A stretch of DNA of 64,000 nt, from NCBI RefSeq assembly GCF_003545715.1, contig NZ_QVNU01000004.1:1-64000 (forward strand). The letters are read 5' to 3'. Made by a program: the position numbers and the translations under genes. This stretch comes from Taibaiella koreensis. GTDB taxonomy: Bacteria; Bacteroidota; Bacteroidia; Chitinophagales; Chitinophagaceae. A model generated the notes under the pieces. It was not told where the DNA came from, made no database searches, and saw nothing but the letters and a program-made list of their open reading frames with translations. This document shows, piece after piece, positions 1 to 64,000 of this stretch (its first letter is position 1; every line of letters begins with the position of its first letter).

Positions 1-3000
1 GCACCGCAGGGTGTAGCGGGTGAGTTGTGTGTGGGTGGTGCCGGGCTGGCCAGGGGTTACCTGAATCGTCCGGAGCTCACGGCACAGCGGTTTATCGATC
101 ATCCTTACCATAAGGGGGAAAAACTATACAGAAGCGGCGACCTGGCCCGGATGCTGCCGGATGGGGATTTTGAATACCTGGGCCGGATCGACCACCAGGT
201 AAAGATCAGGGGCTTCAGGATAGAGCTGGGGGAAATAGAGAGTAAGCTGTTGCTGCATATGGCGGTCAAGGATGTGCTGGTCGTGGATCGTGAGGATGTC
301 TCCGGCGATAAATACTTGTGCGCTTATGTGGTGGCGGATGATAGCCTTACGGCCGCGCTGCTGCGTCAGCACCTGGCGGCTTTACTGCCCGGGTATATGG
401 TACCGGCTTTCTTCGTATTGATGGAAAGCTTCCCGCTTACGGCCAATGGCAAGATCGACCGCAGGAAATTACCACAGCCCGGGGCTTCGGAGTTGTCCGA
501 AGCGTTGTTTGAGGAACCGCAGACCGCCACAGAAAAGCTCTTAGCGGAGCTTTGGAAGCAGGTACTGAATGTACCCAGGGTCGGACGTAACGATAACTTC
601 TTCGAGCTCGGAGGACATTCCCTTAAAGCAGCGCGACTGGTGACCCTTATCCATAAACGCTTTCACGTGGGGATATCGCTCAAGCAGATCTTCACCCGGC
701 CCGATCTATCCGGCCTGGCGGAAAGTATACGGGTAAGCAGCCCTACCGCTTATCATACCATTGAACGAGCGCCGTTAAAAGAGGCGTATCCAGCCTCATC
801 CGCGGAAAAAAGACTGTTCATACTCGATCAGATCGATGGCCCCGGCATTTCCTACAATGTTCCCATTGTCTATGCCATCGAAGGCGATCTCGATCTGAAA
901 CGCCTGGTCCGGGCCATTCGCAGCATAGTTGACCGGCACGAGATCTTGCGCACCTCTTTTGCCGCCGGGAACGGGGAGATCGTACAAAGGATACAGGATA
1001 AACCTGACCTGGATATTGAGATCCACAACTGTGAGGAAGACAATATCCTGGATTTTATCCGGCAGTCCGTTCGCCCATTCGATCTTTCACAAGGACCCCT
1101 GTTAAGGGCAGGCCTGATCCGCACCCGCTCCGGGCAATATTTCCTGATGATCGATATGCATCACATCATTTCCGATGGTGTCTCTATCGACAATATGTTC
1201 CGTGAACTGGCTGCACTTTACCAAGGCGAAGTATTGCCGGAATTAAAGATCCAGTCCAAAGACTATGCCGTATGGCAACAACAATGGCTTCGATCGGCTG
1301 AGGCATCGATGCAGAAAGCGTTCTGGAAAGATCAATTTGCCGAAGAAACACAGTTGCTGAATATGCCGGTCGATTTTGTACGGCCGGCCACCAAATCCTA
1401 CGAAGGCGATCTCTTTAAATTTGCGATCCCGCAGCGGCTTACGCATACCATCAGGGATATCAGCAAGCGATCCGGGGCAACCCCCTTCATGGTGATCCTG
1501 GCTGCTTACAATATCCTGCTGGCCAAGTATAGCGGACAGGAAGACATCGTTATCGGTACGGCAGTGGCCGGGCGTTCTCATGCAGATGTACAGGAATTGA
1601 TCGGCATGTTCGTCAATACCCTGCCCCTGCGCAATTTCCCTGGACCGGAAAAACAATTCCTGGACTTCGTAACGGAAGTCAGGGATGGCTCCCTTAAGGC
1701 CATAGAAAACCAGGATTATCCTTTCGAAACCTTGCTGGACGACCTGGAGGTGAAACGGGACATGAGCCGTAATCCTTTATTCGATGTGATGCTTTCCTTC
1801 CGGGCCGGTCATCAGGAAGAAATTCCGTTTGCCGACCTTCTGCTGAGGGCGGTCCCCTTCCGGAATGACATTTCAAAAATGGACCTGTCGCTGGAAGTCA
1901 CTTCGGAAGATGGTGGCGACTGGCATGCCTGTATCGAGTATGCCACTAAACTATTTTCCAGGGAGACAATCAAAAGGCTTGCGGGACACTTCAATCATAT
2001 CTTGGAACAAATAGCCGCCGATCCGCTGATACAGCTAAAGAATATCGCGCTGATCACAGAAAAGGAAAAAGAACAGATTCTTCATTTCAATCATCCGGAG
2101 ATCCCAGGCGCCTGCCCGGCAATGGAATCGGCCTGCAATGTATACGACCTGTTTGCGGAAAAAGCAGCCCGCTACCCGGATCATATAGCTGTAGAAACAG
2201 AGAAGGAGGCGATTACTTACAAAGTACTGAATGAGAAAGTAAGCTACCTGGCAGCACTATTGATACAGCAGGGTTGCGGGGCCGACAAAATAATCGGATT
2301 GCATATCGATCGTTCCATAAATATGATTATCGGTGTACTGGCCACGCTTAAAGCCGGCGGCGCTTACCTGCCCATAGATGCCGAATATCCGCAAGGCCGT
2401 ATCCATTATATGCTTCAGGACAGCAATGCCCTGTTGGTGCTGACCCAAAGAAAGCTGGAGCATAACCTGGCGGTTGCGCCCAATAAGATATTCCTGGATG
2501 AGATCATCTGGCCGGAAGGGGAAACAGATACTTCGGCGCCGGCCAACAGTACTGCGGGTAACCTGGCTTATGTAATATATACTTCCGGCTCTACCGGTCA
2601 GCCCAAAGGGGTACAGATCGAGCACCGGTCGCTGTACAATTTCCTTTTGTCCAACGCTTGCAATTATCCTACAGGATTTGGTGTGGCAGATGTATGCCTG
2701 AGTATCTCGACGATCTCTTTTGACGTAAGTGTACTGGAAATATTTATGCCGCTGGTCAACGGCGCCAAATTGGTGATCGTAACCAGGGAGCACGCTTACG
2801 ATGTGCAAGCGCTGGCCAATGTGCTGGTCCATAAGAAGATCACATTCGGATACCTGCCGCTTTCTTTGTTGCAGCCGCTTTATCAGGTGCTCAAGGATCG
2901 TGCGCCCATTACGCTGAACAAGCTGGATGTAGGTGCGGAGTCGATCAAAGATACGATCCTGGAGAACTTCAACACGCTCAATAAAGACATGCGGATCCTC

Positions 3001-3933
3001 AATGGTTATGGTCCTACCGAAACGACCATAGCCTGCTCCTGGTACGCCTATCAGCCGGGCAATGCCAAGGGACAAAATGTATTGATCGGTAAACCCATGC
3101 ACAACACCCGTATCTACATCGTAAATGAGCAGATGCAATTGCAACCCCTGGGCGTGCCCGGCGAATTGTGTATTGCAGGAAGCGGGCTGGCCAGAGGATA
3201 CCTGAATAATCCAGGGTTGACTGCAGAAAAATTTGTCGATAATCCCTTTGAACCCGAAGGCAAACTCTATAAAACGGGCGACCTCACCAAATGGCAGGCT
3301 GACGGGAACATAGACTTTATTGGCCGGAAGGATCAGCAGGTAAAGATCAGGGGCTACAGGATCGAGTTGGGTGAGATAGAGAACAAGCTGATGGTGCACC
3401 CTGAAATAAAGCAGGCACTGGTGATCGACAAAACGGATCATAAAGGAAATAAGTATCTCTGCGCCTACCTGGTCGGCAATAAAGAAGTGAACCATGCCGT
3501 ATTGCGCACGCACCTGGCTTCGGAACTACCGGTATATATGATCCCTTCCTTTTTTATCGTACTGGGTCAATTCCCCTTAACGAAGAACGAAAAAATAGAC
3601 CGGAAAGCGCTTCCAGAGCCCGATACAGAGAAAAAGCAACTCCGGCAGGCCCTGGTACTGCCTGCAAACGCTACCGAAGCATCGCTCCTGCATATATGGG
3701 AAACCGTACTGGACTCGGCCGGCATCAGCGTTACCGACAACTTCTTTGAATTGGGCGGAAATAGCCTGAAGATCATTCATATGCTAGGACTGATCCAGCA
3801 ATCCTTTGACGATGCGCTCAAGGTCAGCGACCTGTTTGACAAACCTACCATACGGGAACAGGCGACCACTATTTCGAGCGGCGCCAAACCTGCAGCAGCG
3901 CAAAACAGGAAAGCAAAGAGAGTAGAATTTTAA
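1..3933 (+). CDS. Non-ribosomal peptide synthetase, 5' truncated: (A)-T-C-A-T
   Basis: The reading frame is open from base 1, so the true start lies upstream. The visible order is the end of an adenylation domain (A8 region near 180-240, A10 motif NGKIDRRKLPQP near 445-480), a carrier domain (FFELGGHSLKA, Ser near 617), a condensation domain (about 780-2080, intact HHIISDG near 1160), a second adenylation domain (about 2130-3600, core YTSGSTGQPKG near 2578) and a final carrier domain (FFELGGNSLKI near 3750). It ends after this carrier with no thioesterase, so the chain should pass on to the KS of the hybrid protein at 8649. By alignment to GrsA the full A domain reads DVLYDGGIAK, which I cannot assign to an amino acid; Asp at position 299 is unusual. 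No epimerase domain is seen. The first A domain's specificity residues lie outside the window. Confidence 0.95.
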   Translation, partial: APQGVAGELCVGGAGLARGYLNRPELTAQRFIDHPYHKGEKLYRSGDLARMLPDGDFEYLGRIDHQVKIRGFRIELGEIESKLLLHMAVKDVLVVDREDVSGDKYLCAYVVADDSLTAALLRQHLAALLPGYMVPAFFVLMESFPLTANGKIDRRKLPQPGASELSEALFEEPQTATEKLLAELWKQVLNVPRVGRNDNFFELGGHSLKAARLVTLIHKRFHVGISLKQIFTRPDLSGLAESIRVSSPTAYHTIERAPLKEAYPASSAEKRLFILDQIDGPGISYNVPIVYAIEGDLDLKRLVRAIRSIVDRHEILRTSFAAGNGEIVQRIQDKPDLDIEIHNCEEDNILDFIRQSVRPFDLSQGPLLRAGLIRTRSGQYFLMIDMHHIISDGVSIDNMFRELAALYQGEVLPELKIQSKDYAVWQQQWLRSAEASMQKAFWKDQFAEETQLLNMPVDFVRPATKSYEGDLFKFAIPQRLTHTIRDISKRSGATPFMVILAAYNILLAKYSGQEDIVIGTAVAGRSHADVQELIGMFVNTLPLRNFPGPEKQFLDFVTEVRDGSLKAIENQDYPFETLLDDLEVKRDMSRNPLFDVMLSFRAGHQEEIPFADLLLRAVPFRNDISKMDLSLEVTSEDGGDWHACIEYATKLFSRETIKRLAGHFNHILEQIAADPLIQLKNIALITEKEKEQILHFNHPEIPGACPAMESACNVYDLFAEKAARYPDHIAVETEKEAITYKVLNEKVSYLAALLIQQGCGADKIIGLHIDRSINMIIGVLATLKAGGAYLPIDAEYPQGRIHYMLQDSNALLVLTQRKLEHNLAVAPNKIFLDEIIWPEGETDTSAPANSTAGNLAYVIYTSGSTGQPKGVQIEHRSLYNFLLSNACNYPTGFGVADVCLSISTISFDVSVLEIFMPLVNGAKLVIVTREHAYDVQALANVLVHKKITFGYLPLSLLQPLYQVLKDRAPITLNKLDVGAESIKDTILENFNTLNKDMRILNGYGPTETTIACSWYAYQPGNAKGQNVLIGKPMHNTRIYIVNEQMQLQPLGVPGELCIAGSGLARGYLNNPGLTAEKFVDNPFEPEGKLYKTGDLTKWQADGNIDFIGRKDQQVKIRGYRIELGEIENKLMVHPEIKQALVIDKTDHKGNKYLCAYLVGNKEVNHAVLRTHLASELPVYMIPSFFIVLGQFPLTKNEKIDRKALPEPDTEKKQLRQALVLPANATEASLLHIWETVLDSAGISVTDNFFELGGNSLKIIHMLGLIQQSFDDALKVSDLFDKPTIREQATTISSGAKPAAAQNRKAKRVEF

Positions 3934-3956
3934 CAGGCTTAAACCAAACCATTAAT

Positions 3957-4802
3957 ATGACCATTAAAAATGTTGCTGTAATAGGCGCCGGCGTTATGGG
4001 CCAGGGTGTCGCCTATCAGTTTGCCAAATATGACTATGATATTACCCTGGTCGATATTTCGGAGGAAATCCTGGAAAATGCCCAAAAGAATATTCGCAAT
4101 ATAGAACGATTGGATAAGCTCCTGCACAAATCCACAAGCAAGGTAAATGCACTGGATAAAATAAGTTGCACCACCAATCTTAACGCAGTAAGCGGCGCCG
4201 ATTTTATTATTGAAAATGTAACGGAGCACATACCGCTCAAAGAAACGCTTTATCAAGAGCTCAAAGATATTGTTCCAGATAAGGCTTTGCTGGCAGTCAA
4301 TACTTCAGCAGTCTCCATTACCAGGTTGGCGTCCTTTTTAAAGCATCCGCAGCAGGTGATGGGCATTCACTTTATGAACCCCGTTCATCTGAAGCCTACT
4401 GTAGAGGTAATCCGTGGCTATCATACCACACCGCAAACGATCGATACTACCCTGGAACTATTGCGTAGCGTACAGATGTCGGGCGTCGTGGTCAACGATT
4501 ACCCGGGCTTTATCTCCAACCGCGTGCTGATGCTTACGGTTAACGAAGCCATTTTTGCGCTACAGGATGGCGTAGCTACCGTCCCGGATATCGACAAGAT
4601 ATTCAAAGAATGTTTTGGCCATAAAATGGGGCCTTTGGAGACTGCAGACCTCATCGGATTGGATACTATTCTCTATACACTGGATGTACTCTTTGACAGC
4701 TATAACGACACCAAATTCAGGCCCGCGCCCCTGCTTAAAAAAATGGTAGACGCCGGTCTGCACGGCAGAAAAAACGGGGAAGGATTCTACAAGTACAATT
4801 AA
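3957..4802 (+). CDS. 3-hydroxyacyl-CoA dehydrogenase-like enzyme, FkbK type (hydroxymalonyl-ACP pathway)
   Basis: A 281-residue dehydrogenase with an N-terminal Rossmann nucleotide-binding motif (VIGAGVMGQGVA, residues about 7-18), a catalytic-type His in GIHFMNPVH, and the C-terminal helical 3HCDH domain (from about residue 180, YPGFISNRVL). In methoxymalonyl- and hydroxymalonyl-ACP pathways (FK520 FkbK, zwittermicin ZmaG) such an enzyme oxidises the glyceryl C3 hydroxyl while the unit is held on a carrier protein. The assignment rests on company: the ACP, acyl-CoA dehydrogenase and FkbH-like genes all follow within 4 kb. It starts 23 bp after the NRPS stop, so cotranscription is likely. Taken alone it could be a fatty-acid hydroxybutyryl-CoA dehydrogenase, but the context argues against that. 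Confidence 0.88.
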   Translation: MTIKNVAVIGAGVMGQGVAYQFAKYDYDITLVDISEEILENAQKNIRNIERLDKLLHKSTSKVNALDKISCTTNLNAVSGADFIIENVTEHIPLKETLYQELKDIVPDKALLAVNTSAVSITRLASFLKHPQQVMGIHFMNPVHLKPTVEVIRGYHTTPQTIDTTLELLRSVQMSGVVVNDYPGFISNRVLMLTVNEAIFALQDGVATVPDIDKIFKECFGHKMGPLETADLIGLDTILYTLDVLFDSYNDTKFRPAPLLKKMVDAGLHGRKNGEGFYKYN

Positions 4803-4810
4803 AACGATAT

Positions 4811-4946
4811 GATTATCCCGATACAGGAAATAAATACCCACCGGCCCTTGAGCTTTGTCGAAAGGACAATAGTAAATGGTGCTTCGACAAGCTCAGCAAC
4901 CATAAAGGAGATGGATAAGCTCAATGTTTCCTATATCGGGATAGCC
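4811..4946. repeat. Nested palindromic repeat, copy 1
   Basis: Intergenic element between the FkbK-like gene and the ACP gene. The outer arms are at about 4813-4832 and 4925-4944 (right arm TGTTTCCTATATCGGGATAG; left arm its reverse complement with about 3 mismatches). The inner arms carry the motif TTGAGC(T)TTGTCGAAAGG at 4846-4865 and GCTTCGACAAGCTCAGCAAC at 4881-4900. The same architecture recurs at 7400-7533 (same orientation) and 33804-33932 (opposite orientation). It has no coding capacity. It resembles REP- or MITE-type non-autonomous elements; no mobilising gene is present here. Confidence 0.85.
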
Positions 4947-5001
4947 AGTTAAAACAAATCGATCCGTCTAAAACTAAACTCAAAACACAAATCAAAATAA
5001 A

Positions 5002-5259
5002 ATGGAAGTCACCACCCAACCAGACACTAAAGTTATTATTAAAGAATTTCTGCAAAAACGCATTGGACAGGATATTTCCTTCACCGACGAAGAGGACATT
5101 TTCAAACTAGGATTAGTAAACTCCTTATTTGCTTTAGAATTGGTCGTATTCCTGGAAACCACCTTTAAGATTTCCATAGAAAATGAGGATCTGAACTTAG
5201 AAAATTTCAGCACCGTGAATAACCTGGGCGCCTTCATCCTTAAAAAGAAGGACCGATAG
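5002..5259 (+). CDS. Free-standing acyl carrier protein, FkbJ/ZmaD type
   Basis: An 85-residue acidic carrier protein. The attachment serine for phosphopantetheine sits in LVNSLFALEL (about residues 35-44), the NSL variant of the usual DSL motif. Free ACPs of this kind carry the glyceryl unit made by an FkbH-like protein while it is oxidised to hydroxymalonyl-ACP. The stop is 3 bp before the acyl-CoA dehydrogenase start, so the two are translated as a unit. An alternative role as a general D-alanyl or fatty-acid carrier is less likely given the neighbours. Confidence 0.88.
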   Translation: MEVTTQPDTKVIIKEFLQKRIGQDISFTDEEDIFKLGLVNSLFALELVVFLETTFKISIENEDLNLENFSTVNNLGAFILKKKDR

Positions 5260-5262
5260 ACC

Positions 5263-6411
5263 ATGAACCTGGAATTAACAGCCGATCAAAAAGCGTTCCG
5301 CGAAGAATGCCGGCACTTTGCCCAGACGGCTTTACAGCCTTATGCCAACGATTACGACAAGCAGGGCGCTATACCCAGGGAGCTCATCGGACAACTAGCC
5401 GCGCAAGGTTACCTGGGCGTCACGATCCCGGCGGAGTATGGAGGACGAGGTATGGACCAGGTGTCTTACGGGATATTGAACGAAGCCATAGGAAGAGCCT
5501 GCTCTTCTACCCGGAGCCTGATCACGGTCCACTCTTCGCTTACGGCAGAAACAATCCTGCGCTGGGGAACAAAAGAACAGAAGGATAAATGGTTGCCGTT
5601 ACTGGCTCAAGGGACCAAACTGGCCGCCTTTGGTCTATCGGAACCAGGAGCCGGCAGCGACACCAGCAATATCCAAACGGCTTACCAGAAACAGGCCGAT
5701 GGCTTTCTGTTAAATGGTGTGAAGAAGTGGATCACTTTCGCACAGATAGCCGACTTGTATGTCATCGTAGCCCGTGGCGCAAACGGCATAACAGCATTCC
5801 TGGTGGAACGGAATACCCCGGGGCTCCGGATACAGCCACTGGACGGCATCCTGGGCACCAGGGCTTCCCTGCTGGCCGAGATCCATCTAACGGATTGTTT
5901 GATTCCGGCAGAGAATGTACTGGGAAGAGAAGGCTGGGGATTGCAGCAGATCGTCAATACCGCTTTGGACAATGGCAGGTATAGTGTTGCCTGCGGCTCC
6001 CTGGGCATTGCCCGTGCCTGCCTGGAAGACAGCATTCAATATACCAGGAACCGTAACCTGTTTGGCAGCCTGCTCAAAGACCATCAGCTCACCAAACAAA
6101 AGATCACGAATATGGTGACTGAGGTAAAAGCAGCCAGCCTGCTTTGTCTGAATGCCGGCTACCTGCGGGATAAAAAAGATCCGGATAGCATTATACAGAC
6201 CACCCTGGCAAAGTATTACGCCTCACGGATCGCTAACACCATCGCCTCCGACGCCGTACAGTTGCATGGTGCGATGGGCTGCCACGACAGCCTTTCGATA
6301 CAACGCTATTTCCGCGATGCGAAAGTGATGGAGATCATCGAAGGTTCCACCGAAATACAACAAATACTGATCGCCGACCATAGTGTCGCCAGTTTAAGCT
6401 CAATTTTATAA
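5263..6411 (+). CDS. Acyl-CoA/acyl-ACP dehydrogenase, FkbI type
   Basis: A 382-residue flavoprotein of the acyl-CoA dehydrogenase family at full length. The N-terminal helical domain is followed by the flavin-contacting FGLSEPGAGSD stretch (about residues 127-137) and WITFAQIAD, and the C-terminal domain ends with IIEGSTEIQQILI, where the catalytic-type Glu of the family lies. In hydroxymalonyl-ACP formation the FkbI/ZmaE-like enzyme carries out the second oxidation of the carrier-bound C3 unit. It is placed 3 bp after the ACP and 6 bp before the KAS III-like gene. There is no beta-oxidation thiolase or hydratase nearby, which favours the biosynthetic role. Confidence 0.88.
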   Translation: MNLELTADQKAFREECRHFAQTALQPYANDYDKQGAIPRELIGQLAAQGYLGVTIPAEYGGRGMDQVSYGILNEAIGRACSSTRSLITVHSSLTAETILRWGTKEQKDKWLPLLAQGTKLAAFGLSEPGAGSDTSNIQTAYQKQADGFLLNGVKKWITFAQIADLYVIVARGANGITAFLVERNTPGLRIQPLDGILGTRASLLAEIHLTDCLIPAENVLGREGWGLQQIVNTALDNGRYSVACGSLGIARACLEDSIQYTRNRNLFGSLLKDHQLTKQKITNMVTEVKAASLLCLNAGYLRDKKDPDSIIQTTLAKYYASRIANTIASDAVQLHGAMGCHDSLSIQRYFRDAKVMEIIEGSTEIQQILIADHSVASLSSIL

Positions 6412-6417
6412 CCGATC

Positions 6418-7386
6418 ATGATAGGCATTCAATCTATAAAGACATACACACCCGGAGCCCCGGTAGCCGTGCTCGACCTTGCGGAAAAAGAAACGCTGAA
6501 CGAAAGTGAGCTGGCCTATTTTACGACCTGTGGCGTCAATACCATTTACGATTCCGGCGAGATCACCAGCTACGACCTGGCAAAAGGAGCGAGCGAAAAG
6601 CTTTTGCAGGAAACAGGAACAGAAGCGAACAGTATAGACCTCATTATTTACTTACAAAGCCGGATGCCGGAGCATTTCATCAGCTCAGAGGCTACCCGTT
6701 TACAGCACGATTTGAAAGCGCATCAGGCACTTAGCTTTGCCATTTCCAACCTGGGCTGCGCCGATAGCTCTATGGCCCTTAAGCTGGCCAAAGATTTCCT
6801 GACGGCCAACCGCAAAGCCAATCATGTGCTGATCTGTTATGGGAATAAGGTTTTTTCCAACTACAGGTTCCGGAACCCCGTTACCATTATGGGCGATGGT
6901 GGCGTTGCCGCCCTCATCAGCAAAACGGCGGATCATCAACTTACCGATATACAGATCCAGACCAATGGCCATTATTGGGACCTGTTCAAACTGGAGTACC
7001 GGGACAAAAGCGCCGATCAATATAAAGAAATCTGCAGCGACATTCGTAAATATGGTTTTGAGCTGGCGATCGAAAGTAAGAACAGGTTTAAGGAGATCAA
7101 CGATGCCATATTGAACCGCAATGCTCTTTCCAAGCAGGATATCAGCCATTTTTTGTTGCAGAACATCTCTTCCCGCGCTTATGAATATTATCAATCTGCC
7201 TTCGATATCCAGATATCCCCGATCTGCGCCATGAACCTGGCACAATACGGGCACCTGGGCGCGGGAGATGTTTTTCTGAATTACCAAACCGGCATGGAAT
7301 CAGGCATTTTTCAGAAAGGTGAAAAAATACTGATGATGAACAATAGTCCGGTTGCGGCCTGGAGCACCATGCTTATTGAAGTATAA
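6418..7386 (+). CDS. KAS III-like protein with altered triad (Cys-Gln-His); possible acyltransferase
   Basis: 322 residues with a thiolase-fold, FabH-like layout. The nucleophile Cys is kept (C114 in NLGCADSS). The two residues that drive decarboxylative condensation in FabH (His244 and Asn274) align with Gln248 (HFLLQNIS) and His279 (QYGHLGAGD); the spacings of 134 and 31 residues match FabH's 132 and 30. KAS III homologues with altered triads are known that only move acyl groups (CerJ, ChlB3). It sits 6 bp behind the extender-unit dehydrogenase. I infer a transfer role, possibly moving the extender unit from the free ACP to the hybrid module; a condensing or starter role is not excluded. 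Confidence 0.75.
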   Translation: MIGIQSIKTYTPGAPVAVLDLAEKETLNESELAYFTTCGVNTIYDSGEITSYDLAKGASEKLLQETGTEANSIDLIIYLQSRMPEHFISSEATRLQHDLKAHQALSFAISNLGCADSSMALKLAKDFLTANRKANHVLICYGNKVFSNYRFRNPVTIMGDGGVAALISKTADHQLTDIQIQTNGHYWDLFKLEYRDKSADQYKEICSDIRKYGFELAIESKNRFKEINDAILNRNALSKQDISHFLLQNISSRAYEYYQSAFDIQISPICAMNLAQYGHLGAGDVFLNYQTGMESGIFQKGEKILMMNNSPVAAWSTMLIEV

Positions 7387-7399
7387 AAAAATGAAGCGA

Positions 7400-7533
7400 T
7401 TACCATAATATAGGAAATAACGCTCGCCGGTCCTTGAGCCTGTCGAAAGGACAGCGTCGAAGTGTTGCTTCGACAAGCTCAGCAACCGTGGTGCAAACAA
7501 GCAGACCCACTGTTTCCTATATCGAGATAGTCA
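7400..7533. repeat. Nested palindromic repeat, copy 2
   Basis: Second copy of the element at 4811-4946, same orientation, in the gap between the KAS III-like gene and the FkbH-like gene. The right outer arm TGTTTCCTATATCGAGATAG is at 7511-7530. The left arm near 7400-7419 is less well kept. The inner arms are CCTTGAGCCTGTCGAAAGG (7432-7450) and GCTTCGACAAGCTCAGCAAC (about 7467-7487). The two copies bracket the ACP, acyl-CoA dehydrogenase and KAS III-like genes. Confidence 0.85.
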
Positions 7534-7550
7534 GAAAAAAATCAAACACA

Positions 7551-8621
7551 ATGGAACATACATTCAGCCAGATAGAAAGCGATCTTAAAGAAAAAAAACA
7601 AAAGAAGGTCATCAAATGCGTAGTATGGGACCTGGACGATACCATCTGGCAGGGCGTCTTGCTGGAGAACGACCAGTTGGTCTTACGCGAAGGTATCGTT
7701 GATATTTTAAAAACACTCGACAGTTGGGGCATCATCAATTCGATAGCCAGCAAGAATAATTATGATGATGCGATCCGGATGCTGGAGCGATTCGGAATCA
7801 GGGAATATTTTCTTTACCCGCAGATCCATTGGGACCTGAAATCCAACTCCATTCAAAAAATAAAGGAAAAGCTGAACATCGGCATGGATGCGATCGCCTT
7901 CATTGACGACCAGCCTTTTGAAAGAGATGAAGTCGCCTTCGTACACGAACAGGTTAATTGCCTGGATGTGGGCAGCATCGGACAGGTGCTGGAGTGGTTC
8001 AAGCCCCGCTTTATCACGGAAGAATCTTCGCTGAGAAGAAAAATGTACCTCGATGACGAAGTGCGGCACCAGGAAGAACAGGAAATCGGCAACAACAGGA
8101 AATTTCTGGAATCGCTTGCGTTAACCTTCTCCATACAAGCCGCTACTGTCAACGATCTGCAAAGAGTAGAAGAGCTCACCTTACGGACCAACCAGCTGAA
8201 TGCTACCGGCTATTCTTATACCTACGAAGAACTGGAAGCCCTGATACAGTCGCCGGATCATCATCTTTTCGTAGCAGAGCTTATCGACAAATATGGTTCT
8301 TATGGCAAGATCGGCGTTGCCATGGTGGAATGCAATCCGCAGACCTGGACCTTAAAGCTATTGCTCATGTCCTGCCGGGTCATGTCCCGTGGCGTAGGTG
8401 GCGTATTGCTGAATTATATCATGAACCTCGCCAGGCAGAAAGGTTGCACGCTACAAGCCGAATTCCTGCCCACAGACCGGAACCGGCTGATGTACGTGAC
8501 CTACAAATTTGCCGGGTTTACAGAAGCCGGTCAGCTGACTAACGGCGGCGTGCTGCTCAGCCATTCCTTGGCGGAGGAAGTACCTTACGCCGAGTACATT
8601 AATCTTTCCTTACCCGAATAA
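7551..8621 (+). CDS. FkbH-like glyceryl-transferring HAD protein
   Basis: 356 residues. The N-terminal HAD domain carries the signature WDLDDT (Asp27, Asp29), followed by a GNAT-like C-terminal half (about residues 190-340). FkbH-type proteins take the phosphoglyceryl group of 1,3-bisphosphoglycerate, remove the phosphate and load glyceryl onto an ACP, the first step of methoxymalonyl/hydroxymalonyl-ACP synthesis. I chose ATG 7551 because an in-frame extension to 7434 would run through the palindromic repeat. No FkbG-like O-methyltransferase is seen, so hydroxymalonyl rather than methoxymalonyl is the likely unit unless the methylase lies outside the window. It is followed 27 bp later by the PKS gene. 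Confidence 0.9.
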   Translation: MEHTFSQIESDLKEKKQKKVIKCVVWDLDDTIWQGVLLENDQLVLREGIVDILKTLDSWGIINSIASKNNYDDAIRMLERFGIREYFLYPQIHWDLKSNSIQKIKEKLNIGMDAIAFIDDQPFERDEVAFVHEQVNCLDVGSIGQVLEWFKPRFITEESSLRRKMYLDDEVRHQEEQEIGNNRKFLESLALTFSIQAATVNDLQRVEELTLRTNQLNATGYSYTYEELEALIQSPDHHLFVAELIDKYGSYGKIGVAMVECNPQTWTLKLLLMSCRVMSRGVGGVLLNYIMNLARQKGCTLQAEFLPTDRNRLMYVTYKFAGFTEAGQLTNGGVLLSHSLAEEVPYAEYINLSLPE

Positions 8622-8648
8622 TCGGGTAGCAACAAAAATGATTTCAAG

Positions 8649-11600
8649 ATGAAAGACATTGCAATTATAGGCATAGCGGGCAGGTTCCCCGAAGCCGACG
8701 ATCTGAAGGCGTTTCGTCATAACCTGGTAGCAGGTAAGGACTGCGTACGGCCGTTCTCCTTTGAGCGGAAGTCTGCGACGACCTTAGCCCTGGATAAAGA
8801 ATTTATGGAGATCGGCTATATGGAAGATATCGATAAGTTCGACCATAGATTTTTCAATATTTCCAAAGCGGAAGCTGAATATATGGACCCGCACCAGCGC
8901 ATACTGATGGAGGTAGTGTATGAAACCATCGAAAGCGCCGGCTATAATGTCGATTTTTTTAATGGCAGCGAAACGGCTGTCTTTATTGGCGATACGGAAC
9001 AGAAATACGGGCGGCTGGCCGATCGCTTCGACCCTACGCTCTTAACGGGTACAACCGATGCCACAACCGCCGGACGCATTGCCCGTTTCTTTAATTTACG
9101 GGGCAATGCCGCTATGGTGGATACGGCCTGTTCCTCTTCGCTGCTGGCCATCCATATGGCCTGTAACGAACTGCTCATAGGCGATGCCGATTATGCGCTT
9201 GCAGCGGGCGTTCGTTTTATCCTCTTCCCCGCGGAAAAGAATACGGGCGCCGACTTGGGTATCATGTCGAAGGATGGCAGGACGCGTAGCTTTTCTGCCA
9301 AAGCAGAAGGTTCCGGTGCGGGTGAAGCGGTAGGCTGTGTGCTTCTGAAGCCGCTGGACAAAGCCATAGCCGATAAGGACATCGTTTACGCAGTGATTAA
9401 AGGAACAGCCGCCAACCAGGATGCACAATTATCCGGCAGCCTTACAGCGCCCAGCAGTCAGGCGCAAGCCGAAGTCATTCGGAAGACCTGGTCCAAAGGG
9501 GGAATAGATCCGACTACAGTCTCCTATATCGAGGCACATGGCAGTGGCACCAAGCTTGGAGACCCGATCGAAATTGCCGGTATGGACCTGGCTTTTAAAG
9601 ACCTGACCGACAAGAAACACTTTTGTGCCGTCTCTTCTATCAAAAGCAATATCGGTCATACCGGTAGTGCGGCCGGTATATCGGGGTTGATCAAAGCAGT
9701 GCTCTCTCTGCAACACAAGGAACTTTACCCCAGCGTCCATTTCGATCAGCCCAATCCTTTTATTGCTTTTAAACAGTCTGCCACCTATGTCAACGCAGCG
9801 TATAAAGCCTGGGAAGCGCCCTATCCCAGAAGAGCGGGTGTAAGCTCTTTCGGTTTGAGCGGCACCAATTGTCATGTATTGTTGGAAGAGACGCCACAAG
9901 TTGCAGAGACGGCCCCTGTTCAAGGTAGCTTCCTTTTTAATTTTTCGGCCAGGACAGAAGCCAGCCTGGACGCTTACCTCGATCGCTTTGCAACCTATCT
10001 TTCGGCCTTGGAAAACCCTGCGATGGCCAACATCAGCTATACCCTGAATGCCGGCCGAAAGCATTACCAGCACCGGGTTTCTTTAATAGCAGCCACTAAA
10101 GAAGAGCTATTGCAGAAAATAAAAGGTTCCAGGATGGGTGCCCACCAGGAAGCGGTTAAAAAAATCATTTTCCTTTTTTCCGGCGATGCGCTGGTGAGTG
10201 ATGATTTCCTCCGGACTATGACCAAAGAACTGCCGGAGTTAAGCAAGTATACAGAAGCCTGCGCTGCGTATTACGATAAATCCGGTGCAGCAATAAATCG
10301 CTTCGTGCTGCAATATGCCTTGTATCATTATTGGGAAGAAAAAGGGTTGACTACAGAACATCTTTTAGGGATAGGCAGCGGCGACCTGGTCGTAGCAGTA
10401 GCGCTGAAAGAAATGTCCCTGGAAGAAGCCATGGCACAATGTGCTGCTGAAGAAACCATCGATCCGGACCTGGATCAGAAGCTAAGGAGACTGATCGCCA
10501 GGGAAACAGAGGAAGGCCGGGCGTTGTTTATAGAATTAGGACCGGAAGCTTGCTTGTCCAAAGGATTGAGGACCTTGAATTACCCGGACCAGGAAGCGCT
10601 CTATGGTGTCGTTTCGATAAAGCAATCCCCCCTGGAAATCATAGAGGCTTTGTATCTGGCCCAATATTCTATCGATTGGGAAAAATATTACCATGCTGCG
10701 GATCACCGGAAAGTAAGCCTTCCCGCCTACCCTTTTGAAAAGGTACGTTGCTGGCTGAAAGAACCTTTGCGGCAGGAAGATTTCTCGGTCGCCAATAGCA
10801 ACGAAGACAAAGCCGCATTACCCGATCCCATAGCCCAAACAGCGCAGGAGCCAGGATCGGAGCACCTTAAGGCAATCGTACAGGATAGCTGGTCGGCGAT
10901 GGAGCAGAAAATTGCCGGCATATGGATAAATGTATTGAAGCTGGAAGCGCTCACGCTCGACGATGATTTCTTCAGGCTGGGCGGACATTCTTTGATGGCC
11001 ACGAAAGTGATCGCTACCATTGAAAAAGGATTCGGGATAAAGCTTGTCTTTAAAGACATTTTCACTTTGGCTACCGTCAGGTCCCTGGCAAAAGGTGTCG
11101 AAGGCTTGCTCGCCAGCGGTGATCAGCAGGCCGTTTATCAAGCTATAGTACCGGCCCCGATACAAGATGACTATCCCCTTTCAGAAGCGCAACTACGCCT
11201 CTGGCTGATCCATCAGTCCAATGAACGGTCGGTGGCCTATAATCTGCCGACGGTACTGTTACTGGAGGGTAAACTAGATATCCCCAGACTGGAAAGGGCC
11301 TTCAGCGCCTTATGTGAGCGACACGAAAGCCTGCGAACGAGCTTTCATGAAAGGAATGCACAACCGGTACAAGTAATCCACCCCGCAATCGACTTCTCGA
11401 TCCAGGAGCTCGTTGCCGATAGAGATCCGGCAAGCCTCCTGCGTACTTTCCTCCGGCCCTTCGATCTGAGGCAGCCGCCCTTGTTGCGTGTGGGTTTGGC
11501 GGAGCAGGAAACCGATAAGCATCTTTTGTTTTTCGACATGCACCATATCATCTCCGACGGTGTATCGCTGGCGGTACTCATATCGGAGCTGGTGAAGCTA

Positions 11601-12491
11601 TACCATGGTGAAACATTGGAGCCCCTGGCCATACAATACAAAGACTTCGTGCTTTGGCAGCAGGGGCTATTTGACAGCGGCCTGATGCAGCAACAGGAAA
11701 ATTTCTGGCTGCAGCAATTTCCAGATCAGCCGCCGGTGCTGCAATTGCGTACCGATCAGCCAAGGCCTGCCATACAATCTTTTGAGGGAGACAAATTATT
11801 ATTTGACCTCTCGGGCGACCAGGTGCAGCAAATACAAGCGATGGCAGCCACCACTGGTACCACGCCTTTTATGGTCCTGCTCGCCGTCTTCAAAGTATTG
11901 CTGCATAAATATACTGGGCAGGAGGATATCGTTATCGGATCGCCCATCGCCGGCCGCGCTCACAACGATCTCGACAAAGTGATCGGTATGTTCGTCAACA
12001 CCCTTTTACTCAGGACCCGTCCCGCCAGGGAAAAAACGTTTATACAGTTTTTGCAGGAAGTGAAAGAACATACCCTCAATGCTTACGACAACCAGGATTA
12101 CCCCTTCGCGTTGCTTGTCGATAAGCTAAACGGCAAAAAGGACCCCTCCCGCAATCCCTTGTTTGATGTAATCTTCGTATTACAAAACCTGAAGATGCCT
12201 AAGATGCAGCTGGAAGACATCGCGGTATCGCCCTATCCCATACATACCGGCACGGCCCAGTTTGACCTGATCATGGAGATCAGCGAGGGTAAGGATCGCT
12301 GGCCTGTAAAGCTGGAATACAATACCGCCCTTTTCGAAGAAGAGACTTTATTGCTCATGAAAGAACGATTCCTGGCCTTATTGCAGGACATACTGGGCAA
12401 CCCCGAAAAAAGCATCCAGCAATTGTCCTTTAAGATTGCTGCAGAAGTTCTGGAAGACAACAATGACCTGGACTTCGCCTTTAATTTTTAA
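8649..12491 (+). CDS. Hybrid PKS/NRPS: KS-(degenerate AT)-T-C
   Basis: 1280 residues. The KS domain (1 to about 420) has a complete triad: Cys161 in DTACSSS, His297 in EAHGSGT, His337 in NIGHTG. It is followed by an AT-like remnant (about 506-635): the usual FLFPGQG start reads FLFSGDA, and GHSxGE reads GIGSGD, so Ile575 and Gly576 replace the His and catalytic Ser. Only about 125 residues separate this start from the closing FIELGPEA motif, against roughly 260-280 in working ATs. The post-AT linker (LPAYPFEKVRCWL), a carrier domain (FFRLGGHSLMA, about 775-785) and a full condensation domain with HHIISDG follow. There is no KR, DH or MT domain, so a beta-keto product is expected. Extender loading must come from elsewhere. 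Confidence 0.93.
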   Translation: MKDIAIIGIAGRFPEADDLKAFRHNLVAGKDCVRPFSFERKSATTLALDKEFMEIGYMEDIDKFDHRFFNISKAEAEYMDPHQRILMEVVYETIESAGYNVDFFNGSETAVFIGDTEQKYGRLADRFDPTLLTGTTDATTAGRIARFFNLRGNAAMVDTACSSSLLAIHMACNELLIGDADYALAAGVRFILFPAEKNTGADLGIMSKDGRTRSFSAKAEGSGAGEAVGCVLLKPLDKAIADKDIVYAVIKGTAANQDAQLSGSLTAPSSQAQAEVIRKTWSKGGIDPTTVSYIEAHGSGTKLGDPIEIAGMDLAFKDLTDKKHFCAVSSIKSNIGHTGSAAGISGLIKAVLSLQHKELYPSVHFDQPNPFIAFKQSATYVNAAYKAWEAPYPRRAGVSSFGLSGTNCHVLLEETPQVAETAPVQGSFLFNFSARTEASLDAYLDRFATYLSALENPAMANISYTLNAGRKHYQHRVSLIAATKEELLQKIKGSRMGAHQEAVKKIIFLFSGDALVSDDFLRTMTKELPELSKYTEACAAYYDKSGAAINRFVLQYALYHYWEEKGLTTEHLLGIGSGDLVVAVALKEMSLEEAMAQCAAEETIDPDLDQKLRRLIARETEEGRALFIELGPEACLSKGLRTLNYPDQEALYGVVSIKQSPLEIIEALYLAQYSIDWEKYYHAADHRKVSLPAYPFEKVRCWLKEPLRQEDFSVANSNEDKAALPDPIAQTAQEPGSEHLKAIVQDSWSAMEQKIAGIWINVLKLEALTLDDDFFRLGGHSLMATKVIATIEKGFGIKLVFKDIFTLATVRSLAKGVEGLLASGDQQAVYQAIVPAPIQDDYPLSEAQLRLWLIHQSNERSVAYNLPTVLLLEGKLDIPRLERAFSALCERHESLRTSFHERNAQPVQVIHPAIDFSIQELVADRDPASLLRTFLRPFDLRQPPLLRVGLAEQETDKHLLFFDMHHIISDGVSLAVLISELVKLYHGETLEPLAIQYKDFVLWQQGLFDSGLMQQQENFWLQQFPDQPPVLQLRTDQPRPAIQSFEGDKLLFDLSGDQVQQIQAMAATTGTTPFMVLLAVFKVLLHKYTGQEDIVIGSPIAGRAHNDLDKVIGMFVNTLLLRTRPAREKTFIQFLQEVKEHTLNAYDNQDYPFALLVDKLNGKKDPSRNPLFDVIFVLQNLKMPKMQLEDIAVSPYPIHTGTAQFDLIMEISEGKDRWPVKLEYNTALFEEETLLLMKERFLALLQDILGNPEKSIQQLSFKIAAEVLEDNNDLDFAFNF

Positions 12492-12539
12492 AATGGTGCT
12501 TTCCCGATACCATTTGTATGAACAACAACCAAACCAACT

Positions 12540-15500
12540 ATGACTCATTCCCTTCAACATAAAATTGCGCTGGAATACTGGCTGGAAAAAGCGGAACGTT
12601 TCGAACCGATTGACATCCCTGCAATCCGGGAGCTCAAAAGCACAGACGGCCGAGGTCTGCAAGTGTTCCCGTTCCCTGAAGCAATAGCAACCTCATTGAA
12701 AGAGCGTTGCAACAATAAAGATGCAGGTATCTATACTTTTGCTGCAACAGCGCTATTCCTGTTGCTTCATAAATATACCCATCAGCACGACCTCTTGCTG
12801 ACCGGACTGCCTTTCGCTGCTCCTACTGATGAGGACGACATGGGTGCACCAGTCTTTTTAGCCTTATCCGTGCAACGGCATACCGATGTAAAAACACTGC
12901 TGACCTCTTTACAAAAAGAAATGCAGGAGGCCTACCATCACCGCAATTATTCCTTTCAGAAGTTTGAGGAAAAAGTAAAAGCACGGCAAGGAAACGGCAC
13001 GTCGCTATTCCCTTTTACCTTCTCTTATCCTCCTTTCACCCGGGAACATACTGTCAGCGGGCAATCGAAACTCGCTTTCGCCCTACATCAAACCGGCGCC
13101 TCTTTCCAGTTGGAGATCGACCACTCCGGTCATTATGCTGGCTGGTTTATCAAGCAACTGGGTTGTCATTTCATCCATATACTTCAGTTCATTATCCGGA
13201 ACCCTACGGCAACAGTCGCTGAAATACCGCTTCTGTCTGAAGAGGAAAGGCAACAGATTATTGAATCGTTCAACGATACGGAGGTTGCCTTTGCAGACAA
13301 AGACAGGAGTATCCTGGCATTATTCGAACAGCAGGTGAAGGAGACCCCGCATCAGCCCGCAGTTCAGTTCGGATCAAATGTCCTTTCTTACCTGGAGGTA
13401 CAGCAAAAGGCTCTGAAACTAGGCGCTTTGCTAAGGAAGCGTGGTATTGGCCGCCATGATATAGTGGCTTTGATCTGCCCGCGTTCGGAACATATGATCA
13501 CGGGCATGATGGGTATCTTAAAAGCCGGCGCTGCCTACCTGCCCATCGATGCCGATCAACCTGATGACCGTATCCGCCATATCCTGGAAGATAGTGCCGC
13601 CAAGCTTATCCTGACCACAAAGGCTATTCACTCAGGACAACAGGGGCTCTTCAGCGGTTACGAAAACCAGGTCATCACAATTGATGAAACAGAAACGGAA
13701 CCCGGCCTGAAAGATTTCGAAACGAAACATGGCGCCGACGACCCCGCCTATGTCATCTATACATCCGGCTCTACCGGAAAACCAAAAGGCGTAGGCGTTA
13801 TTCAAAGTAGTTTTACCAATTTTATACTCGCCTATAAAACCTTATTCAAAAAGGGATTCGATACCTCAGACCGCGTGCTGGCGGTTTCCAACATTTCCTT
13901 TGATGCCAGTATTGCCGAAATATTTGTGGCATTGACCAGCGGTGCTACGCTCGTCATACTGGATAAAGAACGGCTTCTGGATACGGCGAAACTGGCTACC
14001 TTTCTTAAAAAAGAAGACATTACCTACGCTTATATCCCGCCTGTCCTGTTAAGCGATCTTTATACACAACTGAGACAATCGGGCCCGTCCACCCGCTTAC
14101 GGAAGTTGCTTGTCGGCGTGGAAGCAATCAAGGATACCTTGCTTTATGACTATAGCAACCTGATCGACGGCCTGGATATCATTAATGCTTATGGCCCCAC
14201 GGAAACTACCGTTATAGCCAGCGCCCTTAACTACAGACCGGAAGCCCCCACAAGTGAAAATGCATCGATAGGCAAGCCTATGGCCAACTGCAGGATCTAT
14301 ATCCTGAACGATTACGGGGAACCGGCACCCCTGGGCGTAGCCGGTGAGCTCTGTATCGCCGGCGCCGGCGTATCGCCCGGCTACCTGAATAACGAAGCGC
14401 TGACGGATGCCAAATTTGTACCCGACCCTTTCCGGGAAGAAGGGAAAATGTATCGTTCGGGCGACCTTGCCCGATGGACGCCTGAGGGTAATATTATGTT
14501 TATCGGCCGGAAGGATAACCAGGTAAAGATCCGGGGATACCGGATCGAGTTGGGAGAGATTGAATCTGTATTGCGCAATCATTCCGGCATTAAAGAAGCG
14601 GTAGTTTGTGCCTTTGAAGAGGATATGGGCAGCAAATATCTCTGTGCCTACTTCGTACCCGCAACTGAAATAGCAGTAGCTGACGTGCGTACTTATCTTG
14701 AAGCGCAGTTGCCGGAATATATGATCCCTTCCCGGTTTATGCCCCTGGACAAGATCCCCATCACGGCCAACGGAAAGACCGACCGGAACAAATTGCCCCA
14801 ACCCGGAACACAGGAACGGATGCTGATAGCAGAAGACCTGCCTTCCAACGGCCTGGAAGAAAAGTTGCTTGTCCTATGGAAAGGTCTGCTGAATCTGCCA
14901 CGGATCAGTGTGCAAGACAGCTTTTTCGAGTTGGGCGGACATTCCCTCAAAGCAGCGAAACTAATAGGCTTTATTCTGCGGGACTTTCTCGTGGAAATGC
15001 CGTTAAGAGAAGTATTCGCCCGCAAATCCATTAAAAATATAGCGGCCTATATTCAAAACGCGGAAACTTCCGGTTCCTTTGAAATTCCGGTAGCACCAGC
15101 TGCGGCCTATTATCCCGCCGCCTTTTCCCAAATAGGTATTTACCTGAGTTACCTGATCAACAAGGAAGCCGTCAATTTCAATATGCCTACGCTTCTGGCG
15201 ACAGAAGGCCCTATCGATATTCCCAGGTTAGCGCTTGCCTTTAAAACGATCATCAAACGACACAGTACCTTGCGGACAAGCTTCTGTTTCCGGGACGAAG
15301 CGATTATGCAACAGATCGAAGAAGAAGTACCCTTTTCCATAACATTGCTGGAAGGGGAAGCATTTGCCACGGAAGAAGCGCACCAAGCCCTCATACGTCC
15401 CTTTGATTTAAGCCATCCGCCACTGCTGAGGGTTAACTTTATCAGGAAGGATGAAGATAACGGCATCTTGTTCATCGACATGCACCATATTATCTCTGAT

Positions 15501-18500
15501 GGCGTATCTATAGATGTCTTCATCAAAGAAATCATGAAATGCTACCATGGCGAGGGCCTGCCCGATCTTAAAATACAGTATAAAGACTATACGGTATGGT
15601 TAGATCATTATAGGGCAAGCAGCGCTTATAGCGTACACAAAAAATACTGGCTCGATATTTTCGCCGATAAGCCGAAAGCATTGGACCTGCCGATAGACTA
15701 TCCGCGTACTGTTGAAAAAAAACTGGATGGCGATGTCTGTACCGTGAAGATCGACAAAGAAACGGTTTCCCGGTTGAAGGAATTGATCTCGGAACAGGAA
15801 AGTACCTTTTTTATCCTGATGATGGCCGCCTTCCAGTTGCTGCTGGCCAGGTATACGGGCAGGAAAGATATTACCGTGGGTACTTCCGCCGAAGGCCGCA
15901 TTCATCCCGACCTCGACCCGCTCATCGGTATGTTTGTACATACACTGCCGATCAGGACTTTGATAAAGGAACAACAAACGTTCAGGGAACTGATGGACGA
16001 GGTGAAAAATGTTTTCTTCGGGGCCCTGGACCATCAGCTTTACCCGCTGGAAGAATTAATAGAACAACTGGAATTAACCCGGGACAGGAACCGGAACCCC
16101 CTTTTTGACACCCTATTCTCTTACCAGAATGTAGACATACAGAAGCTCCAGATAAAAGAAGTCGGCCTCAAGCCGCTACACCTGAAGGATGCCAGTATAA
16201 AATTCGATCTTTCCGTCAGTGTCATGGAATCGAATGAAGTGCTTTGGGTTACCTTCCATTATTCCCTCCATTTATTCAAGCAATCGACCATAGGGCAAAT
16301 GGCGGAATGCTATATCGCCATGATAAAAGCCATATCGCAGTCGCCCGATATGCTGCTCCAGGAGCTGCTTGACGATCCCGCTCTAAATATCCCGGGGGCT
16401 AAGCAGCAGGAGCGCTTGCTCACGGAGGGAGAACGGCAATGGCTCGAAAAGGCTGGAAGTTGTCCGGGTGAAAAAGCGACGAAGACGATCATCGACTTAC
16501 TGGAGGAGCAGGTACAGCAAAAGCCGGACCACATCGCTATCCTTTTTAAAGATAAGGCCATTACCTATGCCGAGCTGGACCGGCAAACGGATGCCATAGC
16601 TGCGTCACTCCAAAAACTGGGTATAGGTGCCGAGGGTATTGTGGGGATTATCGCGGAACGCTCCGAATGGATGGTCATCGGTCTTATCGGCACATTAAAA
16701 GCCGGTGCTGCCTATTTGCCGATAGACCCCGGATACCCCAGGGAAAGAATTGATTATTTGCTCAACGACAGCAAGGTGGCGATCCTGTTGACAGATGCCG
16801 CTTTGCAGCAGGATTATCCCGGTGCAGTCAGTTTTGAAGAAGTGGCTGCCGGTACGGCCAAACCTGAAAAAAGAACGATAGCGCCCGACCAACTCGCTTA
16901 TGTGATCTATACTTCCGGGACCACAGGAAGACCCAAAGGTGTGATGATGGAACATCAGGCGTTGAATAATATAGCCGGCGCCTGGCGCAAAGCCTATCAC
17001 CTGGACCGGTTTGAGCCCTGCCTGCTCCAGATGGCAAGCTTTGCATTTGACGTCTTTACCGGCGATGTTATCCGTACCCTGACCAGCGGAGGACGCATGG
17101 TGATCTGTCCCGCCGAAACCCGCCTGGAAGTAAATGCCCTATATGAGCTCATCCGGACCTATCAGATCAATATCCTTGAATCCACGCCTGCGCTGGTATT
17201 GCCGCTTATGGACTATGCTTATGAGCAGGGCAAAGACCTGAGTTGCTTAAAACTATTGATCCTGGGTTCGGACAGTTGCCTGAGCGCTCATTTCAGCAGG
17301 CTGATGGAAAGGTATGCACCCGGCATCAGGATCGTCAATAGCTATGGTGTTACGGAAACCTGCATCGATGCCGGATTTTACGAAACAACACTCGATGCCC
17401 TGCCTTCTTCCGGCAATACACCTATAGGCAAGCCTTTGGCGAATTATACCTATTACGTTTGTGACGAGCAACAACAACTCGTGCCTATCGGCATTGCCGG
17501 AGAATTATGGATCGGAGGCGCAGGCGTTGCCAGGGGCTATCTGAACCAGCCCCGGCTAACGGCCGAAAGATTCATGCAACATCCGCATAACGGCGAGCGG
17601 GTGTATAAAACCGGCGACCTCGTGCGCTGGCTTCCCGATGGCAATCTCGAATTCATAGGGCGCAATGACGACCAGGTAAAGTTGCGGGGCTACAGGATAG
17701 AGCTACAGGAGATCGAAAACATCCTCTCGGAAGAAGAACAGATAAAAGAAGTTGCCGTTACCGTGTATGAGGATAAAGGCGAGCAGGACCTGGTCTGCTG
17801 GTACACAAGCCAATCGGGACTTGCCCTTGATGGCCTGAGGGCCTCCCTGAAACAGCGACTTCCGGAGCATATGATCCCAGGCCATTTTATACTGCTGAAC
17901 AAATTACCCATTAGTCCCAATGGTAAGATAGACAAGAAAGCATTGCCCGATCTGCAGGAGTTGATGGACAAGACAACCAGGGCCATCGACCCGCCGGAGA
18001 CCGAAACAGAGGCCCGGCTATTGCTGATCTGGCAGGATATTTTAAAGAGAACCCATATCGGTGTGCTAGATAACTTCTTCGAAATGGGGGGACAATCCCT
18101 GAGGGCTATGGTCCTGGTATCCCGCATACAAAAGTTCTTCTCTTTAGATATCGCCCTTAAAGATGTCTTTAGCCACCCGACTATAAGAACGCTGGCTGCC
18201 TACCTGGGTACTGCGGGCACCAACCAATTCGTCCCCATCGTCCCTATTGCGCAACAGGATCATTACCCGCTTTCTTCCGCTCAAAAAAGACTTTTTGTAA
18301 TCAGTCATTTCAAAGGTGCGGAGACGAGCTATAATATGTATTCGGCTTTCTGGATCGACGGAGCGTTGGATATTCAAAAGCTGGAAACAGCCTTTCAGCA
18401 ATTGATCGACAGGCATGAAAGCCTGAGGACCGCCTTTGTCATGATCCACGATGAGCCTGTCCAGGTTATACGAAAGCAGATCGACTTTCAGCTGAAACGA

Positions 18501-21500
18501 CATAAGGCCGTAGAAACAGAAGCGCCCGGGATTGTAGCCCGTTTTATCCGGAAATTTGATCTGGAAACAGCGCCGCTGCTCCGGGCGGAAATACTGGAAG
18601 TAAACCCTGAACGGCACCTGCTGATGTATGATATCCATCACATCATCAGCGATGGCGTTTCCATGCGGGTCTTTATGAAAGAGTTGCTGGCCTTGTACCA
18701 GGGCATCCCGCTGCAGGCATTAAACATACAGTACAAAGATTATAGCGCCTGGCAGCAATCGCTTTTTACTACAGGAGCGATCGAAGGGCAAAAGCAGTTC
18801 TGGGAGCAGCAGTTTGCGATAGCCCCACCCGTTCTTGATCTGCCTGCAGATTTCCCCAGACCGCTGGTATCTACTTTTGAAGGTGATAATTACCACCTTG
18901 ACCTGGACACCGGTCTCTCGACCCGCATTGCAGATTTTATCAGTGCCCGGAAAGTGACCTACAACATGTTCCTGCTGTCGGTTTTCAACATCCTGCTGTC
19001 TAAGTATTCTTCACAGGAAGATATTGTCATCGGTACCGCCGTAGCAGGCCGCACCCATGCCGATCTGGAACCGCTCATCGGTATGTTTGTCAATACGCTG
19101 GCCCTGCGCAACTATCCACTCGCCGGAAAGACGTTTGATCAATTCCTGCAGGAAGTGAAGCTGAATTCAGTCCATGCCTACAGCAACCAGGATTATCCTT
19201 TCGAAGAATTGGTGGATTCGCTGAACCTGAAAAGAGATACCAGCCGCAATCCGCTATTCGATGTCATGTTCCTCTTTGCAGATCATACAGGAGAGCAAGA
19301 AAATACAACACCAAAAGAATGGAAGATCAGTCCTTTTTCGCTGCCCGGAAGCATTGCCAAAATGGACCTTATCCTGGAAGCATCTCTCACGCCGGAAAAA
19401 CTGAGCTTCTTACTCAACTTCAACACGGCGCTGTTTACTGCCCCGACGATCCACCGGTTTGTAACCCATTACCTGCAGATCGTAGACCAGGTGCTCAAGC
19501 GTCCCGATATTACCTTGCAACAGATCGCTTTGCCCGATGCAGCCGAAAGGCAGTTGCTGCAGGCTTTCGGCGGTATCCCGGAACCTTACGCTCCTGACGT
19601 AAGCATCCCAGCCTGCTGGAAGCAGCAGGTAGCGCGGCAACCCGACGAAATGGCTGTGATAACCAGTCGTGGTCGTCTGAGCTTCCGTGAAATGGACCAG
19701 TTGTCCGATGCCCTGGCAGCCCGCCTGATCACTGATTATTCGGTGAAGCAGGGTGATAAAGTAGCCGTCATGCAGCACAGGACAAAAGAATTAATGGTAA
19801 GCCTGCTCGCCATTTTAAAAGCGGGAGCGGCTTATGTACCCGTTGATCCGCTCTTCCCTGCCCAAAGAATTGCCTTTATCCTCGACAATAGTGAAAGCCG
19901 GTTGGTGATTACCGATAAGGAGCATAATGGTATAGCGTTGCCTATATTGAACATTCACCGGGAACAGGAAGATAAGCCAGCGCAGCCATTGCCGGAAATC
20001 AATATTTCCGCTTCGGATCTTGCTTACCTGATCTATACTTCCGGCTCTACCGGCAATCCAAAGGGTGTCATGATGGAGCATGGCAATGTGGTAAGCCTTA
20101 GCGAAAACCTGGAACCGGTTTTCGGTATCCAGGCCAAAGACAGACTGCTTGCCCTGGCCAATGTTACCTTCGATATGTCTATCCTGGATATATTGTGCAG
20201 CTTTGTTTCCGGCGTTTGCATCGTGCTGGCCGGCGACGAGGAGGTCAATGATTTTGAGCAGATCGCCGCCCTGATCAAAGAGCAGCAGGTAACGGTAATG
20301 CAATCGACCCCTTCCCGCCTTTCCATGCTGTTCGATACCGTGGGCAGTAATTGGCTATCGGGGATCAAAGCCCTGCTGGTAGGCGGGGAAGCCATGACTG
20401 ACAAGCTTTTCCATATGCTGCGCAGAGCAGGAAGCACAAGGGTATTCAATACTTACGGCCCTACGGAAACCTGTGTCTGGAGCACGGCGGAAGAAATAAA
20501 GGATGATGAGATCAATATCGGGAAACCGTTGCAAGGTGAGCAGATACTGATCCTGAATACCGCAGGACAGTTGCAACCGGTCAATGTAGCGGGCGAAATC
20601 TGCATCGCCGGATCGGGCCTGGGTAAAGGATATTGTGGCAACGATGCGCTTACCGCCGAAAAGTTTATCTGTAATGAAGCGCTCAGCCCGGGAAGGATAT
20701 ACAGGACCGGCGATGCCGGAAAATGGTTGCCTGACGGGCGTATCGCATACATAGGCCGCCTGGACAACCAGGTAAAGCTAAGAGGCTACCGCATAGAATT
20801 GGGAGAGATCGAAAATGTACTTTCCAAAATGGAAGGTGTGGAAATGACCGCGGCCGTGATCACCGATATTAATGGCGCCAAAGAGATCGCTGCGTTTTAC
20901 GAGTGCGATCGCAAATACAGCTATGCTACCGTACGTGCCTTCCTGGCCGACCGGCTGCCCAGCTATATGCTGCCCTTGCTTTGTATCTACCTCGATAAGC
21001 TTCCCCTGACCAGCAGTGGTAAAATAGACCGGATAGCGCTGGAACAATTGGCACAGCAACAACAAGCGCTGTCCCGCCCCCATGAAGAACCGGCGGGAGC
21101 GCTGCAGCAGCAGTTAGCCACGATTTGGAAAGTGGTGCTGCATACGGATATTATAAGCGCTTCGGACAACTTCTTTGAAATCGGCGGCAACTCGATCAAA
21201 CTGATCCAGGTCCTGAATAAGATCAAAAAAGAGATGGGTATGACCGTCCCGCTGACCACGGCTTTTACCTATCCAACGATCAAAGAATTGTCGGCCAAGA
21301 TAAAAATGATCAGGGAGTTCGGTAATGTATCTGCAGAAGAATTCTATTCCCTAGTGAACCCGGGTAAGCCACAATACCTCTTCTGCTTCCCTCCCGCCAT
21401 CGGCTATTCTTTCATCTATACGGCCCTGGCCGAATACCTGCCGGATTATACCCTATGCTGTTTTCATTATGTAGAGACGGAAGACAGGGCCGCTCAATAT

Positions 21501-22058
21501 CTGAAAGTGATCAACGAGCTGCAGCCCGATCAGCCCTTGCTATTGCTGGGTTACTCGGCAGGGGGAAATTTTGCCTTTGAAATGGCGAAGGAATTTGAGG
21601 CCGCAGGCAGTGAAGTATCGGACATCATTTTAATCGATAGCTATAAATACTGGAAGCCCGTAGTCAAAACACCGGAACAGATGGAAGAAACCATTCGCAG
21701 CTATTTCGAAACCATTGACTGGTCGCTATTCTCCGTTGATCCCGGGTACCTGGAAGACCTTAAAAAAACAACCCTCAATAAGATCACCGGCTATTGCAAA
21801 CATGCGGACGGCAAAATCGAGTCTGGCCAAACCAATGCCCGGATACATTTGTTGAGATCGATCGAGGAATGGGACACGCCGGAGGTCAATCGTTTGTGGG
21901 AAGAAAGCAGTACTACTGCTTGCCACGTTTATCAGGGTAGCGGCATCCATATGGAAATGCTGCACCCGGAATATCTGTCGCAGAATGTCGGTCTTATTGC
22001 TACTATTTTACAATCGGCCAGTAGTGTAGGCAATGTTCGGAGTGCAGCGTTCTTTTAA
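12540..22058 (+). CDS. Terminal NRPS: half C-A-T-C-A(Orn)-T-C-A(Gly-like)-T-TE
   Basis: 3172 residues. It opens with about 235 residues resembling the C-terminal half of a condensation domain, without HHxxxDG. Then come A (13290-14800, code DAAYLGAVIK, not assignable), T (GGHSLKA near 14935), C (HHIISDG near 15485), A (16490-17960), T (GGQSLRA near 18090), C (HHIISDG near 18635), A (19600-21040), T (GGNSIKL near 21184) and a type I thioesterase (21350-22050; GYSAGG, Ser3006; Asp in IILIDSY; His in GIHMEML). The second A domain reads DVGEIGSIDK, the ornithine code of GrsB. The third reads DMLQLGTVWK, close to the glycine code DILQLGLIWK. The thioesterase marks the end of the assembly line. No E, MT or Cy domains are seen. 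Confidence 0.95.
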   Translation: MTHSLQHKIALEYWLEKAERFEPIDIPAIRELKSTDGRGLQVFPFPEAIATSLKERCNNKDAGIYTFAATALFLLLHKYTHQHDLLLTGLPFAAPTDEDDMGAPVFLALSVQRHTDVKTLLTSLQKEMQEAYHHRNYSFQKFEEKVKARQGNGTSLFPFTFSYPPFTREHTVSGQSKLAFALHQTGASFQLEIDHSGHYAGWFIKQLGCHFIHILQFIIRNPTATVAEIPLLSEEERQQIIESFNDTEVAFADKDRSILALFEQQVKETPHQPAVQFGSNVLSYLEVQQKALKLGALLRKRGIGRHDIVALICPRSEHMITGMMGILKAGAAYLPIDADQPDDRIRHILEDSAAKLILTTKAIHSGQQGLFSGYENQVITIDETETEPGLKDFETKHGADDPAYVIYTSGSTGKPKGVGVIQSSFTNFILAYKTLFKKGFDTSDRVLAVSNISFDASIAEIFVALTSGATLVILDKERLLDTAKLATFLKKEDITYAYIPPVLLSDLYTQLRQSGPSTRLRKLLVGVEAIKDTLLYDYSNLIDGLDIINAYGPTETTVIASALNYRPEAPTSENASIGKPMANCRIYILNDYGEPAPLGVAGELCIAGAGVSPGYLNNEALTDAKFVPDPFREEGKMYRSGDLARWTPEGNIMFIGRKDNQVKIRGYRIELGEIESVLRNHSGIKEAVVCAFEEDMGSKYLCAYFVPATEIAVADVRTYLEAQLPEYMIPSRFMPLDKIPITANGKTDRNKLPQPGTQERMLIAEDLPSNGLEEKLLVLWKGLLNLPRISVQDSFFELGGHSLKAAKLIGFILRDFLVEMPLREVFARKSIKNIAAYIQNAETSGSFEIPVAPAAAYYPAAFSQIGIYLSYLINKEAVNFNMPTLLATEGPIDIPRLALAFKTIIKRHSTLRTSFCFRDEAIMQQIEEEVPFSITLLEGEAFATEEAHQALIRPFDLSHPPLLRVNFIRKDEDNGILFIDMHHIISDGVSIDVFIKEIMKCYHGEGLPDLKIQYKDYTVWLDHYRASSAYSVHKKYWLDIFADKPKALDLPIDYPRTVEKKLDGDVCTVKIDKETVSRLKELISEQESTFFILMMAAFQLLLARYTGRKDITVGTSAEGRIHPDLDPLIGMFVHTLPIRTLIKEQQTFRELMDEVKNVFFGALDHQLYPLEELIEQLELTRDRNRNPLFDTLFSYQNVDIQKLQIKEVGLKPLHLKDASIKFDLSVSVMESNEVLWVTFHYSLHLFKQSTIGQMAECYIAMIKAISQSPDMLLQELLDDPALNIPGAKQQERLLTEGERQWLEKAGSCPGEKATKTIIDLLEEQVQQKPDHIAILFKDKAITYAELDRQTDAIAASLQKLGIGAEGIVGIIAERSEWMVIGLIGTLKAGAAYLPIDPGYPRERIDYLLNDSKVAILLTDAALQQDYPGAVSFEEVAAGTAKPEKRTIAPDQLAYVIYTSGTTGRPKGVMMEHQALNNIAGAWRKAYHLDRFEPCLLQMASFAFDVFTGDVIRTLTSGGRMVICPAETRLEVNALYELIRTYQINILESTPALVLPLMDYAYEQGKDLSCLKLLILGSDSCLSAHFSRLMERYAPGIRIVNSYGVTETCIDAGFYETTLDALPSSGNTPIGKPLANYTYYVCDEQQQLVPIGIAGELWIGGAGVARGYLNQPRLTAERFMQHPHNGERVYKTGDLVRWLPDGNLEFIGRNDDQVKLRGYRIELQEIENILSEEEQIKEVAVTVYEDKGEQDLVCWYTSQSGLALDGLRASLKQRLPEHMIPGHFILLNKLPISPNGKIDKKALPDLQELMDKTTRAIDPPETETEARLLLIWQDILKRTHIGVLDNFFEMGGQSLRAMVLVSRIQKFFSLDIALKDVFSHPTIRTLAAYLGTAGTNQFVPIVPIAQQDHYPLSSAQKRLFVISHFKGAETSYNMYSAFWIDGALDIQKLETAFQQLIDRHESLRTAFVMIHDEPVQVIRKQIDFQLKRHKAVETEAPGIVARFIRKFDLETAPLLRAEILEVNPERHLLMYDIHHIISDGVSMRVFMKELLALYQGIPLQALNIQYKDYSAWQQSLFTTGAIEGQKQFWEQQFAIAPPVLDLPADFPRPLVSTFEGDNYHLDLDTGLSTRIADFISARKVTYNMFLLSVFNILLSKYSSQEDIVIGTAVAGRTHADLEPLIGMFVNTLALRNYPLAGKTFDQFLQEVKLNSVHAYSNQDYPFEELVDSLNLKRDTSRNPLFDVMFLFADHTGEQENTTPKEWKISPFSLPGSIAKMDLILEASLTPEKLSFLLNFNTALFTAPTIHRFVTHYLQIVDQVLKRPDITLQQIALPDAAERQLLQAFGGIPEPYAPDVSIPACWKQQVARQPDEMAVITSRGRLSFREMDQLSDALAARLITDYSVKQGDKVAVMQHRTKELMVSLLAILKAGAAYVPVDPLFPAQRIAFILDNSESRLVITDKEHNGIALPILNIHREQEDKPAQPLPEINISASDLAYLIYTSGSTGNPKGVMMEHGNVVSLSENLEPVFGIQAKDRLLALANVTFDMSILDILCSFVSGVCIVLAGDEEVNDFEQIAALIKEQQVTVMQSTPSRLSMLFDTVGSNWLSGIKALLVGGEAMTDKLFHMLRRAGSTRVFNTYGPTETCVWSTAEEIKDDEINIGKPLQGEQILILNTAGQLQPVNVAGEICIAGSGLGKGYCGNDALTAEKFICNEALSPGRIYRTGDAGKWLPDGRIAYIGRLDNQVKLRGYRIELGEIENVLSKMEGVEMTAAVITDINGAKEIAAFYECDRKYSYATVRAFLADRLPSYMLPLLCIYLDKLPLTSSGKIDRIALEQLAQQQQALSRPHEEPAGALQQQLATIWKVVLHTDIISASDNFFEIGGNSIKLIQVLNKIKKEMGMTVPLTTAFTYPTIKELSAKIKMIREFGNVSAEEFYSLVNPGKPQYLFCFPPAIGYSFIYTALAEYLPDYTLCCFHYVETEDRAAQYLKVINELQPDQPLLLLGYSAGGNFAFEMAKEFEAAGSEVSDIILIDSYKYWKPVVKTPEQMEETIRSYFETIDWSLFSVDPGYLEDLKKTTLNKITGYCKHADGKIESGQTNARIHLLRSIEEWDTPEVNRLWEESSTTACHVYQGSGIHMEMLHPEYLSQNVGLIATILQSASSVGNVRSAAFF

Positions 22059-22151
22059 GCGTAGTACTGTTGAACCTTCAGCTCCCCTTCGCCCGACAGC
22101 GGGATCATTTCAGTGCCACAACAGGTACTGAAGCCGATAACAGGAAACACA

Positions 22152-22192
22152 AAACGAGACCGGCTCAGGCTTTTAGGCCGGTTTCGTTTTTT
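22152..22192 (+). terminator. Rho-independent terminator of the NRPS/PKS cluster
   Basis: The inverted repeat AAACGAGACCGGC / GCCGGTTTCGTTT (one G-T pair) encloses a short loop and is followed by a run of T. It lies 94 bp after the thioesterase stop and is well placed to end the cluster transcript. Confidence 0.8.
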
Positions 22193-22594
22193 AACACCTA
22201 TAATGGCTAAAGGCAGCCATCGGGATAGGCACGAACAACTTCGGCAGTATCCTGAATATACCTTTATTCCTTAACGGACCGGCTTTTTGTGCCATCAGGA
22301 AAAACGGACGTTCCATACTATTCAGGCAAGTCTTCGGTGACGCAATAGTGTCTTCGGCTCCGGTAACTACGGGAGATGGCAATTTCAGTGTTCAATAAAA
22401 TTCCTTTGTAAAGACTGGGACAGCGATTTGAACAAAAAGTTGCAAAATTTGTAGCGGTAAACATTGGCGCGTGGCAACTCAAGGGAACCAAGCTGTAAAG
22501 ACCTGCTATCCGGCATTACTGACCATTTCATGGATATAAGAACCTCCATCTTCTTTATTCATGGAATTTCCGGCTACGTATACATCTTGTCTAC

Positions 22595-22602
22595 TATATT
22601 TG
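22595..22602 (+). promoter_or_regulatory. Bacteroidota -7 element TATATTTG before the sensor kinase
   Basis: Exact match to TAnnTTTG, 27 bp before ATG 22630. No clear TTG is found at the expected -33 distance. Its position argues against an in-frame upstream start at 22561. Confidence 0.5.
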
Positions 22603-22629
22603 TATGATAACCACACCAACCCTCTGGCC

Positions 22630-24567
22630 ATGAATAAGGTTTTTCTTCCGGTTATGCTGCTTTTAGGGTTAGCCCAGCCAGTCTGCGGCAGGCAGGCGAT
22701 AGATAGCCTACGGCAGCTACTAAAGACCAGCACGACGGACACCGGTCGCGCCATGTTACTCCTTCAGCTTGCAGAAGTCAGCTTCAAAGCAGGCGTCGCA
22801 GATAGCGCGTTGTACTATGTACAGGAAGCGATGAGCGTAAGCCGCCGGAGCGGCAACCACTTATACCAGGCCAAAGCCCGCGGGATGTGGGGTATGATGC
22901 AGGTGCGGGCTAACCATCTGGACGATGCCATCCGGCATTTCGAAGAAGCACGGCAATTGCTGGAAAATGATACCAGTACCGCTGCGCGCCGTATGAGGGC
23001 TAAAGTCAGCGGCAATCTGTCCGTTGCTTTAGGCCGAAAGGGTCTGGCCGATCGTGAGCTGGCCATTCTTATTTCACTGGTACCCGAATTTGAGGCCTTG
23101 CATGATACCGTCTCACTGGCCGTATCCCTGCACAACATTTCCTTCAAGCTGATCAATATCGGCCGTTATGAACAGGGTTACCGCTATATGCTGCGTAATA
23201 TCGAAATGGCGGAACAAGGTGGCGAAAAAGAAAATACGGCAGGATCTTATACCGGTATGGCATCCTTGTTGTACAAAATGGACAGCATCGCAGCGATGCC
23301 GGCTTATCTATCAAAAGCCAGGAAGCTCCTCGATCAGCTTCCCGGATCGCGACAATGGGGCATTTACTATCTCTATTCGGCTATGTATGCCAGCGCCAAC
23401 GGGCATTACAGCAGGGCAGACTCCTTACTGGTGCAAGCGCATACCGTCATTGACAAGTTCAAAGACCGGCCCAACCAGTTCAACTATTATACGGGACTGA
23501 TGCACCACCAGAATGCCCAGCACCGGTGGAAAGCCGCATTGGTAGCCGCTGCCATGCTGAGGCGTATGGGTGAAGAGGATAAGCTGCCTTATTATCAGGT
23601 CAATGCACTGAAAGATATGGCTGAACTAGAAGAAAAGCTGGGCCATCCGCTGCAGGCATTGGCCTTATACAAACAGTACCAGCCTTTGAAAGACAGTTTG
23701 GGGCAGCAGGAAATGAATCTCAGGATCAATGATCTCGAGATACGGCACCGCACACTGGAGCAGGAAAAGAAGATACTGGCCCTGCAGGCTACCGGGGAAG
23801 CCCGGCAAAGAGCCCTGCAACAGGCGCGTAACAAGGAGCTGCTACTGGCCAGCCTGACCTGCTTGGTTTTGCTTGGTGTCCTGTTTGGTATTTTTTATTA
23901 TCGTAACAAAAGGAAGATCATGCGGCAAGAGCTGGAACAGGCAAGGCAACAACAGCGCCTTACATCATACACGGCTATGCTGGAAGGCCAGGAACAGGAA
24001 AGGCTTCGCCTGGCACGCGATCTGCACGATGGTTTGGGTGGCACACTTGCTGCGCTAAAGCTCCGGCTGGACCAGATTGCCATTCATCCTTCTGCAGAAG
24101 CGGTGGCTACTTCTGCGCAGCGGCTGGATACTGCTATTTCCGATCTGCGGCAGATTTCCAGGAACATGATGCCCGAAGCATTGTTGCGGCACGGCCTTAT
24201 CGAAGCGCTAAAAGACTTCACGGAGGCTATTAGCCGGTCAGGGTTGCAAGTGCAGTTCCATCACGATGGCCTGGAGCAGATCAGCAGCAGCACGACACAG
24301 CTGATGGTATACCGGATTGTTCAGGAACTGGCTACCAATGTTATGCGACATGCCCGCGCCACGGAGATGCTGGTGCAAGTAACCTTCAAAGAAAACCTCC
24401 TTCTGATAACTGTGGAAGACAACGGCGCAGGGTTCGACGCGACTGCCGGCTACACAGGCTCCGGGCTTAACAATGTAACAGCCCGCGTGGCGTACCTGAA
24501 TGGCAAAACGGAGGTCATCTCCCGCAAAGATACCGGCACAGTGATCAATATCGAATGCAGGCTATGA
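22630..24567 (+). CDS. TPR-containing sensor histidine kinase, NarL/DesK (HisKA_3) type
   Basis: 645 residues from ATG 22630, which gives a signal peptide ending near QPVCG. The periplasmic part (about residues 25-400) has the helix-pair spacing of TPR repeats. A membrane segment (LLASLTCLVLLGVLFGIFYY) is followed by a coiled-coil linker, the HisKA_3 dimerisation motif RLARDLHDGLGGTLA with the phospho-accepting His, and a HATPase domain (N box ELATNVMRHA, G1 box VEDNGAGFD, G2 region GSGLNNV). Such kinases normally phosphorylate a NarL/LuxR response regulator; none is adjacent. The signal is unknown. Confidence 0.9.
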   Translation: MNKVFLPVMLLLGLAQPVCGRQAIDSLRQLLKTSTTDTGRAMLLLQLAEVSFKAGVADSALYYVQEAMSVSRRSGNHLYQAKARGMWGMMQVRANHLDDAIRHFEEARQLLENDTSTAARRMRAKVSGNLSVALGRKGLADRELAILISLVPEFEALHDTVSLAVSLHNISFKLINIGRYEQGYRYMLRNIEMAEQGGEKENTAGSYTGMASLLYKMDSIAAMPAYLSKARKLLDQLPGSRQWGIYYLYSAMYASANGHYSRADSLLVQAHTVIDKFKDRPNQFNYYTGLMHHQNAQHRWKAALVAAAMLRRMGEEDKLPYYQVNALKDMAELEEKLGHPLQALALYKQYQPLKDSLGQQEMNLRINDLEIRHRTLEQEKKILALQATGEARQRALQQARNKELLLASLTCLVLLGVLFGIFYYRNKRKIMRQELEQARQQQRLTSYTAMLEGQEQERLRLARDLHDGLGGTLAALKLRLDQIAIHPSAEAVATSAQRLDTAISDLRQISRNMMPEALLRHGLIEALKDFTEAISRSGLQVQFHHDGLEQISSSTTQLMVYRIVQELATNVMRHARATEMLVQVTFKENLLLITVEDNGAGFDATAGYTGSGLNNVTARVAYLNGKTEVISRKDTGTVINIECRL

Positions 24568-24744
24568 CCGGCCGTACCATTGCCTGACGGCACCTTAACT
24601 GTCGACCCGTTTTTATCCTATCCCTGTACCGGAAACTTTGGCCCCGTTATCACCTTAGGCTTCAAGATTTGGTAGCAGGCTCTTTGCTTGACGCTAAGAT
24701 TGATTGGATTTATGGCCTGCCTGTGCAAGTATGATCTTCGCAAA

Positions 24745-24772
24745 AAAACACCCTTTAGCTGAAGGGTGTTTT
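24745..24772. terminator. Bidirectional terminator between convergent genes
   Basis: The inverted repeat AAAACACCCTTT / GAAGGGTGTTTT has a 4-base loop, with A-rich and T-rich flanks that serve both strands. It lies between the end of the + strand kinase gene and the end of the - strand precursor peptide gene. Confidence 0.85.
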
Positions 24773-24818
24773 AAGTACATAGTACTTCTGATTGTATAGG
24801 TGGTTGCCTAAATTACTA

Positions 24819-25103
24819 CTAACCCAGGCACCGGGTGTCCGGAGGGCATGATTGCGGGCCCCATGTAGGACAAGTGTTGGTGTTGCAGGTATAAGTAAGC
24901 TGTACACCAACACAGAGCGTATGGGGACCGCAAGACCCGGGTTCACCGGTAGCGCAATTGCGGCAGGTGGCAACGCAGGTTACATAACAGGAGGTGTAGG
25001 TAACCGGGATCCCACCTTTCAACGATTGTTGTTCCGTGCCACCCAAATTCATGATGTTTTTTTTCTTTAAAGACAGTTTGGCTGTTAGGTTTCTCTTTTT
25101 CAT
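24819..25103 (-). CDS. Lanthipeptide-type RiPP precursor peptide (orphan)
   Basis: 94 residues from ATG 25103. The leader starts MKKRNLTAKLSLKKKNIMNL, matching the KLxLxKxxIxxL pattern of Bacteroidota class I lanthipeptide (pinensin-like) leaders, and ends in a double-glycine site, QQSLKGG. The core after GG is about 63 residues with ten Cys and many Thr/Ser, often as TC or SC pairs (TSCYVTC, TCNTNTC, QSC). This suits dehydration and thioether ring formation. No lantibiotic dehydratase, cyclase, C39 peptidase/transporter or radical SAM gene lies in the window. A longer in-frame start at 25142 adds residues outside the leader pattern. The class is inferred from the leader only; another GG-leader family is possible. 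Confidence 0.8.
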   Translation of the reverse strand: MKKRNLTAKLSLKKKNIMNLGGTEQQSLKGGIPVTYTSCYVTCVATCRNCATGEPGSCGPHTLCVGVQLTYTCNTNTCPTWGPQSCPPDTRCLG

Positions 25104-25292
25104 ATTATGTGTTTTAGTGATTAAAGTTACACGCCAATGCAACGTGAAAAATAGAGGAAAACCATGATTTTATTGGCGGGAGCAGCCCGCTTGGTTTGCA
25201 ATGGTCGATAGGTTGAGCGAACATATACCACTAAGGAACCTTTTCGGCGCAAAACGCTGGTACCTGTAAAACCGTAGTTACTCTATGATTGT

Positions 25293-27239
25293 TTAGTATC
25301 TATAGGGAATAATCAGTGTTACAACGGTTCCACTTTTGTTGTCTGGCCGGCCCGAAACAGTAAACGAAGCGGGAGCATTCAGCTCTTTGCTTATCATCTC
25401 CAGCCGTTTGGTAGCGATATGTATAGCAGTCGATGAGTAACCATCGTCTGTACCATGAGCCAGGTCTGCGCCATTATCCATAATGACGCAATGCAAACCC
25501 GGTCCGGCCATATTAATGTCGATGCTGATCATGCCTTTGTAAGCCAGGTCTTTCATACCTTGATAGATGGCCCGCTCTACAAATGGTTGCAGCAGCATCG
25601 GCGGGATTTTTATTTCGTCGTCATCCAGTCCTGCATAGGTGTTAAGCGCATAGTCAAATCTGTCATCAAACCGGATTGCCTGCAGGCTCAGGTAGTCCCG
25701 TAAAGCTTCAATCTCCTCAGTGGCCGGTACGTAGTCTGCTTGTGAGTTTTCAAGACTGGTACGCAGCAGCCGGGCAAATTGATTCAGATATAGAATCGCT
25801 TTCCCATTCTCGTGATTACGTACCAGGTTTTGCATTGAACTCAGCGTACTAAAAATAAAATGCGGTTCCATTTGGGTGCGGAATAGCCGTTGTTCCAGTA
25901 ATATTTTATCCCGTTGTGACCGGATCAGCTGACCGGCCGTAACTAATTTCCGTTGACGTGTCAGGAGCAGCAGCGACAGGATGACTAATGCCAGCACCAG
26001 TATGCCAAGCACCGAAATAAGCAGCAGCTTATTTTTTTGCCTGATATTTTCCGTTGTTTTCTTATTGGTCTCATATAACCGCTCCAGGTTTTTTTGTTTA
26101 TCGGCGAGGTCGTATTCCGATTCGATGGATAAAAACATTTTCAGCCTGTCTTTTCTGTAAAATTCCCGCGATATCGAATCGTATTGAAGAAGAGACTTTT
26201 CGGCCGCGTTCCGGTCGCCGTATAAACTAAGATAGCGGGCCTTGTTGCGGTGAAAATTAACAGACTCGTCGTCGTCCGTCCTTCCCTTTATCAACCGTTC
26301 GGCCAAGGCCAGGCTTCTGGCAGCCTGAGCCGGCCTGTGAAGTAAGGTATACAATCTCACCTGGTAGCAATATTTATAAAAAAGGTATCCGGGTTCGGAA
26401 TCCGGCGGACGGATCAGGCTGAGGTATTTCAGGCTGCTATCATACTTTCCTACAGCAAGGAAGTATTTCATTTTGAGCTCTTTTACATCATCCTGATAGG
26501 TATCGAGCTCCCGGGCATCAGCATAGTTCTGGGCAATGGTCAGGTACTTTCTCGCTGAATCGTATTGCCTGATCTCAATGTAAGCTCCTGCCAGTACGGA
26601 AACCGACCGCATGTAATGGGAGAAGCTTGAATCCTTTTGCGGGGCTATAAGTGCATAGGCATGCTCTGCAAAGCGCAACGCCTGTTCCTTTTGCTGGCAC
26701 AGCATATTGGTTTCCGCAGCGACGTAGAGGCACTGACACCGGCGGCCGGTTTTCAACACTGTGTCCATACCCGGTAAAAGGCAGATAGAGGCTGCCTTTG
26801 TCGCATAGTAATTGGCCTTGAAATGATGTTCCCGGGTATTGTTTAAGGTCAGTCCAAGCAGGCCATAACATATCAGTAGCTGTTTTACGTAATAGGGGTG
26901 CAGCTCAAAATAGGAAAGGGCATCCTGGGTATATCGGATAGAGGAATCGTATACGCCACCAAAATTCAATATTATCCCAAACCGAAGGGCCAGTAAAGCA
27001 TGCGACGGTGTGTCGCGATCGGGTGGGAACTCATGGAGCTTTTTACTGATGCCCTCATAATAGTCTTTGTAGTGCGCACTAAGTGCGGCATTATCGAGCT
27101 TTCCCAGGCTATCGACATACAATAAGACACCTTTATCTACAATTTCATCAAGCTTCGGATGCTGCGCCTGGACTGGCTTTTGTATGCATGAAGGCAACAG
27201 GGCTATCATGAAAATAAAGATCAGTGGATATCCCGACAT
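25293..27239 (-). CDS. LytS-type (His_kinase family) sensor protein with degenerate ATPase motifs
   Basis: 648 residues: an N-terminal export signal with a Cys at LLPSC (possible lipoprotein), a TPR-like helical periplasmic region (about 40-390), one membrane segment (LLLISVLGILVLALVILSLL), a coiled-coil stretch, and a His_kinase domain with QMEPHFIFSTL (phospho-accepting His kept). The N box reads LQPFVERAI, where the family usually has VENAI. The G1 box DNGAD lacks its second Gly and the GxGL region reads STAIHI. Phosphotransfer activity may therefore be weak or lost. It is transcribed in the same direction as the precursor peptide gene, 189 bp upstream of it. No LytTR regulator is adjacent. 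Confidence 0.85.
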   Translation of the reverse strand: MSGYPLIFIFMIALLPSCIQKPVQAQHPKLDEIVDKGVLLYVDSLGKLDNAALSAHYKDYYEGISKKLHEFPPDRDTPSHALLALRFGIILNFGGVYDSSIRYTQDALSYFELHPYYVKQLLICYGLLGLTLNNTREHHFKANYYATKAASICLLPGMDTVLKTGRRCQCLYVAAETNMLCQQKEQALRFAEHAYALIAPQKDSSFSHYMRSVSVLAGAYIEIRQYDSARKYLTIAQNYADARELDTYQDDVKELKMKYFLAVGKYDSSLKYLSLIRPPDSEPGYLFYKYCYQVRLYTLLHRPAQAARSLALAERLIKGRTDDDESVNFHRNKARYLSLYGDRNAAEKSLLQYDSISREFYRKDRLKMFLSIESEYDLADKQKNLERLYETNKKTTENIRQKNKLLLISVLGILVLALVILSLLLLTRQRKLVTAGQLIRSQRDKILLEQRLFRTQMEPHFIFSTLSSMQNLVRNHENGKAILYLNQFARLLRTSLENSQADYVPATEEIEALRDYLSLQAIRFDDRFDYALNTYAGLDDDEIKIPPMLLQPFVERAIYQGMKDLAYKGMISIDINMAGPGLHCVIMDNGADLAHGTDDGYSSTAIHIATKRLEMISKELNAPASFTVSGRPDNKSGTVVTLIIPYRY

Positions 27240-27304
27240 GGACTAAGAGATAGTGTACGCATGTAAGATACGTTATTTGCTCCTGTGAGTGCGAAACGAT
27301 AACC

Positions 27305-27511
27305 TTAAAACCCATTCTCAGTGAGCCAGTTTATGAACATCCTGAACCAATTATCCTTACTGTATACATTGGTAAGACCAAAGCCATGCCCGCCCGATTG
27401 CAGTATATGCATCTCCGCCTTTACATGGGCGCGCTGCAGGGCATAAAAAAAATAATACTCATTTTCTATTGTTTTTATGGATGCTGATTTCTGCAGTCCT
27501 CCGGCGTCCAA
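27305..27511 (-). pseudogene. C-terminal remnant of an alpha/beta hydrolase (esterase)
   Basis: About 68 codons end in a pattern typical of the C-terminus of BD-FAE/acetyl-xylan-esterase-like hydrolases: a YALQRAHVKAEMHIL stretch, the catalytic-His motif GGHGFGL, and Trp residues in the last helix. The frame is closed by a stop immediately upstream, so the nucleophile Ser and the rest of the fold are absent. I read it as a decayed gene end, not a working protein. Confidence 0.5.
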
Positions 27512-27685
27512 CTATCCATATTTATCTTACTTAACCAAAAGTGACAGAACGGGCAATCAGTCCATCCCGTTTCGCTTTTCGTACTGGCCAGCCGCACTGG
27601 ATACGTTATCTTTGCACCATCCGGCCGGACCCTGGCGTAAACCAGGCTGTCTCCCATCCCGGCATAATAATAATATTTGAAAAAT

Positions 27686-28210
27686 ATGACGAGTATCAGG
27701 ATAGCCCGGTTATCCGATCTGCCGCGGATTGTTGATATCTATAACCAGGCGGTACTGGCTTCGTTTGAGACGGGCGATACGGCGATCACGACCGTTGCGC
27801 AAAGGCAGGATTGGTTTCGCAGCCACCAGGCCGGCCGGTTCCCGGTTTACGTTTGCGAGGCTGATGGCGTAGTGGCAGGTTGGCTCAGCTTAAGCCCCTA
27901 CCGGGCCGGACGCGATGCGTTTCGCTTTACGGCCGAAGTGAGCTATTACCTGGACAAAGATTACAGGAGACGCGGCATAGGCAGCAGCCTGCTGCAATAT
28001 GCCCTGGACGCAGCAGCGCAGCTTCAATTCAAGACGCTCTTCGGGATCATCCTGGACCGGAACCGGCCCAGCATCGAACTGTTGAAAAAGTTTGGTTTCG
28101 TGCTCTGGGGTCATATGCCAGCGGTTGCAGACTTTGACGGGCAGCCCTGCGGCCACGTTTATTATGGGCGGCACATCGGTCCGGCGGCCGGGTACCGTCA
28201 AAATGAATGA
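27686..28210 (+). CDS. GNAT N-acetyltransferase, phosphinothricin acetyltransferase-like
   Basis: 174 residues from ATG 27686. It shows the Pat/YncA layout: an N-terminal RIARLSDLPRIVDIYNQAV stretch, the acetyl-CoA loop motif YRRRGIGSSLL (about residues 95-105), then LFGIILDRNRPSIELLKKFGF. The family acetylates phosphinothricin, methionine sulfoximine or similar amino-acid analogues; the native substrate cannot be told from sequence. Its stop overlaps the proposed start of the chromate transporter gene. Confidence 0.85.
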   Translation: MTSIRIARLSDLPRIVDIYNQAVLASFETGDTAITTVAQRQDWFRSHQAGRFPVYVCEADGVVAGWLSLSPYRAGRDAFRFTAEVSYYLDKDYRRRGIGSSLLQYALDAAAQLQFKTLFGIILDRNRPSIELLKKFGFVLWGHMPAVADFDGQPCGHVYYGRHIGPAAGYRQNE

Positions 28211-29570
28211 TAGATCTACAAATGCAAAAAAGGAACGCCCGGAACAATTGATGAATACGGACAATAGCACTAAACCTTCATTTGCCGCAGCACTTCGCTT
28301 TTGGTTTATCCTGGGCTGGATCAGCTTTGGCGGTACTACAGGACACATTACGATCATGCACGACTTCCTGGTCGAAAAAAAGAAGTGGATCAGTAACGGT
28401 AAATTTTTTCACGCCCTGAATGCCTGTATGCTTTTACCGGGACCGGAAGCCCATCAGCTTGCTATCTATATTGGATGGAAGCTGCATGGACTGAAAGGGG
28501 GCGTCATTTCAGGCGTCTTGTTTGTGCTGCCTTCAATGTTTATTTTATTAGGATTGAGCATCACCTATGCTACTTATGGTAACGCACCTATTCTCGTAGC
28601 TGCATTTTCGGGACTAAAGCCTGCAGTGCTGGCCATTATCCTTTTCGCGACCTGGAAAGTGGGCCAAAAAGCACTGATAAGCATCCCTCACTATATTGTT
28701 GCGCTGGCCGCATTCGGGCTCTCTTATTTTGCTCATATCGCTATGCCCTGGATCATACTGGGTGTCGTTATCCTTGCGTTGCTCATTGGCCTTACCGCGC
28801 CTTCCCTTCTCCGTATACAACAGAAAAAGGAGCAAGCCGAAGAACGCGAGGGTGCTTATTATGTGAATCTTTTGCAAGAAAGGGACAGGGTACAGCCGGG
28901 GAAACTGCTCCGGCAATCAGCCGTTTTTGTCTTGCTCTGGAGCATACCCTTTCTTGCCCTGTTGGGGCTATTTGCCGGTCCCGGCTTCTGGCGACAGTTG
29001 TCGTTCCTGTTTACGCGTAGCGCTTTCTTCACGATAGGAGGTTCTTATACGGTGATACCGTATGTTGCCGGTCTTGTAACCGGTAAGCTAGCCTGGCTGT
29101 CAAAAACACAAATGATCGATGGGTTCGCACTGGCGGAGACAACACCCGGCCCACTGGTGATCGTGTTGTCTTATGTGGGCTTTATGGCCGGTTTTAACCA
29201 TTTTGGCGGATCAATCCTTATGGGAACTGTCGGACTCCTGGCCGCCAGCTATTTTACCTTTTTACCCAACTTTATCCTGATCTTCCTCGGCGCGCCGTTA
29301 ATTGAAATATCCCAGAAAAGCGCCATAACACAAACTATGCTCTCCCTGGTAACCGCGGCTGTCGTCGGTGTTATCGTGAATCTGGCTTTTTACCTTGGTA
29401 GTGACATTCTATTTTCAGAAAGAAGAGCCTCGCTGGATCATATCAATTTGCCTTCCCTTGGCTGGGCATTATTTTCGCTGCTATTGCTCGTCAAATTCAG
29501 GATTAAGACATTGCCGCTTGTATTGCTAAGCCTTGTTTTCGGCCTGCTTCGCTATAGTTTGTCGCTCTAG
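28203..29570 (+). CDS. chrA: Chromate transporter (CHR family, two-domain)
   Basis: 455 residues of highly hydrophobic, duplicated architecture. The first half begins with FWFILGWISFGGTTGHI and contains LLPGPEAHQLAIY. The second half repeats the pattern with SAFFTIGGSYTVIPYV and ALAETTPGPLVIV. Full-length CHR proteins usually span 390-450 residues and export chromate or take up sulfate-like anions. The start is uncertain: ATG 28203 overlaps the GNAT stop by 8 bp and suggests coupling; ATG 28251 is the alternative. Its stop faces that of the next kinase 10 bp away, and no terminator is seen between them. Confidence 0.9.
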   Translation: MNDRSTNAKKERPEQLMNTDNSTKPSFAAALRFWFILGWISFGGTTGHITIMHDFLVEKKKWISNGKFFHALNACMLLPGPEAHQLAIYIGWKLHGLKGGVISGVLFVLPSMFILLGLSITYATYGNAPILVAAFSGLKPAVLAIILFATWKVGQKALISIPHYIVALAAFGLSYFAHIAMPWIILGVVILALLIGLTAPSLLRIQQKKEQAEEREGAYYVNLLQERDRVQPGKLLRQSAVFVLLWSIPFLALLGLFAGPGFWRQLSFLFTRSAFFTIGGSYTVIPYVAGLVTGKLAWLSKTQMIDGFALAETTPGPLVIVLSYVGFMAGFNHFGGSILMGTVGLLAASYFTFLPNFILIFLGAPLIEISQKSAITQTMLSLVTAAVVGVIVNLAFYLGSDILFSERRASLDHINLPSLGWALFSLLLLVKFRIKTLPLVLLSLVFGLLRYSLSL

Positions 29571-29580
29571 GAAGACGGTC

Positions 29581-32526
29581 CTATAGTCCCTCCGGCGATG
29601 GCATATTTACAGGAAGAAACAGTTCCACCAGGGTCCCGGCAGGCATTTGGCTTTCATCATACAGGTCGGTTATGTTTACCTTAATAGTAGCATCTCCCCA
29701 TATCTGGTGTACAATGCCCAACCGTTTTGCCGTCAGGTCCATAGCCACTGGTGGGTACATATGTCTCTTTTTCCGCGCCGCACTTTCCCTGCCTACGCCA
29801 TTGTCGCGGATAACGATCTTAAGCAAGGGGCCCTCGCGCAGGAAGCCGAGCCACAATTTCCCTTTGCTGCCCCGGGGCAGGCTCAGCAATCCATGCCATA
29901 TCGCATTTTCGACATAAGGCTGCACCAGCATGGGCGGAAGCGTAACCTCATTTATATTAATGCCGGCTCCGATATGCAGCTCATACACGAATTTGTTTTC
30001 AAACCGGTATTGTTCCAATGCTATATAAGTGCTTAAAGTATCGATCTCCTGGTCGAGCCGGATGCTTAGCTTGTCTGAATGATGAAGCACATCACGGAGC
30101 AGCCTGCTAAACTTAGATAGATATTGATAAGCTTCCTGCTCTTTTTGTTCCAGTATGAAGTATTGGATGCAATTAATGGAATTAAATATAAAATGAGGGT
30201 TCATCTGGGCCTGCAGGGCAAGCAGCTTATAGCTGCTGATAAGCTTTCCCAGGCGGTTTTTCTCCCCGGCCGTTCGTTTGACCTTCGCTATTCTCCTTTC
30301 CAGCCAGATATAAACAAGCGCGGCCAGAAGCAATACGGTCATCAGTACAAACCACCAGGTTTTCCAAAAAGGAAGCGCTATAGCAAAGCTTAAGATAACC
30401 GGTCTCGTACTTTTGGTCCCATCGGCCGTTAATCCGTAAACCTCCAACCGGTAATCGCCATGAGCCAGGTTGTCGAGCTTGAGTATATTGCCTTTCTGCG
30501 ATACAAACGCACCGTTGTTGATACGGTACCATAGGCCGGAACGATCTTCCAGGTCAAAAGACAAGACATCGAAATCAAGCTCAATATTGTTTTTATTATA
30601 AGCAAATGTTCGTGGGCTGGTGTCATTACCCAGGTTGGCCCCATTCACTTTGAATGCGCTCAGGTAGACAGGTGGCGGACAATTGTTACCGGTATCAGAA
30701 AGCGGTATTCTGCTAATCCCTTCAACCGTGGATATGTAGATATACTGACTATCGGCGGCAAGCTTAAACACTTCATTTGCGGGCAGACTGTTGGTGGTAT
30801 TAAAGTACTTAACACTGTGTTTGCTTACAGGAGATGCCAGCCGGATAAGACCCGCATTGGAGCCCAGCCATATATTCCGGTAACGGTCTTCGGTGATATC
30901 GAAAAAAATATCTGTTTTCAGCTCCAGCTCCCTGCCTGCAGGTCTGAGCCTGTTATGAACGAATTGATACAGGCCCTCCTCCTTGGTCGTGATCCATATC
31001 GTTTCATCTGCAGCTTTGAATATCCGGGTAACAGCCTTATCGATACCCGGTACCTTATGAAGCACCGTATCGTTTTGCAATAAAATATAGAGTCCGTTCC
31101 GGCAGCCCAGCAGCAGACTATCCCCACTGGCCGGGCACATATCTATACTTTTATCGGGCAGGCGAAACCCCATGACGATATCGGATCCGCTGATCAGGCA
31201 CATTATGAAAAGCCCCGAAAGAAAAGAGCCTGAAGCCTTTGTTTGTGTAAGCCGGCCCTCGCTTCCATAAAATGCTTCATCGGTCTTTGGCCGGTACAGC
31301 TCTTTGAAGCGGCTATCTGTAAATACCGGCATCCCTTTCAGGACAAGCATTTTGTTTCTTCCTGCCGGTATCACGTCGGCGACAATATGGCTTGGATTGA
31401 AACGAACGGAAAATGATTGCGGCGTATTGCCACTTAAAGCCATTATCGTATAAGGATCGGTGCTGACCAACACACTTCCGTTAACTGTCCTGAGCATACT
31501 TGCCGGTTTATTCAAACCCTGCATGCCGGCAAAGCTGACAACGCGTTTATTTTTGCATACCAGCAAACCCTTCTCCAGGGTAGTTAACCATACATTGCCC
31601 TCCCGGTCCTCGCAGATGCCAGTTACGGAGAGGCCTTTCATAAGTGCGATATGTTTTCCCGGCTCCTTCCCGGACGGATAATAATTAACGCCGTTATCCT
31701 TCATGCCCACCCATATGCCATCGCTTTTGTCGGCATACAAGCTGACAATGGCATTCTTTTGCGGCAGAATATCGATGTCCCATGCCGGTGAGAGCCGGAT
31801 AAGCTTGTCCTTGAGCGAGCAGAAAAAGTAATCGCCGGCTTTGCAGCTGAGCAGTCTGGCCGAACGGTCACCGGGATCCAGATTAGTGTTTAAGGTATCG
31901 GCTCGTCCGCCCTTCCGGAAGATCAGCTGCAAGGCCCCTGATTTCGTTACGGAAGGCGATGCACAAATAAAATTCAGGGGTATCAGCTGATCGCCCGCCC
32001 GTTCAAAATGAACCTGGTATGCCGTCCCGGCTTTTTGTGTCTTCTCCATCGATTGAGTGACAAGATCAACCGTATAAGTAAGGTAATAATTTTGCAGAAC
32101 CAATTTGTTCTCGCCATATTCCCGGATACCATACGTCAAGAACTTATCATGCAGGTGTTGGTATTGTTTACTGAACGGCGCTTCCGTCAGCTTGCCGTTC
32201 TTATAGATCAGTATCCTGTTCCGGCGGGTTGCCAGCCATAGCTGGCCGAGCTTGTCCTCCATATAGGCATATACGCCACGTTCTGGCAGACCATTCCGTT
32301 TATCAAAAACCTGCAGGTTGCTCCCATTGTAACGGCATAGGCCTGCCTCTGTACTGATCCAGATATAGCCCTTGCTATCCTGGAAAACGTTGTAGCATTC
32401 GGTCGCAGGCAGCCCCAGCTTCCCGGTCACATTGACAAAGCTCATCTCCTGGGCAGCAACGGTCCGGGATAATAACAGTAGCGTAAGACAGGTAAGCAAC
32501 AACAAACGGCTGATCGTATCGGGCAT
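29581..32526 (-). CDS. Propeller-containing LytS-type sensor histidine kinase
   Basis: 981 residues from ATG 32526, which gives a signal peptide ending in RTVAAQ. The periplasmic part carries repeated reg_prop-like blades (for example DSKGYIWISTEAGLCRYNG, DREGNVWLTTLEKGLLVC, DRYRNIWLGSNAGLIRL) to about residue 640, then a Y_Y_Y-type beta domain. A membrane segment (WWFVLMTVLLLAALVYIWL) leads to a His_kinase domain with intact motifs: QMNPHFIFNSI, QPYVENAIWHG, IRDNGVG. Proteins of this design sense extracellular signals, sometimes glycans, and signal to LytTR regulators. No regulator, SusC/D pair or glycoside hydrolase is next to it. Confidence 0.92.
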   Translation of the reverse strand: MPDTISRLLLLTCLTLLLLSRTVAAQEMSFVNVTGKLGLPATECYNVFQDSKGYIWISTEAGLCRYNGSNLQVFDKRNGLPERGVYAYMEDKLGQLWLATRRNRILIYKNGKLTEAPFSKQYQHLHDKFLTYGIREYGENKLVLQNYYLTYTVDLVTQSMEKTQKAGTAYQVHFERAGDQLIPLNFICASPSVTKSGALQLIFRKGGRADTLNTNLDPGDRSARLLSCKAGDYFFCSLKDKLIRLSPAWDIDILPQKNAIVSLYADKSDGIWVGMKDNGVNYYPSGKEPGKHIALMKGLSVTGICEDREGNVWLTTLEKGLLVCKNKRVVSFAGMQGLNKPASMLRTVNGSVLVSTDPYTIMALSGNTPQSFSVRFNPSHIVADVIPAGRNKMLVLKGMPVFTDSRFKELYRPKTDEAFYGSEGRLTQTKASGSFLSGLFIMCLISGSDIVMGFRLPDKSIDMCPASGDSLLLGCRNGLYILLQNDTVLHKVPGIDKAVTRIFKAADETIWITTKEEGLYQFVHNRLRPAGRELELKTDIFFDITEDRYRNIWLGSNAGLIRLASPVSKHSVKYFNTTNSLPANEVFKLAADSQYIYISTVEGISRIPLSDTGNNCPPPVYLSAFKVNGANLGNDTSPRTFAYNKNNIELDFDVLSFDLEDRSGLWYRINNGAFVSQKGNILKLDNLAHGDYRLEVYGLTADGTKSTRPVILSFAIALPFWKTWWFVLMTVLLLAALVYIWLERRIAKVKRTAGEKNRLGKLISSYKLLALQAQMNPHFIFNSINCIQYFILEQKEQEAYQYLSKFSRLLRDVLHHSDKLSIRLDQEIDTLSTYIALEQYRFENKFVYELHIGAGININEVTLPPMLVQPYVENAIWHGLLSLPRGSKGKLWLGFLREGPLLKIVIRDNGVGRESAARKKRHMYPPVAMDLTAKRLGIVHQIWGDATIKVNITDLYDESQMPAGTLVELFLPVNMPSPEGL

Positions 32527-32887
32527 AATAATTGTGATGATGGTCTGAACATTCTTTTCCTTTTGAATTGAGATGCTCTGAGCCCGGAACCTTAATACAG
32601 GCTTTATACTAACCGATAAGCACCCCTTCGGATATATAGAAAGCCCGGAGGATCCGGTTGCGGACAAAATACAAAGTGGTCGAATAAATTGCAACCGTAA
32701 GCAAAGGAAAAGTGGCGCTACGAAACGGAAGCCTGTCGATGAAGCGGCAATAAAAGAGATTGATCGGCCTAAAAAGGACTAACATCAGGACGTTAATCGT
32801 CGCAAACGGTACGTATATTGACGGGAATGCCCCCGTTGCCAGTACCTGATCCGGCTTATTTTTGTGCAACGCTAAAAAGCAAACCAT
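32527..32887. other. Intergenic region between divergent kinase and VOC genes
   Basis: Contains the promoter of the VOC gene at its right end. An open frame of 92 codons on the - strand (32609-32887) encodes a hydrophobic stretch but overlaps that promoter and matches nothing I recognise, so I do not call it. Confidence 0.4.
32836..32864 (+). promoter_or_regulatory. Bacteroidota-type promoter of the VOC gene
   Basis: TTG at 32836-32838, 18 bp spacer, then TATTTTTG at 32857-32864, an exact match to TAnnTTTG. The start codon is 23 bp downstream. Confidence 0.6.
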
Positions 32888-33403
32888 ATGAGCAGCAACA
32901 ATAGTATCATCGCCGGGCTAGAGCTGGCGCAAATCGGCTGGGTAGTCCCCGATATCCAGGCAACGCTTAGCTTTCTCCAGGATACAATGGGCATTACCGG
33001 CTTCCCTCCGCCTGAGCATGTAAGCGCACAGGACCTGAACATGAGCTATTATGGGGAAGTGGTCGCCGGCGACTGGCTGACGACGCAGACCTATAACGGC
33101 GGCACCTTTATCGAGCTGATACAACCCCTTTCGGGCCAAAGTATGTTCCACGATTACCTGGCTAAGTACCCTGTGGGCGGCACGCAGCATCTTGCCTTTC
33201 GCTTACCGGTCAGCGATTTTGACCGGATCACTGCCGGACTGCATGCGCAAGGTTATATCCTGATGAGTGAAGTAGACCACCCGATCGCGCGCATGGCTTT
33301 TTTCGATACCTATCAAACGCTGGGCGTAGCCACCGAGATCATGGGCATCACACCGGAAGGATGGACTGCCATTAAACAAATGGAGCAACAGGGAAATATA
33401 TAA
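32888..33403 (+). CDS. VOC (glyoxalase/bleomycin-resistance fold) family protein
   Basis: 171 residues with two beta-alpha-beta-beta-beta modules. Likely metal ligands are Glu in FIELIQP, His in GGTQHLAF and Glu in VATEIMG; the first-strand position usually filled by His reads Gln (LAQIGWVVPDI). Closest in outline to methylmalonyl-CoA epimerase-like or Glyoxalase_4 members. The substrate is unknown. It is a single gene with its own promoter, not part of an operon. Confidence 0.8.
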   Translation: MSSNNSIIAGLELAQIGWVVPDIQATLSFLQDTMGITGFPPPEHVSAQDLNMSYYGEVVAGDWLTTQTYNGGTFIELIQPLSGQSMFHDYLAKYPVGGTQHLAFRLPVSDFDRITAGLHAQGYILMSEVDHPIARMAFFDTYQTLGVATEIMGITPEGWTAIKQMEQQGNI

Positions 33404-33450
33404 CCGGGCAAATACATGCTAAGGTGTGGTGTCTATTATTTTCCAATCAA

Positions 33451-33545
33451 AATATCAATGTCGTTTAGTTAAGCATTTAAGGAAAAGGCATGTAATTAAC
33501 TGCAGAGGTCGCCAAGCTGACGTAAAGGGCGCAAAGATTTGGCGC
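33451..33545 (+). repeat. Dispersed repeat family B, copy 1
   Basis: Shares a long interrupted match with 43960-44055, including CAATGTCGTTTAGTTAAGCA here against CAATGCCGTTTAGTGAAGCA there, then a degenerate AACCGC(A)AAGG.CGC...AAAG stretch typical of coding-free Bacteroidota repeats. Confidence 0.75.
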
Positions 33546-33677
33546 CATTGCTTCCTTTGATCTATCCCGCTAAAGGCATATGCCGGCAGCCAACAACGGA
33601 CTTTGATCGTCCGCACCTGTTAGGGCAATGTCTTATGTTGCTCAAAAGTATTTAGATGCTTTCATGGCGCCCGCAGA

Positions 33678-33753
33678 TGTCAGGATGATGATGGTATGTT
33701 TATGGTTTGGGCTAACGTAACAGAAAACTCGCCATTGTCATCCTGATCATAGC
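33678..33753. repeat. Imperfect inverted repeat with TCATCCTGA arms
   Basis: GTCAGGATGATGATGG at 33678 pairs, with a few mismatches, with CCATTGTCATCCTGAT at about 33732-33747. The right arm continues toward a GAAGGATCT motif. I read it as a remnant of a dispersed palindromic element. Confidence 0.45.
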
Positions 33754-33803
33754 TTGCGTAGCATGCGAAGTGAAGGATCTCTTCCTGTTGAAAAAAGAAT
33801 AAG

Positions 33804-33932
33804 TGACTATCCGGATATAGGAAACAAGATATAATTTGCTTCCATTAACGGTTGCTGAGCTTGTCGAAGCACCATCGTTGTCCTTTCGACAAGCTCAAGG
33901 ACCGCCTTTGTTTCCTATATCCGGATACTCAG
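33804..33932. repeat. Nested palindromic repeat, copy 3 (inverted)
   Basis: The best preserved copy. Outer arms are CTATCCGGATATAGGAAACA (33806-33825) and its near-perfect complement ending near 33928; inner arms are GGTTGCTGAGCTTGTCGAAG (33850-33869) and CCTTTCGACAAGCTCAAGG (33882-33900). The order of the inner arms is reversed relative to copies 1 and 2, so it lies in the opposite orientation. Confidence 0.88.
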
Positions 33933-34019
33933 AAAAAGATATTTGTATAGGTTAAAAGAACGCTATTCCCTTAGCTCAAGAGATTGCCTTCACGGGACGA
34001 AATTTTGAAATGCTATACC

Positions 34020-34056
34020 TTGCTTCATAACTAAACGACATTGAATCAAAATATTT
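34020..34056 (-). repeat. Dispersed repeat family B, partial inverted copy
   Basis: TGCTTCATAACTAAACGACA (34021-34040) is the reverse complement, with a two-base insertion, of the core at 33456-33475. Confidence 0.65.
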
Positions 34057-34291
34057 GATTTCCATTTTCTTGGTAATAATAAAAGTGGCAAGAAAAAGGT
34101 GTTCTACAGAAGGTAGATATCTTAAACGCTTTAGATGAAAGAGAAGATAATGATTGTTGCTACCTATTTGTACGACGGCCACGTGGACAACAACTGATCC
34201 GTAGAGACAAGTAAATTGAGCCGTGCAGGCAAGCGGTAAGGCGCAACAAGCCGGACCTTTGTGCTGCTCATTCAAAAAGAGCACCATAACA

Positions 34292-35257
34292 ATGATAGAA
34301 AAAATAAGCCTTGGCCAAAATGGCCCGCTGGTTTCCAAGCTAGGATTGGGCTGCATGCGTATGTCACGCGTCTGGGGCGGTCCGGCAAACGACGAAAACG
34401 AAAGTGTAGCAACCATCCGGATGGCATTGGACAGCGGTATCAATTTTCTGAATACAGGTGACTTCTACGGCAGCGGTCATAATGAGTTGCTGGTAGGTAA
34501 GGCGATCAAGGGCCGCCGGGACGATGCCTTTATCAGCGTCAAATTCGGCGGCATCTTTTATAATAACCAAATGCTGGGTCTTGATCTGCGCCCCGTGGCC
34601 ATTAAGAACTTTATCAATTATTCCCTGGTGCGGCTGGGTGTAGATACCATCGATCTTTATCAGCCCTGCCGGCTGGACAACAGCGTTCCTATAGCAGATG
34701 TGATCGGAACCATAGCCGATCTGATCAAAGATGGAAAGGTGCGTCACCTTGGCGTTTCGGAAATTACGGCCGATCAATTGCGCCAGGTGCATCGTATCCA
34801 TCCCGTTGCTGCGCTGGAGATAGGCTATTCGCTGGCCGATCGCCAGATAGAGCAGGAGCTGCTACCCACGGCGAAAGAGCTGGGTATAGGCGTCGTCGCT
34901 TTTGCCAATACGGCCGAGGGATTGCTCACCGGTGCGATGACGGCGCCGCTTCCGGCCGACAGCTACCAGAACCACTTTTCCCGCTTCCAGGGAGAGAACC
35001 TGGTGAAAAACCTTGAAAAAGTAGAAGTACTGCGGCAAATGGCAGCAGATAAAGGCTTTACCCCTACCCAGCTGGCGATCGCCTGGGTCAATGCGCAGGG
35101 CGATCATATAATGCCCCTGGTGAGCATGAGCCGCAGAGCCCGGCTGCCGGAGAACATACAGGCTATGGACATTAGCTTTACTGCGGAGGAGATGAATACG
35201 CTGAATACGCATTTTGCGCCGGGCGCCATACTGGGCAGCACCTATCTTCAACGTTAA
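34292..35257 (+). CDS. Aldo/keto reductase
   Basis: 321 residues from ATG 34292, where the family's N-terminal strand begins (LGQNGPLVSKLGLGCMRMS). The (beta/alpha)8 oxidoreductase has Tyr in DFYGSGHNE and Lys in ISVKFGG of the catalytic set; the position often holding His reads Cys in DLYQPCRLD, as some members with QPAR at this place also lack His. LAIAWVNAQG and the C-terminal NADPH-binding region are present. It is followed 27 bp later by an AraC-type regulator in the same direction, which may control it. The substrate is unknown. Confidence 0.88.
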   Translation: MIEKISLGQNGPLVSKLGLGCMRMSRVWGGPANDENESVATIRMALDSGINFLNTGDFYGSGHNELLVGKAIKGRRDDAFISVKFGGIFYNNQMLGLDLRPVAIKNFINYSLVRLGVDTIDLYQPCRLDNSVPIADVIGTIADLIKDGKVRHLGVSEITADQLRQVHRIHPVAALEIGYSLADRQIEQELLPTAKELGIGVVAFANTAEGLLTGAMTAPLPADSYQNHFSRFQGENLVKNLEKVEVLRQMAADKGFTPTQLAIAWVNAQGDHIMPLVSMSRRARLPENIQAMDISFTAEEMNTLNTHFAPGAILGSTYLQR

Positions 35258-35284
35258 GGAAGCCTTGCTTTTTAATACCTTTAC

Positions 35285-36100
35285 ATGGTGACCCATCCAA
35301 CTGAGATCATTCCCGGTATCATTTTCTTTTCTTATCTCTCCAGGATGAGGAAAGATAAAGTAGCGTTCCTTGAAGACAATATCCTGGTGCTACAGGTTTC
35401 GGGCCGCTTTTCGCTGCAGACAGCCAGCGAAAGGGTTGCTATGGGACGGGGCGAAATGCTCCTGATCCAAAAGAACCAGCTGGGTGAGATCACCAAGACC
35501 CCACTGGAAGGCGAGGACTACCAAACCGTCGTGATCAGGCTGAAAGAAGCGTTCCTGAGGACGATCGCCCTGGAAGAGCAGATAGAAACCAGCGGAAAAT
35601 ACAATGGTCCGCCTAATATCCTTGTTCCGGGCAACGATTTCCTGCAGGCCTTCTTTCAGTCTGTCATGCCTTATGTCCGTCACCCCGAAGAAAAAATAAC
35701 CCAATCGATGGGTATGCTGAAGGTAAAAGAAGCCGTACACCTCCTGCTCTATACGCTGCCGGGGATCGAAGCGCTGCTGTTTGACTTTTCGGAGCCCTAT
35801 AAGATGGACCTGGAGCAGTTCATGGTCAGCAATTTTCACTATAATGTTCCGATCGAAAAATTCGCGCAGCTTACCGGTAGAAGCCTTGCCGGTTTCAAAC
35901 GGGACTTTCAGAAGCTGTTCGGGATGTCGCCCCGGCATTGGCTGCAGGAAAGAAGACTTGCGGAAGCACGGCGCCTGATTGAAACCAAGAACAAAAAGCC
36001 ATCGGCTATCTATCTCGACCTGGGATTTGAAAGCCTGTCCCATTTTTCCCATTCGTTCAAAAAGAAGTTCGGCAGGGCCCCCAGCGAATGGGTGGGTTAA
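35285..36100 (+). CDS. AraC-family transcriptional regulator
   Basis: 271 residues. The N-terminal half is a cupin-like ligand or regulatory domain (about 1-165, ExsA-like in outline). The C-terminal half carries two helix-turn-helix motifs: PIEKFAQLTGRSLAGFKRDF and AIYLDLGFESLSHFSHSFKK, ending with the family's GRAPSEW. It lies 27 bp after the aldo/keto reductase stop, so the two genes are probably cotranscribed. Confidence 0.9.
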   Translation: MVTHPTEIIPGIIFFSYLSRMRKDKVAFLEDNILVLQVSGRFSLQTASERVAMGRGEMLLIQKNQLGEITKTPLEGEDYQTVVIRLKEAFLRTIALEEQIETSGKYNGPPNILVPGNDFLQAFFQSVMPYVRHPEEKITQSMGMLKVKEAVHLLLYTLPGIEALLFDFSEPYKMDLEQFMVSNFHYNVPIEKFAQLTGRSLAGFKRDFQKLFGMSPRHWLQERRLAEARRLIETKNKKPSAIYLDLGFESLSHFSHSFKKKFGRAPSEWVG

Positions 36101-36161
36101 ATGGTGTGCGCGTGTTCTTACTCCGAAGTATTTACCGTGCTTGCATGTCTGATTTCCGGCG

Positions 36162-36623
36162 CTAACTGCCGCAATCCAGATAATACAAGGGAACCTCATT
36201 TCCGGACGCCCTATCCCCGCCGGGCGTAAGACCCTCGAAGAATACATGATCGCCCAGTTCCTTATTACCGACCTGCCGCTGTAGCTGGTACATCAGATCG
36301 AGTACGGTGAAATGAGCGCCGTTAACAGCTTTCAGCCGGGCGCACAATTCCACCTGGTAAAAGCCGTTCTCTCCGTTGGCTTCATCAAAGGCGTCTGTAT
36401 CGTCCAGCAGGGTCTCATTAGGTTTCAGCGCTTCTTTATTCTTTATCCAGGCCTCGTAGCAAACATCAATTTCGGAGACCGGAATAGCGATCCGGCCCGC
36501 TTCCCAATGTGCCTTTTCCTTTAGGATAGCGCTTTGATAAGCGGCGATGGCCTGGTCAAATTCTTCTTCGCTGTTATAGACCTTTCTCTTAAAAGCCCAC
36601 ACAATATCAGATAATACGTGCAT
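36162..36623 (-). CDS. Conserved hypothetical protein
   Basis: 153 residues from ATG 36623; an in-frame start at 36665 would add 14 residues of unlikely sequence. The protein is acidic and soluble, with no signal peptide or membrane segment. The N-terminal stretch (HVLSDIVWAFKRKVYNSEEEFDQAI) looks helical, and Trp/Tyr-rich segments follow. I do not recognise the family and give no function. Confidence 0.65.
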   Translation of the reverse strand: MHVLSDIVWAFKRKVYNSEEEFDQAIAAYQSAILKEKAHWEAGRIAIPVSEIDVCYEAWIKNKEALKPNETLLDDTDAFDEANGENGFYQVELCARLKAVNGAHFTVLDLMYQLQRQVGNKELGDHVFFEGLTPGGDRASGNEVPLYYLDCGS

Positions 36624-36728
36624 ATGGTTATTTATTTTCGTTAAAGGCTTCGAGTATGCCACCATCGATTCAAAGGATAATTCGTTTGTTTATCGCTGTA
36701 CAACGGACTGTAGTTGCGTTGCTATCAA

Positions 36729-37775
36729 TTAGCGGTGCAGCCGCTTGTTTGCGGGAATGTTTACAGCACCGCAGCCATCTACCAGCCACCTGCCCCGCTC
36801 CAGCTTTAGCCGCGCCACCAGCACCATCTCATTTCCCTCTCCGGCGCTTAGCCAGAAATACCGGTCCTCTTCGCTATAAGAATGAATGACCAGTTGCCCC
36901 CCGGGAGAATCCTGTGCGTCCAGGACCGGATCTGCCTCCAATGGTTCAGTCTGTGCCAGTAACTGCCGGTATTGGTATTTGAACGAATCGGTTACATTCT
37001 CATTAGAAAGGACCCAGTTCCGCTCAGCTTCCGGACCTTTATTCCGGTCGAGTTGCTGCAGGTAGCCATTGACAAATTGCAGCAGGTATTGCTGGTTACG
37101 GGCAGTAGACAGATCGTCTACATCATTGACAAACGCATCCCACTTTTCCTTTGTATCGAAGATCATCCATTCGTTCCATTCCTTTTTTATCTCGGGTCTT
37201 TCGATCGACTCACCGTTTACGAGTAGAGAGCCGTCTTTGAGCACCACATAGGTCCCCATGGGTGGATCGGTCAGCATCTTTTCTGCGTTGCCGGCGTTGG
37301 CATCACATCGCGGACAACCGACTACCGTGCCATCGTTCAGATAACCGATAGTGCCGCCATTGGCATAAAAGAGATAGCTTATCCTGCGGTCGGCCGGCTT
37401 AATATCGGGGTTCACGAAAGGCGGCAGGGCCAATGCTTCACATACTTTCATCTCATTTATTGCAGCGCTGCCCGCACTAGGTTGCGTCTTGGTCCAGATA
37501 CAGCGAAAAACGGCTTTATTCGTCAGGCCGGCATTGGGATTATTCCACCGGACGATTATGGTATCCAGCTTCCGGTTAATGAACGAAAAAGACGAGCGGT
37601 CGTTGTTCGACGCTGCCCCGATATATTGGAGGGTGTCGCTCACCTGGACTGTATTGCCGGTTTGACCGGAAGAAAGCGTATCGCTGTCGCCTGTCGTTTG
37701 CCCATCCCTGGGTTCCCCGCAAGCTGCAAGCAATAAACTAAATATACAAAAGAAGGCGTGCCATAGCCATTTCAT
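36729..37775 (-). CDS. Predicted lipoprotein of unknown function
   Basis: 348 residues. A type II signal peptide with lipobox LLLAAC puts the lipid on Cys19; a low-complexity Ser/Thr/Gly/Asp linker follows (about 20-50). A middle part has a CPRCDANAG motif. The C-terminal part, from about residue 235, resembles DUF3828-like folds (SFKYQYRQLLAQ ... DRYFWLSAGEG). It is probably anchored in the outer membrane or periplasm. No neighbour suggests its role. Confidence 0.8.
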   Translation of the reverse strand: MKWLWHAFFCIFSLLLAACGEPRDGQTTGDSDTLSSGQTGNTVQVSDTLQYIGAASNNDRSSFSFINRKLDTIIVRWNNPNAGLTNKAVFRCIWTKTQPSAGSAAINEMKVCEALALPPFVNPDIKPADRRISYLFYANGGTIGYLNDGTVVGCPRCDANAGNAEKMLTDPPMGTYVVLKDGSLLVNGESIERPEIKKEWNEWMIFDTKEKWDAFVNDVDDLSTARNQQYLLQFVNGYLQQLDRNKGPEAERNWVLSNENVTDSFKYQYRQLLAQTEPLEADPVLDAQDSPGGQLVIHSYSEEDRYFWLSAGEGNEMVLVARLKLERGRWLVDGCGAVNIPANKRLHR

Positions 37776-38216
37776 AAACGGTCAAAATTTAAATTCCATA
37801 AACAATAACCTACCTGATCCATGCCGGCAACGAAAGATTGCGCTGCTTTATGTGGCAAGCTGTTCCAATGTTATTCCTCAGGGCTTAAAATTGCGGGAAT
37901 AACAACAGACCGCCAAAATTTTTTGTAACCGGACACAGGCATACGTATCGCATTTTCCGCAGCTGGCCAATCGTATTTCACAGAAACATATCGCAACCTT
38001 TCCTGGGCTCAAACCGGAGTTTTTCAATACCATTCATGCCAAAGTGCTTCGCCAGGGATAAACGAAGAATTTTTGACTTGCCGGTTGTTACGCGTTACCA
38101 CTGCGACCGGCGGCGTGTACCTTACCATTGCGACATCCGGATAGTACTGACATCTCTTGCAGGTGTCTTTCATCAGAGCATTTCTTTCTATACACCGAAA
38201 AAAAACCGATAAACGA
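37776..38216. other. Intergenic region between divergent lipoprotein and protease genes
   Basis: About 440 bp. The only clear structure is a perfect 9-bp inverted repeat, TGTTATTCC / GGAATAACA (37869-37904), around an 18-base loop. No promoter could be placed with confidence and no small gene was found. Confidence 0.45.
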
Positions 38217-40013
38217 ATGAATAAGATTTATTTGGCGGCAGCGCTTGCCTGTATCATCACAGGTACGGCAAATGCCCAGATCAGCGAAGGTGGCATTCCC
38301 TGGAGCATCCAATCTATAAAGGAGGGAACAATGACAAGCGAGGTGGCTGCCATTAAGCTCGCCACCCCCGACTATGAAACGTATAAGGCGCAAGACCTTC
38401 AAGATGCCGTATCCGGCGCAGCAAAGCCCTATCGTGTTGCGGCTCTGATCAATACAGATATTGATCTGAACAGTGGCAGATGGTCTTACAGGGCTGATGG
38501 CAGTAAGGTATGGCGTGCATCAGTACACGTCGAGAAGGCGCAGGGACTGGATTTTTATTACGACAAATTTTCCCTGCCCAAAGGTGTACGCCTTTACCTG
38601 GCTAATGAGAACGGCAGACAAATATTGGGCGCTTATACCCACAGCAACAATAACCGGTTCGGCAACTTTACCAATGAACCGGTACAGGGCAGCACTGCCT
38701 ACCTGGAGCTGGATGTAGACGCCGGCGTTACCGTCTCCGACATCGGTTTACACATCAACGGCATATCTGCCTATTATCGTGGCGCCGACGATCTGTTCCG
38801 GTTTGCCGGGGATGGTCAGTTGCCGGTTGCTCGCCCCACAGCCGGATCTTCCCCCTGCAATGTCAATGCCAATTGTCCACAGGCAGATCGTTATGGTAGG
38901 CAGAATAAAGCTACCGTTAAAGTAACCATTCCTGGAAAAGGGGTGTGCTCAGGCACCATGATGAACAATACCGGTAATGTGAAGGATGGCACCTGCAAGC
39001 CGCTGATGCTGACCGCTACGCACTGTGACAGCCCTACACACAGAGATGATGCCAACTACTCGCTGTGGCGCTTTGAAACCCATTACCAATCTGTGGCCTG
39101 TGACGGCACTGTGGCCAACGATCCGTTGAAGCGCACCCTCACCGGCGCCAGCTTCAGGGCGCGTTCCAACAATCCTTCCTTTCCTATCCCGGCCCATTCC
39201 CTGGTAGCAGATTTTATATTGCTGGAACTGGCAGACCCCATTCCGGCCAGCTATGATGTATACCTGGCGGGTTGGAACCGTAATACCAATATCGCCAATC
39301 TGCCGGAATATGATTTCTTTATCGGCTTTCACCATCCTCACGGCGACTTCAAAAAGCTGGTCACTGCAGATGGTGTGTTGGCTGGCGGACAATTTAACCA
39401 AACCTCCGTACCCGCCACGCACTGGAATATAACTGCAGCAGCAGGCGGTACCGAGGAAGGCTCATCGGGAAGCGGCTTGTTTGATAAAGATGGTCGCCTT
39501 GTGGGCGATCTTTCCGGCGGCCCCGATGGCACCAGCGATTGTGCGCCGCTTGGATTCAACGCTTTATACTCCAAAATTTCTTACGCCTGGGATAATGTCT
39601 ACGACCAGACAGCATTTCCCGCTTTTGCCGGCCCGCAGAGCCAGCTGAAGACCTGGCTTGATCCTTTGAATGGCGGCGCTACCATGATACTGGATGCTAC
39701 CAAATCGGATTGTTCCGATTTTAGCCCTGTAGGCATTAAAGAGCTGGAGCAATTGCTCAACAGTTCGGTAAGTCTCTACCCCAATCCTGTTACCACCGGT
39801 TTTGTAAGGGTGAAGACAAACTTCACCAAACTGACCGACCTGAATGTTACTGTGTTTAATATTCTCGGCGCCAAGATGGGAACGTTTGCATTGAAAAATG
39901 TAGGCTCCAACGAATTTGCACTGGATATGACCGGCTATGCCAATGGCACCTATCTGGTAAATATCGCTACCGGGGATGCCAGCATCGCTAAGAAGATTGT
40001 ATTGAATCGATAG
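38217..40013 (+). CDS. Secreted trypsin-like serine protease (lysyl endopeptidase type) with T9SS sorting domain
   Basis: 598 residues from ATG 38217, which gives a signal peptide ending TGTANAQ. After a beta-rich pro-domain, the S1 catalytic domain begins near SPCNVNANCPQAD, typical of Lys-C-like enzymes. The triad is visible: His269 in LTATHCD, Asp332 in LVADFILLEL, Ser417 in EGSSGSGLF. The last 75 residues are a type A T9SS sorting domain (SLYPNPVTTGFVRV ... KKIVLNR), so it should be exported through the outer membrane and released or anchored. A hairpin terminator follows 23 bp after the stop. Confidence 0.92.
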   Translation: MNKIYLAAALACIITGTANAQISEGGIPWSIQSIKEGTMTSEVAAIKLATPDYETYKAQDLQDAVSGAAKPYRVAALINTDIDLNSGRWSYRADGSKVWRASVHVEKAQGLDFYYDKFSLPKGVRLYLANENGRQILGAYTHSNNNRFGNFTNEPVQGSTAYLELDVDAGVTVSDIGLHINGISAYYRGADDLFRFAGDGQLPVARPTAGSSPCNVNANCPQADRYGRQNKATVKVTIPGKGVCSGTMMNNTGNVKDGTCKPLMLTATHCDSPTHRDDANYSLWRFETHYQSVACDGTVANDPLKRTLTGASFRARSNNPSFPIPAHSLVADFILLELADPIPASYDVYLAGWNRNTNIANLPEYDFFIGFHHPHGDFKKLVTADGVLAGGQFNQTSVPATHWNITAAAGGTEEGSSGSGLFDKDGRLVGDLSGGPDGTSDCAPLGFNALYSKISYAWDNVYDQTAFPAFAGPQSQLKTWLDPLNGGATMILDATKSDCSDFSPVGIKELEQLLNSSVSLYPNPVTTGFVRVKTNFTKLTDLNVTVFNILGAKMGTFALKNVGSNEFALDMTGYANGTYLVNIATGDASIAKKIVLNR

Positions 40014-40035
40014 AAAGGCCTAAGAACGCTAGAAC

Positions 40036-40072
40036 AAGCGCGGCTGAATGGAAACATTCGGCCGCGTTTTTT
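40036..40072 (+). terminator. Rho-independent terminator of the protease gene
   Basis: The inverted repeat AAGCGCGGCTGAAT / ATTCGGCCGCGTTT is followed by a run of six T. Confidence 0.8.
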
Positions 40073-40204
40073 ATGCTGTGTATACAGTTAGCATGGGAAG
40101 GCATGTTGCCCGGTCGCTCTTTTATTATATTTTTTTAAAAAAAATGCTGCATCCATTTATTTTCCCTAATTTGTACGCCCTTCAAAAATTTCCCCGCTAC
40201 AGCT

Positions 40205-42460
40205 ATGATACCTGAATTCATCGAGATCCGCGGTGCAAGAGAGAACAACCTCAAAAATGTTGATCTCCGCCTGCCCAAACGAAAGATCATTATTTTTACC
40301 GGTGTATCCGGCTCCGGCAAATCCTCTATCGTATTTGATACCATCGCTACGGAAGCGCAGCGTCAGCTGTACGAGAACTTCAGTATGTTTATCCGCAACC
40401 TGCTTCCCAAATTTCCCCAACCCGATGCCGATGCGATCGAAAAGCTGAGCATGGCAGTAGTGGTCGATCAGAAACGCCTGGGTGGCGGCTCTCATTCCAC
40501 GATGGGCACCATCACCGATATTTCACCGGTATTGCGTGTGCTGTTTTCACGGGTAGGAAAACCATGGGTAGGCTATGCCAATGCCTTTTCTTTCAACGAC
40601 CCGCAAGGGATGTGCCTCGAATGTAATGGCCGCGGCCGCAAGCTGCAATTCGATGCTTCGAAGTTTGTGGACCTGGATAAATCGCTGAAAGAAGGTGCGA
40701 TCACGGCGCCGGGGCTGGTCTCCTGGGAGAAGGACATGTATGCCCATAGCGGTTTCTTTGACGTGGATAAGAAGCTGGCCGATTACAGTAAGGAGGAAAT
40801 GGACCTGCTGTTGTACAGTGAACCCAAAAAATTCAAGCTGCGGCTTGGCGAGGGCAATATGAACGCCACCTACATGGGCGTAGTAGAAAAGTTTGATCGC
40901 GCCTATATCCGACGGGATATCAAAACCCTTTCTGAACGGACCCAAAAGATGATCATGCCTTTCCTGCAAGAGGGCCCCTGCCCTGCCTGTAAAGGGGCAA
41001 GGCTTAATGAAGCGGCATTATCCTGCCGGATCGGCGGGCAGAATATCGCCGAACTGTCGGCGACGGAAGTTGGCGAGCTCATCCCGTTTTTACAGCATAT
41101 CGACGAGCCCGTAGCAGAACCGCTGATCAGGACGCTCACCGAGCGTCTGCAGCACCTGGTAGACATGGGCCTGGAATACCTGACCCTGAACCGCGAAACC
41201 GATACACTGTCCGGCGGCGAATCACAGCGGGTAAAAATGGTCAAGCACCTGGGCAGCAGCCTTATCGACGTGCTCTACATTTTTGATGAGCCCAGCGTGG
41301 GCCTGCATCCCAGGGATGTTTACCGGCTGAACGGTTTGTTGCAAAAACTTCGTGACAAGGGCAATACCGTCATTGTAGTGGAACACGATCCCGACGTGAT
41401 CCGTATTGCCGATCATGTGGTGGATGTAGGTCCGCACGCTGGTACCAAAGGCGGACAGATTATGTATGAAGGCGATCTCGAAGGCCTGTTGCGCACCGAT
41501 ACGCTTACCGGCAGGTACCTGCAGCAGCATCTTCCGTTGAAGACCGCTTGTCGCGCGCCCCGCGGCCAGCTGCCCGTTACCGGCGCCAATGCCAATAACC
41601 TGCGCGATGTATCGGTCAATATTCCCGAAGGTGTGCTGACCGTAGTGACAGGTGTCGCCGGCTCGGGCAAAAGCTCGCTGATCCACCAGGCCTTCCTCGG
41701 CGCCTATCCGCAGGCCATCGTGATCGACCAGTCGGCGGTAGGTACCTCCAGCCGGTCCAATCCCGCGACCTATACCGGCACCATGGACCTTATCCGCAAG
41801 GCCTTTGCGGCTGCCAATAAGGTTGACGCTTCGCTGTTCTCTTTCAATTCCAAAGGGGCCTGCGAAAACTGCCAGGGTACTGGTGTTATTTATACCGATC
41901 TGGCCTTTCTCGAAGGGGTAAAGACGCCTTGCGAGATCTGTGAGGGCAAACGTCACAAAGAAGAAGTGCTGGCCTACCAATTGAACGGGAAATCCATCTC
42001 AGATGTGCTGGCCATGACGGTACGCGAAGCAAGCGGCTTTTTTACCGCAAAAGATATTGCCAGGAAGCTGGGTATGATGATCGAGGTGGGACTGGAATAC
42101 CTGACACTGGGCCAACCCCTGAGCACACTCTCCGGCGGCGAATGCCAGCGGATCAAACTGGCCAGCGAATTGCATAAAAAGGGAAGCATATATGTCATGG
42201 ATGAGCCGACCACCGGTCTCCATTTGTCAGACGTCGGGCGCCTGATCGAGCTAATTGAAGGATTGGTCGACAAAGGCAATACGGTCGTTGTGATCGAGCA
42301 TAACCTGGAGGTGATCAAGAATGCCGACTGGATCATTGATATGGGCCCTGAAGGCGGCCATAAGGGCGGACAAGTGATGTTTGAAGGCACACCTGCGGCC
42401 CTGATCACCGCCCCTCGATCGCATACCGGCATTCACCTGAAAGCAGCCGTGGAAAGCTGA
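40205..42460 (+). CDS. Short UvrA-type ABC ATPase (UvrA paralogue)
   Basis: 751 residues, about 190 fewer than housekeeping UvrA. Two ABC cassettes are present: Walker A GVSGSGKSS and GVAGSGKSS, signatures LSGGESQRV and LSGGECQRI, Walker B IFDEPSVGLHP and MDEPTTGLH. The zinc-binding clusters CLECNGRG/CPACKGAR and CENCQGTG/CEICEGK remain. The segment between the first Walker A and its zinc module is short, as in class II UvrA/DrrC-like proteins that lack the UvrB-binding domain. Some of these protect producers from DNA-binding drugs. It is a single gene, so its role here (repair accessory or resistance) is open. Confidence 0.88.
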   Translation: MIPEFIEIRGARENNLKNVDLRLPKRKIIIFTGVSGSGKSSIVFDTIATEAQRQLYENFSMFIRNLLPKFPQPDADAIEKLSMAVVVDQKRLGGGSHSTMGTITDISPVLRVLFSRVGKPWVGYANAFSFNDPQGMCLECNGRGRKLQFDASKFVDLDKSLKEGAITAPGLVSWEKDMYAHSGFFDVDKKLADYSKEEMDLLLYSEPKKFKLRLGEGNMNATYMGVVEKFDRAYIRRDIKTLSERTQKMIMPFLQEGPCPACKGARLNEAALSCRIGGQNIAELSATEVGELIPFLQHIDEPVAEPLIRTLTERLQHLVDMGLEYLTLNRETDTLSGGESQRVKMVKHLGSSLIDVLYIFDEPSVGLHPRDVYRLNGLLQKLRDKGNTVIVVEHDPDVIRIADHVVDVGPHAGTKGGQIMYEGDLEGLLRTDTLTGRYLQQHLPLKTACRAPRGQLPVTGANANNLRDVSVNIPEGVLTVVTGVAGSGKSSLIHQAFLGAYPQAIVIDQSAVGTSSRSNPATYTGTMDLIRKAFAAANKVDASLFSFNSKGACENCQGTGVIYTDLAFLEGVKTPCEICEGKRHKEEVLAYQLNGKSISDVLAMTVREASGFFTAKDIARKLGMMIEVGLEYLTLGQPLSTLSGGECQRIKLASELHKKGSIYVMDEPTTGLHLSDVGRLIELIEGLVDKGNTVVVIEHNLEVIKNADWIIDMGPEGGHKGGQVMFEGTPAALITAPRSHTGIHLKAAVES

Positions 42461-42522
42461 TCTCTTCATGGATATTTACAGGACAAGCATATCTGCTCTA
42501 TCCTGGATGGACGCTCCCGATG

Positions 42523-43278
42523 TTACCAGATGATGTCGGCCAGGCTCTGGGCGCCGCTTACATTTATGGTACGGAGCGCACAATAGAGACAGGAAAATGA
42601 CTTTAGTTTAGCCAAGCCGCGAATATCCACGGAGGCCAGCTGGTTATAGCTTGCATCGAAATATTCAAGCTCGGGAAAGCCCGTAAGATCCAGTTTGCCG
42701 GATAGCTTGTTTTTCTGCAGTTCCAGCTTGACGAGCCTGGGGCAGCCGCTGATACGGCAATCGCTGAGCTGGTTTTCCTGGAGGCTGACTTCTTTCAATG
42801 CGGGGAAATTGCTGATCTCGGCCTTGGTCAGCTGGTTATAGTTCAGTGCGAGGGCCGTCAGCTTTTTGAAGGACGCAAAGTCTACTTCTTTCAGCTTATT
42901 GCCGGTCAGGTACAGGTGCTCCAGGTTGACGCAGCCCTTGAGATTGATCGACCGGATATCGCCGCCGATAAGATACAGCCGCTTCAGGCTGGTCATGCCC
43001 GACAAGTCAACCTGGTCAATTTTGTTCTTATAAGTACCAAATTCTTCCAGGTTGCTAAACGCTTTGATACCCTCCATAGACGTAAATGGGGTATCTTCGA
43101 GATACATCTTAGTGACCTTTTTTGCTTCAGTGGCATCGATCTCTCCATCATGATCAGTGTCTGCTTTCCCGAGCAAGGCCTGTTTGAATGCAGGATCGGG
43201 GAAACGGACCACCTGCGCAGATGCGGAAAAAAATAGTGACAGGCATAAAGCGAGGCAGGCAGGTATTTTTATGAGCAT
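42523..43278 (-). CDS. Secreted leucine-rich-repeat protein with EF-hand-like loop
   Basis: 251 residues with a signal peptide ending FFSASAQ. Residues 40-48 (DTDHDGEID) look like a calcium-binding loop. From about residue 60 to the end there are at least eight LRR units of the internalin-like length (for example NLEHLYLTGNKLKEVDF, LKEVSLQENQLSDCRI). There is no sorting domain or membrane anchor. It starts 11 bp after the stop of the next upstream gene (43290-43889), so the pair forms an operon. Probably an adhesion or protein-binding periplasmic/secreted protein. Confidence 0.82.
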   Translation of the reverse strand: MLIKIPACLALCLSLFFSASAQVVRFPDPAFKQALLGKADTDHDGEIDATEAKKVTKMYLEDTPFTSMEGIKAFSNLEEFGTYKNKIDQVDLSGMTSLKRLYLIGGDIRSINLKGCVNLEHLYLTGNKLKEVDFASFKKLTALALNYNQLTKAEISNFPALKEVSLQENQLSDCRISGCPRLVKLELQKNKLSGKLDLTGFPELEYFDASYNQLASVDIRGLAKLKSFSCLYCALRTINVSGAQSLADIIW

Positions 43279-43289
43279 TGTGGCGTCCT

Positions 43290-43889
43290 TTAGAGTTTAA
43301 CGTTTACGACCTGCCCTTCGGCAGTCACTTCAATAAAAGTTTTTACAAGGTCGTTTGTATCATAAAACAACTTGAATTCCTCATAGATAGGCTCAGTATA
43401 GGTCGATACGGCCTGACCGAATACATTGTAACCCACGGTAGTTGATGTGCCCACTTCATTCAGCATTGTTTTCATCTTTCCCTGGCGAACCATCGTTTGC
43501 AGGTAATACCGGCCGGGCTTCAGGCCATGGAACGAAAAGGTACCGTCCTCATCCGATGCTTTGGTCACGATACGGTAGGAGTAAGCCTCGGGCGACATCA
43601 TGGCCATGGTCTTTCCCTTTTTATTTTTCTTCTGCAGCGCGTACCAGTCGTCGAAATAGGCTGTACAGGGGAAAAGTGTGACGACGATACCCAGATAAGT
43701 ATTATCCGGGTTGCGCTTCTTTTTCAGCACCACACCATTCAGCGTGGCGGTACCGTTATTGAGCAAACTATTGGCCTCCTCCTTATTAAATGTAGTGCTC
43801 GGAAATACCGGCTTTGGCTGCTCCTGGGCCGGAAGCCGTGTATGCTGCAACAAAATCAGGGAAAAGCACAAAATCATTTTACGCGTCAT
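43290..43889 (-). CDS. Exported protein with carboxypeptidase-regulatory-like domain
   Basis: 199 residues with a signal peptide ending RLPAQ. A beta-sandwich segment shows the carboxypeptidase-regulatory-like signature DEDGTFSFHGLKPGRYYLQT (about residues 113-132). It is the first gene of a two-gene operon with the LRR protein. No enzyme motif is seen, and the function is unknown beyond a likely envelope location. Confidence 0.75.
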   Translation of the reverse strand: MTRKMILCFSLILLQHTRLPAQEQPKPVFPSTTFNKEEANSLLNNGTATLNGVVLKKKRNPDNTYLGIVVTLFPCTAYFDDWYALQKKNKKGKTMAMMSPEAYSYRIVTKASDEDGTFSFHGLKPGRYYLQTMVRQGKMKTMLNEVGTSTTVGYNVFGQAVSTYTEPIYEEFKLFYDTNDLVKTFIEVTAEGQVVNVKL

Positions 43890-44272
43890 AGTGACTATTT
43901 GAAAAAGCTAAAGCTAGGTCTTTTCCAAGGCACATGTCAATACCCGCAAATTGGTATTTTATATTCCAATGCCGTTTAGTGAAGCATTTAAGAAAAGGAC
44001 GTGTTGTTAACCGCTAAGAGTGCTAAGTAGTACGCAAAGGACACAAGGGATTGGCGTGAAAACTAGAAGGCTACAAAAAAACAATGCTCCGCTATTTTTT
44101 GTGGCCAGCGCAGGCTGGTTAAAAACAGAAATAAATTCTGGTCCTGATCATCGCCTGGGATTTAGTTTCCGATGCGGGGATAGTCACTGATACTTTTTCA
44201 TGTATACAGCACCCTTTGTCTGTGGAAACTGTAAATCGCTTCGGAATTGATAGATTTGCCGGAAAAAGAGTG
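43890..44272. other. Intergenic region with dispersed repeat
   Basis: Separates the divergent envelope operon and the AhpD-like gene. It contains repeat family B copy 2; I see no gene or confident promoter in the rest. Confidence 0.5.
43960..44055 (+). repeat. Dispersed repeat family B, copy 2
   Basis: Matches 33451-33545: CAATGCCGTTTAGTGAAGCA (43967-43986), then GTTAACCGCTAAGAGTGCTA and GTACGCAAAGGACACAAGGG. Mismatches are scattered, which suggests an old family. Confidence 0.75.
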
Positions 44273-44719
44273 ATGGAACCAAGGATGAATATTGAGACGC
44301 TGCAGCCGGCCGGCTATGAGGCCATGCTGGGGCTGGAAAAGTACCTGCAGACGACAAAGTTGTCGCCGGTCGAAAAAGGCCTGATCAAAGTGCGTGCTTC
44401 CCAGATCAATCATTGCGCCTTCTGTATCAAAATGCATATCTCCGATGCCCTCCGCCAAGGTGAAGACCCGCAACGGATGTTCCTGCTGGATGCATGGCGT
44501 GAAACCAATATTTACACGGAGACCGAAAAAGTTATTCTCGAAATGACGGAAGAGATCACTTTTATACACCGGCAGGGATTGACGGAAGCCACCCATAGCA
44601 GGGCCAAAGCCTTGCTCGGAGCGGAAAAGCTGGCCCAGGTGGTCATGGCCATTGCCACGATCAATGCCTGGAACAGGATAACCATCGCTGCGGAGATGGG
44701 CTTCAGCATTAAGCTGTGA
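44273..44719 (+). CDS. Carboxymuconolactone decarboxylase/AhpD-family protein
   Basis: 148 residues from ATG 44273 (the family usually begins like MEPRMN); ATG 44285 is the alternative. The redox motif is intact: Cys48 and Cys51 in NHCAFCIKMH, with His55 following. AhpD-type proteins act as thiol reductases, often against peroxide stress. No peroxiredoxin gene is adjacent, so its partner is unknown. All-helical, cytoplasmic. Confidence 0.88.
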   Translation: MEPRMNIETLQPAGYEAMLGLEKYLQTTKLSPVEKGLIKVRASQINHCAFCIKMHISDALRQGEDPQRMFLLDAWRETNIYTETEKVILEMTEEITFIHRQGLTEATHSRAKALLGAEKLAQVVMAIATINAWNRITIAAEMGFSIKL

Positions 44720-44841
44720 TCCTTGCTGGTATCCCGTTCCGGCGAAGCAGGAACGCATACATGTGCCGCAAACCCTTACTTTTATGCCCTGACAGGCTAG
44801 GGATAGCCTCATGGCTCCCGAAACCTGCCGACAGAAATACT

Positions 44842-45333
44842 ATGGAATCATTTGAACGAGCTATCGCCTTTATACGATCGATCGGCATCCCGGTCGATTT
44901 TTGCACGCTTTCCGGCGACACTTTTCTGCCAGGATTGCAAATCGAACACGGACATATTCGGGTTGATCGTGACCGGCTCCGGCATCCGGGCGATATCCTC
45001 CACGAAGCGGGCCATATTGCCGTAGTGCCGCCTGAGGAAAGGCAGCAGCTTTGCGGCGATACCATAGCGCAGCGCGACAACCGGGCGGCAGAAGAAATGA
45101 TGGCGATCGCCTGGTCCTTTGCCGCCTGCAAGCACCTGTCGCTCGATCCCGGCTTCGTATTGCACGATGAAGGCTACCAGGGCGGCGGCAGCACTATTGT
45201 AGCAGAATTCGAATCGGGCCATACTTTTGGCGTGCCCATGCTGCAATGGGCGGGAATGACCGCCGAGCCCCGCCAGGCTGAAGCGCTCGGCAGGGCGCCC
45301 TACCCGCTGATGACTTGCTGGTTGCGGCCCTAA
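44842..45333 (+). CDS. Small HExxH-motif protein, putative metallopeptidase-like
   Basis: 163 residues from ATG 44842; in-frame codons back to 44716 add sequence with no family character. Residues 54-58 read HEAGH, the zinc-binding motif of gluzincin-type peptidases, preceded by a helix (RLRHPGDIL). A third zinc ligand could be a Glu of EEMMAIAWSF. No signal peptide or membrane segment is seen. The family is not recognised; proteolytic activity is inferred from the motif alone. Confidence 0.7.
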   Translation: MESFERAIAFIRSIGIPVDFCTLSGDTFLPGLQIEHGHIRVDRDRLRHPGDILHEAGHIAVVPPEERQQLCGDTIAQRDNRAAEEMMAIAWSFAACKHLSLDPGFVLHDEGYQGGGSTIVAEFESGHTFGVPMLQWAGMTAEPRQAEALGRAPYPLMTCWLRP

Positions 45334-45435
45334 CGGGACTTCCGGCCCAGGACTGTACTGCCATCGAAAATCCTTATCTGTCGAATATAAAATTGATAAA
45401 GGCTTAACGCCAATAGCCTTAATTTTACGGTTATT

Positions 45436-46557
45436 ATGGAAACAGATAAACGGAAAGGGTTCCTGTTCAAACAGTACGAACCGCCTGATATTGCTCCTTT
45501 CGACAAACTCTTCGAAATCTTCACCGAACTGATCACCCACACTTCCGGCGACCTCGACGAAGCCATTACCTGGCTACGGGAGCTTGATGTGGAATACCAG
45601 CTGACCGATGATCAATACACTATCGATGATTTTATCGAAGACCTGAAAAAGAAGGGCTATATCAGGGAAGAAGTGAAGCCGGACGGCTCCGGGGGCGGAC
45701 TGGGCATTACGGCCAAGACCGAGCAGGCCATACGGCAACAGGCGCTGAAGCAGATCTTCGGCAACCTCAAAAAGAGCGGCTCCGGTAACCACAAGACCAA
45801 GTATGCCGGCAATGGTGACGAACATACCGGTGAATTCAGGGAGTATCATTTCGGCGACGGTCTCGACCGCATTTCCCTCACCGAAAGCCTGAAGAATGCC
45901 CAGATCAATAACGGCGCTGATGTGTTCCGCCTTACCGAAAATGACCTGGTGGTGGAAGATGCGCAGTTCAAGTCGCAGATGAGCACGGTATTGATGATCG
46001 ACATCAGCCATAGCATGATCCTGTATGGCGAAGACCGCATTACGCCCGCCAAAAAGGTCGCCATGGCTCTGGCCGAAATGATCACAACACGGTATCCCAA
46101 AGACACCCTGGATATCCTGGTATTTGGCGACGATGCCTGGCCTATAACGATCGGCGACCTGCCCTACCTGCAGGTGGGACCTTACCATACCAATACGGTA
46201 GCCGGATTGCAGCTGGCCATGGACCTGCTGCGGCGCAAACGCAATACCAACAAGCAGGTCTTTATGATCACCGATGGTAAGCCCAGCTGCGTACGGGAGC
46301 CGGACGGCACTTATTATATGAACAGCGTAGGACTGGACGAGTACATCGTGGACAAGTGCTATACCATGGCCCAGCAGGCCCGGAAGCTGCATATTCCCAT
46401 TACTACCTTCATGATCGCCAGCGACCCCTACCTGCAACGCTTTGTCAGTCATTTTACAGAAGCCAACCAGGGCAAGGCTTTCTATACAGGGCTCAAAGGC
46501 CTGGGCGAAATGATCTTTGAAGATTATGAAGCAAACCGGAAAAAGCGGATCAAATAA
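45436..46557 (+). CDS. VWA-domain protein (partner of a MoxR-type ATPase)
   Basis: 373 residues. The N-terminal helical part (1 to about 170) precedes a von Willebrand A domain with a complete-looking MIDAS motif, DISHS (Asp189, Ser191, Ser193), Thr in HTNTVAGL and Asp in MITDGKPS. There is no signal peptide or membrane helix, so it is cytoplasmic. The AAA+ gene that follows (128 bp later) forms the usual MoxR/VWA pair, which works like a metal chelatase or chaperone on a client protein. The client is not evident. Confidence 0.87.
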   Translation: METDKRKGFLFKQYEPPDIAPFDKLFEIFTELITHTSGDLDEAITWLRELDVEYQLTDDQYTIDDFIEDLKKKGYIREEVKPDGSGGGLGITAKTEQAIRQQALKQIFGNLKKSGSGNHKTKYAGNGDEHTGEFREYHFGDGLDRISLTESLKNAQINNGADVFRLTENDLVVEDAQFKSQMSTVLMIDISHSMILYGEDRITPAKKVAMALAEMITTRYPKDTLDILVFGDDAWPITIGDLPYLQVGPYHTNTVAGLQLAMDLLRRKRNTNKQVFMITDGKPSCVREPDGTYYMNSVGLDEYIVDKCYTMAQQARKLHIPITTFMIASDPYLQRFVSHFTEANQGKAFYTGLKGLGEMIFEDYEANRKKRIK

Positions 46558-46685
46558 TCCGGAAGCCTTAAGGACAAACGGATAAACAGCAGATTGCTTG
46601 GACAGACTTAGCAATCGAACTGCCGGTCCAGGCGCTTGTCGAAAAGACCAGCAGGAGATAAACAAATAAATTTTTCAAAGAAAAC

Positions 46686-48140
46686 ATGAATACAGAACAG
46701 ATAAAGACATTCGGCGCGCTGAAGCAAGCCGGTTACCAGAGTAAAAGCATCAAGGACGAGCTGCGCCAAAACCTGCGTCAGAAGATCGCGGAAGGCGTAA
46801 CGGTATTTGAAGGTGTATGGGGTTTTGAAAATACCGTGATCCCGGAACTGGAACGCGCTATCTTGTCCCGCCACAATATCAACCTGCTTGGCCTGCGTGG
46901 CCAGGCCAAGACCCGGCTGGCCCGCCTGATGGTGAGCCTTCTGGATGAATGGATCCCCTTTGTAGCAGGTTCGGAGATCAACGACGATCCTTTCCGCCCT
47001 ATATCCCGCTTTGCGCGCGATCTCATTGCCGAAAAAGGCGACGATACGCCCATTGCGTGGTTGCATCGCGACGAGCGGTTCTACGAAAAGCTGGCGACGC
47101 CCGATGTTACCGTAGCCGACCTGATAGGTGACATCGACCCAATCAAAGCAGCCAACCTGAAGCTGTCCTACGCCGATGACCGGGTTATCCACTTTGGTAT
47201 GATACCCCGGGCCAACCGCTGCATATTCGTGATCAACGAACTGCCCGACCTGCAGGCCAGGATACAGGTGGCCCTGTTCAATATACTCCAGGAAGGCGAT
47301 ATCCAAATACGGGGCTTTAAGGTGAGGCTGCCGCTGGATCTCCAGTTTGTCTTCACGGCTAATCCCGAAGATTATACCAACAGGGGCAGCATTGTTACGC
47401 CCTTGAAAGACCGTATTGGTTCCCAGATATTGACGCACTATCCAGAGAACATTAAGATCGCCCGCCAGATCACCGAGCAGGAAGCCCGGCTCGACAGCAG
47501 GCAGAGCGACGTGATCCATGTGCCCTCGCTGGCAAAAGACCTGCTCGAACAGATCGGCTTCGAGGCGCGCAACAGCGAATATGTAGACGCTAAAAGCGGT
47601 GTGAGCGCCAGGATGAGCATTACTGCTTATGAAAACCTGCTGAGCACCGCCGAGAGAAGAGCGTTGAAATCCGGTATGGAAAAAACCACGGTCCGACTCT
47701 CCGACTTTATGGGTGTGATCCCGGCCATTACGGGGAAAGTGGAGCTGGTATACGAAGGCGAGCAGGAAGGCGCGGCTACCGTGGCCGAAAACCTGATCGG
47801 CAACGCGATTAAGACCTTATTCCCCATTTACTTTCCAAAGATCGAAAAGCTGGAGCGCCCTAAAGAAAAGACGCCATACCAGGAAGCGATTGACTGGTTT
47901 GCTGAAAACGAAATAGAGCTGATGGATGAAGATACCGACGAGGTATACCGGCAGCAGCTGGACCAGGCGGGACCGTTGTACGGAATTATTCAAAAGTATC
48001 AGCATGATGTTTCCGAAGCGGATCGGTATTTCCTGATGGAATTCCTGCTCTGGGGCCTGTACGAATTCAAGAAGCTGGGTAAGACACGCTTTACCGAGGG
48101 CTTCCAGTTCCGCGACCTCCTGGGACAGATCTATAATTAG
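46686..48140 (+). CDS. MoxR/Mg-chelatase-like AAA+ ATPase
   Basis: 484 residues. Walker A is GLRGQAKTR (Lys75). The expected Walker B Asp-Glu reads Asn184-Glu185 in FVINELPDL. A sensor-1 Asn follows in FTANPEDYTNRG and an arginine-finger-like RIGSQI after it. A helical lid and a C-terminal extension to residue 484 complete the fold. Replacement of Asp by Asn before the catalytic Glu occurs in some MoxR-like families, so activity is not excluded. It is paired with the VWA gene just upstream and followed by a strong hairpin. Confidence 0.87.
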   Translation: MNTEQIKTFGALKQAGYQSKSIKDELRQNLRQKIAEGVTVFEGVWGFENTVIPELERAILSRHNINLLGLRGQAKTRLARLMVSLLDEWIPFVAGSEINDDPFRPISRFARDLIAEKGDDTPIAWLHRDERFYEKLATPDVTVADLIGDIDPIKAANLKLSYADDRVIHFGMIPRANRCIFVINELPDLQARIQVALFNILQEGDIQIRGFKVRLPLDLQFVFTANPEDYTNRGSIVTPLKDRIGSQILTHYPENIKIARQITEQEARLDSRQSDVIHVPSLAKDLLEQIGFEARNSEYVDAKSGVSARMSITAYENLLSTAERRALKSGMEKTTVRLSDFMGVIPAITGKVELVYEGEQEGAATVAENLIGNAIKTLFPIYFPKIEKLERPKEKTPYQEAIDWFAENEIELMDEDTDEVYRQQLDQAGPLYGIIQKYQHDVSEADRYFLMEFLLWGLYEFKKLGKTRFTEGFQFRDLLGQIYN

Positions 48141-48173
48141 CGCTTACCCTTGGAGGACAACCTGTAAGTATTT

Positions 48174-48206
48174 TAATACGCCGCAGCGCCACGCTGCGGC
48201 GTATTA
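48174..48206. terminator. Perfect 15-bp hairpin after the ATPase gene
   Basis: The arms TAATACGCCGCAGCG and CGCTGCGGCGTATTA pair without mismatch around the 3-base loop CCA. There is no long T run on either side, so it may be a weak terminator or an mRNA 3' stabiliser. Confidence 0.7.
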
Positions 48207-48289
48207 ATTGGGCAGGGTATACACGGGCCAATAATGGTGTTGCTGCTGCCGGCGATATCGTTTTAAGATTTACTAAAGGAAGAAACTGT

Positions 48290-48345
48290 GCGATAAACCG
48301 CAAAGGTCGCTACGCGATAGGCAAGGGGGTGCAAAGGATGACGGA
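48290..48345 (+). repeat. Degenerate AACCGCAAAGGTCGC-type repeat fragment
   Basis: AAACCGCAAAGGTCGCTACG followed by GGGGGTGCAAAGGATGACGG resembles the 3' half of repeat family B (AACCGC.AAG...GCAAAG). It lacks the CGTTTAG half, so it may be only a related fragment. Confidence 0.45.
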
Positions 48346-48407
48346 GATCGTAACGTGCCGCCGCCTCACTGAGAGAGAAATGGTGCACAATTATCTTTAT
48401 TGCAGGA

Positions 48408-49151
48408 TCAGAAACTTTCGTTTTCGCGCAGGTAACGCCATTTACCCGGCGGCAACTTGCCCAGATGCACTTTGCCCATACGGATACGCTTGAGACCTAC
48501 CACATGCAAGCCTACCAGCTCGCACATACGGCGGATCTGGCGTTTCTTGCCTTGCTTGAGGATAAAACGAAGTTGGTCATCGTTCTGCCAGGTCACTTTA
48601 GCCGGACGCAGCTTTTCACCGTCGAGGCTCAGTCCATGGTTCAATAAACGTAGCCCGTTCTCCGCGATCCGGCCGGTAACCCTTACCAGGTACTCCTTCT
48701 CGATGCCGCTCTGTTCGCCGATCAGCTGTTTGGCCACACGGCCATCCTGTGTGAGTACCAGCAGGCCAACCGAGTCGATATCGAGGCGACCGGCCGGCGC
48801 CAGGCCATATTTTTGCCGGTCGTTATAGCGGATACCGCTTTTATCTTCCTGCCATTGGTTTTGCGGAACGATCAATTCTGCTGCCGCCCGGTAACCCTTT
48901 TCGGGCTGAGCGCTCACATAGCCGACGGGTTTGTTCAGCAGTATGGTCACTCTTCCGGCTTGCTGGCGATGCGCCAACTGGTTGAGGGTGATCACATCTT
49001 TTTCTGTCACCTTCATACCTTTTTCGCGGGTCACCTGCCCGTTTACCTGTACCCAGCCTTTGAGAATGTATTCGTCGGCTTCCCTTCGCGAGCAATAGCC
49101 CAGCACGGCCATTCGCTTGGCAAGCCGCATATTGTCATTTGCAGTATCCAT
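48408..49151 (-). CDS. rluF: RluF/RsuA-family 23S rRNA pseudouridine synthase
   Basis: 247 residues. An N-terminal S4 RNA-binding domain (about 8-60) precedes the catalytic domain. The catalytic Asp is Asp124 in GRLDIDSVGLL, and the RluF-like signature GKKRQIRRMCE (about 205-215) follows. It isomerises uridine to pseudouridine in 23S rRNA, probably at the helix 69/90 region as in RluF or RluB; the exact position cannot be told from sequence. A single gene with a -7 element TAGTTTTG just upstream. Confidence 0.85.
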   Translation of the reverse strand: MDTANDNMRLAKRMAVLGYCSRREADEYILKGWVQVNGQVTREKGMKVTEKDVITLNQLAHRQQAGRVTILLNKPVGYVSAQPEKGYRAAAELIVPQNQWQEDKSGIRYNDRQKYGLAPAGRLDIDSVGLLVLTQDGRVAKQLIGEQSGIEKEYLVRVTGRIAENGLRLLNHGLSLDGEKLRPAKVTWQNDDQLRFILKQGKKRQIRRMCELVGLHVVGLKRIRMGKVHLGKLPPGKWRYLRENESF

Positions 49152-49164
49152 ATCGATAGACCGG

Positions 49165-49172
49165 CAAAACTA
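49165..49172 (-). promoter_or_regulatory. -7 element TAGTTTTG before the pseudouridine synthase
   Basis: Exact TAnnTTTG on the minus strand, 13 bp before the ATG at 49151. No clear -33 TTG is seen. Confidence 0.45.
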
Positions 49173-49195
49173 AGCTAAAAACGCCAGATGACAGG

Positions 49196-49957
49196 CTAGC
49201 GACGGATCACCAGCTTACCTGTGCTGATACGCGTTCCTGTTTGTATCCTCGCCTGGTAAAGACCGGGCGCCAGGTGGGAAACATCCATTTGCCAACGGGC
49301 CGGTTGCCCCGGTTGCCAGCTGTATTCTTTCATCGTCAGTGTACGCCCGGCAATATCGGTCAGTGTTACCGTAAATGGTCCTTCGGTAATGCCATCCAGG
49401 GCAAAGGTCACCTTATCGCCGGCCGGGTTGGGCGATATGCTGAATATCCCTTTATCTTGTTTTTTCTGTGTAATTGCTGTGGGGTCCGGTTTGCCTTTCA
49501 GGATTACCGTCAGGCAACGCTCGTTGTTTTCCGGTAAGGTATCCATGGCCGCTGAAGCAATGGGCGGTGTCATGAGGTTACCGGTCACCACGCGGATACA
49601 AAGCGTTACGGTAGTGTCGGAAGCGCTTGTTCTGTCATTATGGATCGTCGCCAGGCTGCCAAATTGCAAAACAGTCAATGCACCAGGAGGAAAAGGACTG
49701 GAAGAAAGCCCGGCTGCACGGGCGCTGTCCGGGAGGTTCAGCAGATTGCCAAGAAAATACATGGTGTCGGTCGTAAGCAGTGTATCAGGGCCAAAGTTGC
49801 CCAACATGAGTTGCACCCGGGCGCTATCGCCATTAGCGATCTCCGTCCCATCGGAAGGCGTCATCCCTACGATACGCAGGTCGGTATAGCGTTGTGCGGT
49901 AGTGGTAGCCGCCAGTAGCAGGCAAAATAAGGCAACAGGAAGTTTGCGGTAATTCAT
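49196..49957 (-). CDS. Secreted protein with T9SS type A sorting domain
   Basis: 253 residues with a signal peptide ending AATTTAQ. The mature part is beta-rich, with a CARDB-like appearance (NGDSARVQLMLGNFGPDTL), and contains two Cys (TLCIRVV, ERCLTVI). The C-terminal 75 residues form a T9SS type A sorting domain (FSISPNPAGDKVTF ... STGKLVIRR). It should be exported across the outer membrane; no enzymatic domain is seen. Confidence 0.85.
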   Translation of the reverse strand: MNYRKLPVALFCLLLAATTTAQRYTDLRIVGMTPSDGTEIANGDSARVQLMLGNFGPDTLLTTDTMYFLGNLLNLPDSARAAGLSSSPFPPGALTVLQFGSLATIHNDRTSASDTTVTLCIRVVTGNLMTPPIASAAMDTLPENNERCLTVILKGKPDPTAITQKKQDKGIFSISPNPAGDKVTFALDGITEGPFTVTLTDIAGRTLTMKEYSWQPGQPARWQMDVSHLAPGLYQARIQTGTRISTGKLVIRR

Positions 49958-49985
49958 GGTTTCTTTTTTGATGAATTTAGATACG

Positions 49986-49993
49986 CAAACCTA
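49986..49993 (-). promoter_or_regulatory. -7 element TAGGTTTG before the T9SS cargo gene
   Basis: Exact TAnnTTTG on the minus strand, 28 bp before the ATG at 49957; the -33 half is not clear. Confidence 0.45.
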
Positions 49994-50054
49994 ACCCGGG
50001 CCGGCGCCAATGGTGGTTAAACAAGGTTAAATGCGGTTAAATATGCTTAAAACA

Positions 50055-50080
50055 GCAAAAGCCCGGTCAAAAGACCGGGC
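50055..50080 (-). terminator. Rho-independent terminator of the ferritin gene
   Basis: The perfect stem GCCCGGTC / GACCGGGC with a 4-A loop is followed, on the minus strand, by a T-rich tail. It lies 26 bp after the ferritin stop. Confidence 0.8.
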
Positions 50081-50105
50081 CGCATTATCGCTAAGAAAGC
50101 CTGTA

Positions 50106-50657
50106 TCAGGGATTTTCAACCGTTTTGCTTTCCGCAAGCTCGGCTTCATCCGGCGCTCTGGCCAGGTCGCGGTCGAGATTATACAAAGCATCTGCAGAAG
50201 CATTTTCCCCGCCAGCCACTTTGATCTTATCCAGCAGGCCCATGGCCAGGGTTTCCTCTTCGGTCTGTTCCTGTACAAACCATTGCAGGAAATGCCAGGT
50301 GGCCCAATCCGATTCTTCATGACTCAGCTTAACCAGCTTATAAATACCAGTAGTATTATCTATTTCCTGCTGAAACACCTTCTCAAAACAGTTCTGAACG
50401 CTGGTTGGATCATCCGGCGGCTTCGCAATAGGGTCCACCCTTACTTTTCCGCCGCGTTCGAGAATGTACTCCAGGAATTTCATCATATGATTACGTTCCT
50501 CGTTGGCGTGCCGGAACAGGAAGTTGGCAATGCCGTTATAGCCTTCATCGGCGGCCCAGGAGGCATAGGACAGGTATACCTGGGCAGCCCAGGCCTCCTG
50601 TGTCATTTGTTTGTTGAGTCCTTCCTGCATAGTGGAAGAAAGCCTGTTCTTGTTCAT
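50106..50657 (-). CDS. ftnA: Non-haem bacterial ferritin
   Basis: 183 residues, the normal length for FtnA. The four-helix iron-storage fold has the ferroxidase residues in the expected places (numbering four higher than E. coli FtnA): Glu21, Glu54 and His57 in NEERNHMMK, Glu98 in QQEID, Gln131 and Glu134 in VQEQTEEE. It oxidises and stores iron in 24-mer cages in the cytoplasm. A single gene with its own terminator. The last 15 residues (acidic) extend beyond the core fold. Confidence 0.93.
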   Translation of the reverse strand: MNKNRLSSTMQEGLNKQMTQEAWAAQVYLSYASWAADEGYNGIANFLFRHANEERNHMMKFLEYILERGGKVRVDPIAKPPDDPTSVQNCFEKVFQQEIDNTTGIYKLVKLSHEESDWATWHFLQWFVQEQTEEETLAMGLLDKIKVAGGENASADALYNLDRDLARAPDEAELAESKTVENP

Positions 50658-50854
50658 GACAGCTGTGTTTTGATTCTTATGGGAATAACGCAGCAGCTAC
50701 CCAAAAGATTAACAGACAGGTCTTTTTAAGCGGCTTTTAGAATAGATTAACGTTGCGCGGGCCGGCTGCCGGCTTTTGTGCTACCTTTACATTGTCCCAA
50801 AAATCGACCAAGTCCGGGAAGCGTTATCCTTCACCGGCCGGCCATACCGCAGCC

Positions 50855-51445
50855 ATGAAAGCCATTACCTTCAACCGCTTACTGTTTGCCAGAACGATCA
50901 TTATCTTTCTTATCCTCACCATTGTCTGGACTATGTTATGCCGGGCAACAGACCACTTTACAGACCGGGATAAAGGTCTTGTAACGGGATTGGGCTTCCT
51001 GGTGCTATTTGCTACTGCCTTGTTTACGGGACTAAAAGTAAAAAGCCTGACCACTTTGATCAAGCTTGTTATCGCAACCATTGTCCTGTTCCTGGTAAGC
51101 TCTTTCGTAATCGGCCCTTTAATAGGCATATCGGGTAATTCCATGATCTTATATGCGATCATCAATTCATTCTTTGTTGCTATCGTATTCACTACCGTTT
51201 TGCATAAAATAGTTGGCATTGCCTTCAGAAAAGCGACAATGATCGCAACCATGCTGTGCCTTCTTCTGGCTTATTTAATCGACGGTGCGCTCTCTCCTGT
51301 GCTTGATCTTAACTTTGAGTTTGATCCTATATTGACCCTATTCAACATCTTCCAATTGTTCCTCATCATTCCCTTAACGCTTGGCATGACCATCAAACCT
51401 AAAGTGACCGCTCATGAAGAAGCTGCTAGTCCTCAGAATGTATAA
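50855..51445 (+). CDS. Integral membrane protein of unknown function
   Basis: 196 residues from ATG 50855; the in-frame stretch back to 50753 is not hydrophobic and looks non-coding. About five membrane-spanning segments are visible (for example ARTIIIFLILTIVWTML, LVTGLGFLVLFATALF, LVIATIVLFLVSSFVI, SFFVAIVFTTVL, LFLIIPLTLGM). The short C-terminal tail is cytoplasmic or periplasmic. No family recognised. It lies 102 bp before the arsR start, but arsR has its own promoter, so it is probably not part of the arsenic operon. Confidence 0.72.
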   Translation: MKAITFNRLLFARTIIIFLILTIVWTMLCRATDHFTDRDKGLVTGLGFLVLFATALFTGLKVKSLTTLIKLVIATIVLFLVSSFVIGPLIGISGNSMILYAIINSFFVAIVFTTVLHKIVGIAFRKATMIATMLCLLLAYLIDGALSPVLDLNFEFDPILTLFNIFQLFLIIPLTLGMTIKPKVTAHEEAASPQNV

Positions 51446-51498
51446 GCCAGGTTCAATGCGAAATGAAGTGGCCTCAAGGCTGGCAGAAGATAAAAATT

Positions 51499-51532
51499 TT
51501 GGTAGTTAATTGTTTAATCGTAATATTGCGAT
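51499..51532 (+). promoter_or_regulatory. arsR promoter overlapped by palindromic operator
   Basis: TTG at 51499-51501, 19 bp, then TAATATTG at 51521-51528 (one mismatch to TAnnTTTG). The -7 element lies inside the near-palindrome ATCGTAATATTGCGAT (51517-51532). A bound ArsR would block the polymerase, which is the standard self-repression arrangement. Confidence 0.75.
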
Positions 51533-51546
51533 ATAAAGAAGACCAG

Positions 51547-51876
51547 ATGGGACTGACCAAGACAGAAATGTTTACTGATGCGCAAAATGAACTTGCTTCC
51601 ATATTGAAAGCATTAGGACATCCTGCCCGTATTGCTATACTGCAACATATCATCCGGCAGCAAGCTTGTATTTGTAATGATCTGGTGGATGAGCTTGGTT
51701 TGGCGCAAGCAACGATTTCCCAGCACTTGAAAGAATTAAAGAGCATTGGGATCATAAAGGGGAACATAGAAGGTACCAGCGTCTGCTATTGTATCGATGA
51801 AAAAGTGTGGTCGAAAATAAAAAGCGATCTGAATATTTTCTTTACAGATCATGTCACATTCGAAAAATGCTGCTGA
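51547..51876 (+). CDS. arsR: ArsR-family metalloregulator
   Basis: 109 residues from ATG 51547, which begins just after the operator; longer in-frame starts would place coding sequence over the promoter. A winged helix-turn-helix is present (ALGHPARIAILQHI, then LGLAQATISQHLKELKSIGII). Cys residues in QQACICNDL near the recognition domain are where As(III)-binding Cys pairs lie in many ArsR proteins; two more Cys close the protein (FEKCC). Predicted repressor of the following arsenic genes, released by arsenite. Confidence 0.9.
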   Translation: MGLTKTEMFTDAQNELASILKALGHPARIAILQHIIRQQACICNDLVDELGLAQATISQHLKELKSIGIIKGNIEGTSVCYCIDEKVWSKIKSDLNIFFTDHVTFEKCC

Positions 51877-51897
51877 GCATTTTTTTTGCTTTAATTA

Positions 51898-51913
51898 ATC
51901 GCAATATTGCAAT
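51898..51913. promoter_or_regulatory. Second ArsR-like operator
   Basis: ATCGCAATATTGCAAT differs from the arsR operator palindrome at two of 16 positions and lies between arsR and the next gene. No good promoter surrounds it, so it may be a second binding site or an internal control point. Confidence 0.7.
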
Positions 51914-51932
51914 ATAACATTAAATAAGAATC

Positions 51933-52412
51933 ATGTTGCTATCAGAAATTAAGAATGCACTTCCAACGCTCAGTAACGTAGCGTTCAAATTGGAAAATGG
52001 AACTTATGTGCCAGAACACTTCCATGTTACAGAGGTGGGGATCATTGAGAAACGTTTCATCGATTGCGGCGGGGCGTTAAGAAACGAACGTGTGATAAAC
52101 TTCCAGCTTTGGGATGCCAACGATTACGATCATCGTCTTAAACCGGAGAAACTACTAAACATAATCAAACTGTCTGAAGAAAAGCTTGGCCTTACTGATG
52201 ATCTAAGCATAGAAGTAGAATACCAGCGAGAAACCATCGGTAAATATGACTTGCAATTTAATGTTGGTGTTTTTGTGCTTACCAGTAAAGCAACTGCTTG
52301 TCTTGCCCAGGATAAGTGCGGTATTCCATCAGACCAAAAGACCAAAGTCCCGTTATCGGAATTAGGTAGCGCTCCTTCATCCTGTACGCCCGGTAGTGGA
52401 TGCTGCTCCTGA
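51933..52412 (+). CDS. DUF6428-like protein of the arsenic operon
   Basis: 159 residues, soluble, with no signal peptide. The fold is not known to me; this family is commonly found between arsR and arsC in Bacteroidota, and on that basis I link it to arsenic or metal stress. The C-terminus is rich in Cys and Ser (a CTPGSGCC-type tail), which could bind metalloid. Its stop TGA shares a base with the start of the next small gene (TGATG). Confidence 0.75.
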   Translation: MLLSEIKNALPTLSNVAFKLENGTYVPEHFHVTEVGIIEKRFIDCGGALRNERVINFQLWDANDYDHRLKPEKLLNIIKLSEEKLGLTDDLSIEVEYQRETIGKYDLQFNVGVFVLTSKATACLAQDKCGIPSDQKTKVPLSELGSAPSSCTPGSGCCS

Positions 52413-52537
52413 TGAAAGCGCTCCTGACCCGGTATAAAAAGCCGGTCATTATTACGACATCGGTTATTGTACTACAATTGATATTTGGCTTCGATCCAAA
52501 GTTTTGCATCATTAATATAATCTGGTTGTTTGTATGA
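52412..52537 (+). CDS. 41-residue single-span membrane peptide of the arsenic operon
   Basis: Starts at ATG 52412, overlapping the previous stop (TGATG), and ends at TGA 52535-52537, overlapping the arsC start (ATGA). Coupling at both ends supports a real gene. The product begins MKALLTRYKKPV, a basic N-terminus, followed by a hydrophobic segment (about 12-27), a short FDPKFC turn and a second hydrophobic stretch (IINIIWLFV). Predicted to sit in the inner membrane. Function unknown; position suggests help with arsenic transport or sensing. Confidence 0.7.
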   Translation: MKALLTRYKKPVIITTSVIVLQLIFGFDPKFCIINIIWLFV

Positions 52538-52947
52538 AAAAGATATTGGTGCTCTGTACCGGCAATAGTTGTCGCAGCCAAATGGCTGAAGGCTATTTAC
52601 GACACTTCGCTGAAGAAAGATGGGATGTATACAGTGCAGGAGTAGAAACGCATGGCGTTAATCCTATGGCTATTGAAATAATGCGTGAAGATGGTATTGA
52701 CATCTCTCATCATACATCCAACAACATTGATGAGTACAGAAATATTGCTTTCGATTTTGTGATCACGGTATGTGACCATGCTAAAGAGCAGTGCCCTTTC
52801 TTTCCTTCCCGAGCGAAGAGGTTTCATTACAACTTTCCTGATCCCGCAAAAGCTAGTGGTACAGAAGAAGAGATACAACAGCAATTCAGAAGCGTAAGAG
52901 ATCAAATAAAGGACTTCTGTCAGAAGTTTATCGCCGAGGAGCGATAA
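52534..52947 (+). CDS. arsC: Arsenate reductase, thioredoxin-dependent (ArsC, LMW-PTP fold)
   Basis: 137 residues. The P-loop CTGNSCRS gives the nucleophile Cys8 and Arg14 of CX5R. The relay cysteines are Cys80 and Cys87 in VITVCDHAKEQC, as in Staphylococcus pI258 ArsC (Cys82, Cys89). It reduces arsenate to arsenite with electrons from thioredoxin. It overlaps the small membrane gene by 4 bases. No Acr3 or ArsB exporter follows before the convergent TonB receptor gene, so arsenite must leave by another route or an exporter elsewhere. Confidence 0.93.
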   Translation: MKKILVLCTGNSCRSQMAEGYLRHFAEERWDVYSAGVETHGVNPMAIEIMREDGIDISHHTSNNIDEYRNIAFDFVITVCDHAKEQCPFFPSRAKRFHYNFPDPAKASGTEEEIQQQFRSVRDQIKDFCQKFIAEER

Positions 52948-53037
52948 TGATATAACGCATTTATACAAAAGCCTGACCTTGACTATCAGAAAAAATTCAT
53001 CAAAAGATAGGGACATCGGGCACCCTGATTCTGTAAA

Positions 53038-53087
53038 AAGAGGCTGTCTCCTACATTTGACAACGCAAACATAGGAGACAGCCTCTT
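53038..53087. terminator. Long hairpin between convergent arsC and TonB-receptor genes
   Basis: A perfect 16-bp stem (AAGAGGCTGTCTCCTA and its complement) has an 18-base loop. It may end transcription from both sides. Confidence 0.75.
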
Positions 53088-53113
53088 AGCATGTGCTCCT
53101 CAAAGAGAAGTGA

Positions 53114-55519
53114 TCAGAAGGTATAAGCCAGGTTCAGTGTGAAATTGCGTGGCCGTTGCGGATTTACCGACCAGTACCCGATATAGTATTCCTTATTGGT
53201 GATATTGTTGAGCGTAAAGCCGATGCGATAATGCGATGCCTGGTAAGCCAGTGTGGCATTAAGCAGCACATAGGATGGCAAAACGAAAACACCGGTAACG
53301 CTGTTGTCGATCACTTTATATTCCCCGGCATAATTGCCGCCCACGCCCAGTGAAAAATGCTTCAGCAAGCCATTGGCGGGCCGGTAGTTGATCCACAAGT
53401 TAGCCAGGTCCTGAGGGCCTTGTCCGCCGGGTGCTCTTCCCGGTTCATTGTAGAAATCGTTGGCATTGCCGGCCAGCACCTGCGTTCTGTTGTGGCTGTA
53501 CCCGGCAAGGATGCTGAGGCCGGGCATAGGATGTGCGGCAAGATCCACTTCGAAGCCCTTGCTACCCACCTTACCGCCCTGCAGCGAGTTGTTGGGATTA
53601 GCCGGATCGGGATATACCCGGTTACCGACACGGATATCGTAATAAGAGACAGTCAGCTGCAAGCGATCGGAAAACAAGTTGGTCTTGGCGCCCACTTCCC
53701 ATTGGTTGGCATGCTCGGGCGCAAACGATTTTATCCTCGGGTTGCTGCCGTCGGCATCGGCCACCTGGCCGGGCGCTACATTGACGAAGGCATTCATGTA
53801 ATTGGCAAAGAGTGACACCTGTTCCAGCACCGGCTGGTACACGATGCCGAACTTAGGCGACACAGCGAACTGGTTAAAATTATCGTTGTCGTCACCTTTC
53901 TCCCCTTTGGATACAAAATAATCGGCACGTACGCCGGCCATCACAGAAAGACCAGGTGTGATATTGAGCACATCGGATACATAAGCGCTGTAGGAGCTGT
54001 TGCTCACATCGCTCCGGGCGCCGTCTGTGGTACGCAGCAGGTTATCGACCAGGGCTTGCGATAAGTAAACAGGAGCAGTGGTATCGCCACTAGCGGGATC
54101 TATATAGGGCACTTCCCCTGCCTGTGGCGTAACATGCCGCACATTGGCTGAGCCGGTGCTGTTAGCGATAATGTTGCGGTTAAAGAAGTCCAGGCCTACC
54201 AGGACGCGATTGCGCAGCTTACCGATACGGAAGTCGCCATTGAAGTTTTGCTGAAAATCGGTCGTAGTCGTGGTCTGTATCTCTTTGCGGAAATACTGAT
54301 CGAAATAGTTGTCGCCGGGCGCATCGTCCCAGATATAGGTATAGTAGCCATTTGATTTGATGGTACCTCTTGAAACAACCGTCTGCGAGGTCCAGTGCTC
54401 CGACAGCTTGTAGAACATTTGCGCCTGCAGGTTAAATCTCGGATTCTTCATACTGAGATCGTTGCTCATGAAAGAGCGGTCCGGGTTAAGGCTCAGCTCC
54501 TTTACATTATGGAACGGCAATGGGCTCTGGCGGTCGGAATGAAAAAAGACAGGCGCCACTGCCATTACCAGGAAGGAAAGCCGGTCATTTACGGTATAGC
54601 TCAGCGTGGGCGCAAAGAAGAAGGCTTTGCGGTAGCCGGCATCCTGGAAGCTGTTTTCGGTATGATAGGCGGTGTTGATACGGAGTGCGATCTTTTCTAT
54701 TTTGCTCAGCGGTATATTCACATCGCCGGTAATGCGGTTAAGGCCGAAGCTACCGACGGTATAGCCGAGCTCGCCGCCGAACCCGGAATAAGGTTTTTTG
54801 GTAACGGTATTGATCATACCACCGTAACTATAGGTAGCGCCACCAAACAAAGAAGCCGAAGGCCCTTTGATCACCTGTATCTCTTCTACATTGGCCAGGT
54901 CCAGGTTGCCACTGGTAAGGCCGGGAAGACCGTTGATGAGCAGGGGCTGGGCGTCGAAGCCGCGCAGCGCAAAATAAGAGGCGCCATCCCCTGCCCTGCC
55001 TGTAGATTCCCAGGTGCGGGTAATGCCGGGTACATTGCGCAGGGCATCGTCATAGCTGGTAAGACCCTGTTGCTTTATGGTCTCCGTAGATACACTATTG
55101 TATACCTGTGCATTTTCGAGGTTTTTCAGCGGCATTTTCGCGACAATGGTATTCACTTTATCGCCCTGCCTCACGGGGATCACCACTTCCTGCAGCTGCG
55201 CTGCGCTTTCTTTCAATTGAAAGTCGACGGTTACTGTTTCGTCTTGTTCGATGGTCACCGATTGCTCCTGACCTTCCAGGCCAACTGAAGAGGCTGTAAT
55301 CGTATAGGTACCCGGCGCGATATTCCGCAATTGGTATTGTCCGCGCTTACCGGTCATAGCTGCTTTGTCACTGCCTTGCAGGCTTATCGTCACCCATTCT
55401 GCGGGCTTGCCGTCGGCAGTGCTTACAAAGCCTTTAATTGCGCCATTCTGGGCAAACAGCCAGCCTGTGCTTAATGAGAACAATAAACTTAAAATGTAGC
55501 TCTTTCTGGTCATCATCAT
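53114..55519 (-). CDS. TonB-dependent siderophore-type receptor
   Basis: 801 residues; the start is one of three consecutive ATGs (55519, 55516, 55513). A signal peptide ends LSTGWLFAQ; then comes a carboxypeptidase-regulatory-like domain (about 25-110), a plug domain (PGITRTWESTGRAGDGASYFALRGFD), and a 22-strand barrel ending LNLAYTF with the terminal aromatic residue. The plug pattern fits the siderophore receptor group (FhuA/FpvA-like). Substrate unknown; ferric siderophore is the likely class. No SusD-like lipoprotein follows, which argues against glycan uptake. It is not close to the NRPS genes. Confidence 0.92.
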   Translation of the reverse strand: MMMTRKSYILSLLFSLSTGWLFAQNGAIKGFVSTADGKPAEWVTISLQGSDKAAMTGKRGQYQLRNIAPGTYTITASSVGLEGQEQSVTIEQDETVTVDFQLKESAAQLQEVVIPVRQGDKVNTIVAKMPLKNLENAQVYNSVSTETIKQQGLTSYDDALRNVPGITRTWESTGRAGDGASYFALRGFDAQPLLINGLPGLTSGNLDLANVEEIQVIKGPSASLFGGATYSYGGMINTVTKKPYSGFGGELGYTVGSFGLNRITGDVNIPLSKIEKIALRINTAYHTENSFQDAGYRKAFFFAPTLSYTVNDRLSFLVMAVAPVFFHSDRQSPLPFHNVKELSLNPDRSFMSNDLSMKNPRFNLQAQMFYKLSEHWTSQTVVSRGTIKSNGYYTYIWDDAPGDNYFDQYFRKEIQTTTTTDFQQNFNGDFRIGKLRNRVLVGLDFFNRNIIANSTGSANVRHVTPQAGEVPYIDPASGDTTAPVYLSQALVDNLLRTTDGARSDVSNSSYSAYVSDVLNITPGLSVMAGVRADYFVSKGEKGDDNDNFNQFAVSPKFGIVYQPVLEQVSLFANYMNAFVNVAPGQVADADGSNPRIKSFAPEHANQWEVGAKTNLFSDRLQLTVSYYDIRVGNRVYPDPANPNNSLQGGKVGSKGFEVDLAAHPMPGLSILAGYSHNRTQVLAGNANDFYNEPGRAPGGQGPQDLANLWINYRPANGLLKHFSLGVGGNYAGEYKVIDNSVTGVFVLPSYVLLNATLAYQASHYRIGFTLNNITNKEYYIGYWSVNPQRPRNFTLNLAYTF

Positions 55520-55903
55520 TTTTTTAACAGGGCGCAAAAGTACTGCGCGGGTAGCGGGTATGCTATAAAAACCGGGAAATACTTTTGTAAAAAATGTATG
55601 ACAAAGCCGCCAGGGAAGCGGCATGGCTGTGGTGGTAAAATTTTGTTATGAAAAAAATACAGGTGTTTTCACGCGCAGGAAGGCCATCTTATGACGATGC
55701 TCTTGCAGCAATCAAAAGCCAGTTATCTCAAAAAATAAGATCATGGCACCAAGCTATACACTGGAGCAGTTGATCTGCTGCCTGTCTTTCTTTTTCATTG
55801 ATCGATATCAGCTTATGACAGATAAATGACATAAGTATGACCGAAGCCTGACAGAGCTCTGCAAGGCTTGCCGGAACTTTGCGCCCGAAATCAATAAAAC
55901 AAT
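55520..55903. other. Intergenic region between divergent receptor and surface-protein genes
   Basis: Holds the receptor's -7 element at its left end. A 41-codon frame (55648-55773, + strand) begins with ATG but has no recognisable sequence and no coupling to a neighbour; I leave it uncalled. No convincing promoter for the + strand gene was found. Confidence 0.45.
55535..55542 (-). promoter_or_regulatory. -7 element TACTTTTG before the TonB receptor
   Basis: Exact TAnnTTTG on the minus strand, 15 bp before the first ATG; no strong -33 TTG at the right distance. No iron-regulator site could be recognised. Confidence 0.45.
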
Positions 55904-58441
55904 ATGCGTAAAGTATTACTGGCAGGAATGGCCATGGGATTGCCTTTTGGCATCATGGCCCAGACGAACAGGCACAACAACCTCGGACCACAGGAACACC
56001 TGTGGAAGATGAAACGGATCGCCGCACATGAATTTATCGCTGTGGGCAATAGCGGCGCCGTCATGAAATACAACGACAGCTGCAACGACTGGCTACCCTT
56101 GCCGCTGAACAACAACGCCGACTTCCGGAATATCTCCTTTCCGAATGCCAGCACAGGCTTTATCAGCGGTCCTTCCGATGCCTTTTATAAGACGATAGAC
56201 GGCGGCGCCTCCTGGTCCGCTATTCTTCCGGCAGCAACCGGCCTTACCAATGGCAGCATTCAATGCGTGTATTTCCGGGATGCGCTCACGGGCTTTATCG
56301 CCGGCAGCCAGATCGGCGTCAGCGGCGGCGGGCGCTTTATTAAGAAGACGACCGACGGCGGCAGTACCTGGGCTAATGTAACGCCCTCTACTATCGCTAC
56401 CTCTACAGTATACGATATGGCCTTTTTCAGCAATGGTACCGGCCTTGCGGTCGCTACCAATAATAAGGCCTTTCGTACTACCGATGACGGTGCTACCTGG
56501 GTAGCCGCTACAACACCCGGCACCGCTTATTCCGTAGCAGTGGCAGGCACTTCAACCGTAGCCGTGGCTGTAGCCAATAGTAATATCATGCGCAGCACCG
56601 ACCAGGGCCTTACCTGGACTACGATACCTACGACAGCCACCGGGCTGCAGGGCGTCCATTTCTACGATGCGCTGCATGGCATGATCACCGGTGCTGCGGG
56701 TGCCTTGCTGTATACAGCCGATGGCGGGCTCACCTGGTCGGCGATACCCACATTGCTAAGCCAGAAGCTGTACGATGTCCAAATGACCGCCGAACGTAAA
56801 GCCGTAGCCGTAGGTGCAGATGGCACAGTACTGGATGTGGACCTGGACCAATCTTTCCACCGCCTGTTCGAAGAGCACTTTTGCCATCCCATCGATAGCC
56901 TCAGCTATACCGGCTATACCAATACCGACAAGAGCAGCGCTACGCCCCCAAGGAAATGGTTCTTCACCAATGTGAATGAAGCCAATAACGGGCTGGAAGC
57001 CGCGCAATGGTTTCCCGGTAAGTTTGCGATATACGATGCTTACTATTATGAAGACGTGCTGTCTCAGCACCATACCGACAGCGCCATGATCGAGACACGC
57101 AGCCTCAACCTGGCCGGCGTAAGTCTCCTGTCGCTGGATTGGAACGAAGCCTTCTACACACATCCCGATGGCCTGAGCAAGACCCGTGTGGAGGGATTCA
57201 ACGGCACCGCCTGGGTAACCCTGTATGAAAGCACTGGTATGGACGCCGGCGACGGTGTGGCCTCCGCTATATTTCCCACACACAAGCGGGCAATCGATAT
57301 CAGCACACTGGCCGGTGTTACCAATGCCCGCCTTAGGTTCAGCTATATTGCACCCAATACCAACGATGGGTTGAAGAATTTCTGGGCAGTGAGCGATATC
57401 GTGATCAGCAACCGTAGCACGTCCGTCCAACTGGACACTATCTCTGCAGCCGGTGCTACCGGCGCTTGCCTGTCCATGGCACCCAAAGACATTAAGGTGA
57501 CGATGAGCAATACCGGCGCCATGCCCGTGTTCCCGCTGGAACTGCGCTGGAGCAGCAGCGACGGTCGTTCCGGCGCCGCTGCCGACTACAATATGCTGGC
57601 TCCGGGTACTGCAACAACCATTACACTCATCGACAACTTCACACCGCCTGCAGCTGGTGGTGCCATCACCCTTAAAGCCTGGATCAGCAAATTGCCCAAC
57701 CAGGTTGCCGCCAACGATACCGTATCCGCTACCTTCTACTTTGTACCCGAAGCATCGGGCACGGCACTTTTGGGTGTGGATACAGCGATCTGTCCCGGCG
57801 GTACCTATACCCTTCAGGCCCCTGCTACACTCAGCAATGTGCTTTGGTCCGATGGCAGCCATGCTGCGACCTTCAGCACCGGTACCGCCGGTACTTACTG
57901 GATCAGCGGACAATACGGAGCCTGCACTGTCAGCGATACGATCCGCATCAGCATGCAAAGCGTTCCGGTGCCGGTGATCAGCCTTCAAGGCAGTGTACTG
58001 CGGGTTGATAACGTATACGCCCGTTACCAATGGTTCTACAACAATACCGCCCTCCCTGGTACACCAAGCGCCCAGCTTACACCAACACAAAATGGTAATT
58101 ACTTTGTGGTAGTGACTACCGCTGCCGGTTGCAGCGATACTTCGGCCGTATTCCGTTACGAAAATCAGGGAACAGGTATCGATACAACAGCAGGCAACAT
58201 ACAGACATTAAAAGTTTATCCCAATCCGGCCACCGACCTGGTAACCCTGGACCCCGGTATAAAGCTATCCGGCATACTTACCCTTACGATAGCCGATGCA
58301 CAGGGACGTCGACTACAACAACAAGCGTTTAATAGCAGCGGGCCTGTACAGGTCAATATTGCAGCCTTGCCGGCAGGTGTGTACTGGCTCCGTCTTACCG
58401 GCGATCGCTTCAGCGCCTACACGCGACTGGTAAAAAAATAA
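55904..58441 (+). CDS. Large T9SS surface protein with Ycf48-like propeller repeats
   Basis: 845 residues with a signal peptide ending GIMAQ. Residues about 30-310 form propeller repeats of the BNR/Ycf48 type, each with a T(D/T)DGG.TW motif (KTIDGGASW, KTTDGGSTW, RTTDDGATW, RSTDQGLTW, YTADGGLTW). A beta-jelly-roll-like region (about 330-520) and Ig-like segments follow. The C-terminal 75 residues are a T9SS type A sorting domain (LKVYPNPATDLVTL ... YTRLVKK). No catalytic residues recognised; probably a secreted or surface binding protein. A terminator follows at 58464. Confidence 0.88.
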   Translation: MRKVLLAGMAMGLPFGIMAQTNRHNNLGPQEHLWKMKRIAAHEFIAVGNSGAVMKYNDSCNDWLPLPLNNNADFRNISFPNASTGFISGPSDAFYKTIDGGASWSAILPAATGLTNGSIQCVYFRDALTGFIAGSQIGVSGGGRFIKKTTDGGSTWANVTPSTIATSTVYDMAFFSNGTGLAVATNNKAFRTTDDGATWVAATTPGTAYSVAVAGTSTVAVAVANSNIMRSTDQGLTWTTIPTTATGLQGVHFYDALHGMITGAAGALLYTADGGLTWSAIPTLLSQKLYDVQMTAERKAVAVGADGTVLDVDLDQSFHRLFEEHFCHPIDSLSYTGYTNTDKSSATPPRKWFFTNVNEANNGLEAAQWFPGKFAIYDAYYYEDVLSQHHTDSAMIETRSLNLAGVSLLSLDWNEAFYTHPDGLSKTRVEGFNGTAWVTLYESTGMDAGDGVASAIFPTHKRAIDISTLAGVTNARLRFSYIAPNTNDGLKNFWAVSDIVISNRSTSVQLDTISAAGATGACLSMAPKDIKVTMSNTGAMPVFPLELRWSSSDGRSGAAADYNMLAPGTATTITLIDNFTPPAAGGAITLKAWISKLPNQVAANDTVSATFYFVPEASGTALLGVDTAICPGGTYTLQAPATLSNVLWSDGSHAATFSTGTAGTYWISGQYGACTVSDTIRISMQSVPVPVISLQGSVLRVDNVYARYQWFYNNTALPGTPSAQLTPTQNGNYFVVVTTAAGCSDTSAVFRYENQGTGIDTTAGNIQTLKVYPNPATDLVTLDPGIKLSGILTLTIADAQGRRLQQQAFNSSGPVQVNIAALPAGVYWLRLTGDRFSAYTRLVKK

Positions 58442-58463
58442 GTCTTCTTCTTTTTGTTTATAC

Positions 58464-58494
58464 GCCTGCGGCTTCTGCCGCGGGCTTTCTTTTA
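58464..58494 (+). terminator. Rho-independent terminator of the surface-protein gene
   Basis: The stem GCCTGCGGC / GCCGCGGGC has the loop TTCT and is followed by TTTCTTTTAT. Confidence 0.8.
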
Positions 58495-58588
58495 TTATGT
58501 TGCGAAATTTACTCATTCATTATATAATTCATGATAAATTGCGCCTGATATATTATCTTTAGGACACCAATAAAACTGTCCCGTCATC

Positions 58589-60631
58589 ATGCCAAAATTT
58601 ATTCCTGCTTTTTGGGCGCTAATGCTGTTTTGCTGCTGCTGCTATCATCCCGTCTCCGCCCAGCTGGAAAATAGCATCTGGTGTTTCGGCCAGCATGTAG
58701 GAATCAATTTCAATACCCAACCGCCCAGCTTTTTCCCGCACAATATGAATGCATTCGAAGGCTGTACTACCGTTTCGGATGCTTCGGGACATTTGCTTTT
58801 CTATTCGCTGGGCAGCCGCATCTGGGACCGCAACGGCAATGTAATGCCCAATAGTATCGGCCTGCTGGGCAATGGTCCCCTGATCAACGGCGTTCCTCAG
58901 GGATCAAGCGAAGGGGGTACGCTGGCGCTCCGTTCGATCACCGATACCAGCATCTATTACTCGTTTTCGATGGGTGCCGTTGAGGATGGTCCACCCAGCT
59001 TATGGTATTCGGTAATAGACATGCGCCTGAACGGCGGTATGGGAGATGTAGTGCCTACACAAAAGAATATATTCCTGGCCGATTCCTTAGCGGAAAGCAT
59101 CACCTTTACCATGGGCCCCGATTGTAACAGCTACTGGGTATTGGTAACCAAGTGGACTTCGGCTGCGACTTACCTTACGTTTAAAGTAGATGCCGCTGGC
59201 GTGCACACAACCCCGGTATCCTCCCCCATCTCAGGCGGAACTATTGCACCCATATTTTCAAATGATGGGAAACGACTGTATGCTCCGGCAGGAACTTTAT
59301 ATGTATCCGATTTCGATCAATCGACTGGCATTGTTGCGCCGGCCGTGGGTATTACTTCTCCTAATTTGTCATTTACCTGGCCTATGGCGATATCCCCTGA
59401 TGATTCAAAATTATATTTCGGCAACATAGGGCCGCTTTTCAAGCTGGTACAATGCGATATCAGCCTGTTGCCCGATTATACAGCTGTTGCCAATTCTGCC
59501 AGGGTGATCGATACGAATGCCTATTTCGACATACAACCAGCGGTGGATGGAAAACTGTACCTGGTGCCGCTCCTTCCCGCTATGTCGCAACCTTACCTGG
59601 CGGCCATTGAGGCGCCCAATAATGCGGGTGCGGCTTGCCTCTTCAACCCGGTAGCGCTACAACAACCTCCAAGCATGCCTAATCCCCAGTACAAATTTAT
59701 ACGCCTGGGTAAACCGTTTCGCCTGCCCGGGAATCCGGATACGCTGGTCCGGGTCGTTAAAGACACATCGATCTGTTTCCGCGACCAGGCCCAGCTTACC
59801 CTGCCGCCAGCTACTTATTATTCCTGGAGTACGGGCGCAGCCACCCAGAGTATCAACATAAACCAGGATGGGGTGTATTGGGCTTATTCCAGCAGCTTTT
59901 GCCATCATTATATCGACTCCTTCAAAGTACGCTTCGTCAATTTCGACATGGAAATAGGCCCAGATACCCTTATTTGCCCCGGCGATTCCTTCCTGATACA
60001 GCCCCTTGCACCTGCCGGTTCAAGCTACCGCTGGCAAAACGGAAGCACCGCGTCATCTTTCCCCGCTTCAAGGCCCGGAAACTATACCCTACGCGTAACC
60101 AAAGATGGCTGTACCAAAGCAGATAGTCTTTATGTGACCGGCATAGACCCTTATTTACAAATAAGACCGCGCGATACCAGCTTTTGCAGCGACGAACCTT
60201 TCCGGCTTAAGGCCGAAGCCAACCCGGCGGGTACGTTCCGCTGGAATACCGGAGCCACAGACGATGCCATCGATATAGACCAGGCCGGACGATACAGTGT
60301 TGTCACCGACAATATATGCGGCCGTTTCAGCGATAGCGTGTATATCGACATTAAAGGCTGCCAGTGCCGTAGCTATATACCCAATGCCTTTTCCCCCAAT
60401 AGCGACGGCAACAACGACCTGTTCCAGGTAACGTTCAACTGCCCCGATGTAAAAAGTTACCAGTTGTCTGTTTACGATCGCTGGGGCAGAAGGGTTTTTC
60501 TCAGTAAAGTCCCCGGTGAAGGATGGAACGGACAGAACGCCGATGTGGGTACCTATTTTTATTACCTCAGCTATAAGCATCCTTTGCTGGGTGAAGTGAG
60601 GAAAAAGGGAGACGTAATGCTGATACGCTAG
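58589..60631 (+). CDS. Gliding-motility-associated (CHU_C, T9SS type B) surface protein
   Basis: 680 residues with a signal peptide ending HPVSAQ. The N-terminal two thirds (about 25-370) resembles the WD40/propeller-like part seen in many CHU_C proteins (LLFYSLGSRIWDRNG, FSNDGKRLYAPAG, SPDDSKLYFGN). Several Ig-like segments with CPGDSF/CSDEPF motifs follow. The last 85 residues are the CHU_C type B domain (IPNAFSPNSDGNNDLF, VYDRWGRRVF, GTYFYYLSYK). Type B cargo is exported by T9SS and often needs a PorP/SprF-like partner. Role in adhesion or gliding is inferred from the domain only. Confidence 0.88.
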   Translation: MPKFIPAFWALMLFCCCCYHPVSAQLENSIWCFGQHVGINFNTQPPSFFPHNMNAFEGCTTVSDASGHLLFYSLGSRIWDRNGNVMPNSIGLLGNGPLINGVPQGSSEGGTLALRSITDTSIYYSFSMGAVEDGPPSLWYSVIDMRLNGGMGDVVPTQKNIFLADSLAESITFTMGPDCNSYWVLVTKWTSAATYLTFKVDAAGVHTTPVSSPISGGTIAPIFSNDGKRLYAPAGTLYVSDFDQSTGIVAPAVGITSPNLSFTWPMAISPDDSKLYFGNIGPLFKLVQCDISLLPDYTAVANSARVIDTNAYFDIQPAVDGKLYLVPLLPAMSQPYLAAIEAPNNAGAACLFNPVALQQPPSMPNPQYKFIRLGKPFRLPGNPDTLVRVVKDTSICFRDQAQLTLPPATYYSWSTGAATQSININQDGVYWAYSSSFCHHYIDSFKVRFVNFDMEIGPDTLICPGDSFLIQPLAPAGSSYRWQNGSTASSFPASRPGNYTLRVTKDGCTKADSLYVTGIDPYLQIRPRDTSFCSDEPFRLKAEANPAGTFRWNTGATDDAIDIDQAGRYSVVTDNICGRFSDSVYIDIKGCQCRSYIPNAFSPNSDGNNDLFQVTFNCPDVKSYQLSVYDRWGRRVFLSKVPGEGWNGQNADVGTYFYYLSYKHPLLGEVRKKGDVMLIR

Positions 60632-60682
60632 GGCGCCCGGCCGGTGTAGCGATTTGATAACACAGGGGGTACAAAAATGGTC

Positions 60683-60712
60683 TTGCATAAATAAAGGGAG
60701 ATTGTAGCTTTG
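60683..60712 (+). promoter_or_regulatory. Consensus Bacteroidota promoter (TTG-N19-TAGCTTTG)
   Basis: TTG at 60683-60685, 19 bp, then TAGCTTTG at 60705-60712: an exact match for both halves and spacing. It lies 42 bp before ATG 60755 and rules out an in-frame start at 60710. Confidence 0.8.
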
Positions 60713-60754
60713 CATGACCAATACCTGAAGCATCACAATGCTAAACGCTACCCT

Positions 60755-61159
60755 ATGGCTAAATTCAACCTTAAGGATACCCTTATCCTGCCCGTAAAAT
60801 ACCAGAACACCAAGCTTTACCTTACGGCCAACGTGGTGCCCGACAATACGGTGATCAGCATCGCCGGACACTCCGTGATCAATTGCCTGCAGATCGAGAT
60901 CGCCGATGTTACCTTCAGCGACCACCCGCTCGACTACGCCAACAAGCTTTATGGCGCTACGCTCAGCGTGGAGGTAAATGTAAGCAAGATCAAAACGGGC
61001 GAGAGCGACGACGATGGATCAAAGATCCCCGTGAGCTGTTCGCTGATCGTCGATGCCGGCAATGACTTGCTGCAGGAATACCAATTAGACGATAAAAAGA
61101 CGCCTACGGCCAATTCCCGTTTCTTCTTCACCATTGCGCTTAAAGCAGAACAAGCATGA
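60755..61159 (+). CDS. Hypothetical protein, first gene of a two-gene operon
   Basis: 134 residues from ATG 60755, set by the promoter just upstream. Mostly beta strands (KFNLKDTLILPVKYQNTKLYL, CLQIEIADVTF), no signal peptide, with an acidic Ser/Asp loop (TGESDDDGS). No family recognised. Its stop overlaps the next gene's start (ATGA), so the two are translated together and probably act together. Confidence 0.72.
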   Translation: MAKFNLKDTLILPVKYQNTKLYLTANVVPDNTVISIAGHSVINCLQIEIADVTFSDHPLDYANKLYGATLSVEVNVSKIKTGESDDDGSKIPVSCSLIVDAGNDLLQEYQLDDKKTPTANSRFFFTIALKAEQA

Positions 61160-62424
61160 GAAAATACTACCTGTTTGCTGCCTGCCTGTTATGCTTGAGC
61201 CTCAGCACACAAGCGCAGGAGCCCGACCTGAAGCCGCTGGAGCTCACCGCCAGCCCTGCTTATATCCTGCTGGGTGTTCAGCCCACCAATATCCAGCGGC
61301 CGTCTACACCACGCGATTTCGCCGCCAGCCTGCAGTCCGCCGCGGTGAATGGGGTGCTGCAACCCAATTTCGCACTGGAGGTAAACCCGTTCAACTGGAA
61401 TAAGAAAGCAGCCGGCAATCAATATTCTTTCATCGCCAACGATTATTTTTCCACCGATATCCTGCCTGCAATCAAAAAGAATTTTGCCATTTCCCTTGCT
61501 ACCTCCAGCACCGATACGGTAAAATTCGGCGACTTGAACAAAGGTACCGGCCTGGGATATGGGTTGAGGGTAACGTTGCTGCCGGGAACTGTAAACAAAA
61601 GAACGACAGAAGATCTGCACGCCTGGGCTACGGCCGAAACCAAACAATTAGCACTTAGCCTGGTCGATAATCTGCTCAATAGTCCATCGTTCACCTATGA
61701 AGATGTACAACGGGCCTTTGACATGGCAGCGGCACATACTGCAGAGCGAAAAGACATTCCTGACGCAATGAAAGCCGGCCTGCAAAACGATCTGCTCTCC
61801 CTGAAGGGGAAGGTTGCGGCCTTGAAGGACACTGCCGCTTTACAAAGCTGGCTGGCCACAGAAGAACCCGCACTCGACTCCATGAAGGCGGTGGCACTGG
61901 ACCGTATCAACAAACGCCGGACACCCTTTGCCCGCGAAGGTTTTATCCTGGAAGCCGCTTATTCCGGCGTCATCGTGCTGCAAAACAATAACTGGGATAA
62001 TGCGGTCTACGCGAAGACGGGCATCTGGATCACGCCCTCTTACCGGCTCGACCTCAGCAACGACAAAGACCTGAAGCTGGTGCAGTCGCTGGACTTCCTG
62101 GGTATCTTAAGGTATATCTGGAACGAGCATAGGGTAGATCCCGGCAATTACCTGGACTTCGGCGCCAAGGCGCAGTTCAATCGCAACGACTGGAATATAG
62201 GGCTGGAAGGCGTGTTCCGCCATGCTTCCGAAATACCCCTGACCCAAAGCTCACACTGGACCTATTCCTGGGCGGCCAATTTCAGCTATACCCTGCAGGA
62301 CAATATTACCCTGCGACTGAGCTTCGGCTCTCAGTTTGACGGTAATACCAGGGTTTATACCAAGCCCAACGAAATACTCGCCATTGGCGGCATCAGCTTC
62401 GGCCTGCTGGGAAAAGGGAAGTAA
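61156..62424 (+). CDS. Predicted outer-membrane beta-barrel-like protein
   Basis: 422 residues with a signal peptide ending LSTQAQ. The first 150 residues look beta-rich, then a helical segment (about 150-250, rich in Ala, Lys and Asp), then alternating-residue beta strands to the end (LRYIWNEHRVDPGNYLDFG, WNIGLEGVFRHAS, SYTLQDNITLRLSFGS), a barrel-like pattern. Coupled to the 134-residue protein through ATGA. Function unknown; it may be a pore with a soluble partner. Confidence 0.72.
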   Translation: MRKYYLFAACLLCLSLSTQAQEPDLKPLELTASPAYILLGVQPTNIQRPSTPRDFAASLQSAAVNGVLQPNFALEVNPFNWNKKAAGNQYSFIANDYFSTDILPAIKKNFAISLATSSTDTVKFGDLNKGTGLGYGLRVTLLPGTVNKRTTEDLHAWATAETKQLALSLVDNLLNSPSFTYEDVQRAFDMAAAHTAERKDIPDAMKAGLQNDLLSLKGKVAALKDTAALQSWLATEEPALDSMKAVALDRINKRRTPFAREGFILEAAYSGVIVLQNNNWDNAVYAKTGIWITPSYRLDLSNDKDLKLVQSLDFLGILRYIWNEHRVDPGNYLDFGAKAQFNRNDWNIGLEGVFRHASEIPLTQSSHWTYSWAANFSYTLQDNITLRLSFGSQFDGNTRVYTKPNEILAIGGISFGLLGKGK

Positions 62425-62501
62425 GCTGGCAGCTTTATTCTGCCCACCGGGAATTATCTTTCAGCTTCGTCATTTCCAATATAATAAACCCTATTATAAT
62501 C

Positions 62502-62900
62502 ATGAGAAAATATGTTATTTTATTCTGGCTGGTCATCTCAATATTTCTTTCTTCAGGATGCAGTGATTACGGAAAGAAAATTCAATTTGGGAACCTTGAT
62601 CTTTATTATACGTCGGCCGTTACCAAGGATGAAGCTGATAAGCTGGGAAATTATTTAGTACAGCGTGGGATCAATAATAATGGCGCGAAAAAGACAGTTC
62701 AATTATCTAAAGATGGCTATACGTATCAGTTCCGTATGGTCCTTAAACAAGACTTGGAACAAGATGAGGACACGAAACGTCAATTCGAAAAACAAGCCTA
62801 CCTGATATCGCAAGATGTATTTAATGGCGAAAGAGTGGAAGTACACGCTTGTGACGAAGATTTCAAAACAATTCGTGTGTATCTTATGAAAGCCTATTGA
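62502..62900 (+). CDS. Small predicted lipoprotein
   Basis: 132 residues. A signal peptide with lipobox FLSSGC puts the lipid anchor on Cys20. The rest is soluble and charged, with a LDLYYTSAVTKDEADKLGNY stretch. No family recognised. It is 77 bp after the barrel-like gene and may belong to the same transcript. Confidence 0.7.
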   Translation: MRKYVILFWLVISIFLSSGCSDYGKKIQFGNLDLYYTSAVTKDEADKLGNYLVQRGINNNGAKKTVQLSKDGYTYQFRMVLKQDLEQDEDTKRQFEKQAYLISQDVFNGERVEVHACDEDFKTIRVYLMKAY

Positions 62901-62951
62901 TTTTTTCACAAAAAGTTACAGGCATAGTCGATGATAGTAAAAAGCACCTTA

Positions 62952-63566
62952 TTATCGGCCACCTGGTTTATTGAGATCCTGCAGGGATAACCATCCCGTG
63001 GTCACCTGCTTCCCGCCGTTATAAGAGCAGAGGGCAAAGCCATCCTGGACCTTGCTGATCCGCACCACATCGCCCTTTACCACGAAAGCCTTCCTGGTTG
63101 TCGTAGCCGATGGCTTATCGTGGAAATAAGCTTTGGTATTTTTTACATAACGGATCTCTATCCAGGGTTGCGCTTCGTCGAAGGTAAAAACGGCCGGCTC
63201 CTCATCGGCAAAGTGCTGTACATTCCAACAACCGCCATGCTCCTCAGCCAGGTGCACTTTGATCGTTTTGTCGCCGCCTGTTTCAAGTGTTCCGTCGATC
63301 ACATCATCCAGGGGCTGTGCCGGATAATAAGTTCTGATCTTGGCTTTTCCACCCGTTACTTTTCCTTCCAGATAAAAAGCGCAGGAGAATTTGGGATGAT
63401 CGGTACCCTCGTCGTAGCCGGTAGCGCTCTCAAAATATCCGGTGATCATTTGTGTCGCCGGGTTGTAGGCAATATCCAGCTCATCATAGCTCCCGGTGCG
63501 TATGCTTTGGCTGCGCGCAGAAAAAGTAAAGAGTAATAGTGCAGGGAGTAGACAAATGCTTTTCAT
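62952..63566 (-). CDS. Exported protein with SH3-like domain
   Basis: 204 residues with a signal peptide ending FSARS. The N-terminal half is beta-rich with two Cys (FSCAFYL, GGCWNV); the C-terminal 60 residues resemble a bacterial SH3 (KAYFHDKPSATTTRKAFVVK, GFALCSYNG ... TTGWLSL). Probably periplasmic. Single gene; role unknown. Confidence 0.75.
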   Translation of the reverse strand: MKSICLLPALLLFTFSARSQSIRTGSYDELDIAYNPATQMITGYFESATGYDEGTDHPKFSCAFYLEGKVTGGKAKIRTYYPAQPLDDVIDGTLETGGDKTIKVHLAEEHGGCWNVQHFADEEPAVFTFDEAQPWIEIRYVKNTKAYFHDKPSATTTRKAFVVKGDVVRISKVQDGFALCSYNGGKQVTTGWLSLQDLNKPGGR

Positions 63567-63631
63567 ATTGTTATCAGTAAGGTTTGACCAAAGCTACACC
63601 ATATCTGTATACAAATACTACCGGGCAACGG

Positions 63632-64000
63632 CTATTTACCAGCGGTAACCAATTGGTAAAAATGCTTGCGGTAAGTATCTGATACCGGGATCATACGATC
63701 CCCGATGCGGATACCGTCGCGCTCAATAGTATCGATCTTATCGATGGCGACCATATACGATTTGTGTACCCGGCATACGACATTTTGCGGTATCTCTGCT
63801 TCCAGCTCCCTGAAGGTCTGCAAGGTCATGATCTTTTTATGCTGGGTATGGATCATACGATAATCCCTGCGCCCTTCGATGAATAGTACATCACTGAGCA
63901 GAAGCTTTTCCAGGCGGTATTCCGTCTTGATAAAGATATAGTTGCGGGGCGCAGGATCTTTGCGCTCCAATTGCTGCTTTACCTTGTCCACAGCTTGTAG
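63632..64000 (-). CDS. LytTR-family response regulator, 5' truncated
   Basis: The frame is open to the end of the window, so the N-terminal part, probably a receiver domain, lies beyond it. Visible is the linker (AVDKVKQQLERKD) and a complete LytTR DNA-binding domain (NYIFIKTEYRLEKLLLSDVL ... VHKSYMVAIDKIDTI ... PVSDTYRKHFYQLV). LytTR regulators are the usual partners of LytS-type kinases such as those at 25293 and 29581, but this one is over 30 kb away; its own kinase is probably just outside the window. Confidence 0.88.
   Translation of the reverse strand, partial: LQAVDKVKQQLERKDPAPRNYIFIKTEYRLEKLLLSDVLFIEGRRDYRMIHTQHKKIMTLQTFRELEAEIPQNVVCRVHKSYMVAIDKIDTIERDGIRIGDRMIPVSDTYRKHFYQLVTAGK

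Follow-up and report, generated by a model that had tools for sequence, protein, structure and literature searches.

The locus described here raises the question of how an extender unit reaches the carrier domain of a KS module whose acyltransferase (AT) is dead. The window, that is, the whole stretch of DNA analysed, comprises 64,000 nucleotides of Taibaiella koreensis (assembly GCF_003545715.1, contig NZ_QVNU01000004.1, positions 1-64,000, forward strand; C18 among the contigs of the host genome). An earlier note on this DNA had proposed that a KAS III-like protein, encoded among genes that make a carrier-bound C3 unit, takes the place of the AT. It is suggested here, from residues, domains and gene neighbourhoods, that this protein probably does take the extender unit from a free ACP and deliver it to the T domain of the module, and would thus represent a trans-acting, non-homologous replacement of the AT.

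Organisation of the cluster

The genes lie in the order HCDH, ACP, ACAD, KAS III, FkbH, a KS-(remnant)-T-C protein and an NRPS with thioesterase. The window begins at the contig end, so that the NRPS upstream of them is incomplete. The features, with their Pfam or NCBIfam matches, are as follows.

1-3933, +, upstream NRPS, truncated at the contig end (last part of A-T-C-A-T)
3957-4802, +, 3-hydroxyacyl-CoA dehydrogenase homologue, HCDH (Pfam 3HCDH_N, 1.3e-54)
5002-5259, +, stand-alone ACP, proposed donor carrier (Pfam PP-binding, 4.3e-6)
5263-6411, +, acyl-CoA dehydrogenase homologue, ACAD (Pfam Acyl-CoA_dh_1, 6.5e-42)
6418-7386, +, KAS III-like protein, proposed trans-acting extender-unit acyltransferase, with Cys114, His279 and Asp284
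7551-8621, +, FkbH-like protein (NCBIfam FkbH, 257 bits against a cut-off of 146.7)
8652-10112, +, KS domain, active-site Cys and both His kept
10122-10814, +, remnant of a degenerate AT (pseudo-AT) that has lost its catalytic Ser and the His motif
10893-11108, +, T (carrier) domain of the AT-less module, proposed acceptor (Pfam PP-binding, 2.3e-14)
11163-12428, +, condensation domain ending the KS protein (Pfam, 4.3e-121)
12540-22058, +, NRPS ending in a thioesterase, with matches to three A, three T and three C domains

The embedding of the KAS III gene among genes for a carrier-bound C3 unit was borne out by Pfam and NCBIfam, which identify its neighbours as HCDH, ACP, ACAD and FkbH. The hydroxymalonyl-ACP of known clusters is proposed to arise through FkbH together with two dehydrogenases (PMC7489565). 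By analogy, the FkbH-like protein would form glyceryl-ACP, HCDH could carry out one oxidation of it and ACAD the other; through the three enzymes the free ACP, whose Ser41 is invariant (motif GLVxSLFALE, alignment of five sequences), would come to carry an oxidised C3 unit. The unit is most likely hydroxymalonyl, because no O-methyltransferase is encoded between 3957 and 8621.

The FkbH reading frame is open from a TTG at 7434, and the ATG at 7551 is the likelier start because one copy of a genomic repeat, GCTTCGACAAGCTCAGC, lies between the two. This repeat occurs in exact form at window positions 4881-4897, 7467-7483 and 33854-33870, so that two operon gaps hold copies, and it is found 28 times in the genome as against 0 times for its reversed control. 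As regards the downstream NRPS, its start (12540-13230) resembles the C-terminal half of a condensation domain and comes immediately behind the complete domain with which the KS protein terminates; three Bacteroidota relatives also align from the first residue of this half domain.

Relatives of the KAS III-like protein

Relatives of the protein are found in Chitinophaga, Taibaiella, Streptomyces and Saccharothrix. Eight came from a collection of genome contigs, namely Taibaiella chishuiensis (87% identity), Chitinophaga vietnamensis (78%), C. solisilvae (72%), four Streptomyces (38-39%) and Saccharothrix carnea (35%). Another is encoded on a Streptomyces californicus plasmid (38%; one of two near-identical records was used), and in the Streptomycetaceae a match was present in 23 of 345 genomes, two of which were already among the eight. 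The family set holds 31 sequences, the window's own included. No relative other than the protein itself was detected in 147 genomes of the host family (E 1e-20) or in 395 genomes of the host phylum (E 1e-18), each sample being drawn from a larger group, and it is therefore rare in both.

Phylogenetic analysis (62 rows) placed the 31 sequences in one clade with support of 100/99. A branch with support of 99/98 parts FabH from the 31 together with CerJ, ChlB3, DpsC and the Streptomyces paralogues L051, L057 and L132. The clade is separate from CerJ and ChlB3 although it lies on the same side of this branch, in a tree that is midpoint-rooted and drew long-branch warnings. The paralogues are those of 30 loci given for 54 places, plus L132, and five short fragments of these 31 (L043, L044, L049, L053 and L054) were left out.

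The active site

The protein of 322 aa is a KAS III homologue. Its membership of this fold family is indicated by Pfam (ACP_syn_III_C, E 2.8e-9) and by the thiolase fold of its predicted structure (pTM 0.83), and its score of 80.5 bits with the NCBIfam fabH model TIGR00747 lies far below the cut-off of 292.1. The best PDB match has an E value of 1.2e-10. In a fold search with the predicted model, FabH, DpsC, ChlB3, CerJ and others rank close together; the modelled fold would appear to say KAS III/thiolase only and not to decide the function of the protein.

Alignment to FabH agreed with the residue assignments made earlier, in which the Cys is kept as Cys114 and the His and Asn correspond to Gln248 and His279. 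The Cys-Gln-His triad that had been drawn from them has to be abandoned, as position 248 varies and is thus not a fixed catalytic residue: it is Gln in 29 of the 31 sequences, His in S. netropsis and Pro in genome G637. The FabH His is in this way replaced in 30 of 31, and the FabH Asn is His in every one. Cys114, His279 and Asp284, on the other hand, are invariant throughout the 31. A profile of the C-terminal region (eight sequences) has ChlB3 as its best PDB match (E 6.8e-6), and the GHLGAGD of the family aligns on GHLGASD of ChlB3, so that His279 and Asp284 occupy the positions of ChlB3 His296 and Asp301. The same motif reads GHVGAGD in CerJ, GHLGGGD in DpsC and GNTSAAS in two FabH proteins. 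According to PMC9573744, the active site of ChlB3 is Cys113-His296-Asp301, CerJ has the same site and DpsC has Ser-His-His; the FabH-type His (PHMG) is kept in DpsC and absent in CerJ and ChlB3. Because three residues are invariant while Gln248 varies, and because they match ChlB3, the triad should read Cys-His-Asp (Cys114-His279-Asp284), the His and Asp lying five apart in all 31 proteins as they do in CerJ and ChlB3. On these residues the family would resemble the KAS III-like acyltransferases and not the condensing FabH, and with the FabH His/Asn pair gone it should transfer rather than decarboxylate.

It might be argued that the protein is nevertheless a condensing enzyme, joining the C3 unit to the chain in the manner of the tetronate FabH-like proteins. 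The combination of a FabH-like protein, FkbH and an ACP is indeed that of tetronate pathways (PMC7489565), and S. netropsis retains His at position 248. The replacement of the FabH pair across nearly the whole family speaks against such a role, however, as do the presence of ACAD and HCDH and of a KS with intact Cys-His-His in the same operon, and we regard it as highly improbable.

The degenerate AT

The earlier description of the module as having lost its AT holds in that Pfam finds no AT in the KS-T-C protein and the catalytic motifs are gone, but the domain is not simply missing, as a remnant of about 230 aa has been kept. Between KS and T the sequence reads FLFSGDA and LLGIGSGDL at the AT positions of GQG and GHSxG, and with the second replacement the catalytic Ser and the His preceding it are gone. 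When linker and remnant are modelled together (pTM 0.77), the fold obtained matches those of KS-AT didomains and of ATs such as ZmaA-AT, and one may speculate that the remnant has a docking role as a platform for KAS III. The KS keeps Cys-His-His in all ten modules compared. With a donor ACP and an acceptor T domain present and the AT dead, a transferase is wanting, and KAS III is the candidate because no other gene of the set is without a role and because its residues are those of KAS III-like acyltransferases.

Co-occurrence with AT-less modules

HCDH, ACP, ACAD and FkbH are all present at 26 of the 31 KAS III loci, and three of the four at another four. Among the latter, L010 is incomplete through being cut by the contig, no HCDH was found in the stretches read of G708 and no FkbH in those of G657, and the ACAD of Saccharothrix carnea (L015 3660-3960) is an in-frame remnant made up of parts near its two ends, which looks internally deleted. 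At G637 (L098 6432-7391) the stretches read around the KAS III contain neither extender genes nor a KS, and the KAS III itself departs from the family at the usually conserved SPVAAW and at Gln248, as if it were decaying.

A KS module is in view at 29 of the 31 loci, the exceptions being G637 and the 10-kb contig of G789. The predicted co-occurrence with AT-dead KS modules was found without exception, the module being AT-less at all 29, and its T domain is seen in 28, the other being cut by a contig end. There are four AT-less architectures: KS-pAT-T-C, KS-T-reductase (G743 and G565), KS-KR-T-C (G657) and KS-KR-MT-T-C-A (G858). In the G743 module about 165 residues lie between KS and T, with no match to the AT remnant. 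The open frame of G858 (L101 5007-19001), beside the KAS III set, exceeds 4600 aa and contains three KS domains together with KR and MT domains and NRPS parts, with no AT match, representing a larger AT-less line. At the S. californicus locus the extender unit may differ, as there is, some 5 kb ahead of KAS III, a gene whose annotation is class I SAM-dependent methyltransferase.

Control loci were the 20 best places, outside the KAS III loci, of an FkbH ranking for which a 40-residue N-terminal FkbH piece served as query. HCDH, ACP, ACAD and FkbH are present at all 20 and this KAS III, at 80 bits, at none. Thirteen have a KS with AT (148-310 bits) and T, and every one of these 13 shows GHSxGE or GYSxGE. 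Six more (L133, L135, L136, L137, L139 and L141), which are alike and probably constitute one lineage, have a dead AT in a KS protein without T domain, and at L132 no KS was found within 20 kb. Among the loci with a KS, therefore, modules are AT-less wherever KAS III is present (29/29) and T-bearing modules stand beside an AT where it is absent (13/13). Fisher's test gives a p of 4e-11, or of 1e-7 with the six T-less loci counted against the pattern, values which are too small since the loci are related. Together with the acyltransferase-type residues, the contrast between 29 of 29 AT-less modules and 13 of 20 AT-bearing controls supports the idea that KAS III could act as a stand-in for the AT.

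Two of the control loci have features of their own. L132 encodes, beside its FkbH-ACAD-ACP-HCDH set, a DpsC/CerJ-like KAS III with Ser at the nucleophile position (15077-16084, minus strand). At L135 (770-7619) the NRPS before the KS-dead-AT protein has a luciferase-like monooxygenase inside an A domain.

In the six T-less control loci the KS may take the unit from free hydroxymalonyl-ACP. Having a KS with dead AT, no T domain and no KAS III of this kind, they suggest a different explanation for the KAS III loci also, namely that the KS there takes hydroxymalonyl straight from the free ACP and that KAS III, like CerJ, forms an ester or has some other group as its substrate. We consider this very unlikely, given that the modules at KAS III loci do keep a T domain of their own, apart from the one that is cut, and that in an unsystematic look no acceptor-making gene common to the Bacteroidota and Streptomyces loci was noticed.

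Acyltransferases elsewhere in the genomes

An AT HMM was built from 20 AT domains, five of which lack a plain GHSxG. With it, no match of at least 20 bits was obtained in the stretches scanned for the 31 KAS III loci, and nothing in these stretches speaks for an AT concealed beside KAS III. The claim that no ordinary AT gene is in view is upheld for the first 30 kb of the window, and a discrete AT in the cluster, which had been named as one of the findings that would refute the proposal, is absent as far as the cluster is sequenced, the contig breaking off at the upstream side. Pfam detects two ATs in the host genome; both are encoded on contig C10 and none on C18. One of them, an AT-ER-like protein of 755 aa (L003 1480-3744), seems by eye to consist of an AT followed by an enoyl reductase of the PfaD type, an arrangement of trans-AT systems. 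Whole-genome Pfam searches of the first ten genomes or records, some of whose contigs are short (17 and 57 kb), showed no AT on the cluster contig in seven, and in the remaining three the nearest AT is 47, 96 and 540 kb off; for the 21 later genomes the AT search covered the fetched stretches around the KAS III loci. Across the entire sequenced genome of S. bikiniensis a single AT was found, probably FabD, since about 0.9 kb separate it from a FabH-type KAS III match.

These results bear on the most serious among ALTERNATIVES, according to which the module receives its unit from CoA through a discrete AT encoded at another place (AT-ER-like or FabD), and KAS III has a different function, for example the hydrolysis of wrong units off carriers. 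The two ATs of the host would be available for such loading, and ChlB3 hydrolyses acyl-SNAC thioesters (PMC9573744). It is also favoured by the control loci L138 and L144, each of which, against the pattern described above, carries besides its AT module an extra KS-KR-T protein that lacks an AT, with no KAS III of this kind at the locus. Yet S. bikiniensis would have only its probable FabD to draw upon, and the ACP-bound unit made by a conserved gene set would go unused. An editing role, moreover, need not track AT loss, whereas every module in view at the KAS III loci is AT-less. Loading from CoA is on balance unlikely.

Proposed mechanism and its meaning

Transfer by KAS III, the reading preferred here, would begin with the acceptance of the unit as a thioester by Cys114, activated by His279-Asp284, to give a Cys114-hydroxymalonyl intermediate. 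KAS III would pass the unit on to the T domain of the KS module with the dead AT, and the KS, with its Cys-His-His, would then condense it with the growing chain. What is observed at these loci is the set of genes, the dead AT, the invariant Cys-His-Asp and their co-occurrence; the reaction, the identity of the unit and the direction of transfer are what we infer for these genes. As the module has no KR, the product would be expected to carry an alpha-hydroxy-beta-keto unit.

To our knowledge, extender choice in polyketide synthases has been treated as the business of AT-fold enzymes. There is perhaps an even chance that the loci form a class of assembly lines, spread over Bacteroidota and Actinomycetota, whose extender loading has passed from the AT to a thiolase-fold KAS III that uses an ACP-bound unit. 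In most of this class the dead AT would have been kept, perhaps as a platform for KAS III, and it would have been nearly or wholly lost in a subclade with reductase-ending modules. If this is true, extender loading would have a second solution in the form of an enzyme that differs in fold from the AT and accepts ACP-bound units, AT-less modules of this kind would become correctly readable in genomes, and a possible new tool for feeding unusual extender units into modules would be at hand.

Comparison with known systems

The trans-AT polyketide synthases also have AT-less KS modules that are loaded in trans, and the KS module without functional AT found here is of that type. In those systems the loader is an AT homologue. 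No discrete AT is present here in the first 30 kb of the window or in the stretches of the other 30 loci, and the proposed loader differs in being a thiolase-fold KAS III fed by an ACP. The reaction itself has a counterpart in zwittermicin A, where ZmaA-AT takes hydroxymalonyl from a free ACP and places it on a second one, as predicted here (PMC4207774); ZmaA-AT is, however, a true AT domain, acts in cis and has another fold. Foxicin was also considered and set aside, as its modules have ATs.

The tetronate proteins Mad16 and AbyA1 are similar in that a FabH-like protein works with FkbH and an ACP. They condense glyceryl-ACP with the chain (PMC7489565), whereas the loci described here have ACAD, HCDH and a separate intact KS, and the condensing residues of their KAS III are changed.

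ChlB3 (chlorothricin) and CerJ (cervimycin) share the KAS III fold and the Cys-His-Asp site, with His for the FabH Asn, Asp five residues on and the first FabH His absent, although in the fold comparison they are only 17-19% and 14% identical, respectively, to the protein from Taibaiella. ChlB3 moves its acyl group to a discrete ACP (PMC9573744). The known KAS III-like acyltransferases differ in what they carry and where, the cargo being either 6-methylsalicyl, which goes to an ACP, or malonyl, which goes to a sugar. In the open-access literature, judged by titles and the starts of abstracts and with most subscription journals lying outside it, we found no report of a KAS III loading extender units, nor of a KAS III-like acyltransferase doing so on a module without its AT. 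A KAS III-like acyltransferase is an enzyme of known kind, and it is the job of extender loading proposed for it that is new as far as this literature goes.
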